From positions 9,223,008 to 9,287,007 of the forward strand of contig OX422192.1 in the NCBI GenBank assembly GCA_949130485.1: DNA of 64,000 bases, in the 5' to 3' direction. A model generated the notes under the pieces. That model saw only the letters and a program-made list of their open reading frames with translations. It was not told where the DNA came from and did not search any database. This document shows, piece by piece, positions 1 to 64,000 of the stretch (positions within the stretch are counted from its first letter, which is position 1; each line of letters opens with the position of its first letter). Position numbers and translations under genes: made by a program. The stretch comes from Agelas oroides. Lineage: Eukaryota > Porifera > Demospongiae > Agelasida > Agelasidae.

Positions 1-873
1 GTCCCAGGTAGAAATCGAACATTATTCCGTTGTGTATTTCAATCACGTTACCGCATTCGAAGCGCTGTAGCACAGGACTTCCATTAGGGGCGGGGTGTAT
101 TCGTGCATCTATGCAGTGCGTACGAGCCCCGCCCCTAACATTCTGAGACTAACTCCTATTTATGCTGTTCCAGAGAACCATCATTACGCCCACCTCCCTC
201 TGTGAGGAGCATCAGATCATTACCCACGGGTGTATTATCAGAAAACGGTAGTACATTTCAAGGTCAAGAAGTGAACCAGCTGTGTCAACTGAAGCCATAC
301 ATACCCACCCACTCAGGGTATAGACTAAGGTCAAAGTTCAGATGGGTTATGTCGTTATTAGGCAGGGATGTATGGGGTATGTCATTATTGTTGCCACACA
401 ACAGCCTTACTGTTGCCAAGTGACACACATGTACTAAACAAGTGTGTGTGTGCGTCGGCTCTCATAGCTTTTAATTGTATTCATACCAAAATCAATGAAA
501 GCTAGGGGCATGCAAGTCTGGGAATGGCGGCTAGTGAGAGTGTACATATGTGTTGGTGTGTGTGGGTGAGCGAGCTATGGCAGTTGACTAACACCTTTGT
601 CTAAACAACAGGAAATGGCTGTTTTCATAACTTCACGACTGGTATGGTGCTGCAGCCTATACTCCTGTCAAGTAAGAGTGAGAGATTCCACAGCACACTT
701 TTGCTATGGAAACTTAGCTTTGAACCCAGGCCTTCCATTCTAGACTCTGTCTTGCATGGAGAACGTTGCAAGACAAAACCTGAAACACAAAACACATTTT
801 GTCTGACAGAAAATTCTTTTCCAAAGCTGCAAGACAAAATCCAACAGAAAACCTTTGAGGCTAATGGACGCTG
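1..873. other. Flank with no recognisable gene
   Basis: No exon, RNA gene or mobile element could be recognised here. It lies downstream of the SWAP70-like gene, which reads leftwards. A further 3' exon of that gene could be hidden here, because its last visible exon has a GTGAGT donor-like site (GT at 881-880) just before the stop. Confidence 0.4.
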
Positions 874-3167
874 CTACTCACTGAAATGCCGTTGAGGTCT
901 TTTTTTCTTCTTCTCTCTTGGTTTTGTATCCAGTAAGTTCTCCAGCGACCTGTGCAGTGTAGCACGCTGCTTTATTCGCTGCATTTCTGAGTCTTGGCGG
1001 GACAGTGTCGGCTGCGATGTGCCGTACTTGAGGCGGTAGAAGCGGGCCAGTCGCTGTGACACCTCATCTTGTGTGGTCGTCTCATCACCCTCCAGGACCT
1101 TGGCTAGGGCAATAGCCTGGGGAGGGAGGGAAGGGAGAAGGAGGGAGGGAGGGAAGGGAGAAGGAGGGAGGGAGAGAGGGAGGGAGGGAGGGGAAGAGAA
1201 ACGTTCTGTACTGTACATCAGAATACTTTCATCCCTCCCTCCCTCCCTCCCTCCCTCCCTCCCTCCCTCACACTCCCTCCTCCCTCCCTCCTCCCTCCCT
1301 CTTCCCTCCTCCCTCCCTCCCTCCCTCCCTTCTCCCTCCCTCCCTCCTCCCTCCTCCCTCCCTCCCTCCCCTCCCACCTTCTTGATGGCCAACATCCAGT
1401 TCTGTTTCATTCTCTGGTCGTCAGCAAGAATCTCAAGGAGAGTTCCTGTTTCACCACATGTAACCTCAAACCGATATCGTCGAGCTCCTTTGTCAGGAAT
1501 GCTCCTCACATCTGTGTTACTGTTTAGAACCAGTTTGCCCTGTTTGTGAGGTGTGTGTGTAGAGGGGGGAGGGGGGAGTGGGAGGGGAGAGGAGGGATGT
1601 AATTGTGTAATACGCATACGCATTAATTTGTCAGATGTTGCTTAGCAACCAAATCTTTGAACTTGAATAACATGAAAGGAAATGGATGGAGGTAACAGTG
1701 GGTGTGGCAGTAGGTTGCTAGGGATAACATACAACCACCTTCAGGCTCATGCTGCTCCACCCGGGGAGTGCAGCTACTGTGTGCATGTGTGTGTGTCCAA
1801 CGTGTGTATATGTGCATGTGTGCATGTGTGCATGCACGACAGTCTGGTCTCATTTGAGAGCTACTACCTTATAAGGGCACACCATTAGAACCACAAGTCA
1901 CAACAACGAGGAATTTTGCAGTAATTTGTCTCAAGCAGCCAGTGAATGGCTTCAACAGAGAAGGGGAGGCAAGAAGGAAAACCTCCCTTAGCTGTGTGAA
2001 TATTACTATGCATAGTTTGCTGCCTTATTTGGGCAACACAGGACTGGCACCCCTAACTTATAGCATTCTGCCATGTGCCATCATTGAAACTGAAAGCTTT
2101 TATTGATGTTAGAAGTGAGGTTTGACTTGACGTAAGTTTCTAATGTTCATGCCCACACACCTGCCATCTTATAGCAGCTGTACGGATTTTGTGTGCACAA
2201 CAATTGTGGACATTAAAATAAAAACTTCGTAAAAACATTTGGTAGGAGAGGAGGGAGAAAGGGAGGGTGGGAGGGAGGAGGAGAGGGAGGGAGGGGGAGA
2301 GGGAGGGGGAGAGGGAGGGTGGGAGGGAGGGAGGGGGAGAGGGAGGGTGGGAGGGAGGGAAGAGAAGGAAAGAGGAGGAGGGAGAAAGGGAGAGAGGGGT
2401 ACCTTAAGCCGCATCTTCTCTCTGGAGTGGTAGTACCGGAGTGTCGTCCTCTGCAGTATAAACCATCTTCTCTTGTAGTTCTTCCGCACGTGCCCCTTCT
2501 TGGTGAGGTAACCCTTGCGCAACACGTCACGCACAATCTCGTCCACCAAGTCCGCTATCACTTCGGATGTTAGCGACATTTCTAGTTTGAGGTCATCAAA
2601 AAGATCGGTGACAACATCGAGAAAATCAGGAAATCCCAACGCTTCTTCCTTGCTGTACCCATACGCCTCGTCCCACGTGTACCCACACAGTTCAAGCATC
2701 CTCTGTATCACTTCGTTGACAGTGACCTGCGGTAGACGGTTGGTCAATTCTTTGTCTAAAACACAGTTGAAGATGAGCCAAAGACTGTACGTACTCTCCT
2801 GAGAAAGCCACTTTGGGTACGTAACGTCGCCCTTTCGTTCAGCCTCATAGTACGTCCAACAGAGCCTATGAATGGGCTCCTCCTCCAGCGTCCCTTTTGT
2901 AACCATCAGCGCTCGTTCCTCTATCAACATGGTGAAATCCTCCACGCTGGTAGCGTGCTCGTAAAATTTGTGCACTTCTTCCGACGTAATCAAAGGATTT
3001 TCGAGAATAGTCCTCCGAAAGAGTTCTGACAAATCGCGGCAAAAACTCTCAATCTTGTGTGACCCTGAGGCCGGTAGAATGGAGTGAAAGCTCTGTGGAG
3101 CAATCTCGCTCACCGCATGGAAGACGGCATGTCGAGTTAAGTTACTGAATTCTCTTGGTTCGGCCAT
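874..3167 (-). CDS. SWAP70/DEF6-like PH-domain protein
   Basis: Three exons read on the minus strand: 3167-2403 (ATG at 3167-3165), 1539-1378 and 1116-874 (TAG stop). They join in phase 0 to give 389 residues. Residues about 1-210 resemble the helical, EF-hand-like N-terminal region of SWAP70/DEF6. A PH domain follows and spans the first intron: it opens with KGYLTKKGHVRKNYKRRWF and its final helix carries QNWMLAIKK. SWAP70 family proteins are phosphoinositide-binding regulators of Rac and actin and normally carry a long C-terminal coiled coil (about 585 residues in human SWAP70). Here only about 80 charged residues follow the PH domain, ending in a KKKKRPQR cluster, so the coiled coil is absent or lies in unseen exons beyond a donor-like GTGAGT at 881. 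Identification of the family is strong; completeness is uncertain. Confidence 0.8.
1117..1377 (-). repeat. Intronic GGGA/CCCT tract, self-complementary
   Basis: This is the second intron of the SWAP70-like gene. On the plus strand it is purine-rich (GGGA) at 1118-1195 and pyrimidine-rich (CCCT) at about 1230-1377. The two ends of the intron can therefore pair with each other over a long stretch. Confidence 0.8.
2239..2400 (-). repeat. Polypurine/polypyrimidine tract in intron 1 of the SWAP70-like gene
   Basis: GGGAG-type low-complexity sequence on the plus strand starts next to the exon 1 donor at 2402/2401. Frames open through it are artefacts of its composition. Confidence 0.8.
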
Positions 3168-3867
3168 CTTGGAGTGATAAGAAGAGCTGGTAATGGTGTT
3201 GATTTACACGCTAACAGCTTCCTGATAGTACCTGCATGGATAGACAAACAACCGTTGATAAATTAGCGCTGTGTTTGATAAATTAGCTCTGTGTTGATAT
3301 CAACCATGATCAGCTATCAGAAGAAGTGCTGCTGCTCTCTGTTCATCCCCTTACCCTCCTCCTCTTTGGACCCGGGAACGAGGCTACACTGTTCCCCTCG
3401 GTATAAGGGTTCCAGAAACATGTGGGGCTGACAGCTGGGGCTTAGTAGACAGAACGAGGCAAAACTCTTCCCTGTACATATCACATAGTTAGCTTGCTCT
3501 TGCAATGTTGTGTGTTTTCTAGCCTACTGTTGCCATAACGATGTCTTTTGATCATTTTTTTAGAGGAAAGAGTGACTCATTTTGGAACAAGGTGTGCCCA
3601 GCAAAACCAGCTTAAACGTGCCTCAAATGAAGGGGAGGGTGGGGGCGTGTGTTTGCTAATGCTATTGGCAGCAGAGATTTGTCCATACCTCCCGAGTGCA
3701 GATACAAAATAGAAAATAAATTTGTAAGCAGTAGGCAAACTTTCGGAGACAGAAGTCTCCAGATTATCTCTGAGATCTACCAAGGAGCCTATGAACTGTC
3801 ACTTCAAGGCAACCAATAGCTCCTGATGTAACGAATGTATGCCAGCAATATACCAGTAGAGATACTG

Positions 3868-3910
3868 TAGTCTCATTCCCAGGCTCCTGTCCAGCCTGGG
3901 AATGAGACTA
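3868..3910. repeat. Foldback element, 18-bp perfect arms
   Basis: The arms read TAGTCTCATTCCCAGGCT and its reverse complement, separated by 7 bp. It belongs to the dispersed foldback family found at least ten times in this window. I see no clear target-site duplication at this copy. Confidence 0.85.
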
Positions 3911-4178
3911 GGGAGGTTGGATGTTCAAAACTTCTGACATAAAGCACTAGCTGTGGTCGTTGCAAAACCTCACTATCTATACACCAGAAGAAGGCTTTCT
4001 ATCAACCATTACCACTTTTATTTCTGCTACGAGTTCAATGTGGGCAGTAAGTGCATTGGTACAGGTACAGGTTGGTAGCTCACAACTTCAAGGGGGGCAT
4101 GCAGGTACTTGACAGACTAAACGTCTGGAAGCCATACACAGATACAGTCAGCCTGGCCATTGAAACACTGCAGCTGGT

Positions 4179-4466
4179 TGTGGGTTAGGGTATGGGTGAG
4201 CACGTTTGATCAACAATGATGTTGGTTTGTCAAGTATGACGGAGCCAGATTTTTGTTAGCTACCCCGAGCCTTGGACAGTGACTAAGCTACACAACCCAC
4301 GCTACTGTTCATCTGCAGTTCTTGTGGGTTAGGGTATGGGTGAGCACGTTTGATCAACAATGATGTTGGTTTGTCAAGTACGACGGAGCCAGACTTTTGT
4401 TAGCTACCCCAAGCCTTGGACAGTGACTAAGCTACACAACCCACTCTGTACACAGTTACTGTTCAT
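4179..4466. repeat. Tandem duplication, period 144 bp
   Basis: Two near-identical copies start with TTGTGGGTTAGGGTATGGG at about 4179 and 4323. The second copy carries a few substitutions and a short insertion near its end. Confidence 0.85.
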
Positions 4467-4933
4467 CTGCAGGGCTGTGTATGCCCTATATTAAATTTAG
4501 GAATAGCTTAATCTTACTGGCTACGGAATTAACTATGACACACCAGGCACCCTCAAGCCATTGGGATATCGAGTTAAAACTTATGACAGATACTGTGACA
4601 CTAAATCTTATTAAAAACGTTTTCTATTCTATTAGCAGCTGCCCAGCTGGGAAACAAGTAGTTTTAATTAGCCGCCATGTAAGCAAGTCCGTTAAATTTA
4701 CACGGCATACAAAGTGGTCATGGATTCACATGACGAACTTACCACGCTGAAAACTGGACGGCTTTCAAGCACCAGCCATGATCGCCTTTCTCGACGGTAC
4801 ATCTCAGGGTCAAATTTTGCCATGAATATTATTGAATTACTCCGTCATGAGGTTTCGTGGCATTCCAGGAATGAGTGATTGCATTTTGAGGGGCGGGGCT
4901 CGTGATCATGCGCACGTGTTTGTGTAAAAATCT

Positions 4934-4942
4934 GGCGGGAAA
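4934..4942 (+). promoter_or_regulatory. E2F-type site upstream of WDHD1
   Basis: GGCGGGAAA, a full match to the E2F/DP consensus, lies 43 bp upstream of the WDHD1 start codon. WDHD1 is an S-phase replication factor, so E2F control would be expected. The motif is short and has not been tested. Confidence 0.6.
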
Positions 4943-4984
4943 TTGGAGGGAAGCTTTCAACAAGCTTCAACGAGTGTGTGTGCG

Positions 4985-7526
4985 ATGGAGGCCAGCTCCA
5001 AGCGCTACGCCCATGCGGAGGGGATTACTCATCTATGCTACGACTCACAGAGGTACATAAGCTTACGCCCTTGATTCAATTTATACACGTAGCTATATGC
5101 ATGACCATAGGAGCGACTCTTAGTCGTAGTACTATCTATGGTCATGACTGAATTATAGGGACATCTGCAACTCACATACAAATTATTACCGACCAGCTAC
5201 AATCTTTTGGCGTAATGGCCTCCCATGGATGAAGCCTGGCATTAAGATATCTACCAAGATCTCCGTCCTCGGACCCTCCACAACACGCCAGGTCGGAAAA
5301 TTGGAGAGGCTGGGGATGAGACAAACACATAGGGGGGATCTAGGGCGAGGGGTTATGCTCTTGTATGCTGTATGCTGTAAAGCCAAAATCAAGCAATGTA
5401 GTTCTGTCTGTTTCCATCTGTATGCTGTCAGAAATCATCACCATCGTGATCAGAAATCATCGTGATCAGAAACCTTTGTGATCAGAAATCACAGCTTGGT
5501 TTCAAAACCTTGAGAGCATTGAGTCAGAACCCTTGATATTGAATGCAAGCACCCTCAATCTATGTCTACTAACTAACAGGAAGACTCTCACGTAGCTAGA
5601 CTCTCACCAGAAAAAGTGACACTGATTATTAAATTTTATTGTGTACACACTCACACACTCACACACATGCACACGTGTACAGGCGACTGGTGACATGTGG
5701 ACATGATTGTGATGTCAGAGTATTTGCTGGAATTGAAGAGGACGATTGTAGTGAATTCAGCGTTGCCTCCGACAAAATCTCTGCCCTGGTCTGCTACCAG
5801 AAGAATGGAAAAGATCTTGTTGCCATAGCAACTGATGATAACACCGTACAGGCCTTCACATGTGATGTAAGACTGTGATTGTGGTGACAGCAACAATCCT
5901 CCTTTCCTCCCTCCGTCGTTTCTCTCTCCCTTCTCTTTCTTTTCCCTTCTCCCTCTGTCCCCTCTTTCCAACTCTCCCGCTGTTTCTCCCCTGTCCCTCC
6001 CTCCCTTTTTCCCTCCCCCTCCTTCCCCTCCCTCCCTCTTTCCCTCTCCCCTCCTTCCCTTCTCCCTCTTTTCCTTCCCTCTCCCACACCCTCCCTGAAC
6101 CTTTCTCTCACACTCCCCCACAGGGTTCCCCTGAGGGCCTTTTGCTACGATTCACAGCCCCTGTAAACTATCTTGCAGTCAACGACAGCCACTCATTACT
6201 GGCAGCTGCATCCAGTGAGTTCTCCATCAAGATGGTGGACTTGGGAAACCCAGTGAAGGTGATCACACTGCACAATCACGAGGCACCAGTACTGTTTGTG
6301 AACTTTGACCCCAGGGGAGAATTTCTGGTGAGTATGTTTTCTCACATTTGATTGGTTAGTGACTTTCTATAAAGTCCTTTCTGAGCATCTGGTTTCCATG
6401 GTAGTACACCATATTGGAGGTCAATGTTAGCAAGTGACAGAAACCTGTACACTGTACACCAAGGGTATGGAAGAGGAGTGGTTTGCAAAATTTCACAGAG
6501 ATTTTTTGCCGAGATTCTCATGCTTTGTACTAGTCTGGTTCCCAGGCCGTGTGGGTGGAGAATCCAACCCAGAAATTGAATCTGTACCTAACTGGTAGAG
6601 CACTGGAGAGAAATCTCTCCTCCCACACAGCCTGGGAATTCCTTGACCTCAAGCAAGCTGGAACGCCATGGAAACCAGACGCTCAAGAGAGGTCTATTAG
6701 TGTGTTTATTGCTGTAGTTATTGTAAACGTGACAGGATAAACAATACAATACCTTAAAATGCCAGTGGTTTTGTTGTTGTTGTTGTTGTGTAAACCGAAC
6801 ACAACACTGTAAACAAAAAGTCATTAATTTGAAAGGTCTTCAGTTTGATGTTATTTGTTTTGTAAACTTGAGACAACAGTAAACAATTTATTTCTTGTTG
6901 TTGACACAGCAACAGTAAACAACAACATAATTACACACGTATAACGTATTGCTATGAAATGCCATGGTTTAATTATTATACAGTAGTGAACATACAGCGT
7001 ATGAAACAGTGACCTAATTAACTACAAAATGTTCTCTTTCCTCAGGCGTCGTCTAGTTGTGATGGAACAGTGAAGATCTGGTCTCTAAAGACAAACGTAA
7101 GCTCACTCCACAAAAGAAATAGAACCTGCACCTCACTGGTAGAGCACTGGTGACTCAAACTTGACAAATGCTGACTTTCTTGTGCTGAAGGTGGTGCACT
7201 GTCTAATCCTCGTTCTCTGTCTCGTGTTGCAGGATTGTGTGAAAACTCTTCCTCTGCTTCAGAAGAGCAACGATGTCAGCCTGGCCAAGTCTCTCAGCTA
7301 CCTCGCCTGGCACCCCAAGGATGGAAAGGTTGTGTGACATAACTCTTCTCTGTCTGTAGCCTCGTACCCAAGCCGTTCATAGGAGAAACGAATGGCCTGG
7401 GTACGAGGCTACTGTGTCTGTTGATCGATCTTTCTGGTCGCCTATTTATCTGTTTACACTGACAATGGCCCATTTGTTTCATCGGTTTGTCCGCTGACTG
7501 TCTGTCTGTCTGTCTACCTGCTTGCC

Positions 7527-7615
<89 letters not shown>

Positions 7616-10600
7616 GCTGTCTGTCTGTCCATCTGTCTCCTCAAACCACCACACTTATTCTGCCCTGCAGGCTTTGGCCATCCCAGTGGGGTCAGAGGTC
7701 AAGATGTACGATCGTACCTCATGGAGGTGTGTGTCTACCTTCACTGATGATCACCACAAGGAGGTGAGTGTGCAAGGGGAGGAGGGGAGGAGGAGGAGAG
7801 TGAGGGAGGGAGGAGATAGTGAAGTTCTTCTGTTCCTCTGCCGTGGGGCCCAGTAGAGTACGTATGATGTTTCTCATTTTCCCTCAGAACATCAACGTGG
7901 TGGCGTGGTCCCCGTGTGGACAGTATATTGGTGCAGGAGGTGTGGACGGACGTGTCACTGTGTGGGACGCTGCCTCTCGGAAAGCTCATCAAAGGTCAGA
8001 GGTCATGAGAAATAATGTACTGACTGCTCACCGCTCCAAAAAGAGAGAGGAAAGCCGGTATATCCCTCGGACCCCTCCCCCTTTGTCCCCTGGTATATCC
8101 CTCGGACCCCTCCCCCTTTGTCCCCTGGTATATCCCTCGGACCCCTCCCCCTTTGTCCCCTGGTATATCCCTCGGACCCCTCCCCCTTTGTCCCCTGGTA
8201 TATCCCTCGGACCCCTCCCCCTCTGTCCCCTAGTATATCCCTCGGACCCCTCCCCCTCTGTCCCCTGGTATATCCCTCGCACTCCTCCCCCTCTGTCTAC
8301 TTAGTGTAGGTGGACATTGAAGCAAGGAAGCTAATAAATCTTTCTGGTGTATTCACTCCCCTTACCCCTCACTCCTCATCCCTCACTCCTCACCCCTCAC
8401 CCCTAATCCCTCATCCTCATCCCTCACTCCTCATCCCTCTCTCTTCACCCCTCATCCTCATCCCTCACTCCTCATCCCTCACTCCTCATCCCTCACTCCT
8501 CATCCCTCACTCCTCACCCTCACTCCTCACCCCTCACTCCTCATTCCTCACTCCTCACCCTCACTCCTCATCCCTCCTCATCCCTCACTCCTCATCCCTC
8601 ACCCCTCATCCTCATCCCTCACTCCTCATCCCTCACTCCTCACCCTCACTCCTCATCCCTCACTCATCCCTCACTCCTCATCCCTCACTCCTCACCCCTC
8701 ACTCCTCATCCCTCACTCCTCACCCCTCACTCCTCATCCCTCACCCCTCACTATTGACTTCTGCAGGTTCAAGAACGATGATGGGATTGGAATCACATCA
8801 CTGGTGTGGGACCCTAGGGGGCATGGCAAGGGCGGGGACTTACTGGCTTTTGCCGACACTGAGGGTTACGTGGGTGTTTTTGAGAAGGTGTATCCAAGCA
8901 GTGAGGGTGGTGGAGGGGGTGGAGGGGTGGAAGGTGTGGAGAGTGACCCTTTGGTGGATGACAGCCTTCTCATGGAGGTTTGTAGCCAGTACCTACTTAC
9001 AATGATTGTATGAAATGGAGAGGGGGAGCGAGGGGGGGAGGAGAGGGGGAGGGAACAAGGGGATGAGGGCGGGGGGATGAAGGGGGGAGGCTCTTGAACA
9101 TACAAGTGTAATGTATAAGTCATATTCCACTTAGCACAAGTGATCAAGTAACCAGCAGCAACAATTGACCACACCTCTTTCCTCCTCCTCCCTCCTCCTC
9201 CTCCTCCCTCCTCCTCCTCCTCCCTCCTCCTCCTCCTCCTCCTCCTCCTCCTCCCTCCTCCTCCTCCTCCTCCTCCTCCTCCCTCCTCCTCCTCCTCCTC
9301 CTCCTCCTCCTCCTCCTCCTCCTCCTCCTCCTCCTCCTCCTCCTCCTCCTCCTCCTCCTCCTCCTCCTCCTCCTCCTCCTCCCTCCTCCTCCTCCCTCCT
9401 CAGGGTATTCCAGCTGATGACATTTTTAATGACGACTACAACATTGAAGACGACATCATGGAGACAACCGGTAGTGGTTACCATGGAAACCAAGCTGGTG
9501 GAGGAGAGGAAGAGGAAGAAGCAGAGGAGGACGATGACATCAGCCATATTCGCAAGCGGAGGAGGGTGGAGGTGGAGGGGAGTGAGGGGGTGACAGGTGA
9601 AGACCTAGGTAACGAAACCCTCTCCAAGTTCCATTGTTGTCCTAAGAACTGACCGCTAATTACTTCCTGTGTGTCTGTACTTAAACGTACTTGTAGGCAG
9701 CATTTTTGATGATGATGTTCAAAGCATCCAATCAGAGAGCAGGCAGTCATTGCCCCGGCAACCAGCTCAGATGAAGGCTCCACCTTCTTTCAGTGAGCGA
9801 CTCCTGGAAGTCTACCAGCCACCATTTCAGCCCTCCTCCACCCCCGGCCACCTGCAGCACAGGTTCATGGTGAGGAACAGCACCCTTCCTCCCCTCACAC
9901 CCCTCCCTCCACCTCACACTCCTTCCTCCCCTCACACCCATCCACCTCACACACCTTCCTCCCCTCACACCCCTCCCTCCACCTCACACACCTCCCTCCA
10001 CCTCACACTCCTTCCCTCTCCACCCCACCAGCACTTTATCCTCTCACCCTCCTCCCCTCACCCTCCTCCCTCTCTCCTCTCTCACTCTCTTCTATTCCTC
10101 ACTGTAGCTACTGATTCCAAAATAGCATTACATTCTTTAGTTCACTCCCTCACCCCCTCACCTCTCCACAGGTATACAACCTGGTGGGTGTGGTTCGTAG
10201 CCATGGCGATGAGGAGGCCTCGATGGTGGAAATCGAGTTCCACAATACGAGCACACACCATGCCTTCAGCATGCCCAATCCTCTCAGCTTTTCCATGGCA
10301 GCTCTGAATGAACAGGCTCTGGTCCTGGCGTGTGAAAGAAGTGACGATGTTCCTAGGTAAAATGGGCAATAGCTTTCTTGTACAACTCTTTATGAAGTCT
10401 GTTCATCCCCTTACCATCCTCATGTACGTATGTAGCTACAGTAACTCTTAGACTAAGGGAATGGATGTTTAAGAAACCAATTTCGGTCCCAATGCCTCTG
10501 AATTTTCTCCTCATTCACCTTCCATTTGCTCCCTTATTCTCTGATTGACTTAATTTTTACCTCACCCCTCTCCTCTCCTCCCCTCCTCTCCTCCCCACTT

Positions 10601-11134
10601 CCCCTCCCCCCCTCACAGCCAGGTGCAATGTGTCCACTTCAGCTCCTGGGACAACACCAAGGACTGGACCATCACTCTACCCTCAAAAGAATCCATACAG
10701 ACAGTTGCCATTGGCGATGGTTGGGTTGCTATGGCAACCAACAAACAGCTGCTACGGCTGTTGACGGTGGGTGGGGTGCAGCGTGAGGTAGTCAGTCTTC
10801 CAGGAACTCCAGTGACCCTCACTGGGTGGGGAGGAAGGCTGGCCGTGGTCTACCAGATGGCACCTTGTGAGTCGAGTTCAGACTTCCTCCATATCAACTG
10901 ATTGTACTCCTCCCACGTCACACTGTTCCTCACACTCTCCTTCACTTCCACCCCCTCACCCCCTCACACACACAGGCACTGAGAATGTGTTTCGTCTGAT
11001 GGTGTGGGTATTGGATGTCAGACGAAGAAAACAGCTCCACTCCCCTCACACCCTCCCACTCTCACACAAAGCAAAGCTAGAGTGGATCGGGTCAGTTGTG
11101 TATATTACAATAGCCCAGTACATGTGAAAATGCA

Positions 11135-11181
<47 letters not shown>

Positions 11182-11211
11182 GCCTGCCTGCCTGTCTGTC
11201 TGTCTGTCTGC

Positions 11212-11250
<39 letters not shown>

Positions 11251-14200
11251 CCTGCCTGCCTGTCTGCCTGCCTGCCTGTCTGCCTGTCTGTCTGTCTGCT
11301 GACTTGTACATTCTGCTTGCTGTCTTTCCCGCAGGTTTTCAGAGGAGGGGCTACTGATCAGTTATGATACCAAGGGTGTTGTTCGTATCCTCTCCCCCTC
11401 CTACGGTGGCTTGTCGTGGGTTCCAGTACTGGACACTACGAAGCAAGTTGGAAACAAGTCGGATCATTATTTCATTGTCGGAATGACTCATAACCCACAC
11501 GAGCTGAGGTGCGTGGGTACACTAAGTTTTAGTTATGCTGTAGTTTACTGTGGTTTAATGTCCAAAGTTAGTAAATTGGATCCATGTTGCATTCATTCAA
11601 GCGTATTGCTGTATTCAAACCGCTGTATGACGGAACGTTTCCTCAGGAGCATTCTGTGCAAGGGTCTCTCATACCCTCCGGTTCACCCAAAGCCTGTGAT
11701 GAGCATACTCTCCCTCAAACTACCACTGTGTGAACTGAACACTGAGAAGGCTGAGATTGAGGTGGGTGGAAGGGAGGGGGGAGGGAGAGAAGGGGGGAGA
11801 GAGGGGGGAGGGAGAGAAAGGGGGAGAGAGGGGGGAGGGAGAGAAGGAGGGAAAGAGGGGGAAGGTGGGAGGAAGGGAGGAGGAGGGAGGAAGAGAATGA
11901 GAGAGGGAGGGGAGAGAGGGAAGGGAGTGGGAGTGGGAGGGCAGGAGGAGGGAGACAGGGAGGGGAAGAGAGGGATATTGTTCTGTGATGTTCACTCTCA
12001 GGGCCAGTATCTACAGATGGAGCTACTTAGAACATCTCATGATAACGACAGTGGAAAAATGCAGCAACTGATGAAAATGTTTGCAGTAAGTCGAGTAACA
12101 TGGGCGGAAATATGGACAGGGTGGACAGGGCAGACAGGGTGGACAGGGTGGACAGGGTGGACAGGGTGGACAGGGCGGACAGGGTGGACAGGGTGGACAG
12201 GGTGGACAGGGCAGACAGGGTGGACAGGGTAAAAATGAGTTTGCTATCTACATGTACCTTGTTATAGGAATGTCACTGTAACTGCATGTACAACCCAATC
12301 AATTTTAATTTTACTAGCAGTCAAATTTGAACATCAATTTTTTGGATTCCTGGTGACTGCCAGCTTAGCACCATTGCCTAGTTTCATCTCAAAATGTTTT
12401 TCCTTCCATCTGATGTTCATGCAGTCAAATTGTTCGTTTGCTGTGTTTCTGCCTGTGTAGCTAGCGTGTAAGTCGGATCGTGAGTTCAGAGCTTGTGAGA
12501 TTGCGGGACTGATGCCCGACGAACACTCGGTGAGTATTGTATACCATGTCAGTATACCACTTGTACATCATAGTAAAATGTCTGCATATCATTACTGCAC
12601 ATTCTAGTAAAAGTCAGTGAATGAATATTTTGTTGCTCACTCTAGATGAACCTTGCCCTCACGTACGCCTCGAGGACACACCATGTGCGTCTGGCACGAC
12701 ACATCAGCGACCTCATTCAACAGAGGACGCTGGAGGGTTTCGACAGTGGAGAGGAGGAGGAAGTATACGATGGAGATTATTACGAAACCAATGCCACTAC
12801 TAATCTGACCAATCAGATTGCAGAAGAGGATATACAGTATGCTAAAAGTCGAACTGAAAGACTAAAACAAAAACCAGATAAACCTGTTTCGTCATTGAAG
12901 CTCATGGGGTCGAAAACCCGTGCCAAGTTTGACCGCTATATGGAAGATATTAAACAAGGAAGATTTTTGAGCTCCACTGGTAGCAGCAGTAGGAAGGCGA
13001 CCAATCAGATTCAGGCAAGTGAGGACAGTAACCATGCCAACGAGACAAAGGAGTTGTTTAGCGACCATGAGTCTGAGGGTGAGGAGGGAGAGGGAGTGTT
13101 GAATGGTGAGACAGCCGGAGTGGACGACTTGGACACAGAGAGTGTCGGGAGTGACACAAGACTTGACACGCCTCCATTACTAGCACTGGAGAGCAGTTCT
13201 GTTACCAAGCGACCAAACCCCTTCAAGGTAACCAATTAGACTTTATCCCACACGAGCCATACCATACACAATGAAAAGCCGAGTGGTGTGGCTGTCTCAT
13301 TCCTTTCTCAGATGGCTACTCCGGTGAGCAGGAGGGTGCGGGAGGACAGACAGACAAGTTTTCTGGACAATATTACTGCCAAGGTGGACGAGGAGCAGAG
13401 GAGGAAGGAGAGGAGGGAGGCAGAAAGGGGGAGGGGAAGTGGCCAGGTTGGAAAAGGTGTGACAGCTAGTATCAGTCCAACGTAACCCCAGCTTATAGTA
13501 TGTGCATGGTAAAGAGCTTGAGAACATTGTTTAGAGAAGGTCAGTTTATTAGTAGCCTTTTCAGCTTTCGCTAGCGTGGTAGAATTTTCCTCGTCATTTT
13601 CCTAACAGCAACCTAGCCTCGTTCCCAGGCCACTCCCAGATTTTGTCTCACAGCTGTGGAGAACAATCGTTTCTCCGCAACTGCGAGATAAAATCTGGGA
13701 GTGGCCTGGAAATGAGGCTAGCAGCAACCAATAAGCAGAGCAGTATGATATACTGCAAGATGCATTCCCAGTCCTGGGGACAAGGCCTGGGAATGAGACT
13801 ACACACACACGATAATGACATAAACCTCCTTCCTTTCCACAGGCTCTCGAAAAGCTGGCAAAACAGCTACTTCCAAGAAACCTTCCGGAGTAAGTAGCTA
13901 AAATGAATGTATGCAAGTAGCTTGTAGACTTCAATAAGCCTTCTTTCTTGGTTAATAGCTGCTTTAGGTCTATTTTGTATCCTCTTACAAATAGAGTGCT
14001 AAAAATTTAGTAATGTTATGTAGTCATGAGCAAACCTCATACCCAGGTCAGCAACAGATTAGCTTCGTACCTATACTATGTGGCCTGGGTACGAGGCCAG
14101 CAGCAGATGGCCTGGGAATGGGGTTTGAGGGTACATCTTTAATGTGTCAGTTGATATTGCTACATATTGGTAGGTGCAGAGCAGTCTAAAGTCCTCGTTT

Positions 14201-14407
14201 TTCAAGAAGAAAGAGGAGGAGGAGGAGGGTGGCAAACAGAATGGGAACAGAGACAATGACACAGCACCTGATAAGAAGAAGGAAGAAGAAGAAGAAGAGG
14301 AGGAGGAGGAGGAGGATGCGTCCAGGGGGTTGACAGGAGAGGAGGCGGGTGGCAAGAAACTTAGTGGAAAGGAGAAACTAGCCAACTTTGCATTCAAGTC
14401 TAGTTGA
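4985..14407 (+). CDS. WDHD1: WDHD1 / And-1 / Ctf4 replisome adaptor
   Basis: I could assemble 21 exons with continuous frame: 4985-5052, 5683-5866, 6124-6327, 7046-7096, 7233-7328, 7671-7763, 7888-7994, 8767-8977, 9404-9596 (or 9608), 9697-9869, 10172-10356, 10619-10866, 10976-11090, 11335-11508, 11647-11761, 12002-12085, 12461-12529, 12646-13227, 13312-13456, 13843-13889 and 14174-14407. The product is about 1125 residues, close to human (1129). In order it has N-terminal WD40 repeats (exons 1-8), an acidic linker with a KRRR cluster, the SepB second propeller (QHRFMV, then HFSSWDNTKDWTI, then GWVAMATNKQLLRL), the helical bundle (YASRTHHVRLARHISDL) and a KEKLANFAFK tail matching the human C-terminus. 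The protein links MCM helicase to DNA polymerase alpha at the fork. The vertebrate HMG box expected before the tail is not visible; a short lysine-rich exon and a Glu-rich stretch occupy its place. Confidence 0.93.
6530..6642. repeat. Diverged foldback element in WDHD1 intron 3
   Basis: Imperfect inverted arms (TAGTCTGGTTCCCAGGCCG near 6531 and a matching CACAGCCTGGGAATTCC near 6627) place it in the TAGCCTCGTTCCCAGGC family. It is older and more diverged than the others. Confidence 0.6.
7357..7411. mobile_element. Short foldback (MITE-like) element with 9-bp target duplication
   Basis: The ends read TAGCCTCGTACCCAAGCC and GGCCTGGGTACGAGGCTA. The 9 bp on the left (CTCTGTCTG) and right (CTGTGTCTG) match at 8 of 9 positions. 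It sits in WDHD1 intron 5. Confidence 0.8.
7499..7616. repeat. (TGTC)n microsatellite in WDHD1 intron 5
   Basis: Nearly pure TGTC tetranucleotide repeat ending about 55 bp before the exon 6 acceptor. Long open frames across it have no coding meaning. Confidence 0.95.
8058..8291 (+). repeat. 35-bp minisatellite in WDHD1 intron 7
   Basis: About 6.7 tandem copies of a 35-bp unit containing TATATCCCTCGGACCCCTCC. It is followed by a second CTCACTCCTCATCC-type array (8346-8755) that runs up to the exon 8 acceptor. Confidence 0.9.
9176..9402 (+). repeat. CTC trinucleotide pyrimidine tract before WDHD1 exon 9
   Basis: More than 220 bp of almost pure CTCCT repeats run directly into the CAG acceptor of exon 9. 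The 5' part of the same intron (about 9014-9090) is purine-rich. Confidence 0.9.
11131..11300 (+). repeat. (TGTC)/(TGCC)n microsatellite in WDHD1 intron 13
   Basis: Tetranucleotide array with interspersed TGCC units, ending just before the exon 14 acceptor. Confidence 0.9.
12117..12228 (+). repeat. 9-bp GTGGACAGG minisatellite in WDHD1 intron 16
   Basis: About 12 copies of a GTGGACAGG-type unit with GCAGACAGG and GCGGACAGG variants, starting about 30 bp after the exon 16 donor. Confidence 0.9.
13614..13720. mobile_element. Foldback element with 9-bp target duplication
   Basis: The 107-bp element has long inverted arms that begin TAGCCTCGTTCCCAGGCC and extend through an inner repeat around CTCCCAGATTTT. 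The flanks ACAGCAACC and GCAGCAACC match at 8 of 9 positions. It lies in WDHD1 intron 19. A partial relative lies at 13764-13801. Confidence 0.85.
14040..14097. repeat. Degenerate foldback element
   Basis: Related arms (CATACCCAGG near 14039 and CCTGGGTACGAGGCC near 14083) in the last WDHD1 intron. No clear flanking duplication was seen. Confidence 0.55.
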
Positions 14408-14925
14408 TAGTCAATGCCATGGTGGATTAATACAGTCATGTATACTGAATCATGTGAAGTGTACCGTGTGTCGTGACTTTTATGATTTGTGGAAGAAGGA
14501 CTCAAAATGCAGTGATACAATTGGACTTATAATACGCAAGTTCAAAATAATGCAGGTGTTGGGGTACCAGATTCTGTGTACGGATAATTATTCAACAGGA
14601 GACAGACATTGTGATTCTGGTATGTCTGTCACTGCACGACCGAATAGATTCAGAAGTCTTCTCAGACTTTGTGCGGGTAAATTACTTATTGCTATTCTTT
14701 TCTCTTCCTGGAGGAGAGGAGCTGCTGAGACTCATGGATCATGTAAGCTGAGTCTGGCTTGAAGCCTCTGAAGATGGTCAGATTCAATCACCCGTAGTGC
14801 AAGAAATGATGAAGACCCGCACCACGCAGATAAAGACCTCTCTCTCCTTGGTTTCTGTCTATCCTTATCAGTTTGGAGCTAAATCACTGTGGAAGGGTTA
14901 GGGTACATCTGAATTTGTATGTTTA

Positions 14926-14960
<35 letters not shown>
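14408..14960. other. Convergent intergenic region WDHD1 / DRC8
   Basis: This holds the 3' ends of two converging genes. A (TG)n microsatellite lies at about 14931-14960, directly beside the DRC8 stop codon. No other feature was recognised. Confidence 0.6.
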
Positions 14961-14962
<2 letters not shown>

Positions 14963-16697
14963 AGCTCTGGTCGTCTATCATTGTGGCCACAAAGTCTCGG
15001 TAAAGAACCACACCCTTGTCAGGGTCTACAGCTGCTGTTAGCATCTCGTCCATCTCCTCTTGCGTGAAGGGCTCCCCTGTGGGTGGGTGGGGGTGTGTGA
15101 TGGGGGTGTGGGTGTGGGTGTGGGTGGGGTGTGGGTGGGGGTGTGGGTGAGGGTGTCGGCGGGGAGGGTAAGGATCCAGGTCACAGTAAAGGTAAGAGAG
15201 AGGTATGTACCTTCTTCCATCAGAAATTTCTTTAGTTCTTCTTGTGTGAGGTGAGATTTCTTGTCCACATCAAGAACCTACACGACACAAACTGTAATGT
15301 AATTACAATATACAGGGTATATGAATACATACAAGCAATAAAACAAAACCTAGCCTCGTACCCAGGCCGCGTGGGAGGAGAAAGTTCTCCTTCCACACGG
15401 CCTGGGTACGAGGCTAAGCAAAACCCACCTCAAACGCTTTGACCAGCACTTCCTCACTGTTGGGTGGATATCTGCAGGGATGCATGCTGGCACATGACTT
15501 TGTGAAGACATTTTACACATTCACATATTTGTGTGTTCTTGTGGTGATGTGATTGGTTGACACACCTCTTTTCTAGGAGCACCCTGGCCATCATGGGCTG
15601 AAATTTTTCAAAACGAATAAATCCTGTCGGCTCCTCCTCTTCAATCTAAATAAATATGACAACATAGCAGCTCATAAAAAAAGAAAGAACTCTGTAAAAA
15701 AACATGATAATACAAGTCTGGTACATTGCTGGGTTTTTAGTCTTAGTTTCATGTGGCCACTCCATACCAAGAGCGCATAAGAACAGGCGGCTAGAGTAAG
15801 AGCGTGTAACTACAATAGAAGCCCGTAGTCCGGTCAAAATTATTGAACTGTACTAAAAATAGAACACCGGTCACGTGCTTAGCAACAATCGGCTATGCCT
15901 ACACGCAGCTGCGCAGTACGTGTTACTATTTCTAATACTGGTGGTAAATTCCGACCAATTTCGAATGTAGTTACACGCTCTTATACTAGCCGCCCATTCT
16001 TATGCGCTCTTGCCACACAGAGGGGAGGGGTAAGGCATGTGTTGTTTTACCACAATGTATAAACCATAGCACAGCGTTGTTTCCAGGCCTGAAAAGGTAA
16101 GGAAAGAGAAAGGACTACCGTTTTCCCTTCCCCTCCACTTCAGGCCAGGAAACAAGCTAATAACGAGAGAAATACAGCTACAAAACTGCTGTACTGCAGA
16201 AGAGGGTGTGGCTGGTGAGACTTGTGTATAGCACGCTATAAGCACAGATGGTCTTGTGTGGTGCATATACTCAAACACATCATGCTCTGTCTGCATGGGG
16301 GATGCAAACTATAGCCGATCCTTACCTCTTGTATCATATCATGTAGTTCAGCCTCAGAGGGGTAGCAACCGAGTGACCGGATAATGGTCCCAATCTCCCT
16401 GGGGAGAAGAAAGAGATGAATAATGAGAGACCAGCACACATGATCTCCAAGAGCAGTTCAGTGGCAATGCAGTTGCTGAGTACAGTGTCCCAACTGGGAG
16501 AAGAGGTGGTGAGAGGCATGAGAGATTAGAGGTGAGGTTTACCTCACATCGACCGTTTTGCTGCTTTCGTGATCAAAAATATCGAACGCATCTTCAATAT
16601 TCTTGTTGATGTCTGCAAGGATCGGATCTGACTCTAAAGGCTTTCCCTCAGGGCCTGCTTCTTCAGCTGGCTTCGCCTTTGATACTGTGTCGGCCAT
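14961..16697 (-). CDS. EFCAB2: DRC8 (EFCAB2), EF-hand subunit of the ciliary nexin-dynein regulatory complex
   Basis: Six minus-strand exons in frame: 16697-16543, 16398-16326, 15645-15566, 15471-15429, 15277-15211 and 15076-14961 (TAG). They give 177 residues. The product follows human EFCAB2 closely from FDHESSKTVDVREIGTIIRS through EEEEPTGFIRFEKFQPMMA to the last EF-hand (DVDKKSHLTQEELKKFL) and the DFVATMIDD end. EFCAB2 is calmodulin-like and part of the N-DRC that links outer doublets in motile cilia and flagella. Acidic loop residues are weakly conserved, so calcium binding is uncertain. The gene is head-to-head with hnRNPU, start codons 134 bp apart, and has an X-box just upstream. Confidence is high. 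Confidence 0.95.
15351..15416. mobile_element. Foldback element with 9-bp target duplication
   Basis: The ends are TAGCCTCGTACCCAGGCCG and its near-perfect reverse complement. Flanks AACAAAACC and AGCAAAACC match at 8 of 9 positions. It lies in DRC8 intron 4, only 12 bp from exon 4. Confidence 0.85.
15768..16012. mobile_element. MITE-like palindromic element, copy 1
   Basis: About 245 bp with inverted ends CAAGAGCGCATAAGAA and TTCTTATGCGCTCTTG. An inner inverted pair, GCTAGAGTAAGAGCGTGTAAC-like, sits just inside. It lies in DRC8 intron 2. A second copy is at 22320-22551. No transposase is present. Confidence 0.8.
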
Positions 16698-16830
16698 GAT
16701 CCCTTGTTGCTAGGCAACCTACTGAGCATGCGCAGTTTGTGTCTCGTGTGAAAAGATTCCGCACGCCTCGCAGTCCTGCCTCAGGTGTTTAAAAAGGAAA
16801 GCTAAAAAGCGTTAGAACTACAAAATCGAG
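16698..16830. promoter_or_regulatory. Bidirectional promoter of DRC8 and hnRNPU
   Basis: Only 133 bp separate two divergent start codons. The interval holds a perfect palindromic RFX X-box, GTTGCTAGGCAAC (16706-16718), immediately upstream of the DRC8 ATG, and an NRF1-like GAGCATGCGCAG (16724-16735). X-boxes are bound by RFX factors that control ciliary genes, which fits DRC8. The assignments are motif matches only. Confidence 0.65.
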
Positions 16831-19800
16831 ATGAGTGCTATTGAAAACGTGGATGAGTTTGTAAGCGCTCTAAAAGTGGTAGAACTCCGGGAGGAATTGA
16901 AGAGGCGAAACCTTTCATATGCCGGAAACAAGAGTGCGCTTGCTCAACGTTTCAAAGAGTTTCTTCAGAAGGAAAAGGAAGGCGAGAAGGGGGAGAACGG
17001 AGTGCCACTCACGACAGAAGGATCGGAAGCTGAAGTAGGGACTGGGGCAGAACAACCCGTGGAAGGCGGAAGTGACGCCATTGGAAAGCCGGAAGCGTGC
17101 CAAGAGGCTGTTGAAGATAGTGGCGCTGCGCCCGAACAGGAGGAGTACGAGGAGGTGATGGATCAGATTGTGCAGACTGAAGCGAGTGGAGAGACAGTGG
17201 CAACTCAGCAGATAGGTGAGTGGGCATTAAATGGAATTTGTCTCATCACACCTCGCTTTCTTCCTCCAACCTTACTGACACCCTTGAGACAAAACATGTA
17301 TACGATTTAGGGAATTTATGCACTTTACATTACGTATTAAGATTAGCTGTACTGCGGAAAGATAAGAGCTTACAGAATAATAATTGTCCTCTTCCATCTA
17401 GCCGAAGAGCCGAAAGCATCACCTGCAAAGCCACCACAAGCGGATGAGACATCTCAAGATAAGCCGGAGGAGAATCAGGAGCAACCGCCTTCTGATGCGA
17501 CTGGTGCGGAGACGAGTGGACAGGAAGGAGAGGAACCTCCCGAGGATGAGTCACAGATGGTCGTGGAAGATGCAGTGGAGGAGAAACAAGAGGAGGGAAA
17601 GGAAGGAGAAGGAGGAGAGGGAGAGGGAGAGCCAATGAAATGTGAGGAAAAACCAGGTACGTTGCAGAAAGTTATGTAGCCTTGAAACAATGTCGTATTT
17701 TTATTTGTTGGGAGTCGTTAGCACCTAACTGGCATAGTATGGTTTTGTAGCTCCTCTCTTTGCAATGACAGTTCCACAAGGGCAAACACCAGTGCTGGTA
17801 TGACTATCTTATAAGGTAGTCGTCCCACAAGGGCAAACACCAGTACGGTATGACTACCTTATAAGGTAGTCGTCCCACAAGGGCAAACACCAGTACGGTA
17901 TGACTACCTTATAAGAAAATAGTTGTAGCCTAAAATGTTTTTGAAGTTCACAATTGAACTAGATTTGTACCCCCCTAACACACCCTCAGCTTCTGATGAA
18001 CAGGAGAAATCACGCGGAGACGAGGAAGAGTCTGGACAAGGCGATGACAGACGGACAAATGACAGGCGAAGTGACGACAGAGATAGCGGGTACTCCCGGA
18101 AGCGTTCGAGGGAGGATGATGAGAAGGGTGGGAGGCACAAGTCTGATCCGTCACGTGCCCCTGACCCTGAGGAGCCAGAGGGATTTGATGAAACAGAGGC
18201 TGGTAATCTTATGGGAGAGGAGTTTCAACCGCCAGAAGATGACAACGTGGTCGTGCTGGACAAATGTAAGAGCAGGAGAGAGACTGTGTGTGCATGTGTG
18301 CATGCCAGTGGTGTCGGCAGTACGTAGAATGGTGCATGAATTGACGAGAGAGAGGGAGAGACTGTGGTAGAACATTTTACTAAGAAAGGTGGTGGTAGGC
18401 GGTGTCTACAATACTTTAAAACGCAGTTAATCAAAATATGAATGCCACATTGTTTCAACATCTCTCTTTCCTGATCAAAACGGATCAAAACTTTCTCTTT
18501 CTCTTTCCTTCTACAGTCAATTCTGATCTCCACTTCACCATTCGTACGGATGGCCTGGGAGGCTCTGGCCTCATAGAACAGGGGTTTGCTAACCTGTGGG
18601 CGGCCGCTCGTGCAACGTGGGGACTGACGGGAGGAAAGTATTTTTACGAGGTGAAAGTGGAGAAGAATCTTGATGTTGATCTACCAGACACTGAGGAGCA
18701 CCCGAATGCTGTCCGACTTGGGTGGTCGGTGGACGAGGCAGGACTTGGTCTGGGGGAGGCTCTGCTCTCGTATGGCTACGGTAGCACTGGGAAGGTTGTG
18801 GTGAACAACCGGTACAACGAGTATGGGGAGAAATATGGCCCAGGGGACGTCATTGGGTGCTATCTGGTAAGTTCCCTCCCCTCACCTTTTCTTCCTCTTT
18901 CTTCTTCCCTCTTTCTCCTTTATTTTTTCTTTCCTGCACTTTCTTCCTTCTCTCTCCTCCCTCTCTCTCTCTCTCCTCCCTCTCTCTCTCTCCTCCCTCT
19001 CTCTCTCTCCTCCCTCTCTCTCTCTCCTCCCTCTCTCTCTCTCCTCCCTCTCTCTCTCTCCTCCCTCTCTCTCTCTCCTCCCTCTCTCCCTCTCTCTCTC
19101 CTCTCTCTCTCCTCCCTCTCTCTCTCTCCTCCCTCTCTCTCTCCTCCCCCTCGCTCTCCTCTTTATCCCTTTTCCCTCTCACTGCAGGATTTGGAAAGCT
19201 CACCCGCTACAATCTCCTTCTCCAAGAATGGCAACTATTTCGGAACAGCATTTGTACTCGACAAAGATGTTCGTGGGAAGGCCATCTTTCCTCATGTGTC
19301 CACCAAGAATGTAGAAATCTCCCTCAATTTTAATACAGTACGTAATGTGTCAGTGTACAGCAGCATTCTGTTGTTAGTGATGGAATGGCCGGCCATCTAT
19401 CCCTTTCACTCTCTCTGCCTCTTCACCACCCTTCACCTCCCCCTCACACACCTTTCCTTCCTGCAGCCCACGTTGTGTGAAACCCCTGATGCAGACGGCT
19501 ACACTCCTCTACAGACTGCGACAGAGGAACACAAGGAGAGATCACCTAAACCTCCTGAGAAACCGAGTGACTGTGAGGTAGGGGAGCATGTCTGACTGAC
19601 TGCCATATTGATTTAAACAGGTGTAGGAGAGATTGTACATGGATGACCTTAGGGAAACTAGGGCACTGGCCATGCATGTGTTCTGCATAACAAGCTTTCT
19701 CTAAAACTGCCTGTGAGCCATCACGTCGGACTTCTTCTGGGTAAAGACGATTGATGACTCTGTGTGACATCCACCTGCCTTGTTCTAGATGTGCATTGAT

Positions 19801-22800
19801 TGTTTGCGCACTACCACTGACATTTTAAAAGATGAAGTGATTCTCTTCTGCAGGTGCTTATGATGATTGGCCTTCCTGCGTCAGGAAAGACCACGTGGGC
19901 AGAGAAGCATTGTCGACAGAACCCAGAGAAACGGTACACCATCCTCGGCACCAACCTCATCATGGAGAAGATGAAGGTCCGTCTCCCTTTCTGTCTGTCT
20001 GTACCTCTGTTGTCTGCCTCCCTGTCTGTCTGTACCTCTGTCGTCTGCCTACCTCTGTTCTTCTACACTTGATTGTTTGTATGCATTGTGCTCACTACAC
20101 ACACTCCACTCACACACACTCCACTCACACACACTCCACTCACACACACTCCACTCACACACACTCCACTCAAACACACTCCACTCACACACACTCCACT
20201 CACACACACTCCACTCACACACACTCCACTCACACACACTCCACTCAAACACACTCCACTCATACACACTCCACTCACATTGCAGGTTTCCGGGCTGCAG
20301 AGAAAGTACAACTACCACGGGCGCTGGGAGCAGCTGATTAAACAAGCCACTGACGTCCTTAACCGAATGTTTGTCCTGGCGTCCAAGAACCTTAGAAATT
20401 ACATCGTTGACCAGGTATACATGCACACATACACTTCATAACACGCACATTTGCACATTAAAAGATGCACACTCGATCACTAAAAAATGCCTTGTAGCAT
20501 ATTCTGAGCTTGTTCACCCTCCACCCCCCCCTTCCCCCCCACGCACACACTTAAGGCCTTCTAGCATGGTTAAAAATCACATTTTTGTTACCCCATAGAA
20601 ATAGTTGGATGTTGTTGTTGTTGCGTGACATTGATCACAAGGTGTCTAGCTTACATGGTACGTATCTCATCTTGTTTCTCTCAGACCAATGTGTATGCGT
20701 CAGCTCAGCGTCGCAAGATGAGCTATTTTGCTGGGTTTATTAAGAAGGCAGTTGTCGTTATTCCTCCGCACCATGAGCTGAGGAAGAGGATGGCTCGTAG
20801 GAACGACGAGATGGGTCAGCCTGTTCCTGATGATGCCATCAACGCTATGAAGGGTGAGCTGGGGGGTGTGAGGGAGTGAGGGAGAGTGTGAAGGAGTGGA
20901 GGGTGGGGAGGGGGGGAAGCGAGGAAGAAAGAGTTGGTGTGAGGGGAGAAGTTGGTGACAACGTGAAGATGTGCTTTTAGTGTTCAAGGATGAATGGAGG
21001 ATGGTATTAGATGTCTGCCTCAGGGATGGGGGGAGCTTTGGGTGGAAAATGCTGGCCATGTCTTTCTCCACAGGACAACATCCCGTCATCTTCGCTCCGC
21101 CTGCCTTGTCACACACAAGTTGCAATTGTCTGACAGAGATTTGTAGGAGGCTCTATCTTGATTGGCTTATTGTTGTGTGGACATGCGGACATGGTCTACA
21201 CTTTATCACTAATAATTGGCTTTAACTTTTATCAGCACTGTCTGAAGTGGAAGTGACAAGCTTGCTACAAGTCCTTGTCTGTGACAATGGCTTGATTTGT
21301 GTAGAGGATAAATTGGCTGGACTAGTTTCTCAGAGGAGGTGGACATGTTGAACTTTGCTAATTAAAATGGCTGAGGTCGCACTAATTGATTTTTCGTATC
21401 TCAACAGACTAGCTTTCTCGACTTTTACTGAGGTGGGGCCCCAGTTTTCAAATCAAGATTCAAGGCTGGGGCCAGTCATAGAAAAAGCTAAAAAGCTTTC
21501 TACCTTGCATTATCCAACATCAGTTAGTGTGACCTCAGCCGTTTTAAAGTTCAACCGTGTCCGACCTCCTCTGAGTTTATCTGAGAACTGCCTAGTGAGC
21601 CATTTCTGCTTGTTTGAAGCCATTTTGTGCTAACTGTACATTGTAGCTTCAAGCACCAAATCAGCCTGATTTGTTTTGGCGTTATTACTAGGGCTCTTGC
21701 TCCATGTGGTCGAGGAAAAGCTTCGTGTTTGGCAGCCCTTGGATCATTGACGATCATCCCCAAAGTAGTACCACTGTCTGAAAGTACCACTGTCTTTCAG
21801 ACAGTGATGTCAGCATATATATATACAGTCGCCGTGATGATGGGAAGTTTTAATGTGACCATATATGGTCACCGCATTCAGACGGTTAAAGGACTCTATA
21901 TGGCGTGTGTTTCGTGTATAGTATTAAGTATTAGCTGCAATGTAACAGTAGCCCCTGGATGTCTCTCGCTAGCACATGCTTGAAGGCGGTTGAAAGTCAC
22001 TTTGCTCTAGACGCAAGTTGTGTATGGGAGTCTTAGTGCTTTGATGTGGTGTGCACTATTTGGAACTGTGAACCTAATCATGTAGAATTTCTCTCTTGAA
22101 GCTGGCATAGAGTGATCTGCCACACAGGGGCCTTGAACAAGGCTGTTTGGTTGATTACGGAAAGCAGAAAGCATCGGGATTTGGTCTAGTAGACAACAGA
22201 GATATAGCTTGCGTGCACTGGTCTACCCTCGGGTAAAACACTTTGCTGGCTGGCTGGTTGCTGTGGTCACAGGCATTGCAAGGCTATTTTTGTGCTGTTA
22301 TTTCCTCCATATACAGTTACAAGAGCACATAAGTACGTGCGGCTAGAGTAAGAGTGTGTAACTCCAATAGAAGTCCGTAGTCCAGTCAACTGTGCTAAAA
22401 ATAGAACACCCGATCACATACTTAGCAACAATGGCTTATTTCTAAGCACAGCTGGCAGTACGTGTTACTATTTTTAGTACTCGTAAATTCCGCCCGTTTT
22501 CGAATTTTACATAGTTACACGCTCTTACTCTAGCGTTCTTATGCGCTCTTGACAGTAACTAACTCTCTATAGACTGCAGTGTTAGTTCTCTGAGCTTAGC
22601 ATTTGCATATGACCACCTAGGGGTCCGTACCTTGCTTCAGCGTGGATCCCCAGTTCTTCGTCCATACCATCTGACTTCACACTGATCACCAATCATTGAG
22701 AGCCTCACAGCTGATTGGAATGATTCAAATCATTTGATTCTTGAATTGGACAACTGATTCAGTTGACGTGTTACTTTGCATGTTGTTTCTCCCATTAAGC

Positions 22801-25760
22801 AGATTTGCCATCAACCATTGTGCCTGACAGTTAGCATGCTCTTCAGTTTAATTCAGAAGTTATTTTAACAGGAGTGTTACATCAGTGGTCTTTAGTAACG
22901 TTGTGCAGTGCATACAAAACAGTCAACGTACAAAATGGTGGAAGTGTGCTTTAATTGGAATTTGTATTCCTGATCACAGGCTTGTACCTTCATAGCCTCA
23001 CTCATCGTTCCACCAAAGTATACAGCCTTGTATATAACGCCTGACTAACAACCTCACGCAATCGCCGTTTACTTCCATTGTAAACATGCATCTTGGCAAA
23101 ACGTATGCCATCTTTGGGCTTAACTACAGCCTGTAACTGATCCTTAAATTTGACTGACTACAGGAGAAGCCTTTTTTAAGTTTCTGTATGCATGTCTGTG
23201 CATGTTAACATGTTCTCTCTCCCATAAAGCAGGTCTGTGCAATCCACCATCTTCGACACTTAGAGACACACTTAATCTATACCTGTTGTGCATATAACAG
23301 TGGCAGTTACTGTGTTGTGCATATATGATGGTGTGGAGGTGTGCTTCAATTGGAGTATGTAGCCGTTGTCTTAAAGCCTTGTACAGATATACGTGGATAA
23401 TGTACAGTACATGTGAACGAAATCCACATGGATCTCGACTCAGTGGTGGAATCGGAATCGATGTGCTTTGTTTAGAATTGGAGCTTGACTCGATCGAACC
23501 TTGATTATCTTTCCAGGCCTTACTAAGCTTCAGCAATTGAAGAGCTGCGACTAGTATAGCTTTCTCCCTCCCCCACCCTCCCTCCATCTCTCCCACTTTG
23601 GCCCTCCCTCCCACTCCTGGAGGTGTGTGTGATGGTGGTCCATCCATCAACCTGCCAACAGAGGAACAGCCAAGTGTGGTAGGCCACTCATCAACTTAGC
23701 CACTGGTTGGTGATAGTATTGTACGTACATTGTGCGTACAAATAGGCTGCTGTGCTAAAGCAGTCAGGTGATCTTAGCTACACAACCCTTCAAGCGCTAT
23801 TGTAACAAAGCTTACGGGATTCTTCTAATGTATGGAATATTGCATTTAGACGGAGGTAGTAGCATCGATGGTGAATGCTAGCGAGGGCTATTGGTAATGT
23901 TGATTATCGGTATCTTAATTGTGGATGTATTGTAGCATCTTGGCTTCTCTTTGATGACGGGTATCAATCAACTCCCCCTGAAACCTGTTCACGACTGTTA
24001 TTTGCATAGTCGGTGATGCGCTAACACAGGATGAGCCTTGGTACAAGGCCGTGGGCAGAGAAGCATCATTGTCCATGTCAGCATCAGAACTAAAGGATAC
24101 CGATAATCAACAGTTGCAGCCCAGTAGTGTGCTTGGGGCATAGTCAACTTAGCTTCACGGAGTACTGTTATATGATGAAGTAAAACAGTGCTAATAGCAA
24201 AAATGCCATGTAGTGAAACCTCCTTGCTGATGTAGGGTATACTGTACAATACCAACATGTGTGTGAGCAACTTGCCCCATGTATTCTGCAGCACCGTCCC
24301 TGAGCCATGTTCGTACAGCAGACACTCACTCTGTGTATGCTGGCCGAAGTTAAGATGGTTTTAACAGAGTAACGGACATGAGGTGCATAAAGTCAACTTA
24401 TGGTGTGCTCTAATTGGAATGCATAAGCATAATCACCCCTTGTAAAATTTGTGTTGTCGCTGGCTGTGTATACCGAGGATTGTCGTATGGTGTGCTCTAA
24501 TTGGAATGCATAAGCACTCGCCCTGTGTAACACTGGTGTGCGTACTGGCCAATATGAGGAATGTCTTATCGAGTGGAGGCTCAAAACTGTGTTGCAGAAT
24601 GGCAGTGTTGTTGAGTGGATTATAAAACGAGTTAGTTGTTTGATGGTACTGACATCGTTCATCAACTATACTACTACACAAGACTGGTTTAACACTAGAG
24701 AAAGAGCAACAAGTACTGGGGCCTGTAGCGGACAATAAATGCTATTCTTTAATTGGAATACTGCCAAGGAGGTTTCACTGCAAGTCAGAATTTGCAATCA
24801 CAGAGCAGCTCAGAACTATATAGATATGAACGTACCGTTTGCGCAATCAGAGCAGCGCAGTGACATTAGTGTTTGATTGGTGGCTTCCTCTCATCTGCCA
24901 GCATTTTGTTATCTGTACGTACATGTAGCCATTTTATGATTCTAAAAAACTAGCAGGCGAGTCTGGTACAAGTGTCTGTGGTGAGAGGTGTGGAAGGTAT
25001 TTGCTAGTAACAATATCAGCTGGTGAGCCCCCTGCTTCCCTCTCCCTCTACAGCTAACTTTCACATCCCCAAGGCAGGCCCTGTGTTTGAGGAAGTGATT
25101 TACACCGAGATCTACGGCCCAGCGTCCGAGAAGATTGTCAGGCAGTATCGTGAGGATGCCCTTGGTCTCCCCTCGTATCCTAGCCAGAAGCGGGGCCGCT
25201 ACGAGGGTGGAGGGGGAAGAGACGGGAGGTACGGTCCACCACCGAGCAGGGGATACTCACCATACAGGTGAGCACACGTTACATGTAGTGGTCAGACTTG
25301 TCATAGCTTCAGACCTTTCATTGCCTCTGTTCTCCTCCCTTTCTGACTTGACTTTTACCTTATTTCCTGTCTTCCTCCTTTCTCAACCTGCTTTCGCTGC
25401 CTTACCTCACCCTCTCTTCCTCCCTTTCTCCTGTTACTGCTCTGTCCCTTTCTAGCTGAATTTCTCCCTTCCTCGTTTGACTGCTCCTCTTTTTACCTTT
25501 ACTCTGTCCACTGAGTTTTTCCTGTTACTCCCTTACCTCCCTCTTCCTCCCTCAGACCATATTACAACCCCTACAGTGGCTATGGAAGGCCCTCATACCC
25601 TCCCTATGGTCCTCCCCCACCTCCTCCTCCTCCTCCCATGTATGGGCACCCTCACCACAGGGGTGGCTACAGGCCCAGGAGCCCCTACGGTGGCAGGCAG
25701 TACGGCTACGGCCCACCTCCACCTCAGTACCCCAGGGGAGGCTACTATGGACGATACTAG
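16831..25760 (+). CDS. hnRNPU-like protein (SAP, SPRY, AAA-type kinase fold, Gly/Arg/Tyr tail)
   Basis: Eleven exons in continuous frame: 16831-17215, 17402-17656, 17990-18265, 18517-18866, 19188-19337, 19467-19577, 19854-19976, 20286-20414, 20685-20853, 25054-25267 and 25556-25760 (TAG), about 788 residues. Residues about 11-45 form a SAP DNA-binding motif ([20 protein letters not shown]). Acidic and basic low-complexity segments follow, then a SPRY domain ([12 protein letters not shown] through [16 protein letters not shown]). A P-loop nucleotide-binding domain follows with Walker [11 protein letters not shown] and [15 protein letters not shown], as in hnRNPU. The tail is rich in Gly, Tyr, Pro and Arg. 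hnRNPU binds RNA and scaffold DNA in the nucleus and affects splicing and chromatin organisation. Intron 9 is unusually long (4.2 kb). Orthology to HNRNPU versus the HNRNPUL paralogues cannot be decided by eye. Confidence 0.92.
17771..17915 (+). repeat. 50-bp tandem repeat, three copies
   Basis: Copies start at CCACAAGGGCAAACACCAG near 17774, 17824 and 17874. Each contains the palindrome GACTACCTTATAAGGTAGTC. The array is in hnRNPU intron 2. Confidence 0.9.
18955..19165 (+). repeat. CT-rich minisatellite in hnRNPU intron 4
   Basis: Tandem CTCTCTCTCTCCTCCC-type units lead up to the exon 5 acceptor at 19187. Confidence 0.9.
20095..20278 (+). repeat. 15-bp minisatellite in hnRNPU intron 7
   Basis: About 12 copies of ACACACACTCCACTC with AAACAC and ATACAC variants, ending 7 bp before the exon 8 border. 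Open frames on both strands across it are repeat artefacts. Confidence 0.92.
22320..22551. mobile_element. MITE-like palindromic element, copy 2
   Basis: Related to the element at 15768-16012, with ends CAAGAGCACATAAG and TTATGCGCTCTTG and the same inner GGCTAGAGTAAGAG motif. It is more diverged and has lost part of the right inner arm. Confidence 0.75.
24397..24520. repeat. Partial 88-bp tandem repeat in hnRNPU intron 9
   Basis: ATGGTGTGCTCTAATTGGAA occurs at about 24399 and 24487, followed in both by TGCATAAGCA. Diverged single copies of the core motif lie near 22936, 23331 and 24739. Confidence 0.7.
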
Positions 25761-26286
25761 TGACTACATTAAAAGACATTTTGGTTGTCTAATAATTCTC
25801 TGCAAGGCCTCGAATTTGATGGTCTTATTTCAGAACTAAACTTGTATTAATAACCCCCTTCCCCTAGCTGTGTTGTGTTTTTGTTTTCATATCGAGTCTT
25901 TGTGCTTTTTCATCATGAACAAGTTTTCTTGCTGGTTCTAGATGTGCATTGGCACTCAAACTCTTCCCATAAACCGTTGTTAATGTGTAGTATCAATTAA
26001 AAAGTAGCCACCTTGTACAGTATGTTTCATCTTCCTCGCACATGGAGCTACTTTGGTCCAAGTTGGTGCTCAAGTCGTCACCTGGAAGTGTAGTCTTGTT
26101 ATGTTGGGGGTGGGAACTGCTGTTTCGTGCTTGTTCTATCAGTCCCAATAGCTTCCCAATATACTGTTTAAGGGCGTATTAATTGAAAGCACCTCCACGT
26201 ATAAGAGTTAAGAGCAGTCTGCATGCAAGACAAGGTTGTGGCCACATGCTGGGGTGAGATAAACTTTCTTCCATAAAAGTTACAAG
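25761..26286. other. Convergent 3' region hnRNPU / COA3
   Basis: An ATTAAA signal-like hexamer occurs 7 bp after the hnRNPU stop (25768-25773), and other A-rich candidates follow. Nothing else was recognised. Confidence 0.5.
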
Positions 26287-26538
26287 TCAGCTACCACTGC
26301 CACTAGATGAGGTTCTGCTACTAGAAGAGGAGGGTCCAGGGGTATTGAAGTCCTCGTCCAAAAAGTCTTCTTGTTTTACGGCCCACATGGAGTAGGCATA
26401 TACCCCCAGTACGCCTGCCAGGATGCTGAGGCCTACGATGGTGTTCTTTCTCCTGTAGCGTCGCATGGCTAACCACTTGAGATCAGAGTCAGTGAGCCGT
26501 TGCATCATCTCAGGAGCAGGAGGAGGCTTCTCTGCCAT
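26287..26538 (-). CDS. COA3: COA3 (CCDC56), cytochrome c oxidase assembly factor 3
   Basis: A single minus-strand exon gives 83 residues from ATG at 26538 to TGA at 26287. The core RRYRRKNTIVGLSILAGVLG followed by YAYSMWAVKQEDFLDED matches the COA3 signature: a basic segment, one transmembrane helix, then an SxxQExFLDE-like stretch. COA3 is an inner mitochondrial membrane protein that stabilises newly made COX1 during complex IV assembly. The N-terminus is shorter than in human, and a Ser-rich tail replaces the human end. Frame stays open upstream to an acceptor-like site (TTGCAG near 26587), so a 5' UTR or upstream coding exon is possible. The gene is divergent from the TFIIA gene. Confidence 0.85.
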   Translation of the reverse strand: MAEKPPPAPEMMQRLTDSDLKWLAMRRYRRKNTIVGLSILAGVLGVYAYSMWAVKQEDFLDEDFNTPGPSSSSSRTSSSGSGS

Positions 26539-26932
26539 CTGGGTAGGGGTGTAAGCAGGCTCCAATAGCAGTACAATCAGTATCACCTGCAAGAATGCAG
26601 CCAGCCCACATGGCCCATGATGGCTTACGAGACAGAGTACACATAAGGGGATGCCTTCACAACTGGGACTTGGGAACCCAACTAGCACAAAATTCCAAAC
26701 AGAAAGGGCGTATACTTCTGCTGCATTGTGCTACATAGAGTGAGGGTCTCTACCTTGTTCTCTTGGTCGGTTCAATGGGTGACCCCTTACAATTAGAACA
26801 AAGTAAATTTGAAATTGTTGCGAACAATAAAAAATAATTAGAAAGAATACGGTCTACTGCTGGAGTTCTTGTGGTATAAAAGGAGGACTTTGTTTTCCGA
26901 GAGAGCCAAGAGCGAGTAAACCGCCCGTAGAA
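26539..26932. promoter_or_regulatory. Shared upstream region of COA3 and TFIIA
   Basis: The 394-bp interval lies between two divergent start codons. No specific factor site could be supported. Confidence 0.4.
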
Positions 26933-29669
26933 ATGTCTACCAACGAAAATTCTGGCGGCCTGAACATCGTGGTAAATCAGTTGAGAGCTCACCCAATTTG
27001 TCCGTTGCTGTTTTGCCCTAAATTATATTCGACTTTAGGGCGTCATTGTCGATTTCTCAGGGCAACAAATTTGTTTATATTTCTAGGTAATTGTGAAGGT
27101 GCCTCTTTAGAAGGGAAATGCCAGAATAACGCACTTTGTGTTCTTTTGTATAATGCAAAATTATAGTGGTCCTGCTAAGCCATTGAGTGATCTAGGAACT
27201 TGTTACTTGTGGACAATGGCTGCTAGATCTCTTCAAATCATGCAAACATTTATGTAGGCTCACAGTCTATTGTTTGCATTAATGTGTTGAATGCACATAC
27301 ATTATTGCACAAGCTAGAAATTTTATTGCTAGGTGTGCATGTGCATGCATTGATGGTAGTATCGGAATTGAGTCTCAAAAAATTAAAGGGAGGGTCTGAT
27401 TAAATAATGGCTGAGGTGGACTGGAAGTGTACATTACACATGAATATAAGCACATTCCGATTTGCTTTTGTCTGATGTTTAATTATTGGAAATGCTAACC
27501 GAATGAAAGTCGTCTTTGCAAGCATCTGTGCACTCAGTTTTGTTGGAGAAAGTTGTTAACAGTCAGCAGAAATGAGCTCAGCGAAGGGTCTGCTGGTAAC
27601 AGATGGTGAAAGAATGATTAAATTCCTAACATTCCACGGTGTACACTTCCATCCCCGCCCGTTTGCCTAAACCTCTTTAAGGAATGTAACTGTAGTGTGG
27701 TATAACTTTAACCAGGTAAGAAATATTGCACACATTCTTACACACATATCCTCTCACACACACATCCTCACGCACGCGCACCTTCACACATACCTTCACA
27801 CACAAATTTACGCACACCCTCACACACACCTTCACGCCCATCCTCACCCACCCTCACAGATCAACCTATACAAGGATGTGGTGGATGATGTCATTAAGAA
27901 CGTGAAAGATGAATTTCTGAATGAGGGAGTTGACGAGCAAGTCTTAGAAGAACTGAAACAGGTAACACTGCAATAAGGCACCTGTACGCAACATCACTCA
28001 CTGCTTGCGCAGTGCAATAAAGCTTCATCACATGACATCACTATAGAACCTCAAATCTGTAATTATGACACTGGGTCTACTTTGGCATGAGAACACAGCA
28101 CTTTTCTTACATGTAAATTAGTAGTCACTATATGTATTGGTACTTATTGTAAAATATTTTAATGAGGTCCGAGGAATTGCCCTCTCCTCTTGGGTGTGGT
28201 CTGGGAAGAAGACGATAAATTAAGGACATGGAGTATTTATTTATTACTGTGTTTCTCTTCCCCAGTTATGGAAGAGTAAGGTTGACCTGTCAAGAGTGCT
28301 CACACGCCCAAAGCCCCCTGACACTGTCCCCCCTCCCTCTGAACAAAGGTCCCAGCCCCGCCCCCAGCCACACCCCCAGTCATGCCCTCCTCCTCCACCA
28401 CTTACCCCCGACAGGAACATACAGGTACCAGCACAAGCAAGTGTCCAGTTTACATCCAGCAGTGTGTAGTAACACCCTCTTACTCTTTTCTCTCCTTCCT
28501 TAACTTTTCCTCGTCTTACTCACTTCTTGTTCTACTCCTTCACTCTTCCCTCCTTCCTCCTCCATTCCCTCCCTCCTCCACTCCCTCCCTCCTCCACTCC
28601 CTCCCTCCTCCACTCCCTCCCTCCTCCACTCCCTCCCTCCTCCACTTCCTCCCTCCTCCTCTCCCTCCCTCCACTCCCTTCCTCCTCCTCTCCCTCCCTC
28701 CACTCCCTCCTCCACTCCCTCCCTCCTCCACTCCCTCCCTCCTCCACTCCCTCCCTCCTCCTCTCCCTCCCTCCACTTCCTCCCTCCTCCACTCCCTCCC
28801 TCCACTCCCTCCTCCACTTCCTCCTTCATTCTCCTTTTCCTCCACTCCCTCCTCCACTTCCTCTCCCCCCCTCCCTACACCCACCCTCCCTACACCCACC
28901 CCTCCAGGCACCACTGATATCACTGCAGACCCAGCTCTCCAACCAGCAGCAAGGGTCGTCAGTCATCCAGCGAGCACCTCCAAGATCCACAACCGCATCA
29001 ACACCACCACCACTGCTCCTCTCCAGTTTCCCCGGAGTGACCCCTGTCATTACCATGGCAACCAGTAACCAAGCCAATCCGATTGTAGCATCAGCCACTG
29101 TAGCAGCAGCAGCTGCAGCTGTACGACCCCCCACTGCTGGACTGCCATTCTTACCCATGGTTCGTTGTGGGTGGTTCACAGATCAGGTTTAATATAACAC
29201 TGCAGTATTCCATACATTTACGTAAGTTATGGTAAAGTTACTGATATTTTCGTGTCATCTTTGTGTAGAATGTGACAAACCCGACTGTCGGACAGCTGAC
29301 GACATTTCAGCAAGGCTTGGTCCCCGTGCCCGTGAGTTGAGGAAGCAGAGAGTATACAATGTGGTTTATAAATGTTTTATAGACTAGTCTAAAGTAGAAT
29401 GGAGTTTCTCTTTATATATCAATCTTTGTCCGTAGAAATTCTGATTGGTCTATTACTCATAGGTTCTTCTTTTCCTCTCCCTCTCTCCTCCTATTTCCCT
29501 CCCTCCTTCCTTCTTCCTTCCCTCTTCTCTCCTCCTTCTCCTCCTCCCCTCCCTCCTCTCCTCTTCTCCCTTCGTTTTTATTCTCTTTTCCCAAAGACAT
29601 CTCAGGGTATGCAGTTAGTTCCATTGCCAGCCTTTGTAGCAATGCAGCAAGCCCTCAAACAACAACAGC

Positions 29670-29725
<56 letters not shown>

Positions 29726-31084
29726 ACAGAGCAAGACCAGAGTGGTAAAGATTTAGACCAGACTGACGGTCTCCCTCCATTGCCGAGTGCAGAGGTCAAA
29801 GGTCACAGGGGACAAGACTCCTGTAGTACTTCTGTAGGATACAAAATGGTGGAAGTTTTGGAGAGCGAAGGAGAACAGGAGGAAAGAACAGAGGAGAACC
29901 TCAAAACTTGTTTGAGATGTAGTCACTTCAGCAGAGAACATAAAGCTAGTCCTGATTTATCTGAACATTCATGGTGCCAAAGTTCTTTGGAACTTTCAGA
30001 GAATGTTGAAATGGTGACGTTGAAGAGACACAGAGGGGAGGAGTGTAGGCAGATGTGGAGAGGTGGGGGGATTGTTCAGCTGGATGGTGCGACTGGTGGA
30101 GGAGGAAAGGGAAGAGCATTTGGAGGGAGAGAGAGCAGCAGTTCAGAATCTGAGGGAGATGACAGCTCAGAGGCAAGTGGTATACCACGTCAGCTGCATG
30201 GAAACTGCTTTGTTAGACTAATTCTTCTTCCCTGTGAACGTTCACAGTTTCCTTGCACGTCTTAGGCAAAAATTTTTAGAAGATGGGGTGGAACAAGAGG
30301 GGATTCCCCCTCACTCGTGCCACCATGTGGAGATATAACTTGTTTCTTTCCGTTTCCAATGCTTTCATGCTAGGATGGGGAAGGAGTAGCAGATGGTGGT
30401 GATGAGGTACGTTAAGTGTCAACATCAGGTATGCATGAAACCTTGTCTTATGTATGGCCGTCTTTCCCCTCCTGTTCCACTTCTTTCCCCCTTTTCTCTC
30501 CCTCCTCCCTCCCTCCCTCCTTCCCTTTTCCCTTCCCCTCCCTCCCTTGCTCCCTCCCTTCCCTTCCCCCTCCCCCCACCCAGGGTGATGAACCTCTGAA
30601 CTCAGATGATGATGATGAAGACAGTGATGGAGAAGGAACACACTTTGACACAGAGGACAACATTGTCTGCCAGTTTGAGAAGGTACACTGCTCTCAAGAA
30701 TGTTGTGGTAATCAACATCCAAGTCATCCTTGGGTTCTCCCATGAGCCAACATCAAAACTTGTAAAGTTGGTGAGAGCCTGGTATATTCTCTCATATGAG
30801 CATGACATGATAGCAAGCGGTCAAAATGAGAAGGCAGTCACTATTGTTCAACCAACCACACATCAACACATGGTGTGTGTATGACAGTCATCCTCACTAG
30901 CTGAGATGCATGTTGCCTGGTACATGTTGTTGATATTAGTTGCTGAGTGCACACACACACACACACACACACACAGGTGTGTCGTGTCAAGAATCGGTGG
31001 AAGTTTCTCCTGAAGGACGGAGTGATGCACATTAATGGCCACGACTACATCTTCAACAAGTGTACAGGGGAGGCAGACTGGTAG
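26933..31084 (+). CDS. GTF2A1: TFIIA large (alpha/beta) subunit
   Basis: Nine exons in frame: 26933-26971, 27860-27961, 28266-28424, 28908-29159, 29269-29331, 29597-30172, 30374-30406, 30584-30682 and 30977-31084 (TAG), 476 residues. The N-terminal four-helix part matches human (KDVVDDVIKNVKDEFLNEGV, DEQVLEELKQ). A long Pro/Gln-rich linker follows with 22 consecutive Gln (29660-29725). The C-terminal beta-barrel (EPLNSDDDDE, EDNIVCQFEKV, KNRWKFLLKDGVMHINGHDY, GEADW end) is essentially the human TFIIA-beta sequence. TFIIA stabilises TBP on the TATA box. Intron 6 appears to start with GC (GAG then GCAAGT at 30173), the only choice that keeps the frame. Part of exon 6 through intron 7 has been copied to 57894-58735. 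Confidence 0.95.
28545..28880 (+). repeat. CCTCCACTCCCTC minisatellite in TFIIA intron 3
   Basis: Pyrimidine-only tandem repeat running up to the exon 4 acceptor at 28907. Long frames in all six readings here reflect composition only. Confidence 0.9.
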
Positions 31085-31747
31085 AATGCACCACACCACC
31101 ATAACTGAACACAGCTGCTCTGTGTGTACAGCTGCCTGTCAGTGATTGGGAAGATTTGTTTTATCATAACTTCATTGATGTCTGTGTTTATCTGTGTGTA
31201 ATAGAACCATGGCTAGTATATACTTCACTGACTTTGTAGTCACGAAATTCATAGCTTGCTATTAACACAAAATGACTTTTGTCACAATGTATACAATTAT
31301 GCAATGACAGGAAGAGTGAAGTTTTTCATGGACAAGTGTATCATGGGACCATGTGTATATCATGTGACCATGGGTGTGTGTGTGTGTGTGTGTATGTGTG
31401 TGTGCGTGCATCGTGATCATTTTTACATGCGTACATGTCATGCACGGTATGTCATGTGATTATGACTATATATGTGATAACAGCTGCAGTGTTTCCCACA
31501 ACACTGGCTTCAAATCATGCAAGTTCCTATATTCTGTTACTGAGAAGGGAAGATCTGGTCACTAATATCATTAATAATGAACTTTCCAATACGGCAACAT
31601 TATAGTTAGCATCATACATTACCATCTAGTGCTACATAAATTAGATCACCATGCTAAATATCTGTACAAAAAGATTAAGACAGTTTGATCACTGTCCTTG
31701 AAGTCTCTACATACACCAAACGAATTAAACTGTCATCTTTAAATATT
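31085..31747. other. Convergent 3' region TFIIA / Ig-Death-pseudokinase gene
   Basis: Contains a (TG)n stretch at about 31373-31405. Otherwise no gene or repeat was recognised. Confidence 0.5.
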
Positions 31748-32879
31748 CTATGATGCCTGATGATAACCACTGTCCTCATACCTACCATCGTCTAAAGTAA
31801 AGAACTCCTCTAGCTGCCAATGAAGAGTCTCAAATGTCGGTCGGTTTTCTTGCTCTTCACGCCAGCAGTCCAGCATGATGTTGTAAAGCTTGTCAGGACA
31901 GTCCATGGGACGGGGCATGCGGTAGCCTCGCTCAGTGGCCTCTACTACCTGTCTATTATTCATGCCGGGGTAGGGTGTGCGACCGTAGGTGATGATCTCA
32001 CAAAGCACAACACCAAACGACCATACGTCTGATTTGATGGTAAATCTGTTGTACAGTACAGCTTCAGGGGCTATCCACTTGATGGCGAATTTTGCTCCTG
32101 TATTGGCCCTAATAATGTCATCAATCATGTTGGCGGGACTAAAATTGGCAACTCTACAGATAAGGTCTCCTCCAACCATGATGTTCCTTGCTGCAAGATC
32201 TCTGTGGATGCCATTTTGCTCCTCGAGGTAAGCCATTCCAGCTGCCACTTGTGCTGACATGTCAACCAGTTGTGGAAGCTTCAGCGATCGACCCTCCCCT
32301 TGAAGGTACCCCAAAAGACTGCACTTCACGAGCTCTGTCACTATATAAATAGGTTCCTCGCATGAGCAGACAGCATATAGTGAGATTAAGTTTGGGTGCT
32401 GAAGTTTCTTCAGTAGCTCAGCCTCTTGCAGAAACTCCAGGGGGGACATGGTCCCTGGTTTGAGCACCTTTACAGCTATAGAGGTTGTGCTGTTCCACAA
32501 TCCCTCCCAGACTTCACAAAATTGCTGCCCATCTGGCTCCGCAAATTGTAGCCTCTGAGTCAGTTGAATCAGCTGTCGGTCAATCTCCCATTTATCAGAG
32601 GGTACACAAGGGTAGCGAAGGTTGACACACAACCCATCTGCCTGCTGTTGATAGTAAGCCACCAAATCAAAAATGGTTTTGAAGGTGGCGTGAAAAGTCA
32701 CAGAGAAAGTTCCATTCTCAAGCATTTTGATGTAATAATGCCGGACTTTTTCCTTGTCACGGATCGAGAGGGCGTAATACCCCAATGTTCGGGTGCTGTC
32801 TCGCACAAGAAATGAGCCATACTGGTTGCAGCTCAGCAGTTTCTCAGCCTCCATACTCATAGTCGCACCAAAGTACCAT
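31748..32879 (-). CDS. SH2 + Src-family pseudokinase exon
   Basis: One uninterrupted exon codes for an SH2 domain (starting [17 protein letters not shown], with the phosphotyrosine-binding Arg in FLVRDS) and a Src-like kinase domain. Retained features are the beta-3 Lys ([13 protein letters not shown]), the alpha-C Glu (FLQEAELL), [15 protein letters not shown] and [10 protein letters not shown]. Lost features are the glycine-rich loop ([12 protein letters not shown] instead of GxGxFGEV), the DFG motif (NFS) and the activation-loop Tyr (region [11 protein letters not shown]). The domain is therefore predicted to be catalytically inactive or severely impaired. The C-terminal tail has two Tyr residues in [12 protein letters not shown]. 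Packing SH2 and kinase into a single exon is unlike the multi-exon Src genes of vertebrates. Confidence 0.9.
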
Positions 32880-35800
32880 CTTCGTGTGTAGTAAGTGGTG
32901 TGTGTGGTGAGGTGGTGTATGTTTGCATTGCACATTCCATGTCAACTTCAAATGAAAAGAATTTTGGCACATAATACATTCTTAGGGTGATTGGCAAAAG
33001 AGCCCTTTCAACTACATCCAAATTCACTCACTTCCACTTTTAATACTAGTGAGATGCTGCACCATCCTGGAGCTAGCCTGAGCAAGCTTATGGTCTCATA
33101 CCCAGCTGGATATAACTACAGAAAATCCGTTTGGTAACATTGCGCGCCTTTCTTGGGCTTTTGCACACATTAGCAAGGTTTGAATGCAGCTGGTGCTGAC
33201 CATATATGGAAGCTCAACTAAAATGCCCACATGTAGGTGACCACACCTGCTGACAATGCAGCTCTTAATTTGTCAAATACATGGGCATGGGCCGAGCTTC
33301 ACACTCAAGCCATGAGCTATCAGGGCTGGAATCCCTGCTGTGTATGAGTGGTCTAGCTTGTCATTCATGCCCAGTGCTTTATACCTAAAGTGTAGATAGT
33401 ACTCATTCTACTATCTATACCTGAAGCAAACCTTGCCTATAGCATATGCCTGTAGTCACCCCCTGCCTTGTTGTCACTCGCCAGCCTGCCTTGTCACATG
33501 ACCATCACACTCATAGCATAGATTTAGAAACAGGAAGTTGCCGTGTGTGCTGGAAATGCATTCAACTTTAGTCGTCTTCACTGCCACTTTCACGCTGATG
33601 CTACACTAACAGTCTGGCAGTAGCCCTTCACTCTTGTCACATTTGCATGGACATTCAATCTTCGGGAAATATTTCAATGCGCTCATTTGAAAATACGGTA
33701 AGTGGTCGGTCCAAGCATAGATAATAGGCTCTATTATCTCTGGTTCAAGCAAGCAAGCAAACACACACACGCACGTTGCAATGAAGTGATGCTAGTGTGG
33801 GGCTCGCCTCAATAACTTACTCCTCAGCATCTAGATTCTCAGCAACATAGTTGCTTGGGATGCTGCCCTCCTTGCTTGTCTCCAATGACTGGGCAAACCA
33901 CCACTCTCCATCTGTGCTGATGATGTACATGAGGTCTCCCTTCTTGAAACTCAGACCATCATCTGTCCGACTGTCATAGTCATACTTTCCCACAAACAGG
34001 GGGTAGTTTGCAGGCTCCAACTATATCACAAATATAAGTTAGTTATATCAATTATGGCAGCTGTACATGGAGCCATCCAACTATCTATGGACATCTATAT
34101 TAGTCTAGATACAGTACCACTGATGTCACATGTAGAAAGTAAAAACTAGCAGCTAAATTTACTTAGAATAGCGCTTTGCTGCTTTAACTTTCATACTCAT
34201 GATGGTCCTCACTAACAGTAACATAAAGTCAACTAACCTTATTAAGTTTAGCTGGTATGGAAATTAGATTACCAGCACAATTACTGACAACACAGCGGTA
34301 GCTCCCTTCATTGGACTTCTGCATAGGGATGGTTAGTGTAGCACCATCAGACCACTCTGCATCACACGGCTGCCACTCCTCACTCCCATGCTCTTTTTCA
34401 ATCGGTTTCCATTGCCATTGGAAGCTCAGAGGTTCTGTTCCAGTGGCTTGAATGGTGAACATCACAGATTTACCTGGAACAGCATCATTTAAATCTTGGG
34501 GATGAGTGGTGATTCTGGGAGGATCAGCTACATAAAATCATGGAAGTATAGGAGTGACACACACATTACATATAAATTATTAATTTTTCAATTCATACCA
34601 TCAAGCTTGCCACTTTTTGGAGGCTCAGCTACACAAAAAACAACAAAAATTAACACGTTATGTGGGTGTATCATTCAATTTTGCACTCTAACCATGGTCA
34701 CTGCATTAGGTTCTTACCAACACTAAGGTTTGCTGGTTTGGAAGTCCAGCTATCAACATCATTGCTGATGACACAACGGTAGCTGCCTACATGTGACTTC
34801 TCCACACTGGGGATTGTTAGTGTAGCCTCATCACACCACTCAGCATCACATGGCTGCCACTTTCCACTTCCCACACGCCACCTCTTTTTTGGCTTCCACT
34901 CCCACTGGTAGCTCAGGGATGTTCCAGTGGCTTCAGCAGTGAACATTGCAGGTTTGCCTAGAAAAACATCCTTCAACTCTTGAGGATGAGTGGTGATTCT
35001 GGGGGAATCATCTATGTGTAGAATGCACAAAAAGCAAATGGCGCTTCTTATAAACTGTTGAAATTGTATTCTTACCAACACAAAGTTGTTCTTCTGGTTG
35101 AGATGTGATTCTTGGCTGCTCAGCTAGAGGCATAGAAATAAAACACAGTAGGAGTGATAAATCGTTATTGCTGCATGAAGTATAGAGACATTAGTTGTTG
35201 GCCCTTACTAAGTAATTCAGCAAGGTTGGAAGTCAGGTCACCAGCATAGTTGCTGACAACACAGCGGTAGCTTCCTTCATTAGACTTCTGCACATTGGGA
35301 ATGGTTAGCATAGCACCATCACACCACTGTGTACAACATGACCGCCACCCTTTTTCAAGTGGCTTCCACTGCCACTGGTAGCTCAGGGGATTCGTTCCAA
35401 TGGCTTTGATGGTCAACTTTACATATTTCCCTCGAATGGCACTCTTTAGTTGTGAAGTGATTTCAGGAGGCTCAGCTACAAGCAACAGAAACAAAACACA
35501 ATATTATGTAATGCCTGGTATGGGAATGACAATCTCAGGTTAGCATTAGGTATTAATTGCTGCATGGTTTCTTACCGACACTAAGTTTAGCTGGATTGGA
35601 AATCTGAGTAGCAGCACTGCCATGAATGCTGACAGCACAGCGGTAGCTTCCTTCATTGGATTTATCCACACTGGGGATGGTTAGTGTGGAGCTGTCTGCT
35701 CCTGGGAACCTCTCCACACCACATGACTGCCACTCACTGCCATAATCCATGGCTGGCTTCCACTCCCACTGGTAGTTTAGCGGTTGTGTCCCAGTAGCTT

Positions 35801-38800
35801 CAGCAGTGAATGTCACAGGTTTGCCTGGAATAGCATTCTTAAAATCTTGCGGATGAGTGATGATTTTTGGATGCTCAGCTACGCAGAAAGAAAATGTGGG
35901 AGTGACACGCACTCTACCCGTAAGCATTAATTGTTGGATTCTTACCGAGACTAAGTTTAGCTGGTTTGGAAGCCTTTTTACCGGAACAGTTGCTGATGAT
36001 ACAGTGGTAGCTCCCTTCATTGGACTTCTGCACACAGGGAATGGTTACTGTGGGCCTGTCTGCTCCTGGAAAGCTTTCCAAATCACATCGCTGCCACTCC
36101 CCTTGTTTAGATCCTTCTTCAGCTTCCACAGCTGGCTTCCACTCCCAATGATAGCTCAGAGGTTGTGTTCCAGTGGCTTCAGCAGTGAATGTCACAGGTT
36201 TACCTGGAATAGCATTCTTAAAATCTTGCGGATGACTTCTGACTCTTGGAGTGATCATGGGTGGTCCACCTGAGAAAGGCAGTGGCACAGGTGCATGATG
36301 GAGACATAAAGTGAGGAAAGTTACAAAACATTAGAGCTTATCATGTTGCACATGAAAACTGTTGAATTCTTACCGACACTAAGTTCTGCTGGATTGGAAG
36401 CCTGACTACCAGCACAGTTGCTGACAACACAGCGGTAGCTCCCTTCATAGGACTTCTGCACACTGGGGATGGTTAGTGTAGCACCATTACACCACTCTGG
36501 AGGACATGACTGCCACTCCTCACTCCCACCCTCCTCCTTGCTTCTCCTATCCTCCTTCTCAGCTGGCTTCCACTGCCACTCATAGCTCAGGGGGTCTGTT
36601 CCTGTGGCTTGGATGGTGAACTTTGCAGGTTTCCTACAAACAGCATCTTTTAACCCTTGTGGATGAGTGGTGATTCTGGGAGGTTCAGCTACGTACATGT
36701 AGAAACAAACACAGGGTGTGGGTATAACACGAACATATCACTCTAGCTTTAGACATTATAATTGTTGGATTCTTACCGACACTAAGTTTAGCTGGATTGG
36801 AAATCTGAGTAGCAGCACTCCCATGAATGCTGACAGCACAGCGGTAGCTTCCTTCATTGGATTTATCCACACTGGGGATGGTTAGTGTGGAGCTGTCTGC
36901 TCCTGGGAACCTCTCCACACCACATGACTGCCACTCACTGCCATAATCCATGGCTGGCTTCCACTCCCACTGGTAGTTTAGCGGTTGTGTCCCAGTAGCT
37001 TCAGCAGTGAATGTCACAGGTTTGCCTGGAATAGCATTCTTAAAATCTTGCGGATGAGTGATGATTTTTGGATGCTCAGCTACGCAGAAAGAAAATGTGG
37101 GAGTGACACGCACTCTACCCGTAAGCATTAATTGTTGGATTCTTACCGAGACTAAGTTTAGCTGGTTTGGAAGCCTTTTTACCGGCACAGTTGCTGATGA
37201 TACAGTGGTAGCTCCCTTCATTGGACTTCTGCACACAGGGAATGGTTACTGTGGGCCTGTCTGCTCCTGGAAAGCTTTCCAAATCACATCGCTGCCACTC
37301 CCCTTGTTTAGATCCTTCTTCAGCTTCCACAGCTGGCTTCCACTCCCAATGATAGCTCAGAGGTTGTGTTCCAGTGGCTTCAGCAGTGAATGTCACAGGT
37401 TTACCTGGAATAGCATTCTTAAAATCTTGCGGATGACTTCTGACTCTTGGAGTGATCATGGGTGGTCCACCTGAGAAAGGCAGTGGCACAGGTGCATGAT
37501 GGAGACATAAAGTGAGGAAAGTTACAAAACATTAGAGCTTATCATGTTGCACATGAAAACTGTTGAATTCTTACCGACACTAAGTTCTGCTGGATTGGAA
37601 GCCTGACTACCAGCACAGTTGCTGACAACACAGCGGTAGCTCCCTTCATAGGACTTCTGCACACTGGGGATGGTTAGTGTAGCACCATTACACCACTAAA
37701 GTCTGCAGACTCCTCATAAAGAGCATCATTTGCAAAAAAAAAGTAGGCAGGGTTGCTCATGTTTGTCCCCATTATGAAACCCTGAATGCAAGGTGGCTAA
37801 TTGGTAGCTATTTGGTAGCCTCATTCCCAGGCCTCCCCCGTTTTTGTTCTTCTGTTCGGTTTGTGTCCCATATAATACAGAGAAGCGGAAGAGCTTCCGT
37901 GTATTCAAACCAAAAAACAAAAATCAGGGAGACCTGGGAACAAGGCTAGCTATTTGGCTCACTCCCATTCACTTGAAAATCTGATGAAGTGGTGGATTCA
38001 CGTATTTTCACTCACCCCCAACTTTACTACTATGCTTCTTGATCTGAAACCCAAACCTTCGGTCCACTTTCAAAATCTCACATCTCGTCATAACTTACTC
38101 CTCTTCTTCCAGACTCTTCCTCTCGGCAATATAGTTGCTGGGGATGTAGCCCTCCTTGCCTGTGTCCTTCAACTGAGCAAACCACCAGTCTTCATAATCA
38201 GTGCTGATGATGTACATGAGATCTCCCTTCTTGAAACCCAGATCATTGTCCACCCCGCTGTTGTAGTCGTACATGGCCACATACACGGGGTAGCTTGGCT
38301 CCAACTATACCAGCATATAACAGTTAGCTACATAAATTATGGCAGTTGTACATGGAACCATTCAACTAGCTAGAGATGCATAATGACCAACTTTGGAGTC
38401 AACACATTCTGCTACCAACTGTTTCAAGCTACACATGAACTGTTTAGAGCAATGAAACATTAATTATATATATACTGTAAAAACAAATTTGCTGTTTTAG
38501 CAAAATATTTGGTTACTATAGTAGACAGGATTTTGAGAAGGAGGGTTAATAGATGTCTGTTGTGCATGTATGTATAAGCATGCAACACTAGGGGGATCTG
38601 GGGGCATGCTCCCCCAGGAAATTTTTTCAAATTAGATTCTCTGAGATGGCTTCTGAGGTCATTTTGGGAGAGAAGCAGAACCGTGGTAGATACATGGCCC
38701 GCAGAGTATTTGATCCAGTTTTGGCTGTGTCTTATCCATGTATGGACATTTCCTAAACAAGCTGACATTGAATTTCCACAGGAGAAGCTATAGTTGGCAG

Positions 38801-41800
38801 ACTGCCAGACAGCAGGTGGGGTGACGGATGGTGAAACAGTATGCAGAATTCTGGAATTATATCACATGGAAGAGCATCAAGCTTATATATAACAGAAAGA
38901 TGACTAGCCTACCATAATTTAATGTAGGCTGGGAACGATGGGTGATGCCATCACAGATTCCACCACAGTTGCCATCTTGGATGATGTCATCACAAATTCC
39001 ATCACAGTTATGGATGGGATGACACTTCCTTCGTTCAAACCAGCATCAAGTATGATTTCATCATGGGGGGATTTATCAGATGAAGAGTTTATTAAAGCAA
39101 TATTGATGATGCCTATGCTCAAGTGGTACACTGGAGACCCAATCTATCTAAAGTCCCATCTGGAGCATGTGGCAAGCGATTTGTAACTGAACTTACCCGC
39201 CTTTGCTGTGGAATCTGACCTGGAAACTATTGCACTGAAGGCTGCCATGACCATACCTCCGTTGATGCTCCAAAAACCACATGCTAAATCGAAAACACAC
39301 GACCACATCTCCTGTCTCCAGCGCAGATTGAGACTCTGGGAGAAGGGAGACATCATAAATCTTCTTAGAGAAAGAAGAGCCCTGCAGAAGTCACTCACTA
39401 ACACTCAACTACGAAAAGGTGCAGCAGATGATGCTGCAACAGCCTGCAGATTTTCGAAGTTGATGATGGAGGGAAGAGTGAGAGCAGCTTTGAAGCATTT
39501 TTCCAACAACTCACACACAGGTCTTCTAAGCCTTGATGAAATCATTGACAGCACATCGGGAAAGACAGTTAGAGATGTCCTTGAGGACAAACACCCAGAC
39601 CCACAGCCAGCACACCCAGAAGCACTCTTAAGAGATGCGAACAATGAGGATTTCCATCCAGCTATCTTTGAGAACATCACAGGTGAAGTGATTCGGGCTG
39701 CTGCTCTTCACACGCAGGGTGCTGCTGGACCCTCCGGACTCGATGCCCTTAGTTGGAGAAGATTATGTACTGCCTTTGGCCAAAAGTCGAATGATCTGTG
39801 TGCAGCCCTTGCGGCAGTCGCTCGAAGGATATCTACTACATACATTGATCCATCCGCTCTGCAGGCCTACACATCCTGTCATCTCATTCCTCTTGATAAG
39901 TGCCCTGGAGTTTGCCCTATAGGAATAGGAGAGGTTGTGTGAAGGATCATTGGAAAGGCAGTCATCAAAATTGCGAAGTATGATCTTCAAGAAGCAGTGG
40001 GGGCAACCCAGCTATGCGCTGGCCAAGAAGCTGGTTGCGAAGCAGCAGTCCATACCATGGAACGGATCTTTGCTGATGAAGATACAGAGGCAATTATCCT
40101 GGTAGATGCAACAAATGCATTGAACTGCCTGAACAGACAGGTGATGCTACTCAATTGTGAAACAGTCTGTCCTGCGCTGTCACACATTCTCATTAACACC
40201 TATCGCAACAACTCACAGCTATTCGTCGATAGTCAGTGTATACTTTCAAAGGAAGGTACTACACAGGGTGATCCACTAGCCATGGCAATGTACACCATTG
40301 GAACTCAGCCATTGATCCGCAGACTGGATGGTATTGCTAAGCAAGTATGGTATGCTGATGACTCTGCTGCTGGATCAAGCCTGGAGACTTAGGAGGTGGT
40401 GGGATCTGCATGCTGGTGAGGATTGGTCCACTCTATGGATATTTCCCAAATGGCTCCAAGACACATGTCCTAACAAAACCTCACCAGGTTGAAGCTGCAA
40501 AGGAGGTATTCAAAGATACTGCAATAGTTATCTCGACAGAGGGAAAGCGTTACCTTGGTGGAGCAGTTGGTACCTCCTCCTTTATACGTCAGTATGTTGA
40601 AAGGAATGTAGAGTGTTGGGTGAATGAAGTGGAAAAGCTCAGCAAGTTCGCCCAGACTCAACCACATGCAGCATATGCTGCCTTCACCCATGGGCTATCT
40701 TCAAAGTGGGAACTACGTAGCTCTTAAGGGTAACTGATTGGGAAAAGAACCAGCTTGACGGCATTCTGGAATCTTTAGAGAAAGCCATCCGATCACGGTT
40801 TATCACTGCACTCACAGGGCAACCTCCTCCAGGAGAACATACACGGGAGATGTTAGCACTACCATGCACTTGTCGACCGAATCATCAATCAAGACCATCG
40901 GCTAGATGGCTGTCATGCAGTTCAGCAGAGCATCAAGATAAGAATAAACGCCAGAAGCAGAAGGAAGGTGCCAAAAACCTCCAACGCATTCTACCACCCA
41001 CTCTTCAATGCTCCATGGAACTCTCTATCAATTGTTTTCGATTCATGTACTTAAGAAATTTAGTTTCCTGTAACTAGGCCCGTATGAAGGCGGAAAAACA
41101 ATTGTATCTCGAGAACCACACTACGCATGAAGACGAGACTTGCACCGTTACGTTGGTAAGGACCTGTAGATTCCAATGATACCAGTATTATTGGCCTATT
41201 TCGTAGCTGGGAGTTTCCACGGCGAAAAAATACGTAAATCCACCGTCCGATCATTGATGGAGCAACCTACTCAATTTTCAGCAACTCCCCTCAGCGCCCA
41301 AGGCAGCTACGGTGACGAAGATCAGGCGTGCAGCAGCAGGGTCTTGCAGGTTTCCAACAGTGCAGAAATCTTGCCGAGATTTGCTTCAGGAAGGGAACAG
41401 GAAGCGGCATCCGAAAATACTTACCAAACGTTTCGGACTGTTACGCTAATCGCCCCTAGCGCGAGTGGGGATTGACGCTCGAGCTCCATTTTTCAGTCGT
41501 CGGATACGGTGGACTCCGCCTTCCTTTCCATGGCATAAACGAGTATCTGCGTGGCTTGGTCTCCGTGTACGAGCGTCCGATTAGCAAGTTGTAGTCCGGT
41601 TTCTGGTCAGGGTGATCCCCCAGTCAAGAGGCGGGCGGGCGGGTTACTTCATTAATGTCATTATGGCACTTAGTGACATTACCACAAGAATTCAGGTTGT
41701 AGGCACACGTGGTTAAGTACACATACACGTTCGGGGCCGTGCGTTCAGCTCTCCTTCCGTAGACTCGCGTACAACAGAACTTTGACCGAGACTGAAAGAG

Positions 41801-44800
41801 CCCAAAAATAAGTACATTAGCCTATGACAAATGAAAGTTTCACAATCGCTTGAGGGACAAAAGGAGCACTAGATACAACTCACCTGTAACAGTTTCGAAG
41901 GCACGACGTGATCTGTGCACACAACACTCTTCTGCGCATGCGCACTACCAATAATGGCCAAAATTAGCGAAATCTGATGCGGGCGGAGGACCAGAAACCG
42001 GACTGAGCAGCATAAGCGCGAAGTAGCATGAAATCAAACTTCCTGTAACCTTCTAGCTGTAGAGTATGTACTTTTTCCATTCTATTCTCTGTTCCAGCTG
42101 CTGCCACACCGCTCAACTGAGATAAAATGACACGGACATCCGTATACTTCTCCGTTTCATCCGTGGCAAGGAATGTTTCCGTAAAAGTATGCGGACGTGT
42201 TTCATATCCACCTACGGGTATTATAGTATACGAAATTAAAAGTAACGGTGATAAATTCTATCGCAGAAAATCCATGCGGGCGGCTGATGAAAAACTAATA
42301 ATCAACGAATTAGGGCCTAAGTTCGCGCGTTTCCAGTGCGAGCAACAAAAACCTTGGCGGTGGCCAGCGAACGAGACTATAGTAATTTTGTGTGCATGTG
42401 TTTACGAACACAATCGACGACGGAGCTAAACCAAAAGCCCACTAAGGCCCTTCCAACCGGTATTCCTGTTTCTGGTCCGGGGGTTTCCCTGGCATTGACG
42501 CGGGCGGGCGGGGACTTAGCAACCTAGAAACCAAGTACTTCGACATAAAACACTGCAATTCACTACGCCATACACAACAGCCAAGTGAGATAACTACAAA
42601 AAGAATGAATAAAACGTACTGAAGCCTACAAATATGACAGACACCTTTCCTATTTTGCTTAACTATTTTAGTTTGCTAGGCTGATGGCGATCGATTTACA
42701 ACTCACCGTGAATCCACCATACTGCGCATGCGCAGAAGTCGAGTTGCTGAAATTGTGTTAGGCGTAATTATTGATGCGGGCGGAGGACCAGAAACAGGAA
42801 TACAAGTTGGAAGGGCCTAATAGCATGCCCAGAAGGCGCTCGATACGGGGCGTTTACACGCATGAGAAATACCTATGTAAGAACTTGAGGGTAAAAGAGG
42901 GGGGAGGGCGTTTGCTCGAAGGGGGCGTATTTTCGGGAACTTACGGTATATTAGTCAAAGTTGCTCAAACGCCTCTATGAACCATATCAGTCATTATCGA
43001 GTGCTTCCATGAGCAACAGGACCGTTAACTTTGCTGGAAAGCATCGCTAAAGTATCAGACTGGCAAGTCGCTAAACGGGCAAATCGTCTATCTTCTGACT
43101 TCGATTATAACATTATTCATAGCGGATACGCCCCCGGCCGGAAGCTCAACTCAGCACGTGTTTTGGTAGCTTACCGTACAGCAGCAGCTGACACAAAGCC
43201 AAGGTCAGGTGGTATAACGGAGCTTTAAAGACCATGGATCTTCCCCTCAGCCTCCCCCCCCACCTTTCTTCTCTCTTACTATTATTCCTAAAAAAAAACA
43301 AAAAAAAAAACAGGAACAAGTCACAAAAAAGTTTTCTGAATGAAAACAAGCGCGTGTAGGGATGGAACCCTCAAAAACCATCCAAACAAGATGGGAACGA
43401 CACCACAACACTTTCACACCATCCCTACATCTTGTGGCATTTTGACAACTATGCACAAACTCTCAACATGCACATTAGCCCCAAATAAACAAACAATGCA
43501 CTCAGCACTGCTCGCTCCACATGCAGCCTTCCGCATACAAGATATCAGCCATGTTCAGCAGCAATAAAATTTCACAACATAACTGACACTCCAACAGCCC
43601 ATACAGACTCAGCACTGCTTGTGCACTCCACAGCTTCTGCATACAGGACAATGCTTAGTAGGAATTACGTTGCTGCCACCCACATGCAACACAACTCACT
43701 CTCCATGCATGTCAACATGCACTGCACACCCAACCCACTGCCTTCCGCAACCCTTCTATGCACACAACTAACACAGGGCTATTTGGCAAAATGGCACAAG
43801 ATGTAGAGATGGTGTGAAAGTGTTGTGGTGTCGTTCCCATCTTGTTTGGATGGTTTTTGAGCTACATGCGCTTAATTGTTTTCATTCAGAAAGCTTTTTT
43901 GTGACTTTCAAGGTAGGGTCTTATCAACGCATTGCCTATGCAAATGTGGTGCTTGTAAATCATTTTGTGAAAGGTTTACTTAAGTATCAGCTCCCACTGC
44001 ATGAATCTTTTCCAGCACTGCATTCATAAAATTTGCATAGTAAGGATAGTCACGCAACTGTAGTAACCAAATACTTAGCTAAAATAACAACTTTGTGTTT
44101 GCAGTGAATCTAATTGCATTTTTTATATGTATAGTCAGACTTTGTGGAGCCAATGAAATTTTAGTGCATGGCTAATTAAATTCGAGAAATCTCCCTTTGC
44201 CTGCTTCCGGGCCTTTGTATTCTCCCAACACTACTAAAGGCCAGCTAACCTCAGGTTCAGTTGGATTGGATGTCTGGCTACCAGTGACTGTGAGAGGCTC
44301 AGCTACACAAAAGACAAAAAATCATGACACGCATAGAAGGATATGGATTGGAAACACAATGATTTTCACATACTATCAGTATATATCCACATTGCACATG
44401 ACGTAACGACGTAACTTAGAATTGAGGTGACAAATTACTTTTACAAGCTGTTCTTCAACTTGGGCACAGTAAAAAACAGCACAGAAATGTTGTGACCAAA
44501 AGTATGCCGCTTGTGTTGAATGTTGGACACAAAGATGCTAAAGCTAGCGTAGTAACAATTTTTGACGGACATCAACAAAGTCTTTGCCTGTTATACCGTT
44601 TAAAGCAGCTTGTTGGCATTTGAAAGATACTACTGGAAGCCCACTTCCTACTTAGTTCCACTAATTGTTGCTAAATGCCATATTGCAGCACAGTAAGCCC
44701 AAATCTGACCTTTGACCTTCAATGACATGTATTCTTAGTGCATGGGCTATAAATATCGGGTTTGTTCACACTTCTTTACTTTTGCCCTGATGACAACTGA

Positions 44801-47800
44801 AGCATTCAGTCATAAAAGTTGGCAAAAGTTTTTTCTGATTTCCACTTGGTAACACACAATCTCCATTATGCAGAAGCCAACTGAAAAGTCACTGAAAATA
44901 ATGGATTCTTACCAACACTAATTATAAGTTTGGCTGGATTGGAAGTCTGGCTACCAGCACAGTTGCTGACAACACAGCGGTAGCTCCCTTCATTGGATTT
45001 CTCCACACTGGGGATGGTTAGTGTGGAACTGTTTGCTCCTGGGAACCTCTCCACACCACATGACTGCCACTCACTGCCATAATCCATGGCTGGCTTCCAC
45101 TCCCACTGGTAGTTTAGCGGTTGTGCCCCAGTAGCTTCAGCAGTGAATGTCACAGGTTTGCCTGGAACAGCATCTGTCACCTCCTGAGGATGACTGGTGG
45201 TCATTGGAGGCTCGGCTACATGTAGAAATGAAGCAAAACATGTTTTTTTCCTTACATTAGGTATCAGTGTATGCAAATTCTTACCAACACTAAGTTGAAT
45301 GGGTTTGGAAACCACTCTACCAGCACAGTTGCTGATGACACAGTGGTACCACCCTTCATTGGATTTCTGCACACTGGGGATAGTTAGTTTAGCACCATTG
45401 GACCAGCTTGTATTACATGGCTGCCACTCCTTACTCCCGCTTTTCTCCTCAGCTGGCTTCCACTGCCACTCATAGCTCAGTGGATTTGTTCCAGTGGCTT
45501 GGGTGGTGAATGAGGCAGCTGTTCCTTGGACAACTTTGCTCAGGCATTTGGGTTGGCTAGTGACCTTGGGTGGTTCATCTAGACAAAACGAAATGGCACA
45601 TGTGGCTAATACATACTATTCAAACTTACCAAAGTGTGCATGAAGCTTACCAAAGTGTGCATGAAGCTGTACTTTGAGGTTTTCCTTGGCCTTCATCTCT
45701 TGCACTGTGGCGTCCCTCTCCAACTCTGCTTGCTGCTTCTGTTCCTCAGCATACTGCAACCTCTGCTCTAGTTTAGTCATCTGAGTCGTCAGTTTGACTA
45801 GCTCCAACAGCTGTTCTGGAGTACCAGCAAATAGCTGCTGTTTCTGTAGTTTACTGTTAAGGTGTGCTGCTGTTGCTTCTTTCTCCAGCAGGAAACTCGA
45901 AAGAGTTTTAATCTCTTCACTGAGATGATTGATTTTAGCATCATAGGCTTCAATCTGCTTTGACTTGAGCTCTAACTGATCTTTCATACTGGTTAGTTGT
46001 TGCTATGGAGAGGAACAAAGTGTCAATCACACATACAGCAGCTACTAGCCTTATGGTAGCATGTATAGAGTTATACACAAGGCAGCTATTGAAGGGTGTT
46101 ATTCACCAACAGCAATAGTAGTTTGTTTAGTAGAGGCACTTGTCATATTATAATATATAATAATGTAATAGATAATGCATGGTAGCAATAACCAAGATTT
46201 ATAGTCAATAACCACCCAACTCTGAGGGTGGAGTCTGAGGACAAGGATGGTTATTGTAAACCATAAATCCCAGACTAACATGCATTATGCGTTATATTCT
46301 CCAACCTGATTAGTACTTGTAAACATACCAAGGTAGTTTACACTGTAAACAAAGTAGCTAATAGGAAACACCAACTTCCTGTGGTATAATTATGAAACAT
46401 AATCTACAACTTCTTGTCAGTAAATGGCAAATAATTATTACCTACCTGTTACTATAGAATTTTTATATTACCTCATTCTATTTTCATTTTATTCAACATT
46501 CATAGGAAATGATAGTGATGGAAATGCGCAAAGTTTTGCTCATTGCTGCACAGAAACATTACCTGCATCTCTTTTTTATCTGACGTAAGAAGCTGCACAA
46601 TCTTGCTGACTTGTTTCTTTTCAAAGTCGTAAGAATAGGCAAGCTCTTCCTTCTCCTTCTGCAGCTGTATCACTTCATTGTGTTGCTTCTTCAGTTCCTT
46701 CCGAGCTTGTGATAACTTTTCTTGTCTGGCTTGGACTTTTCGCTAGGCAGATTGGAGTTCCCATTCCTTTCTTTGTAGCTCTTCTTTCAATTCTTTTATC
46801 TTTTTTCTTTTCCTGTCAATTTTCTTCTGTAGAACCTGGTTGAGAACCTCATCTTTTTCTTGCATTGCACACAACAGTTGGCACTCCCGTTCTTTGATTT
46901 TTAATTCCCTTTCAAGGCTGCTCTTTACATGGGAAATCTTCTCTACATCTTCCCGCAAGTCTTCAAGCCTAGTCATGCATGACTTTGTTTTCTCACCTCC
47001 TTTGGCTTTGGATTCCTGTAAGTGTCTTAAACGCTCCTCTGCATCTGCCAACTTTCTGCGGTCTTGTTTAAGATTACCTCTACGCTTCTGAATTTCTTGA
47101 TACAGCTTGGATGCAGTTGCCTATACAAGTATAATTATAAGGTAGGCCTTGTGAAGAGTGAAGAATCCTATTCTCTTAGATGCATTCTTGTCATCTTACC
47201 TCCACTTCTTGTTGAGGAATGTTTTCCAGCTGATCCAAAGGGTCGTTATCTGGCAACTTGGGAGGAGGAGTTCCTGAGTTAAAGATATTAAATAAACACA
47301 ATTAATAATGGAATAAATCACTATTCAACCAACCATGCTTTTGTGCTAGTTCAGAAGCAAGACATCTCATCCCCATCTCCACCAATGCCTGGACCACAGC
47401 AGACCATGTGGAAGTTGAATTTTTCTGCCACTCTTCAAGCATCTCAATACGACACCTCTGTAAAGTTGGGTAGTTTGCTTCGATGGTCTTCAATTTTGGT
47501 AGTTTAATTCCAAGGCAGAGGCCCAGCGGTATCCAATCAGTGACCTCATGCAGCTCACTTTCAAGGTCACGCACCTCAGGGACTGAGCACAAAAAAGACA
47601 GTAATTTGTGAATGAGTGCTTAACAATGTGCTTAAAATTAAATTCTTTATGATAATTCCTGCTTGAATATCCTTACCAACAGTGAGGCTGGCACACTGTG
47701 AAGTTTCACTCTCAGCACAGTTGGAGACCACACACCGATAGTAGCCTGCATTGCTCGCCTTGACACCCCTCACTTGAAATGTGCCACCTTCACCAGAGAG

Positions 47801-50200
47801 GTTCTGCCACCCATCCTTCTTCCCAAACTGTTTCCATTGCCACTGGTAGCTTAGAGGAAGTGTTCCAGTGGCTTGGACTGAGAATGCAACTGTCTTCCCT
47901 GGAATAGTGTCCTTCTGGCTTGTTGGCTGAGATGTAATCTTAGGAGGTTTGGCTGCATGCAAGGATGAATGAAAATATTATGGTTAAGTACCACATATAA
48001 TGAGCATAACCACACCCCCAAGATGCTCATAAGAGGTTAGTGCTGCAGGTTTACATTGGCTTACCTTTGTTGAATGGCTCACTGCTTCACCCTTGAGGTT
48101 CAAGGGAAGAACCAGACATGAGTTGACCACATAACCTTTAGTACAGGCTTAAAAAAATAAAAGTACTGCCACGTACCTACTATTGTCTGCAAGGAAAGGG
48201 AGCCCATAAACTGTAATACAAGAAAAATAAAGTGCTGCCCAGTGTTGAGATCCGTTAGACCACCGCATATAGTAGCTTCATAGGCTTGAGCACTTTTATT
48301 GTTTACAAAGCACCTACTTCAGATCAGTTAGGTAGACATAACATTACTACTGCACAGCTGTATTAGTAAACGGAAAACGTGTGAGCAAACACGGAGACCG
48401 TTTGTATTTTTCTCATTTAGCACCACTGTCCCACACTTGTTGGTGAACCAAAGTTTCATTCCTAGGGTAGGTGCACCATGGCACTAACCAATATATGCAC
48501 TCAGATTTGAGATCCAATCCTTCCTCTGGCCTGTGTATTAACTTAATTTATTTATTTATATTAGTGGATCCTTTAATTCGCATCTCGGGATTTAATAAGT
48601 ACCACTTATAATTGAAACATAATAATTTGGCCTTAGCCTGATGCCCATTCCTTCAGAAAGGATGCCACCCTAATTTTATTAATGCTTTACTGTACTTTAT
48701 TAATGTAATAAAAACACATAAAACAACAGTGTGTCTTTTACAATAAAATTAATTTCTGCTTATCAACACACTCCACTGCTGAAGTATGAAGGGAATTCCG
48801 TGGGAGATCATTTACCACTCAAGGAAGTACAAACAAATTTTGTGGAGCGTATCTGGTTAGTCAATGGCTGCAAATATTTGTGGGGAAAATGTGTTCTTAC
48901 TACAAAGTTGATACAGTGGAACCCCACTTAACGGACACCACTCAGCAGCAGACACCCACAATATAACAGACAATTCCGAAAGTCCCGACTGTCCTTCCAT
49001 TCACTTCAATACTTAAGCACCCCCTGAATAGCGGACACCCCGCTACTCCGTATAACGGACAGTTTACGTGGTCCCAATTGTATGCAAACAATATTCAATG
49101 ACCCCAATTTAGTGGACACTCGTCAACCTCTTCAGCAAGATTGTCCACCATCACTGCTGGCCGGAGTTACAAACTTGACAATAGATTAGCGCTGTTGCTC
49201 GTAATACTAGCCTCTGCTTAGACTTCCCTGCCAGTGTACAGCAAAGGAAAGCTCTGAAAACATGGCCACGTTGTGCTCAACAGCCCAATTTATAATACGC
49301 CTACCGGAAAATATACCGGAAGCCCTGAGTTAGGGACACCTTGTATAAGGGACCAAATGTTGGTTCCCAATGGTGTCTGTTATAGAGGGGTTCCACTGTA
49401 TACTGTAGTTATCCTGTGAGCACAATGAAATTAAAGTTTGTTGCCATGCACAGAAAGTACAAATGAATGTTATAAACCACAACGTCATATAGTTAGCTAT
49501 CTAACAGGTTTATTATGTCAAATTCAGGGATGAGACTGCTTTGGGTAAAATAGTAAGGTGACGTTTCCAGACAGTGCAGTCTGACTCATGATGAACACTG
49601 TAACACTAACTACACTGGAAGGTACATACCTCCCTCCTGATACAGAGGCCCAAAGTCAAACAGCCTGCTGTCCTTCCAGTGGGTCACAAAAGTAGAATAG
49701 TTTTCTGATGTCACAAGATGAAGTTCTGCTCCCTTCACTATTTTTCGACTAGGAGAAACAAGAAACAAGTCTAGGTGGACTTTGACAGTTAGTTTGTTGT
49801 TAGGCGATTCTGTCTTCAGATTACGTGAAAGCAAAGACTGCAGCTGTGGCTCCAGGACAGATGTCACCTCTTCAGTTGCAAGGACGAAGTTCTTCAAACA
49901 TGACCCAGAGGAAAAGACAACATGAAAGAGTGGGGACTGCTCAATATAGAACATCTCCACGTGGTAGACCCCATAATCAACCAAGATGGGAGCTATAGTC
50001 TTTGAAATCGACGAAAGCGTTGTACTGACGGGGGTACCAGAATGGCAGAAATTTAGGACCGGGCCTTCCTTAATGGATCCGATGTTCGTATTCTCTCCAT
50101 TCACCAGCACTCTTGTTCTCAGTAGAAACAAGTCATTATGGTAGCTGGTGTGGATGTTGAAGTTCGGATTGACGTCTATTTCGAAACGCTGCTTCGCCAT
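31748..50200 (-). CDS. Ig-Death-coiled-coil-SH3-SH2-pseudokinase gene (unrecognised architecture)
   Basis: Minus-strand exons with matching splice phases form one long gene: N-terminal domain (50200-49630), Ig (47952-47677), Death domain (47582-47334), linker (47273-47200), coiled coil (47120-46563), coiled coil (46002-45651), two Ig exons (45578-45285, 45215-44913), then alternative 3' parts. Route A uses a mini-exon (44302-44250) and SH3-a (38304-38099). Route B uses the Ig cluster (37470 to 34238) and SH3-b (34020-33821). Both fit the SH2-pseudokinase exon (32879-31748). By phase arithmetic both routes give whole-codon totals, about 1355 and 2168 residues. No signal peptide or membrane helix is visible, so a cytoplasmic Ig-containing signalling scaffold is the simplest reading. 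A TAG at 46745-46743 interrupts the coiled coil. The locus could instead be two or more tandem genes; transcripts would decide. Confidence 0.6.
32880..33820 (-). other. Intron between SH3-b and SH2-pseudokinase exons
   Basis: Phase 2 intron with donor GTAAGT (33820) and acceptor AG (32880). No exon or mobile element was recognised inside. Confidence 0.6.
33821..34020 (-). CDS. SH3-b exon
   Basis: Sixty-seven codons (phase 0 in, phase 2 out) encode a complete Src-type SH3 domain: [18 protein letters not shown], then EWWFAQS and IPSNYVAE. The conserved ALYDY-equivalent Tyr residues, Trp pair and PSNY motif are present. The exon end (GAG GA) joins the SH2 exon to recreate AEEWYFG, the sequence found at this junction in Src. 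Confidence 0.9.
34238..37470 (-). CDS. Cluster of Ig-domain exons
   Basis: Eight full Ig exons: 37470-37147, 37079-36777, 36688-36374, 36269-35946, 35878-35576, 35475-35209, 35011-34718 and 34527-34238. Two mini-exons lie among them, 35123-35076 and 34628-34599. All are phase 1 to phase 1 except the last (phase 1 to 0), which sets the frame for SH3-b. Each full exon follows one plan: [11 protein letters not shown]-like start, AxTGTxPLSYQWxWKP core, a Cys, [17 protein letters not shown], VVSNCAG, and LSVG at the end. The I-set-like domains share unusual QWxWKP and WQPC motifs, so they arose by local duplication. The first two full exons are copies of 36269-35946 and 35878-35576 at an offset of 1201 bp. 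Confidence 0.85.
34599..34628 (-). CDS. Ig mini-exon, 10 codons
   Basis: AG acceptor, [10 protein letters not shown] coding stretch, then a GTATGA donor, phase 1 to 1. It keeps the Ig-exon opening but lacks the domain. Whether it is spliced into mRNA is unknown. Confidence 0.5.
35076..35123 (-). CDS. Ig mini-exon, 16 codons
   Basis: Codes [17 protein letters not shown] across the junctions: the Ig-exon start and end are joined with the whole domain core missing. Both splice sites (AG / GTAAGA) and the 1-1 phase are intact. Confidence 0.55.
35571..36496 (-). repeat. 926-bp direct repeat, copy 1
   Basis: Nearly identical to 36772-37697 at a constant offset of 1201 bp, with only a few substitutions seen (for example at 35986 against 37187). 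Flanks differ sharply on both sides. Confidence 0.9.
36772..37697 (-). repeat. 926-bp direct repeat, copy 2
   Basis: This copy ends inside an Ig exon at 37697. The truncated Ig exon 37575-37697 keeps its donor but has lost its 5' part and acceptor. Confidence 0.9.
37575..37697 (-). pseudogene. Truncated Ig exon at duplication breakpoint
   Basis: Matches the 3' part of the Ig exon 36688-36374 but breaks off upstream of the TLTIPSV stretch. No acceptor remains, so it cannot be spliced as a normal Ig exon. Confidence 0.8.
37816..37948. mobile_element. Foldback element with perfect 9-bp target duplication
   Basis: The ends are TAGCCTCATTCCCAGG and CCTGGGAACAAGGCTA. The flanks GCTATTTGG (37807-37815 and 37949-37957) are identical. 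Inner sequence around CCCCGTTTTTGTTCTTC is shared with the element at 61180-61308. Confidence 0.9.
38099..38304 (-). CDS. SH3-a exon
   Basis: A second Src-type SH3 exon, phase 0 in and phase 2 out, parallel to SH3-b: [48 protein letters not shown], and a GAG GA/GTAAGT donor. No SH2 exon follows before the Ig cluster. Its only phase-compatible downstream partner in the window is the SH2-pseudokinase exon at 32879. Confidence 0.85.
38305..38930. other. Intron sequence upstream of SH3-a
   Basis: No feature recognised. It separates SH3-a from a reverse-transcriptase fragment on the opposite strand. Confidence 0.5.
38938..41060 (+). mobile_element. Decayed retroelement with reverse transcriptase
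   Basis: Plus-strand frames 38938-39186, 39208-39942, 39997-40392 and 40410-40727 are pieces of one RT-containing protein. RT boxes are visible: [27 protein letters not shown] and the catalytic [10 protein letters not shown]. An in-frame TGA (39940-39942) and a frameshift between the YADD box and [10 protein letters not shown] (about 40392-40410) show that it is inactive. The YADD box and the lack of visible LTRs, protease or integrase suggest a non-LTR-type element, but the clade is not assigned. It lies antisense within the intron between the mini-exon 44302-44250 and SH3-a. Confidence 0.75.
41593..42004. mobile_element. TIR element related to the 42446 element
   Basis: Ends AGTCCGGTTTCTGGTC and GACCAGAAACCGGACT are perfect inverted repeats of 16 bp. 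GCGGGCGG-rich sequence sits just inside at both ends. No coding region was found. Sequence at 41061-41592 is unassigned. Confidence 0.7.
42446..42817. mobile_element. PIF/Harbinger-like MITE with TAA target duplication
   Basis: The 372-bp element has about 33-bp terminal inverted repeats beginning GGCCCTTCCAAC and continuing into ATTCCTGTTTCTGGTCC. TAA occurs on both sides (42443-42445 and 42818-42820). A 3-bp TWA target and GG(G/C)CC-type ends are typical of PIF/Harbinger. The inner motif is shared with 41593-42004. Confidence 0.75.
42978..43230. repeat. Dispersed repeat, copy 1
   Basis: Shares CAGGACCGTTAACTTTGCTG, GGCAAATCGTCTATCTTCTG and the following stretch with 60449-60985. It directly precedes a long-TIR element, as a related block also does near 62 kb. 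Confidence 0.7.
43316..43908. mobile_element. Long-TIR MITE, copy 1
   Basis: Inverted ends of roughly 120-130 bp start ACAAGTCACAAAAAAGTTTTC and include GATGGGAACGACACCACAAC. The unique centre is shared with 62088-62715. No transposase is present. The right arm has decayed somewhat. Confidence 0.8.
44250..44302 (-). CDS. Collapsed Ig mini-exon, phase 1 to 0
   Basis: [18 protein letters not shown] lies between an AG acceptor and a GTTAGC donor. It joins the beginning and end of an Ig exon with the core deleted. Its phase (1 in, 0 out) equals that of the last Ig exon before SH3-b (34527-34238), and it is the only exon upstream of SH3-a that can feed it in frame. Confidence 0.55.
44913..45215 (-). 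CDS. Ig exon (Ig3)
   Basis: Phase 1-1 exon coding [12 protein letters not shown], then [16 protein letters not shown] and [20 protein letters not shown]. It is very close to the 35878-35576 Ig exon, which shows that the two Ig groups exchanged or duplicated recently. Confidence 0.85.
45285..45578 (-). CDS. Ig exon (Ig2)
   Basis: Phase 1-1 exon with [43 protein letters not shown] and [16 protein letters not shown]. It follows the second coiled-coil exon directly. Confidence 0.85.
45651..46002 (-). CDS. Coiled-coil exon 2 with duplicated donor
   Basis: About 117 codons of heptad-rich sequence ([40 protein letters not shown]). The exon ends at an exact 21-bp duplication that creates two consecutive donors (TTTG/GTAAGC at 45651, TTTG/GTAAGT at 45630). 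Both are phase 1, so either keeps the frame and adds or omits 7 residues. Confidence 0.8.
46563..47120 (-). CDS. Coiled-coil exon 1, interrupted by TAG
   Basis: A 558-bp phase 0 exon with heptads across its length ([20 protein letters not shown], then [20 protein letters not shown] after the stop). TAG at 46745-46743 is the only in-frame stop, and the frame stays open and coiled-coil-like for 60 codons beyond it. A CAG-to-TAG change would explain it. The TAG itself could serve as an acceptor (CTAG/CGA), so an in-exon splice removing it is conceivable. Confidence 0.75.
47200..47273 (-). CDS. Linker exon
   Basis: Codes [20 protein letters not shown] and a few more residues, phase 1 to 0. It connects the Death domain to the coiled coil. 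Confidence 0.7.
47334..47582 (-). CDS. Death-domain exon
   Basis: Eighty-three codons, phase 1-1. The pattern is that of a Death domain: [21 protein letters not shown], then [32 protein letters not shown]. Death domains mediate homotypic assembly in apoptosis and innate immune signalling. The donor (GTTGGT) is weak but gives the right phase. Death next to Ig resembles the N-terminal order of MALT1, though no paracaspase is present. Confidence 0.85.
47677..47952 (-). CDS. Ig exon (Ig1)
   Basis: Phase 1-1 Ig exon coding [46 protein letters not shown] and SLTVG. It is more diverged from the other Ig exons, consistent with being the oldest module. Confidence 0.85.
47953..49629 (-). other. Intron 1 of the Ig-Death-pseudokinase gene
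   Basis: Holds a pogo/Tigger-like element at 48914-49398. No other exon or repeat was recognised. Confidence 0.6.
48914..49398. mobile_element. Pogo/Tigger-like MITE with TA target duplication
   Basis: The ends read CAGTGGAACCCCACTTAACG and, inverted, CAGTGGAACCCCTCTATAAC, flanked by TA on both sides. Length is 485 bp with no open transposase. Such ends and a TA target are typical of the Tc1/mariner-pogo superfamily. Confidence 0.8.
49630..50200 (-). CDS. N-terminal exon of the Ig-Death-pseudokinase gene
   Basis: ATG at 50200 opens 190 codons and ends in phase 1 with a GTATGT donor, matching the first Ig exon. The domain ([20 protein letters not shown], later [20 protein letters not shown]) has alternating hydrophobic strands, and I do not recognise it. 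There is no signal peptide. Conserved-domain searches would be needed to name it. Confidence 0.7.
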
Positions 50201-50710
50201 TCGAGAAGAGACAAGCTGCTATGCTACTTCAAAACTTAACAGCCTCACCCTTCTTTACAACTTGCTAGCTCAGCAAATAAACATTATTCAGGCCCACCCA
50301 CACAGCCGCACAAACCAGTGCGCACAGACGGCGCTATTTAACATTCTGTGGCTCGAACATACCTCTCCTTATCATGACCAACCTCATGATGTCCCACCAA
50401 GGTTCATGGAGGATGAGTCGGGGACATGCAGGCACCCACTGCTCTGCACAGTGAACTGTTGGTCACCATGCGGGGGCCCACCTCTCTCTCCCTCCTTCAT
50501 GCGTATGCAATCATCCCATCAACCCCTTAAAGCACATAGCTATATCGTAATCCATGTGTTTGGGGGAGCAATGTTGGTGGAATACCCCCCAACATTGGCC
50601 CAGAGGACGCAGTCCCTCCTCCAAACACCCTACTTTATATAGAGTGACGACAAACCGCCCCACTAAGTAACTGATAAACTATCACAGCGTCACCGTTTAC
50701 AAATCACAAG
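50201..50710. other. Region between pseudokinase gene start and retrotransposon
   Basis: Includes the promoter of the minus-strand gene at its left end and probably the 3' end of the retroelement at its right. No repeat boundary could be identified by eye. Confidence 0.4.
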
Positions 50711-51751
50711 TCAAGACACAGATAACAGTTTTGACAGAGCAGCCAGTCTTTCCCGTGGAATACGTAGGTATAACAAATAAGCGGAGCTCTCCCACCGACC
50801 AAGGGTTTTGATGATAGAATCCTCAACACCCGCCGCCGCAGCTGTGGTCGCTGCACCGATGCGAAAACTGTGGCCCGCATAGTGTGACGGGTTCTCAATA
50901 CCGGCTACCAGCAATGTATCCCTGACTTTTGTCACAAAGGATTCTCTGGTTAACGGGCTCCCGTTGCTAAATCGAAAAAATGGGCCTGGCCCACTACCTC
51001 TGGAAGCCAAATAAGCAGCTAAAGCTGCTACCGGACACAAGCCATTATTGGTCCGTCCAATATAAATGGAAACACCTTTTCGAAAAGGATCAGTCTTTGA
51101 AGCCTTGATGTTCACTTGTGCCACTGACGGACTCTCCCGACTATCCAACGTTACATCCCCATAACTGAGGTGGGCACCAGGATCATACTCCCCTGCTGAT
51201 GGGACTACAATCTCACCAGAACGAAGGAATCCGAAAAAACAAGTGCAACATGCCGCCCACAACATTATATGGTCGCTATTCCCAGGGTCCCTTTCCCACA
51301 CCAACCGCAGTCGCTGCAATATGGACGGAGTAATCGGAAGCCGAGTGCGAACAGTTGTTCCTCTTTTTGCTTGGTCACTTTTTATCCCTCTCAGGACATA
51401 TTCCAGCAGTGGCAACGACTGCTCAAATGGATCACCAAAACCTCCTATTATCTGCAGATGACGTACACCAGATAAGTAGCATTTGATTGTTTGGTGTTTT
51501 AAATTGCTGTTTGCCAGGCAAGCCACATACTGGCACAAGGTTGTCTCTGTTGCTGGGATAGGGACAATATTCAGACGCTGGCAAAATTGTACATACGGTT
51601 TTTTCGCTGCACCATATGAACGCAATGTGGATGGAGCCAATGAGTGCTTTAAATAGTACTGAACCAGCTGGTCCATTCTGGCGATGTCCACGCTTGTGGA
51701 TGGATTAAGCCCCATACCAGATCTTGAGGAACTGCATGTGGAATGTGGCAT
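50711..51751 (-). CDS. Tyrosine recombinase of the retrotransposon
   Basis: 346 residues. Catalytic-site candidates of the phage-integrase fold are visible: Arg in FFGFLRSGEIV, Lys in VNIKASKTDPF, HSFRIGA, GRWES, and a nucleophile Tyr in AYLLYLRIP. The N-terminal SAM-like part carries LAPSTLRSYGAAKKPYVQFC. It would integrate circular cDNA into the genome. It overlaps the RT frame by 103 bp in a different frame. Confidence 0.9.
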   Translation of the reverse strand: MPHSTCSSSRSGMGLNPSTSVDIARMDQLVQYYLKHSLAPSTLRSYGAAKKPYVQFCQRLNIVPIPATETTLCQYVACLANSNLKHQTIKCYLSGVRHLQIIGGFGDPFEQSLPLLEYVLRGIKSDQAKRGTTVRTRLPITPSILQRLRLVWERDPGNSDHIMLWAACCTCFFGFLRSGEIVVPSAGEYDPGAHLSYGDVTLDSRESPSVAQVNIKASKTDPFRKGVSIYIGRTNNGLCPVAALAAYLASRGSGPGPFFRFSNGSPLTRESFVTKVRDTLLVAGIENPSHYAGHSFRIGAATTAAAAGVEDSIIKTLGRWESSAYLLYLRIPRERLAALSKLLSVS

Positions 51752-53499
51752 GCCTGAGGAAAGGAGGCAAAAAAGACATCGATATGGTTGCGGGATAGAG
51801 CATCTGCCCTCACATTCATAACACCTGGAATATGAGCAGCTACCATGGTAAATTGGAACTTCGCCTCAAGAAAAAATAAACATCTCAGCATGTGAGCCAA
51901 CTTCTTATCTTTCGCTGATCCCGATCGCAATACTGCCACCACCGCCTCATTATCACTGTTGCATAGAACAGTGGAACCAACCCACTGACGGCCCCATACC
52001 GCTGCTGCCACCAAAATTGGAAGCATCTCCTTTGCTGCAATGGAGGCTTCAGAAAATTCTTCAAACTTCTGCCAGCCTACCTGAAACCACTGGTTCTCCC
52101 AAACTGCTGCACAACCCCACGAGCCTGATGCATCACTCCAAATGGTAACGTCTGGAGATTGCAAATGTTCCTGCCGCAATAACGAGGTGCCATTCCATGA
52201 ACCCAGGAAAATGTGCCACCACTCCAAATCTGCTCTGAACTCTGAGTTAAGCCGGATATGAAAATGACGCCTTTTTGCTCCTGCTAACCTCCCAATCAAG
52301 CCCCGCAAAAACCTCCTTCCTGGTTTGACCACCTTGCAAGCATGGCTCAAATGCCCGACTAAAGATTCCAATTCCTTTCTCAGGCAACTCTTACGATGGC
52401 GCCACTCAGCTACTAGCAACTTCAAACGCCGCAACTTGTCTAGAGGCAGCCGCAGTTCCATGGCCATTGTATCCACCTCAATTCCCAAAAATGTTAAACA
52501 TGTGGAAGGACCTTCGCACTTGTGACCAGCCACCGGAACACCCAACTCTTCACATGTCAACAATGCCACATGAAGATTGTGAGCACACTCGTCTGATTCC
52601 GGAGATCCCACTGTAATAAAGTCGTCTAAGTAGTGTGCTACATGCCGCAACCCCCTGCTCCGCATGATCCATTCCAGTGCATCTGCCAGTGCGTTGAACA
52701 ACTTTGGGGCTGATCGCAGACCAAAAGGCAAGGCTGTGTCAATGAACAACTTTCCTTTCCACTGCATGCCTAGAAACTGGCGATCTTCTGGATGTACTGG
52801 GACAATGCGATAAGCAGATTTTACGTCTAGTTTCGCCAGTAATGCCTTGTGGCCTACCCTCCGAATGATCTCTGCCAAATCATCCACAGACACGTATGAC
52901 AGTGAACACAATGATTTATCGATGCAATCATTCACACTCTCTCCTTCAGGTGAGGAGAGATCCACTATGAGCCGCCACTTATTAGGCTGATGACTTTTTG
53001 GAATCACACCAAATGGGCTAACTTGCACCTGAGGGTACTTCTGTAGATCCAACGGACCAACCACTCTCCCTGCTTCCAACTCCTCAGCCAAGTACTCTTC
53101 AACCACCTGAGGGTACTGCTTTGCCGACATCATGTTCTTGCGGCATGGTTTGCATCTTTGGGTGTGCCTATCCACTCCAATCCGAAAACCCCAGGTCATG
53201 CCCCTCAGCAAGTAAGAAACAAATGCACAATCTGGATGAGAAAGCAATGCTGCCTCCCACTTTTCACCTCTCAGAGGTGAGTTCACCATGGCTAGTGGGC
53301 TTGTAATCACCTCCGCTACCAACGGTACACATTGTTCCAGCTGAAGCAGGTCACTTGTGTATTCCTTACAAGCCTGATCTGACTGGCAAGGTATGGGCCC
53401 TCCCGTGTTCTCCCTCATGATCTCCGGCTCTAAATCATTCTTGTCCCATGACGTGAGTCCTATGGGAATAGTTACTATTCTGAAACTGATGGTTGCCAA
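51649..53499 (-). CDS. Reverse transcriptase / RNase H polyprotein
   Basis: 616 residues. RT motifs: LAKLDVKSAYRIVPVHPEDR, ALPFGLRSAPKLFNALADAL and the catalytic HYLDDFITVG. RNase H follows (TIWSDASGSWGCAA, EMLPILVAA, CNSDNEAVVAVL, NVRADALSRN). This arrangement is typical of DIRS-order elements. The frame is uninterrupted. Confidence 0.92.
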   Translation of the reverse strand: MATISFRIVTIPIGLTSWDKNDLEPEIMRENTGGPIPCQSDQACKEYTSDLLQLEQCVPLVAEVITSPLAMVNSPLRGEKWEAALLSHPDCAFVSYLLRGMTWGFRIGVDRHTQRCKPCRKNMMSAKQYPQVVEEYLAEELEAGRVVGPLDLQKYPQVQVSPFGVIPKSHQPNKWRLIVDLSSPEGESVNDCIDKSLCSLSYVSVDDLAEIIRRVGHKALLAKLDVKSAYRIVPVHPEDRQFLGMQWKGKLFIDTALPFGLRSAPKLFNALADALEWIMRSRGLRHVAHYLDDFITVGSPESDECAHNLHVALLTCEELGVPVAGHKCEGPSTCLTFLGIEVDTMAMELRLPLDKLRRLKLLVAEWRHRKSCLRKELESLVGHLSHACKVVKPGRRFLRGLIGRLAGAKRRHFHIRLNSEFRADLEWWHIFLGSWNGTSLLRQEHLQSPDVTIWSDASGSWGCAAVWENQWFQVGWQKFEEFSEASIAAKEMLPILVAAAVWGRQWVGSTVLCNSDNEAVVAVLRSGSAKDKKLAHMLRCLFFLEAKFQFTMVAAHIPGVMNVRADALSRNHIDVFFASFPQACHIPHAVPQDLVWGLIHPQAWTSPEWTSWFSTI

Positions 53500-53919
53500 T
53501 ATTAATAATACGATTGCTACAAGTTTAAAACTGGGGAGAGTAACAGTGCCATTCCCCCTCCACTACAGGTGACTACCTGCCGAAACAGCGAAGTTCACAC
53601 TCAGCCCTGCCGAGTGGAGAGCAGTCACCCCCAGCAGATGGTATTTGAACACTGTACTCTCCCCCTTATAGACTGTTAAAGGTAAAATATCCTTAATGCC
53701 CAGTCCACATTTTAAAATTTTATTTATTATTTTTGCTGTCATTTTATCACTTAGCTGGATGAAAACAGTATGAACATGGATATACAATGGCTGTTGCCAG
53801 AGCTAAACAGCTATCGATACATGATATTACTAATGAGACTCATAACACTGTCATATGCCAGTTTTCTGATAACCCTGCGATTGGGGCACCCTGGGTCATC
53901 CCGTGGTTGCTGGCCCCTG
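53500..53919 (-). other. Spacer between gag and RT frames
   Basis: About 420 bp without a convincing conserved frame. It may be an untranslated spacer or hold an intron of the retroelement. Confidence 0.4.
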
Positions 53920-55499
53920 CTATCCCACCTGGGGCCTTTTCCCAGGCGTGCTTGCCAACCCAACTGCTGGGCCCTGCCCCTGCATAGCTGAGCAGTGGAC
54001 AGCCGGGTGACGGCCAGAGCAAATGGAACACATATGGCGAAACTTGCACACATCAAATGTGCATCTCCCTTTATTAAATTGCCAACACACTGTCGATTTC
54101 TCTGGCTTTGAAGGGCCTGCATACCCTGCTACTACTGCCGATCTCTTCCTGGGAGGTGGGACCAACTCCACCTCATCATCCTGTGATGCAATTTTCTTGA
54201 CAATGGCTCTTCTGGCTCTCCCTGTAAAGAGTTGATTGTATAAATGGGTGTCCAGCAAAGCCCATTTGCGATTCCCAGTTGAAGCAGCCTTGTCCCTGAA
54301 GGCTTCATCATACAATCTCCAAGCTGGCTCTTCATACTCTGCCTGTGCTCGCATGATGGCCAGCATATATGCGAGTAGATCCGGAACAGCATCTGGAAAC
54401 TCAGTGGCCAACACTGCCACATAAACAGCAAAGCACCGGATCCACTGCGTAATTGACTCAATTGGCTTTTTCCGTGGCCGGGCCACCTCCAATCCAGGCA
54501 TGATGATGAACTTTTGTGGCTCCAACTCAGGCTGTATTTTCTCCAGAGCACCAGGAGGAAGCAATTCTGACAGCTCAATGAACTCCCACTTTAAGATCCT
54601 TTCATGTAACTTCTTAGGAATTGGAGGCAGCCCATCACCCACCCAGACTTTTGGTTGCCTTGCCGTGTTTTCTACTTGTGGTAGAATTAGACTCATTATT
54701 GACCCTGATGCAGCTGATGATGCACTGCCCATTGCAGATGCCACACTGATGACCGCTGAAGTGGTAATCGGTGCCCCACTGGCACTACTTCCTGTGTTGA
54801 ATGCAGGGAGGATTGGCAGAGCCAATGATGGGGGTACTCTACCCAGGACTAAACCTGTAATCAAAAGGAACCAAATAAAAGATGCAGCAGCAGCCCCAGC
54901 CAGCTCAGCCAGCTAGGCACTCTGTTTTATTCTATGACTGCTATTGACACCACAACAATGACAATATATGTTGCAGACCCTGCATGACTGCATGCATTGC
55001 CACCCAGCCCGTGCCTTAGCCCATGAAAATAAACCAAGTCAGGCAAGCTGTACTAATCCCTTGACTTGCCCTTTGCCAAGCGGGATATATGCAGCAACCA
55101 GTTATTTCTGACGTGCAAACGACCCCGTGTCAATTTGCATGTGCCGTTTCTTGCAAAACCAGAAAACATATATATAGTTTCTCTTCAATCAGTGAACTAC
55201 ATTAACGCCCTTCCTCGTACATTTGCCCCTTGCAAATGTACGTAGCCAATGCATAGCAGCCGTTTTCCTGGAACACAGTGCTCGAATATTGTACCAGTCA
55301 TACCTTCTGAAGTTACTGGCGAGGCAGAGGAGATCGCTGGGTTTCTACTCGGCGGCGGCGCCAGCTGTTCCCGAACCCTCTCGACAACCCGTTCCACCAA
55401 CGTGTCTATCAGTGTGCTCGATATTGGCTGCTCAGCTCCTCTTTGGCTCCCGCTGCTCTCCTCACGCTCGTTGTGGTCCTGCCCATGGTGTTCCTCCAT
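53920..55499 (-). CDS. Gag-like protein of the retrotransposon, possibly spliced
   Basis: The main part (54854-53920) has a gag-like helical region (ITQWIRCFAVYVAVLATEFP, EYEEPAWRLYDEAFRDK) and a zinc-finger region CWQFNKGRCTFDVCKFRHMC followed by CxxC/H spacing. An upstream piece (55499-55304, starting MEEHHGQDHNEREESS) joins it in frame if a 449-bp intron is removed: donor GAAG/GTATGA, acceptor TACAG/GTTTAG, both phase 1. Joined length would be about 375 residues. Without splicing, a start near 54864 is possible. Confidence 0.65.
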
Positions 55500-55700
55500 A
55501 CTCCCGTGAGAACTATCAAATTCGGGTTTTCGAAGTACCAGCAATTTTTTGTACGTTGAGTTCGAGCTCCGTTCAACGACTCCACTTGGAAATAACGTCA
55601 AAATACTTAACCAGCTTGATATCCTGCCCACAGCTGCTTGCTACTGCGAAAAACTGTTGCTACAACCGTGTTGCTACGCTCTTCTTAGGTGGAGCTGAAC

Positions 55701-55712
55701 TGCGCATGCGCA
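55701..55712. promoter_or_regulatory. NRF1-type palindrome upstream of NDUFAF5
   Basis: TGCGCATGCGCA is a perfect NRF1 consensus located 183 bp upstream of the NDUFAF5 start. NRF1 drives nuclear genes for mitochondrial function in animals. Similar palindromes inside repeats at 41935 and 42723 show that the string alone is not proof. Confidence 0.55.
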
Positions 55713-55894
55713 TCTCGCTCGACCCCAGGCCGGCCCCGCTCATCCAGCCCCGGCTACCCCGCCCCATGTCTACGCCTTGAATGTTAACCTTGTTTAACTG
55801 AGTTAAACGTCATTTTGACCTTTGAACTTGAACAGCTAGCTTGTGTGTGCAAATTATGTGGTGTGACCGTACTAGGTGTGTGCTACTCTCCCCT

Positions 55895-57596
55895 ATGCTC
55901 GCGTGCAGGTGCTGCAGGCGGTGGTACGCGGCTGGTCCGGGTGGGATGAACGTGTTCGACAGGCGAACCAAGCGACTGCAGAAGAACAGGGCAGCCATGG
56001 CACCAGACGCAGTCACGTACGATTACATCAGAGATGAGGTGTGTTGACTCGTTGCTCCCAGGTTCTTGTGGGAGGAGAGTATGTGAATGACGTAACAGGT
56101 TGAGTTATTCGTGGAGGGTTGAAAAGGGGAAGCTGTCCAGAGTACAAGTCGTAAAGGACCCAAAGTGCCAGCTCAGCATTGCTTATTGCGGCATTCTTCA
56201 AGCCTTCTTACCAGCCCCTCCCCCTTTCTGTACCAGGCCTTACTTTTGCAGCTAGTGCGTGGAACAGGGCTAGCAAGAGCATATGAATGTAGCCTCATAC
56301 CCAGGTTCCAAAGTAGCCTTGTCCCAGGTTCTAGTTAGTCTTGTTCCCAGACTATCACGGAAAAATAGTCAGGGTATGCGACTAAGGTTCTAGTAGAGCC
56401 TGAGAATGAGGCTAAGTGGTGTCCACATCAGAGAGGTTCCTGTAAGACATGCTTCCAATGATCAAAGAGTCCCCTCTCCCTCAGGTTGCCTGCAGCATCA
56501 TTGATCGTGTGTGTGACATATCTCGCCACTTTTCCCTCGCTCTGGATGTGGGGTGTGGGCGGGGCCACATTGCCAGACTCATGTCAGATGATCTGATCGG
56601 GTCGCTGTACCAACTTGACATGGCAGAGAGAGCAGTGGTGAGTCGACCATGAGAGGCTCAACTGTCATAAATCATTTCTTCAATTCTGTCAATGACGCTA
56701 CTGTACACTAAATTTACATGCATCCTGCATTTATTAGTGGGTGTGGCTTCAAGTGCCACACCCACTAAATGGTTTACTGCTGTCTACTGATGTTGCAGCT
56801 GACCAGCCACTCAGCTCCGGGAGTTCCCACGTACAAGGTGGTTGGAGACGAGGAGTCTCTCCCGTTCCCGAGTGACACCTTTGACCTAGCTGTCAGCAGC
56901 CTGAGGTACACCCACCTGGCAGCAGGATTTTGGTTTCATTTTTGCTATGCTCCAAATTGTCATGTGATAAAGTGTACTGCATGTGATAAATTTTATCAGG
57001 CCTTCGATGTTTCCCTTCTGGTGATCACACTTGTTATATCATGATGTAATGGCTGCAAGCAACAAAAGCTGGAATGAAGGTCTGGGGATGTGGTCAGGAC
57101 TCATGTACATGACAATACTCAGCATTGCTATGTACAAGCCTGGGAATGTGGCTGGGGTGGCGTATACCAAGTGCCTGGGGTTACAGTCACATGATCCTAT
57201 TTCTCCCTCCTGTCCCAGTTTACACTGGGTTAATGACCTGCCACAAGCTCTGAAGGAGGTGAGGGTTTGTGCGTGTTGGCTTGCTTGCATTTTGTCTCTC
57301 CCCCTCATACCTTCTGTCCCCTACCCCATCTCTTCCTCTCTCATCCCTCCTCTCCCTCTCAACCTTCTCTCCCACCCTCTCAATGCTTCCTCTCACTTTC
57401 CATCCTTCCCCCTCCTCTCCCCTCCCTCCCCTCCTCCTCTCCCTCCCTCCCCTCCTCTAGACTTCTCTCTCCCCTCTCCCCTCACGGATCCACAGAGTGC
57501 TAAAGCCTCATACCCCTTTGATTGGTGCATTGTTCGCTGGAGAAACACTGTTTGAGTTGAGATGTTCACTGCAACTGGCAGAACTGGAGAGAGAAG
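55895..57596 (+). CDS. NDUFAF5: NDUFAF5 (complex I assembly methyltransferase-fold protein), 5' half
   Basis: Five exons: 55895-56038, 56485-56637, 56799-56905, 57219-57258 and 57461-57596. The N-terminus is Arg-rich and short, as in a mitochondrial presequence. [35 protein letters not shown] (SAM-motif I), [33 protein letters not shown], and [20 protein letters not shown] all match NDUFAF5. The protein hydroxylates an Arg of NDUFS7 during complex I assembly. In exon 5 the natural acceptor position reads ACGG; an AG 27 bp upstream (57459-57460) keeps the frame and adds nine residues. Exons for the last 150 or so residues are not in the window. Instead a TFIIA-derived segment follows, so this copy is probably truncated. 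Confidence 0.85.
56290..56414. repeat. Diverged foldback element in NDUFAF5 intron 1
   Basis: Ends TAGCCTCATACCCAGG and TGAGAATGAGGCTA match the dispersed foldback family. No 9-bp target duplication is evident. Confidence 0.6.
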
Positions 57597-57629
57597 AGGT
57601 GAAGAAGTTAGCCAGTTGCTCAAGTGCAT

Positions 57630-57892
57630 GCAACCTATTACCTCTCTTCCTCCTCCTCCTCATCCTCCTCCTCCTCCCCCTCCTCCTCCCTCTCCTCCTC
57701 CTCCCCTGCTCCCTCCTCCCCTCCTCCTCCCCCGCCCCCTCCTCCTCCTCCCCCTCCTCCTCCCCCTCCCCCTCCCCTCCCCTCCTCCTCCCCCTCCCCT
57801 CCCCTCCTCCTCCCCCTCCCCTCCCCCTCCCCTCCCCCTCCCCTCCCCCTCCTCCTCCCCCTCCCCTTCCCCTCCCCTCCCCCTCCCCCTAG
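57630..57892 (+). repeat. Extended CTCCTCC tract
   Basis: Over 250 bp of C+T, directly abutting the duplicated TFIIA segment. It ends in CCCCTAG, a strong acceptor-like sequence. Confidence 0.9.
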
Positions 57893-57893
57893 T

Positions 57894-58735
57894 ATGCAGT
57901 TAGTTCCATTGCCAGCCTTTGTAGCAATGCAGCAAGCCCTCAAACAACAACCAACAACAACAGAGCAAGACCAGAGTGGTAAAGATTTAGACCAGACTGA
58001 CAGTCTCCCTCCATTGCCGAGTGCAAAGGTCAAAGGTCACAGGGGACAAGACTCTTGTGGTACTTCCATAGGATACAAAATGGTGGAAGTTTTGGAGAGC
58101 GAAGGAGAACAGGAGGAAAGAACAGAGGAAAACCTCAAAAATTGTTTGAGATGTAGTCACTTCAGCAGAGAACATAAAGATGGTCCTGATTTACCTATTT
58201 CTGAACATTCACGGTGCCGAAGTTCTTTGGAACCTTCAGAGAACGTTGAAAAGGTGACGAGACACAGAGGGGAGGAGTGTAGGCAGACGTGGAGAGGTGG
58301 GGGGATTGTACAGCTGGATGGTGTGACCGGTGGAGGAGGAAAGGGAGGAGCGTTTGGAGGGAGAGAGAGCAGCAGTTCAGAATCTGAAGGAGATGACAGC
58401 TCAGAGGCAAGTGGTGTACCACGCCAGCTGCATGGAAACTGTGTGTTACTCTGTTGGATTGATTCCAAAATGGAAACTGAACGAAAATCTTACCTGTGAA
58501 AGTTAACAGTTTCCATGAAGTTGTCGGGTCTTAGGCAAACTTTTTAGAAGATGGGATGGAAGGGGGAGGCCAAGAGGGGATCCCCCCTCACTCACTTTGT
58601 GCCACCATGTGGAGGTACAACTTGTTTCTTTCTGTTTCCAATGCTTTCCATGCTAGGATGGGGAAGGAGTAGCAGATGGTGGTGATGAGGTACGTTAAGT
58701 GTCAACTTCAGGTATGCATGAAACCTTGTCTTATG
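57894..58735 (+). pseudogene. Duplicated segment of the TFIIA gene (exon 6, intron 6, exon 7, part of intron 7)
   Basis: Collinear with 29611-30453, with scattered substitutions and small indels. It includes intron 6 and the start of intron 7, so it arose from genomic DNA and not from mRNA. The polyglutamine run is reduced to a short KQQPTTTEQ. The GCAAGT donor is retained. Spliced from NDUFAF5 exon 5 into the CCCTAG acceptor, the reading frame would differ from TFIIA and stop after about 30 codons. Confidence 0.9.
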
Positions 58736-59640
58736 TGTAGAGCATGAGTTATTATCAGAGAGTCTGTAGACTCTCTATGTAGGGATGGCGCCGACGCGCA
58801 ATATATGCAATACTTAAGCAAAAGCCGTATAACTTCACCACAAACACGCTAAAAGCTTATTTAAGCGCCTAGGTTTCCTCTTTGAGTGCCTTTGTGATCA
58901 GCAAGACTCATATAAGTGGCAAAAAGCTACGCGGAAGACAGCTAAACGCAAAAGTGTGTGGTAGCGAAAGTGCCACTTTTCGTATTCTTCTTTCTTTCTT
59001 GTTAAGACCACTATGTTTAACAACGATATCTCGCAAAGGTTTGAGTACTCACTGTCATTTTAGCACGAAACTGATGCTTATCACAGCGCGGAGCTCTGCA
59101 ACCACTCAGCGTCTTCATAGCTTCAAATTCAGCCTGGTCAATAAAAGCCATTCACAACACTCTGTGGTTGCTGTCCGTTGCGAAGGACGCCATTTTCTAA
59201 TTTTGTACGCATGCGCACACGTAGTCTCGTTCCGAGGCCAAATACCACGATTGTTGGTCTGGGAACGAGACTAGTGCACAAGCAAAATCGCGAGTTGACC
59301 AACGCGCACGGCTGGCACAGTCTCTTCTCGTGGTAGTGGGCAGGGTTTATGAACACCACATAGGTAAGGCGCTGCATTCAGCTGCCAACTTATAGCTACC
59401 CAAAATAAAGTAGCTACTCACAGCTTTAGTAAACTGTGCTGCAGCTGGTCAGTCGTCATGTCATTGTGATCGAAATTCAGGAGATTGGTTTCAAAAAGTT
59501 TGGTACGGAGCTCTGGAGAGTGGTTGGCCTTCATCAGATTCTAGCTGGCAATGTTATTACATGCTTGGAACCACTGCTAAATTGTCAATGCCGTTTCAAG
59601 TTCTGCATGGTGTTGTGGTTACACTTGAAAGGAATATTCT
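58736..59640. other. Region without a recognised gene
   Basis: Contains a foldback at 59223-59273 (ends TAGTCTCGTTCCGAGGCC / TCTGGGAACGAGACTA, flanks match at 7 of 9). No exon of NDUFAF5 was found. Confidence 0.5.
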
Positions 59641-60123
59641 AATGCACCATACAACTCACTCACGCTCGCCCCACAATGCACTGCACTCCCCTAGTTGTAT
59701 TTAGATTGAGTCTAATTTCCTGTTCTATTTTAAGTGACTTCCTCTGTATATAAACTCTGTGCATTGCAATAATAATCAGTCATAGACTCGATCCCTGCTA
59801 TTGCCACGCATGACATGGTGGCAGCGGTGCCGGTGCTGGAGAAATATGCAGCTACAACCGCCCGATCCCTTCAATTTCCGTAATCCGGATGAGTGGACAA
59901 AGTGGAAGAGACGGTACGAGCAGTTCTGCACTGCCTCCGAACTCAAGAACGCAGACGAAACTCGCCAGGTGTCCACACTGCTCTACTGCATGGGTGAGGA
60001 AGCAGAGGATGTCCTTACCTCAACAGGGATCTCCGACGACGAACGTAAATGGTACGATGCAGTCATGAGCAAGCTCAATGGATTTTTCAAGGTTCGGAAA
60101 AACCTGATTTTTGAAAGAGCAAG
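59640..60123 (+). mobile_element. Gypsy-type LTR retrotransposon fragment (LTR end, PBS, gag start)
   Basis: A presumed LTR end at 59815 (TGACA) is followed at once by TGGTGGCAGCGG, which fits a tRNA primer-binding site. The gag frame starts at 59846 (MQLQPPDPFNFRNPDEWTKW), with LLYCMGEEAEDVLTSTGIS and FFKVRKNLIFERARFNQRG, the pattern of Ty3/gypsy gag proteins in invertebrates. It breaks off at about 60123 into TTATGTA-rich sequence, so only a remnant is left. Confidence 0.75.
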
Positions 60124-60340
60124 GTTCAACCAGAGGGGTTGGTATCAATGTACTTTATGTAGAAAAAGATCCCTATACTATAAGGGTCTTTCTTATGTAC
60201 TACTACTTATGGGTCTTTTTTATGTATGAAGTTCCCTATACTATATGGGTCTTTTTTATGTACCAAGCCTCCTATATATATGGGTCCATCTTATGTATTG
60301 CTCCACCCATTCTACATAAGATGGTCCCTATCATGGCGTA
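60124..60340. repeat. Degenerate hairpin-satellite-like sequence
   Basis: Repeated CTTATGTA / TACATAAGATGGTCCCTAT motifs resemble the ordered 89-bp satellite at 62724-63512 but are irregular. Confidence 0.65.
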
Positions 60341-60448
60341 CGGTGGTACGCCATATGTAGGGATGACCCCGAAAAAAAATGGCGGCCACATTAAAAGTGC
60401 ACATATGACACGCTCGAAATGTCTGCGTTAGATTAGTCAACGGCCTCC

Positions 60449-60571
60449 ATGAGCCATATCAGGCATTATCGTGTGCTTCCATGGGCAACAGGACCGTTAA
60501 CTTTGCTGGAAAGCATCGCTAAAGTACCAGACCGGCAAGTTGCTAAAATGGGCAAATCGTCTATCTTCTGA

Positions 60572-60649
<78 letters not shown>

Positions 60650-60985
60650 CTCTTTCTTTCTTTCCTTCACCACGATAGCACGACAACGGCTGAAGCTATT
60701 ATAATGATTCAAACGCGAAAGAACTGCATAAATCACCGGGTATTGTATTCACCACTTATCGTTCTCAAAGAAAGAACTCAAACTAGTCGGTGATTCTCAG
60801 GTAATCCCACCTTTATGCTTGCTGCTATACGCCATTTTGTTAGATTAGGACACTATTCATAGCAGCTATGCCCCCCCCCCAGAAGCTCAACTGAGCATGT
60901 GTTTTGATAGCTTACCGTGATAAGCTGACACAGAGTATATAGCTACGTGAAGACTGAATGCAACAGCCAAGGTCAGGTGGCACAA
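60449..60985. repeat. Dispersed repeat, copy 2, interrupted by (TTTC)n
   Basis: Matches 42978-43230 at both ends. A TTTC microsatellite (60564-60664) and about 180 bp of extra sequence split it. Confidence 0.75.
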
Positions 60986-61179
60986 CACAAAACATAGAGA
61001 GGGGGTGTGTGCATACTTCCAGGAGAAGTATTGTAAGGTATGTATTGTTAGGGCTGCTGTAAATGAAAATGTATGTGAGGACTCCACACACTGAGCACGT
61101 GTAGTTAGCGAGGGCAGCAGTTTCTACTTCCGTTCAGACTATAGTTGAAAGTCATTCTGGAACCTGATTGGTCAATGGC

Positions 61180-61308
61180 TAGCCTCGTTCCCAGGCACGT
61201 GATAAGTGTTCCCAGGCCTTCCCCGTTTTTCGCGCTCTTCCGCCTCCGTGTATTATACTGAACGCAAACCGAAGAACAAAAAACGGGGTAGGCCTGGGAA
61301 CGAGGCTA
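61180..61308. mobile_element. Foldback element with perfect 9-bp target duplication
   Basis: The ends are TAGCCTCGTTCCCAGGC and CCTGGGAACGAGGCTA. Flanks GTCAATGGC are identical on both sides. The inner arms share the CCCCGTTTTT region with the 37816-37948 element. Confidence 0.9.
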
Positions 61309-62087
61309 GTCAATGGCTAAACCTGTAACTCACCTAGACACTAGGTACTTGATACTTGGAACACTAGCCACTTACATTCAATTTTTCATTTTCAAATTTC
61401 AAATTTGCTTGTTATGGTCATTTACAGCAAAAAGGTATATAGTACATCTTTACGAACAGTGTTTAGTTGACATTTTGGCTGGTGTCTTTTTAGTATATCC
61501 TCCTGTTGTGTTGTGCCTGAGTCTTCATATCCCTCCAATGCAAAGAGTAGCAGCCTATCGGTACCTTGGTCCTCGAACTGCTCTAGTGCAGCTAGTATAG
61601 CAGTGAGTTAACATTGGCTTCATTCAAAACTCCTGCGCTAGAGGAGGCAGCTGCTCCCAGTTCACATGGACTACTATTGGGTTCACCGAAAACTCTCTGT
61701 AGACTTCGTCCCCACAGAGGTCATGTAGTACTGAGCTGTAAGACACCATTGCAGTAACACTTTGGCGGTAAGTAGCTATGGTCTAAATTGGTTTGACACC
61801 GCAGTGTAGGGATCTACGGGGTTTATAAACCCTGCACAAAGCCTCATAAAACTGCACGCTTCACACTTGGGTTTTCTTTGGCTTCTAAATCCCATAGATT
61901 CCTACGCTTTGGTGAAAGAAGTTTGGTTCGGATGTACATTTCACTCGGAAGGGTTAGGATTTACAACAATTCTTTCGTGGTTCCTTGTGAATAACAAAGT
62001 TCTATACTTTACAGACCATGCATTTTCCCCTCAGCCTCCCCTCCCACCTCTCTTCTCTCTTACTATTCCTAAAAAAAAACAACAGGA
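61309..62087. other. Region without a recognised gene
   Basis: No supported exon. The last 70 bp (from about 62020, CCTCAGCCTCCC) are shared with 43240-43310, upstream of the other long-TIR element. Confidence 0.5.
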
Positions 62088-62715
62088 ACAAGTCACAAAA
62101 AAGTTTTCTGAATGAAAACAAGCGCATGTAGGGATGGAACCCTCAAAAACCAGCCAAACAAGATGGGAACGACACCACAACACTTTCACACCATCCCTAC
62201 ATCTTGTGCCATTTTGCCAAGTATTCACACCACAAAATATGTACATTAGCCTATTCCAACCCACTAAATATATGAACAAGACACTACTGCTCACTCACCA
62301 GCCTTCCTGCATACAAGATAATTATCTGCCACGTTCAGCAGCAATACAATTTGACGACATAACTTACACTATAACATGCCATACAGACTCAGCACTGCTT
62401 GTGCACTCCACAGCTTCTGCATACAAGACAGACCATATCTGCCATGCTCAGTAGCAACTGCGTTGTAGCAACCCACAACACAACTTACTGTCAATGCATG
62501 CACATCAACATGCACTGCACACCCAACAGTACCCAACCCACTGCCTTCCATCACCCTCCTATGCACTGAGTTGCCACTAACACAAGGCAAAATGGCGCAA
62601 GATGTAGGGATGGTGTGAAAGTGTTGTGGTGTCGTTCCCATCTTGTTTGGCTGGTTTTTGAGGGTTCCATCCCTACATGCGCTTGTTTTCATTAGGAAAA
62701 CTTTTTTGTGACTTG
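62088..62715. mobile_element. Long-TIR MITE, copy 2
   Basis: Inverted ends of about 120-130 bp begin ACAAGTCACAAAAAAGTTTTC on both strands. The centre matches 43316-43908. It is better preserved than copy 1, including the symmetrical GTAGGGATGGAACCCTC. Confidence 0.85.
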
Positions 62716-62723
62716 TATATAGA

Positions 62724-63512
62724 GTGTCATATGTACTATTATGGGTCCATCTTATGTACACCGATTATTGTGGGGTCTTACTCTTGTACATAAGATGGTC
62801 CCTATATATGTAGTGTCATATGTACTATTATGGGTCCATCTTATGTACACCGATTATTGTGGGGTCTTACTCTTGTACATAAGATGGTCCCTATATATGT
62901 AGTGTCATATGTACTATTATGGGTCCATCTTATGTACACCGATTATTGTGGGGTCTTACTCTTGTACATAAGATGGTCCCTATATATGTAGTGTCATATG
63001 TACTATTATGGGTCCATCTTATGTACACCGATTATTGTGGGGTCTTACTCTTGTACATAAGATGGTCCCTATATATGTAGTGTCATATGTACTATTATGG
63101 GTCCATCTTATGTACACCGATTATTGTGGGGTCTTACTCTTGTACATAAGATGGTCCCTATATAGAGTGTCATATGTACTATTATGGGTCCATCTTATGT
63201 ACACTGATGTTTGTGGGGTCTTACTCTTGTACATAAGATGGTCCCTATATATGTAGTGTCATATGTACTATTATGGGTCCATCTTATGTACACCGATTAT
63301 TGTGGGGTCTTGCTCTTGTACATAAGATGGTCCCTATATATATAGTGTCATACGTACTATTATGGGTCCATCTTATGTGCACCGATTATTGTGGGGTCTT
63401 GCTCTTGTACATAAGATGGTCCCTATATATATAGTGTCATACGTACTATTATGGGTCCATCTTATGTACACCGATTATTTTGGGGTCTTACCCTTGTACA
63501 TAATTGATGCAG
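62724..63512. repeat. 89-bp satellite, about nine copies, each a hairpin
   Basis: GTGTCATATGTACTATTATG begins repeats at 62724, 62813, 62902, 62991, 63080, 63167, 63256, 63345 and 63434: period 89 bp, one interval of 87. Within each unit CCATCTTATGTAC and GTACATAAGATGG form a 13-bp stem around a loop of about 30 bp. Confidence 0.95.
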
Positions 63513-64000
63513 AGGACAAATCTGTTGATCCTATTGAAGATGATGACTACACACTTATCAACTAGCTGCTAGTAGCTGCACTATCTGACTTTCTCCTACT
63601 TAACATGCATTGCATTTAATTAGGCTTTGTAGCTATGTCAGTGAACTTTGCTTCAAAATCCAGAGTCATTAGTTATCATCACAGCCAATGCTAACATCGT
63701 CATGGGGATGCGTTCCACATAATTGGAGAACAATCATCACCTATTACACCCCAAAACACAATATCTTATGGGCAAAACTACCAAAGTGCACGTGTATGCC
63801 CAATGCATTTTAGCCTTTCTCTCCCAGTCTGAGAAGATTTATTGTAACATGCAGTCAGAGGTACTAGGACAGCTTGAAGCAAAATGATTTGTCAATCTTA
63901 AGTCAAAAGTACTTGGTGGAACAGTTAGAGATGCAGAGCAGCTAAAGGAAAACTATCACAGTCACTTATTTTTTAAACATGGACTTGACTGTGTCAATTT
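63513..64000. other. Window end without a confident gene
   Basis: A short frame after an AG (near 63512) codes DKSVDPIEDDDYTLIN and stops at 63563. It could be the last exon of an unseen plus-strand gene, but there is no other support. Confidence 0.3.

Follow-up and report, generated by a model that had tools for sequence, protein, structure and literature searches.

An Ig-, Death- and coiled-coil-containing gene family in the sponge Agelas oroides, with an apparently exchangeable C-terminus and a Src-like pseudokinase variant

Results

The window analysed here is a 64,000-nucleotide stretch of the Agelas oroides genome, C10:9223008-9287007, where C10 denotes its contig (OX422192.1); the genome searched comprises 259 Mb in 141 contigs. 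Positions given without a contig are those of the window. Splice modelling on the minus strand yields an 18-exon gene that runs from an ATG at 50200 to a stop at 31748, with GT-AG introns throughout and compatible phases (Table 1). The junctions are of phase 1 from the N-terminal domain through the first Ig and Death to a short linker, of phase 0 from the linker through the two coiled-coil exons, and of phase 1 from coiled coil to Ig; in the C-terminal part, the last Ig joins SH3 in phase 0 and SH3 joins SH2 in phase 2. The resulting order (N-terminal domain, Ig, Death, coiled coil, Ig array, SH3, SH2, kinase fold) is the one proposed in an initial annotation of this DNA, and is borne out by the Pfam matches together with the phase-compatible model. 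The Death match is modest, at 25.1 bits against a cut-off of 22.6, and no Pfam family exceeded its cut-off in the coiled-coil stretches of the window copy. Two details of that annotation hold in part. Its two coiled-coil exons are partly a single exon divided by a TAG (exon 5), though a further coiled-coil exon does follow (exon 6); its single SH3 is present as SH3B, but the window holds a second SH3 exon, SH3A.

Table 1. Exons and associated features of the window copy, in window coordinates.
Feature	Phase	Position	Strand	Evidence
Exon 1, ATG and N-terminal domain (~190 aa)	1 (donor)	49630..50200	-	open to donor AGGGAG/gtatgtac
Exon 2, Ig domain 1	1/1	47677..47952	-	Pfam Ig_3 2e-12; sites kept in neighbour
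Exon 3, Death	1/1	47334..47582	-	Pfam 1.9e-5; 63-81% identity to 11 paralogues
Exon 4, short linker	1/0	47200..47273	-	sites kept in neighbour
Exon 5, long coiled coil	0/0	46563..47120	-	in-frame TAG at 46741-46743 (translation)
Exon 6, second coiled coil	0/1	45630..46002	-	40 genome matches; sites kept in neighbour
Exons 7-8, Ig domains 2 and 3	1/1	45578-45285, 45215-44913	-	Pfam Ig_3, two stretches, 6.5e-23
Gutted Ig exon, 53 nt	1/0	44250..44302	-	donor CCTGAG/gttagctg, last-Ig type
Putative repeat-rich intron		38400..44150	.	DNA search of own genome
Extra SH3 exon, SH3A	0/2	38099..38304	-	66% to SH3B, 78% to C17 Src SH3
Ig exon array	1/1	34718..37695	-	half-Ig 37522-37695 and seven whole Ig exons
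Whole Ig exons in array, first four		37470-37147, 37079-36777, 36688-36374, 36269-35946	-	
Whole Ig exons in array, last three		35878-35576, 35475-35209, 35011-34718	-	
Last Ig exon	1/0	34238..34527	-	donor AATAAG/gttagttg; junction to C-terminal module
SH3 exon, SH3B	0/2	33821..34020	-	Pfam SH3_1 1.8e-13; 83% to C17 Src SH3
SH2 and pseudokinase exon	2 to stop	31748..32879	-	Pfam SH2 2.2e-18, PK_Tyr_Ser-Thr 1.7e-81

The window copy has no single open frame because the in-frame TAG splits exon 5, and the initial suggestion that all of these domains lie in one minus-strand frame fails for this copy. The frame of exon 5 is 125 aa long in the window, compared with 142-254 aa in all 29 other copies found, 24 of which give alignments that reach query residue 123 or beyond; among the 30 copies found in the genome, the stop is unique to the window. 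Rearrangement is evident further downstream, where a 1201-bp tandem duplication in the Ig array breaks off within an Ig exon near 37697. The phases of SH3A are unfit for the Igs downstream of it and fit the SH2 exon only, and the gutted last-Ig exon fits in front of it, so that two frame-consistent routes exist in the window copy, one through the Ig array (2149 codons) and one through the gutted Ig, SH3A and SH2 (1362 codons), with the stop at codon 516 in both. Unless the stop is an allele or an assembly error, or is spliced out, such a copy would yield just the N-terminal domain, the first Ig, Death and part of the coiled coil.

A tandem paralogue starts 24 kb past the end of the window and runs on the same strand from C10 9311150 down to approximately 9293100. 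Modelled with 16 exons at corresponding splice sites and in the same phases, it has a predicted frame of 1905 aa without a stop, comprising the N-terminal domain, Ig, Death, linker, two coiled-coil exons, eight Igs, SH3, SH2 and kinase fold (Pfam: Death 6e-6, SH3 4.6e-17, SH2 3.2e-22, kinase 3.4e-87); it ends soon after the kinase fold, lacking the tail of the window and C17 copies. At the protein level the two genes are 67-81% identical in five of eight segments and 61-65% identical in the three coiled-coil segments. Because this intact neighbour has the same layout, the unusual fusion looks real, and the neighbour, itself predicted from genome sequence, is the best evidence that the architecture exists. 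Across all eight segments dN/dS is 0.24-0.46 (dS 0.33-0.70), a value below 1 that averages over time including any before the damage; together with the recurring order, this argues that the layout has been kept up in a functioning gene. The neighbour's first intron contains a further, partial N-terminal-domain piece that carries a stop (C10:9309876-9310043, L035).

The C-terminal module is close to Src exons on another contig, C17. The SH2-kinase exon of the window is 75% identical to C17:7507197 and 66% to C17:7509094, and SH3B is 83% identical to the SH3 at C17:7510700, whose ORF contains MGNHCPVC, which we take to be a possible myristoylated start. As in Src-family kinases, the order is SH3-SH2-tyrosine kinase, and the SH3-SH2 splice yields AEEWYFG, as in the aligned Src chain. 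Unlike in C17 Src, the exon that precedes SH3 in our models encodes an Ig rather than a myristoylated MG N-terminus, and at the C17 loci read the Src exons had no adjoining Ig. Three C17 exons retain GAGQFGEV, the VAVK or VAIK lysine, HRD and DFG. In contrast to these kinases and to the Src family, where VAIK, HRD and DFG are all kept, both C10 copies read NFS for DFG and carry Ig and Death domains in front. In the window the VAIK lysine and HRD are intact but the glycine-rich loop is lost, reading [10 protein letters not shown], and the neighbour, with VAVM and HRN, has lost the VAIK lysine and the HRD aspartate too. These losses agree with the pseudokinase of the initial annotation. The arginine of the FLVR-type motif in SH2 is kept in both copies.

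In a tree of SH2-kinase sequences, the window, its neighbour and C17:7507 form a group (93/93, just under the tool's mark), with branches of 0.35, 0.19 and 0.017, respectively. The shared NFS favours one capture. Against this stands the observation that the SH2-kinase of the window is nearer to C17 (74%) than to that of the neighbour (67%), a pattern not expected if one capture had preceded the tandem duplication. Compared with C17:7507, dN/dS is 0.27 for the window and 0.28 for the neighbour, against 0.18 between C17:7507 and C17:7509, so the sequence appears constrained, somewhat less than Src, though catalysis is lost. Overall, the SH3-SH2-kinase part appears to have been acquired from a Src gene and to have become a pseudokinase under constraint.

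The C17 Src cluster spans C17:7507179-7517071 and includes three intact-motif SH2-kinase exons and two SH3 matches; the exon nearest the captured copies, C17:7507, is without an SH3 of its own in the loci read. Other kinase matches form dense clusters at C8:4.86-5.94 Mb, C15:1.23-1.49 Mb and C10:7.50-7.55 Mb, with approximately 32-40% identity to the window kinase; many of them lie in long open frames. At C10:8702201-8703079 (L043, L067) and C10:8708946-8709881 (L042), kinase-fold copies read HRN in place of HRD and NFR in place of DFG, apparently an independent Src-like pseudokinase lineage on the same contig.

Beyond this pair, the N-terminal domain has 60 matches in the genome, which we tabulated as 56 loci after setting aside four short pieces of loci already counted. 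The family counts that follow rest on exon proximity rather than gene models and are lower bounds (150 of 596 candidates were scored for one source list, 125 of 440 for another). Death lies downstream of the N-terminal domain in at least 48 of the 56 loci, with none among the matches listed in eight; the second coiled-coil exon is present in at least 36; and Death, coiled coil and Kelch occur together in at least 29. A Kelch propeller lies within 10.3 kb in at least 36 loci, and Kelch comes first within 45 kb in at least 38; we use the count of 36 because two of the Kelch matches, 28.7 and 42.9 kb away, are doubtful. SH2-kinase is found downstream in at least two loci, and neither Kelch nor SH2-kinase is among the matches listed for 16. 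The tallies draw on 87/150 Death, 40/40 coiled-coil, 126/126 Kelch and 13/61 SH2-kinase matches, and come out the same with 52/150, 40/40, 71/126 and 9/61, respectively. Ig, Death and coiled coil stand in this order at all 12 Death-centred loci read, a set that includes the window and its neighbour and some near-duplicates. Some copies, at C10:1401224, 1507864 and 1533227, score identically to the query, and amplification has therefore probably been recent.

What follows the Igs differs between members. In all three members whose junction was read by eye (L063, L068 and L075, two of them close relatives), the last Ig joins Kelch in phase 0 at a GAG/gttag donor, as the last Ig joins SH3 in phase 0 in the window gene; a member on contig C22 is followed by PDZ, and neither the window nor its neighbour has a Kelch match at E up to 1. 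Since Kelch and SH3 follow the last Ig at such similar phase-0 sites, the C-terminus looks exchangeable at a fixed junction, and by these comparisons the window gene represents one form in an expanded family whose C-termini differ. Several further SH2-kinase loci were considered as instances of the same fusion and set aside. For those at C10:8749 and C10:8786, the first module downstream of the closest preceding N-terminal-Death loci (8721080 and 8761014) is a Kelch; the sequence in front of the C10:8749 exons looks like coiled coil by eye, and C10:8702 resembles the C10:8749 case, also by eye. The SH2 matches at C10:1002, C10:4737 and C10:4804 were likewise rejected. At C10:4735501-4739000 (L066), a proline-rich Kelch ORF comes immediately after an SH2 ORF in a shared frame, one stop separating the two, and a 142-aa ORF upstream has no Pfam match.

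The N-terminal domain, which the initial annotation had described as unrecognised, is without a Pfam match, and the best hits of PDB searches had E-values of 1.2 and 0.45. A TRADD-N-like pattern was suspected by eye; a profile search for TRADD-N found no match in 12 plus 9 members of the family, and a profile comparison of the domain with human TRADD-N gave p 0.15. PF09034 matched nowhere, controls included, and PF13820 (NCOA6_TRADD-N) had one genome match, on C14, at 24.3 bits and over its cut-off, with no convincing alignment to the N-terminal domain.

No hydrophobic segment was found in the predicted protein, whose best 19-residue Kyte-Doolittle mean (1.2) falls inside the kinase and whose N-terminus is not hydrophobic. 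At the B-strand position, where Ig domains usually have a cysteine, V, T, A or I stands instead in all 11 whole Ig domains, while the F-strand cysteine is kept (positions assigned by pattern). The lack of a canonical disulfide fits the cytosol, and the absence of signal peptide, membrane helix and B-strand cysteines in the predicted protein supports the cytoplasmic character first ascribed to it.

Other elements share the window. Directly upstream of the gene start, on the minus strand, 50711-53562 holds a tyrosine-recombinase-like ORF (Phage_integrase below cut-off) and, next to it, a reverse-transcriptase match (Pfam RVT_1 1.9e-14); together they look like a DIRS- or Ngaro-type retroelement. 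A tandem array with a unit of ~89 bases, its copies ~95-97% alike, occupies 62716-63503, and two stretches, 29474-30453 and 57769-58736, are ~80% identical, the first of them coding a glutamine run on the plus strand.

Discussion

Here we describe a predicted fusion of Death, coiled coil and Ig domains with an SH3-SH2-pseudokinase module, in which the Death half and the SH3-SH2-kinase half very probably belong to one gene. An improbable alternative is a pair of adjacent genes, with the Death half ending after Ig domains 2 and 3 and the Ig array, SH3, SH2 and kinase transcribed from a promoter of their own. A long stretch does part the halves in both copies (between Ig domain 3 and the whole Ig that follows it, 7.4 kb in the window and 7.1 kb in the neighbour), the separate SH3A lies near the border, and adjacent genes duplicated as a pair would also be found together twice. 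Furthermore, agreement of frame across this ~7-kb non-coding stretch is weak proof of linkage because all Ig exons but the last are of phase 1/1 and hence interchangeable. In the window, sequence with further copies in the genome makes up approximately 46% of 38400-44150, and ~0.9 kb more is repeated within the window; 38971-40863, which resembles a reverse transcriptase by eye, is 94% identical to a copy on contig C8 and in part to one on C9, 41029-41583 has matches listed at dozens of places in the genome, and one ORF of this repeat-rich stretch gave no Pfam match. Against two genes, comparison of the window's gap with the neighbour's gave no common block longer than 42 bases, and hence nothing to suggest that a second promoter or first exon is conserved there; upstream of the ATG at 50200, on the other hand, conservation does continue (85% over 49621-50339). 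The gutted last-Ig exon followed by SH3A implies that the Death half has its own adjoining SH3, paralogues likewise put a C-terminal module after their Igs, and the C17 Src exons have no Ig exon beside them in the loci read.

It is evenly balanced in our judgement whether the window copy is a decaying pseudogene without function, in which case only the neighbour matters. The coiled-coil TAG confined to this copy, its half-Ig, gutted Ig and doubled SH3, the lost glycine loop and the longest SH2-kinase branch in the tree all point to decay. By contrast, the 18 modelled exons contain no frameshift and no second stop before the end, dN/dS is 0.27-0.46 for SH3, SH2-kinase and the part of the coiled coil that lies past the stop, and a phase-0 intron seen by eye (CAG/gttcta...gcctag/CGA) could excise the stop, although its donor is weak and absent in the neighbour. 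Far less plausible is a normal, catalytically active Src-family enzyme joined to adhesion-type Igs: for all the 75% identity of the kinase half to an intact Src exon and the VAIK lysine and HRD that the window keeps, the DFG aspartate is Asn in both copies, the neighbour is without the VAIK lysine and HRD aspartate, and there is no signal peptide, transmembrane helix or B-strand cysteine.

We return to the reading that we consider probable, namely that the window locus is a damaged copy within a two-member subgroup of a large cytosolic Death-domain family, carrying a Src-derived pseudokinase module instead of Kelch and acting in Death-domain signalling. The family has a constant front of N-terminal domain, Ig, Death, long coiled coil and further Igs, with the C-terminal module attached after the last Ig across a phase-0 intron; in most members traced this module is a Kelch propeller, and in the window and its neighbour it is an SH3-SH2-kinase probably captured from Src. 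The coiled coil may multimerise the protein, and the Igs may serve as an intracellular spacer without disulfides. The C-terminal module could then bind a target, whether phosphotyrosine, proline-rich sites or a factor that attacks Src, such that Kelch members would sense with the propeller and Src-type members with SH3, SH2 or the dead kinase, as phosphotyrosine reader or as bait. Clustered Death domains might in turn recruit Death-fold adaptors and elicit an immune or cell-death response. A scaffold that couples Death-domain assembly to SH3/SH2 recognition is a reasonable proposal.

The general kind of protein is known, and the particular architecture appears new, since the nearest animal precedent, as described in the accessible part of that source, is a set of sponge (Amphimedon) Death/TRADD-N proteins with strong lineage expansion and variable C-termini that include S/T/Y kinase, SH2 and PDZ (eLife 2021, PMC8195603). 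In the Agelas family, by comparison, Ig and coiled coil surround Death, and the most frequent of the C-termini traced is Kelch, a word absent from the main text of that paper. A sponge gene named by its Ig and CARD domains, from one transcript, responds to microbial patterns (PMC6208332); it shares with our family an Ig and a Death-superfamily domain, and the portion consulted makes no mention of SH3, SH2, kinase or Kelch. A sponge-specific Src family, Src-Aque1, has also been named (PMC8662651, in part). Neither Death, coiled coil and Ig with SH3-SH2-pseudokinase, nor a family with Kelch, PDZ and Src modules after the same Ig array, is described in the literature searched, which had subscription journals mostly outside its scope and included, in the parts available, PMC8662651, PMC8195603, PMC12909245, PMC6208332 and PMC5819176.

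MALT1 is a cytoplasmic protein with Death plus Ig domains in a Death-Ig-paracaspase order, and the initial annotation saw a MALT1-type likeness here. We reject that kinship: the domain order differs, no caspase-type domain was matched in the ten pieces scanned (Pfam, E up to 0.1), and members of this family end in Kelch, PDZ or the Src-type module.

A parallel may lie in plants. Plant NLRs carry NB-ARC and LRR, neither of which had a Pfam match in the pieces scanned here. In the MIC1 clade of these receptors, according to the sections available, domains including tyrosine-kinase-type and Kelch are fused at a common joining point near the C-terminus (PMC5819176), and the sponge family would resemble them as a receptor family with a common C-terminal joining point for domains from other genes. 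By analogy, the module could be a Src decoy: the Kelch sensor of a cytosolic Death-domain receptor would have been exchanged for a constrained, catalysis-stripped version of the sponge's own Src, which would catch factors that attack or bind Src and pass the event to Death-domain signalling. We offer this as a speculative idea, rather unlikely as it stands. Tyrosine-phosphorylation modules are nonetheless linked to Death-domain assembly in one predicted chain, and this gives a direct test of whether animals, like plants, may bait their immune receptors with disabled versions of their own signalling enzymes.
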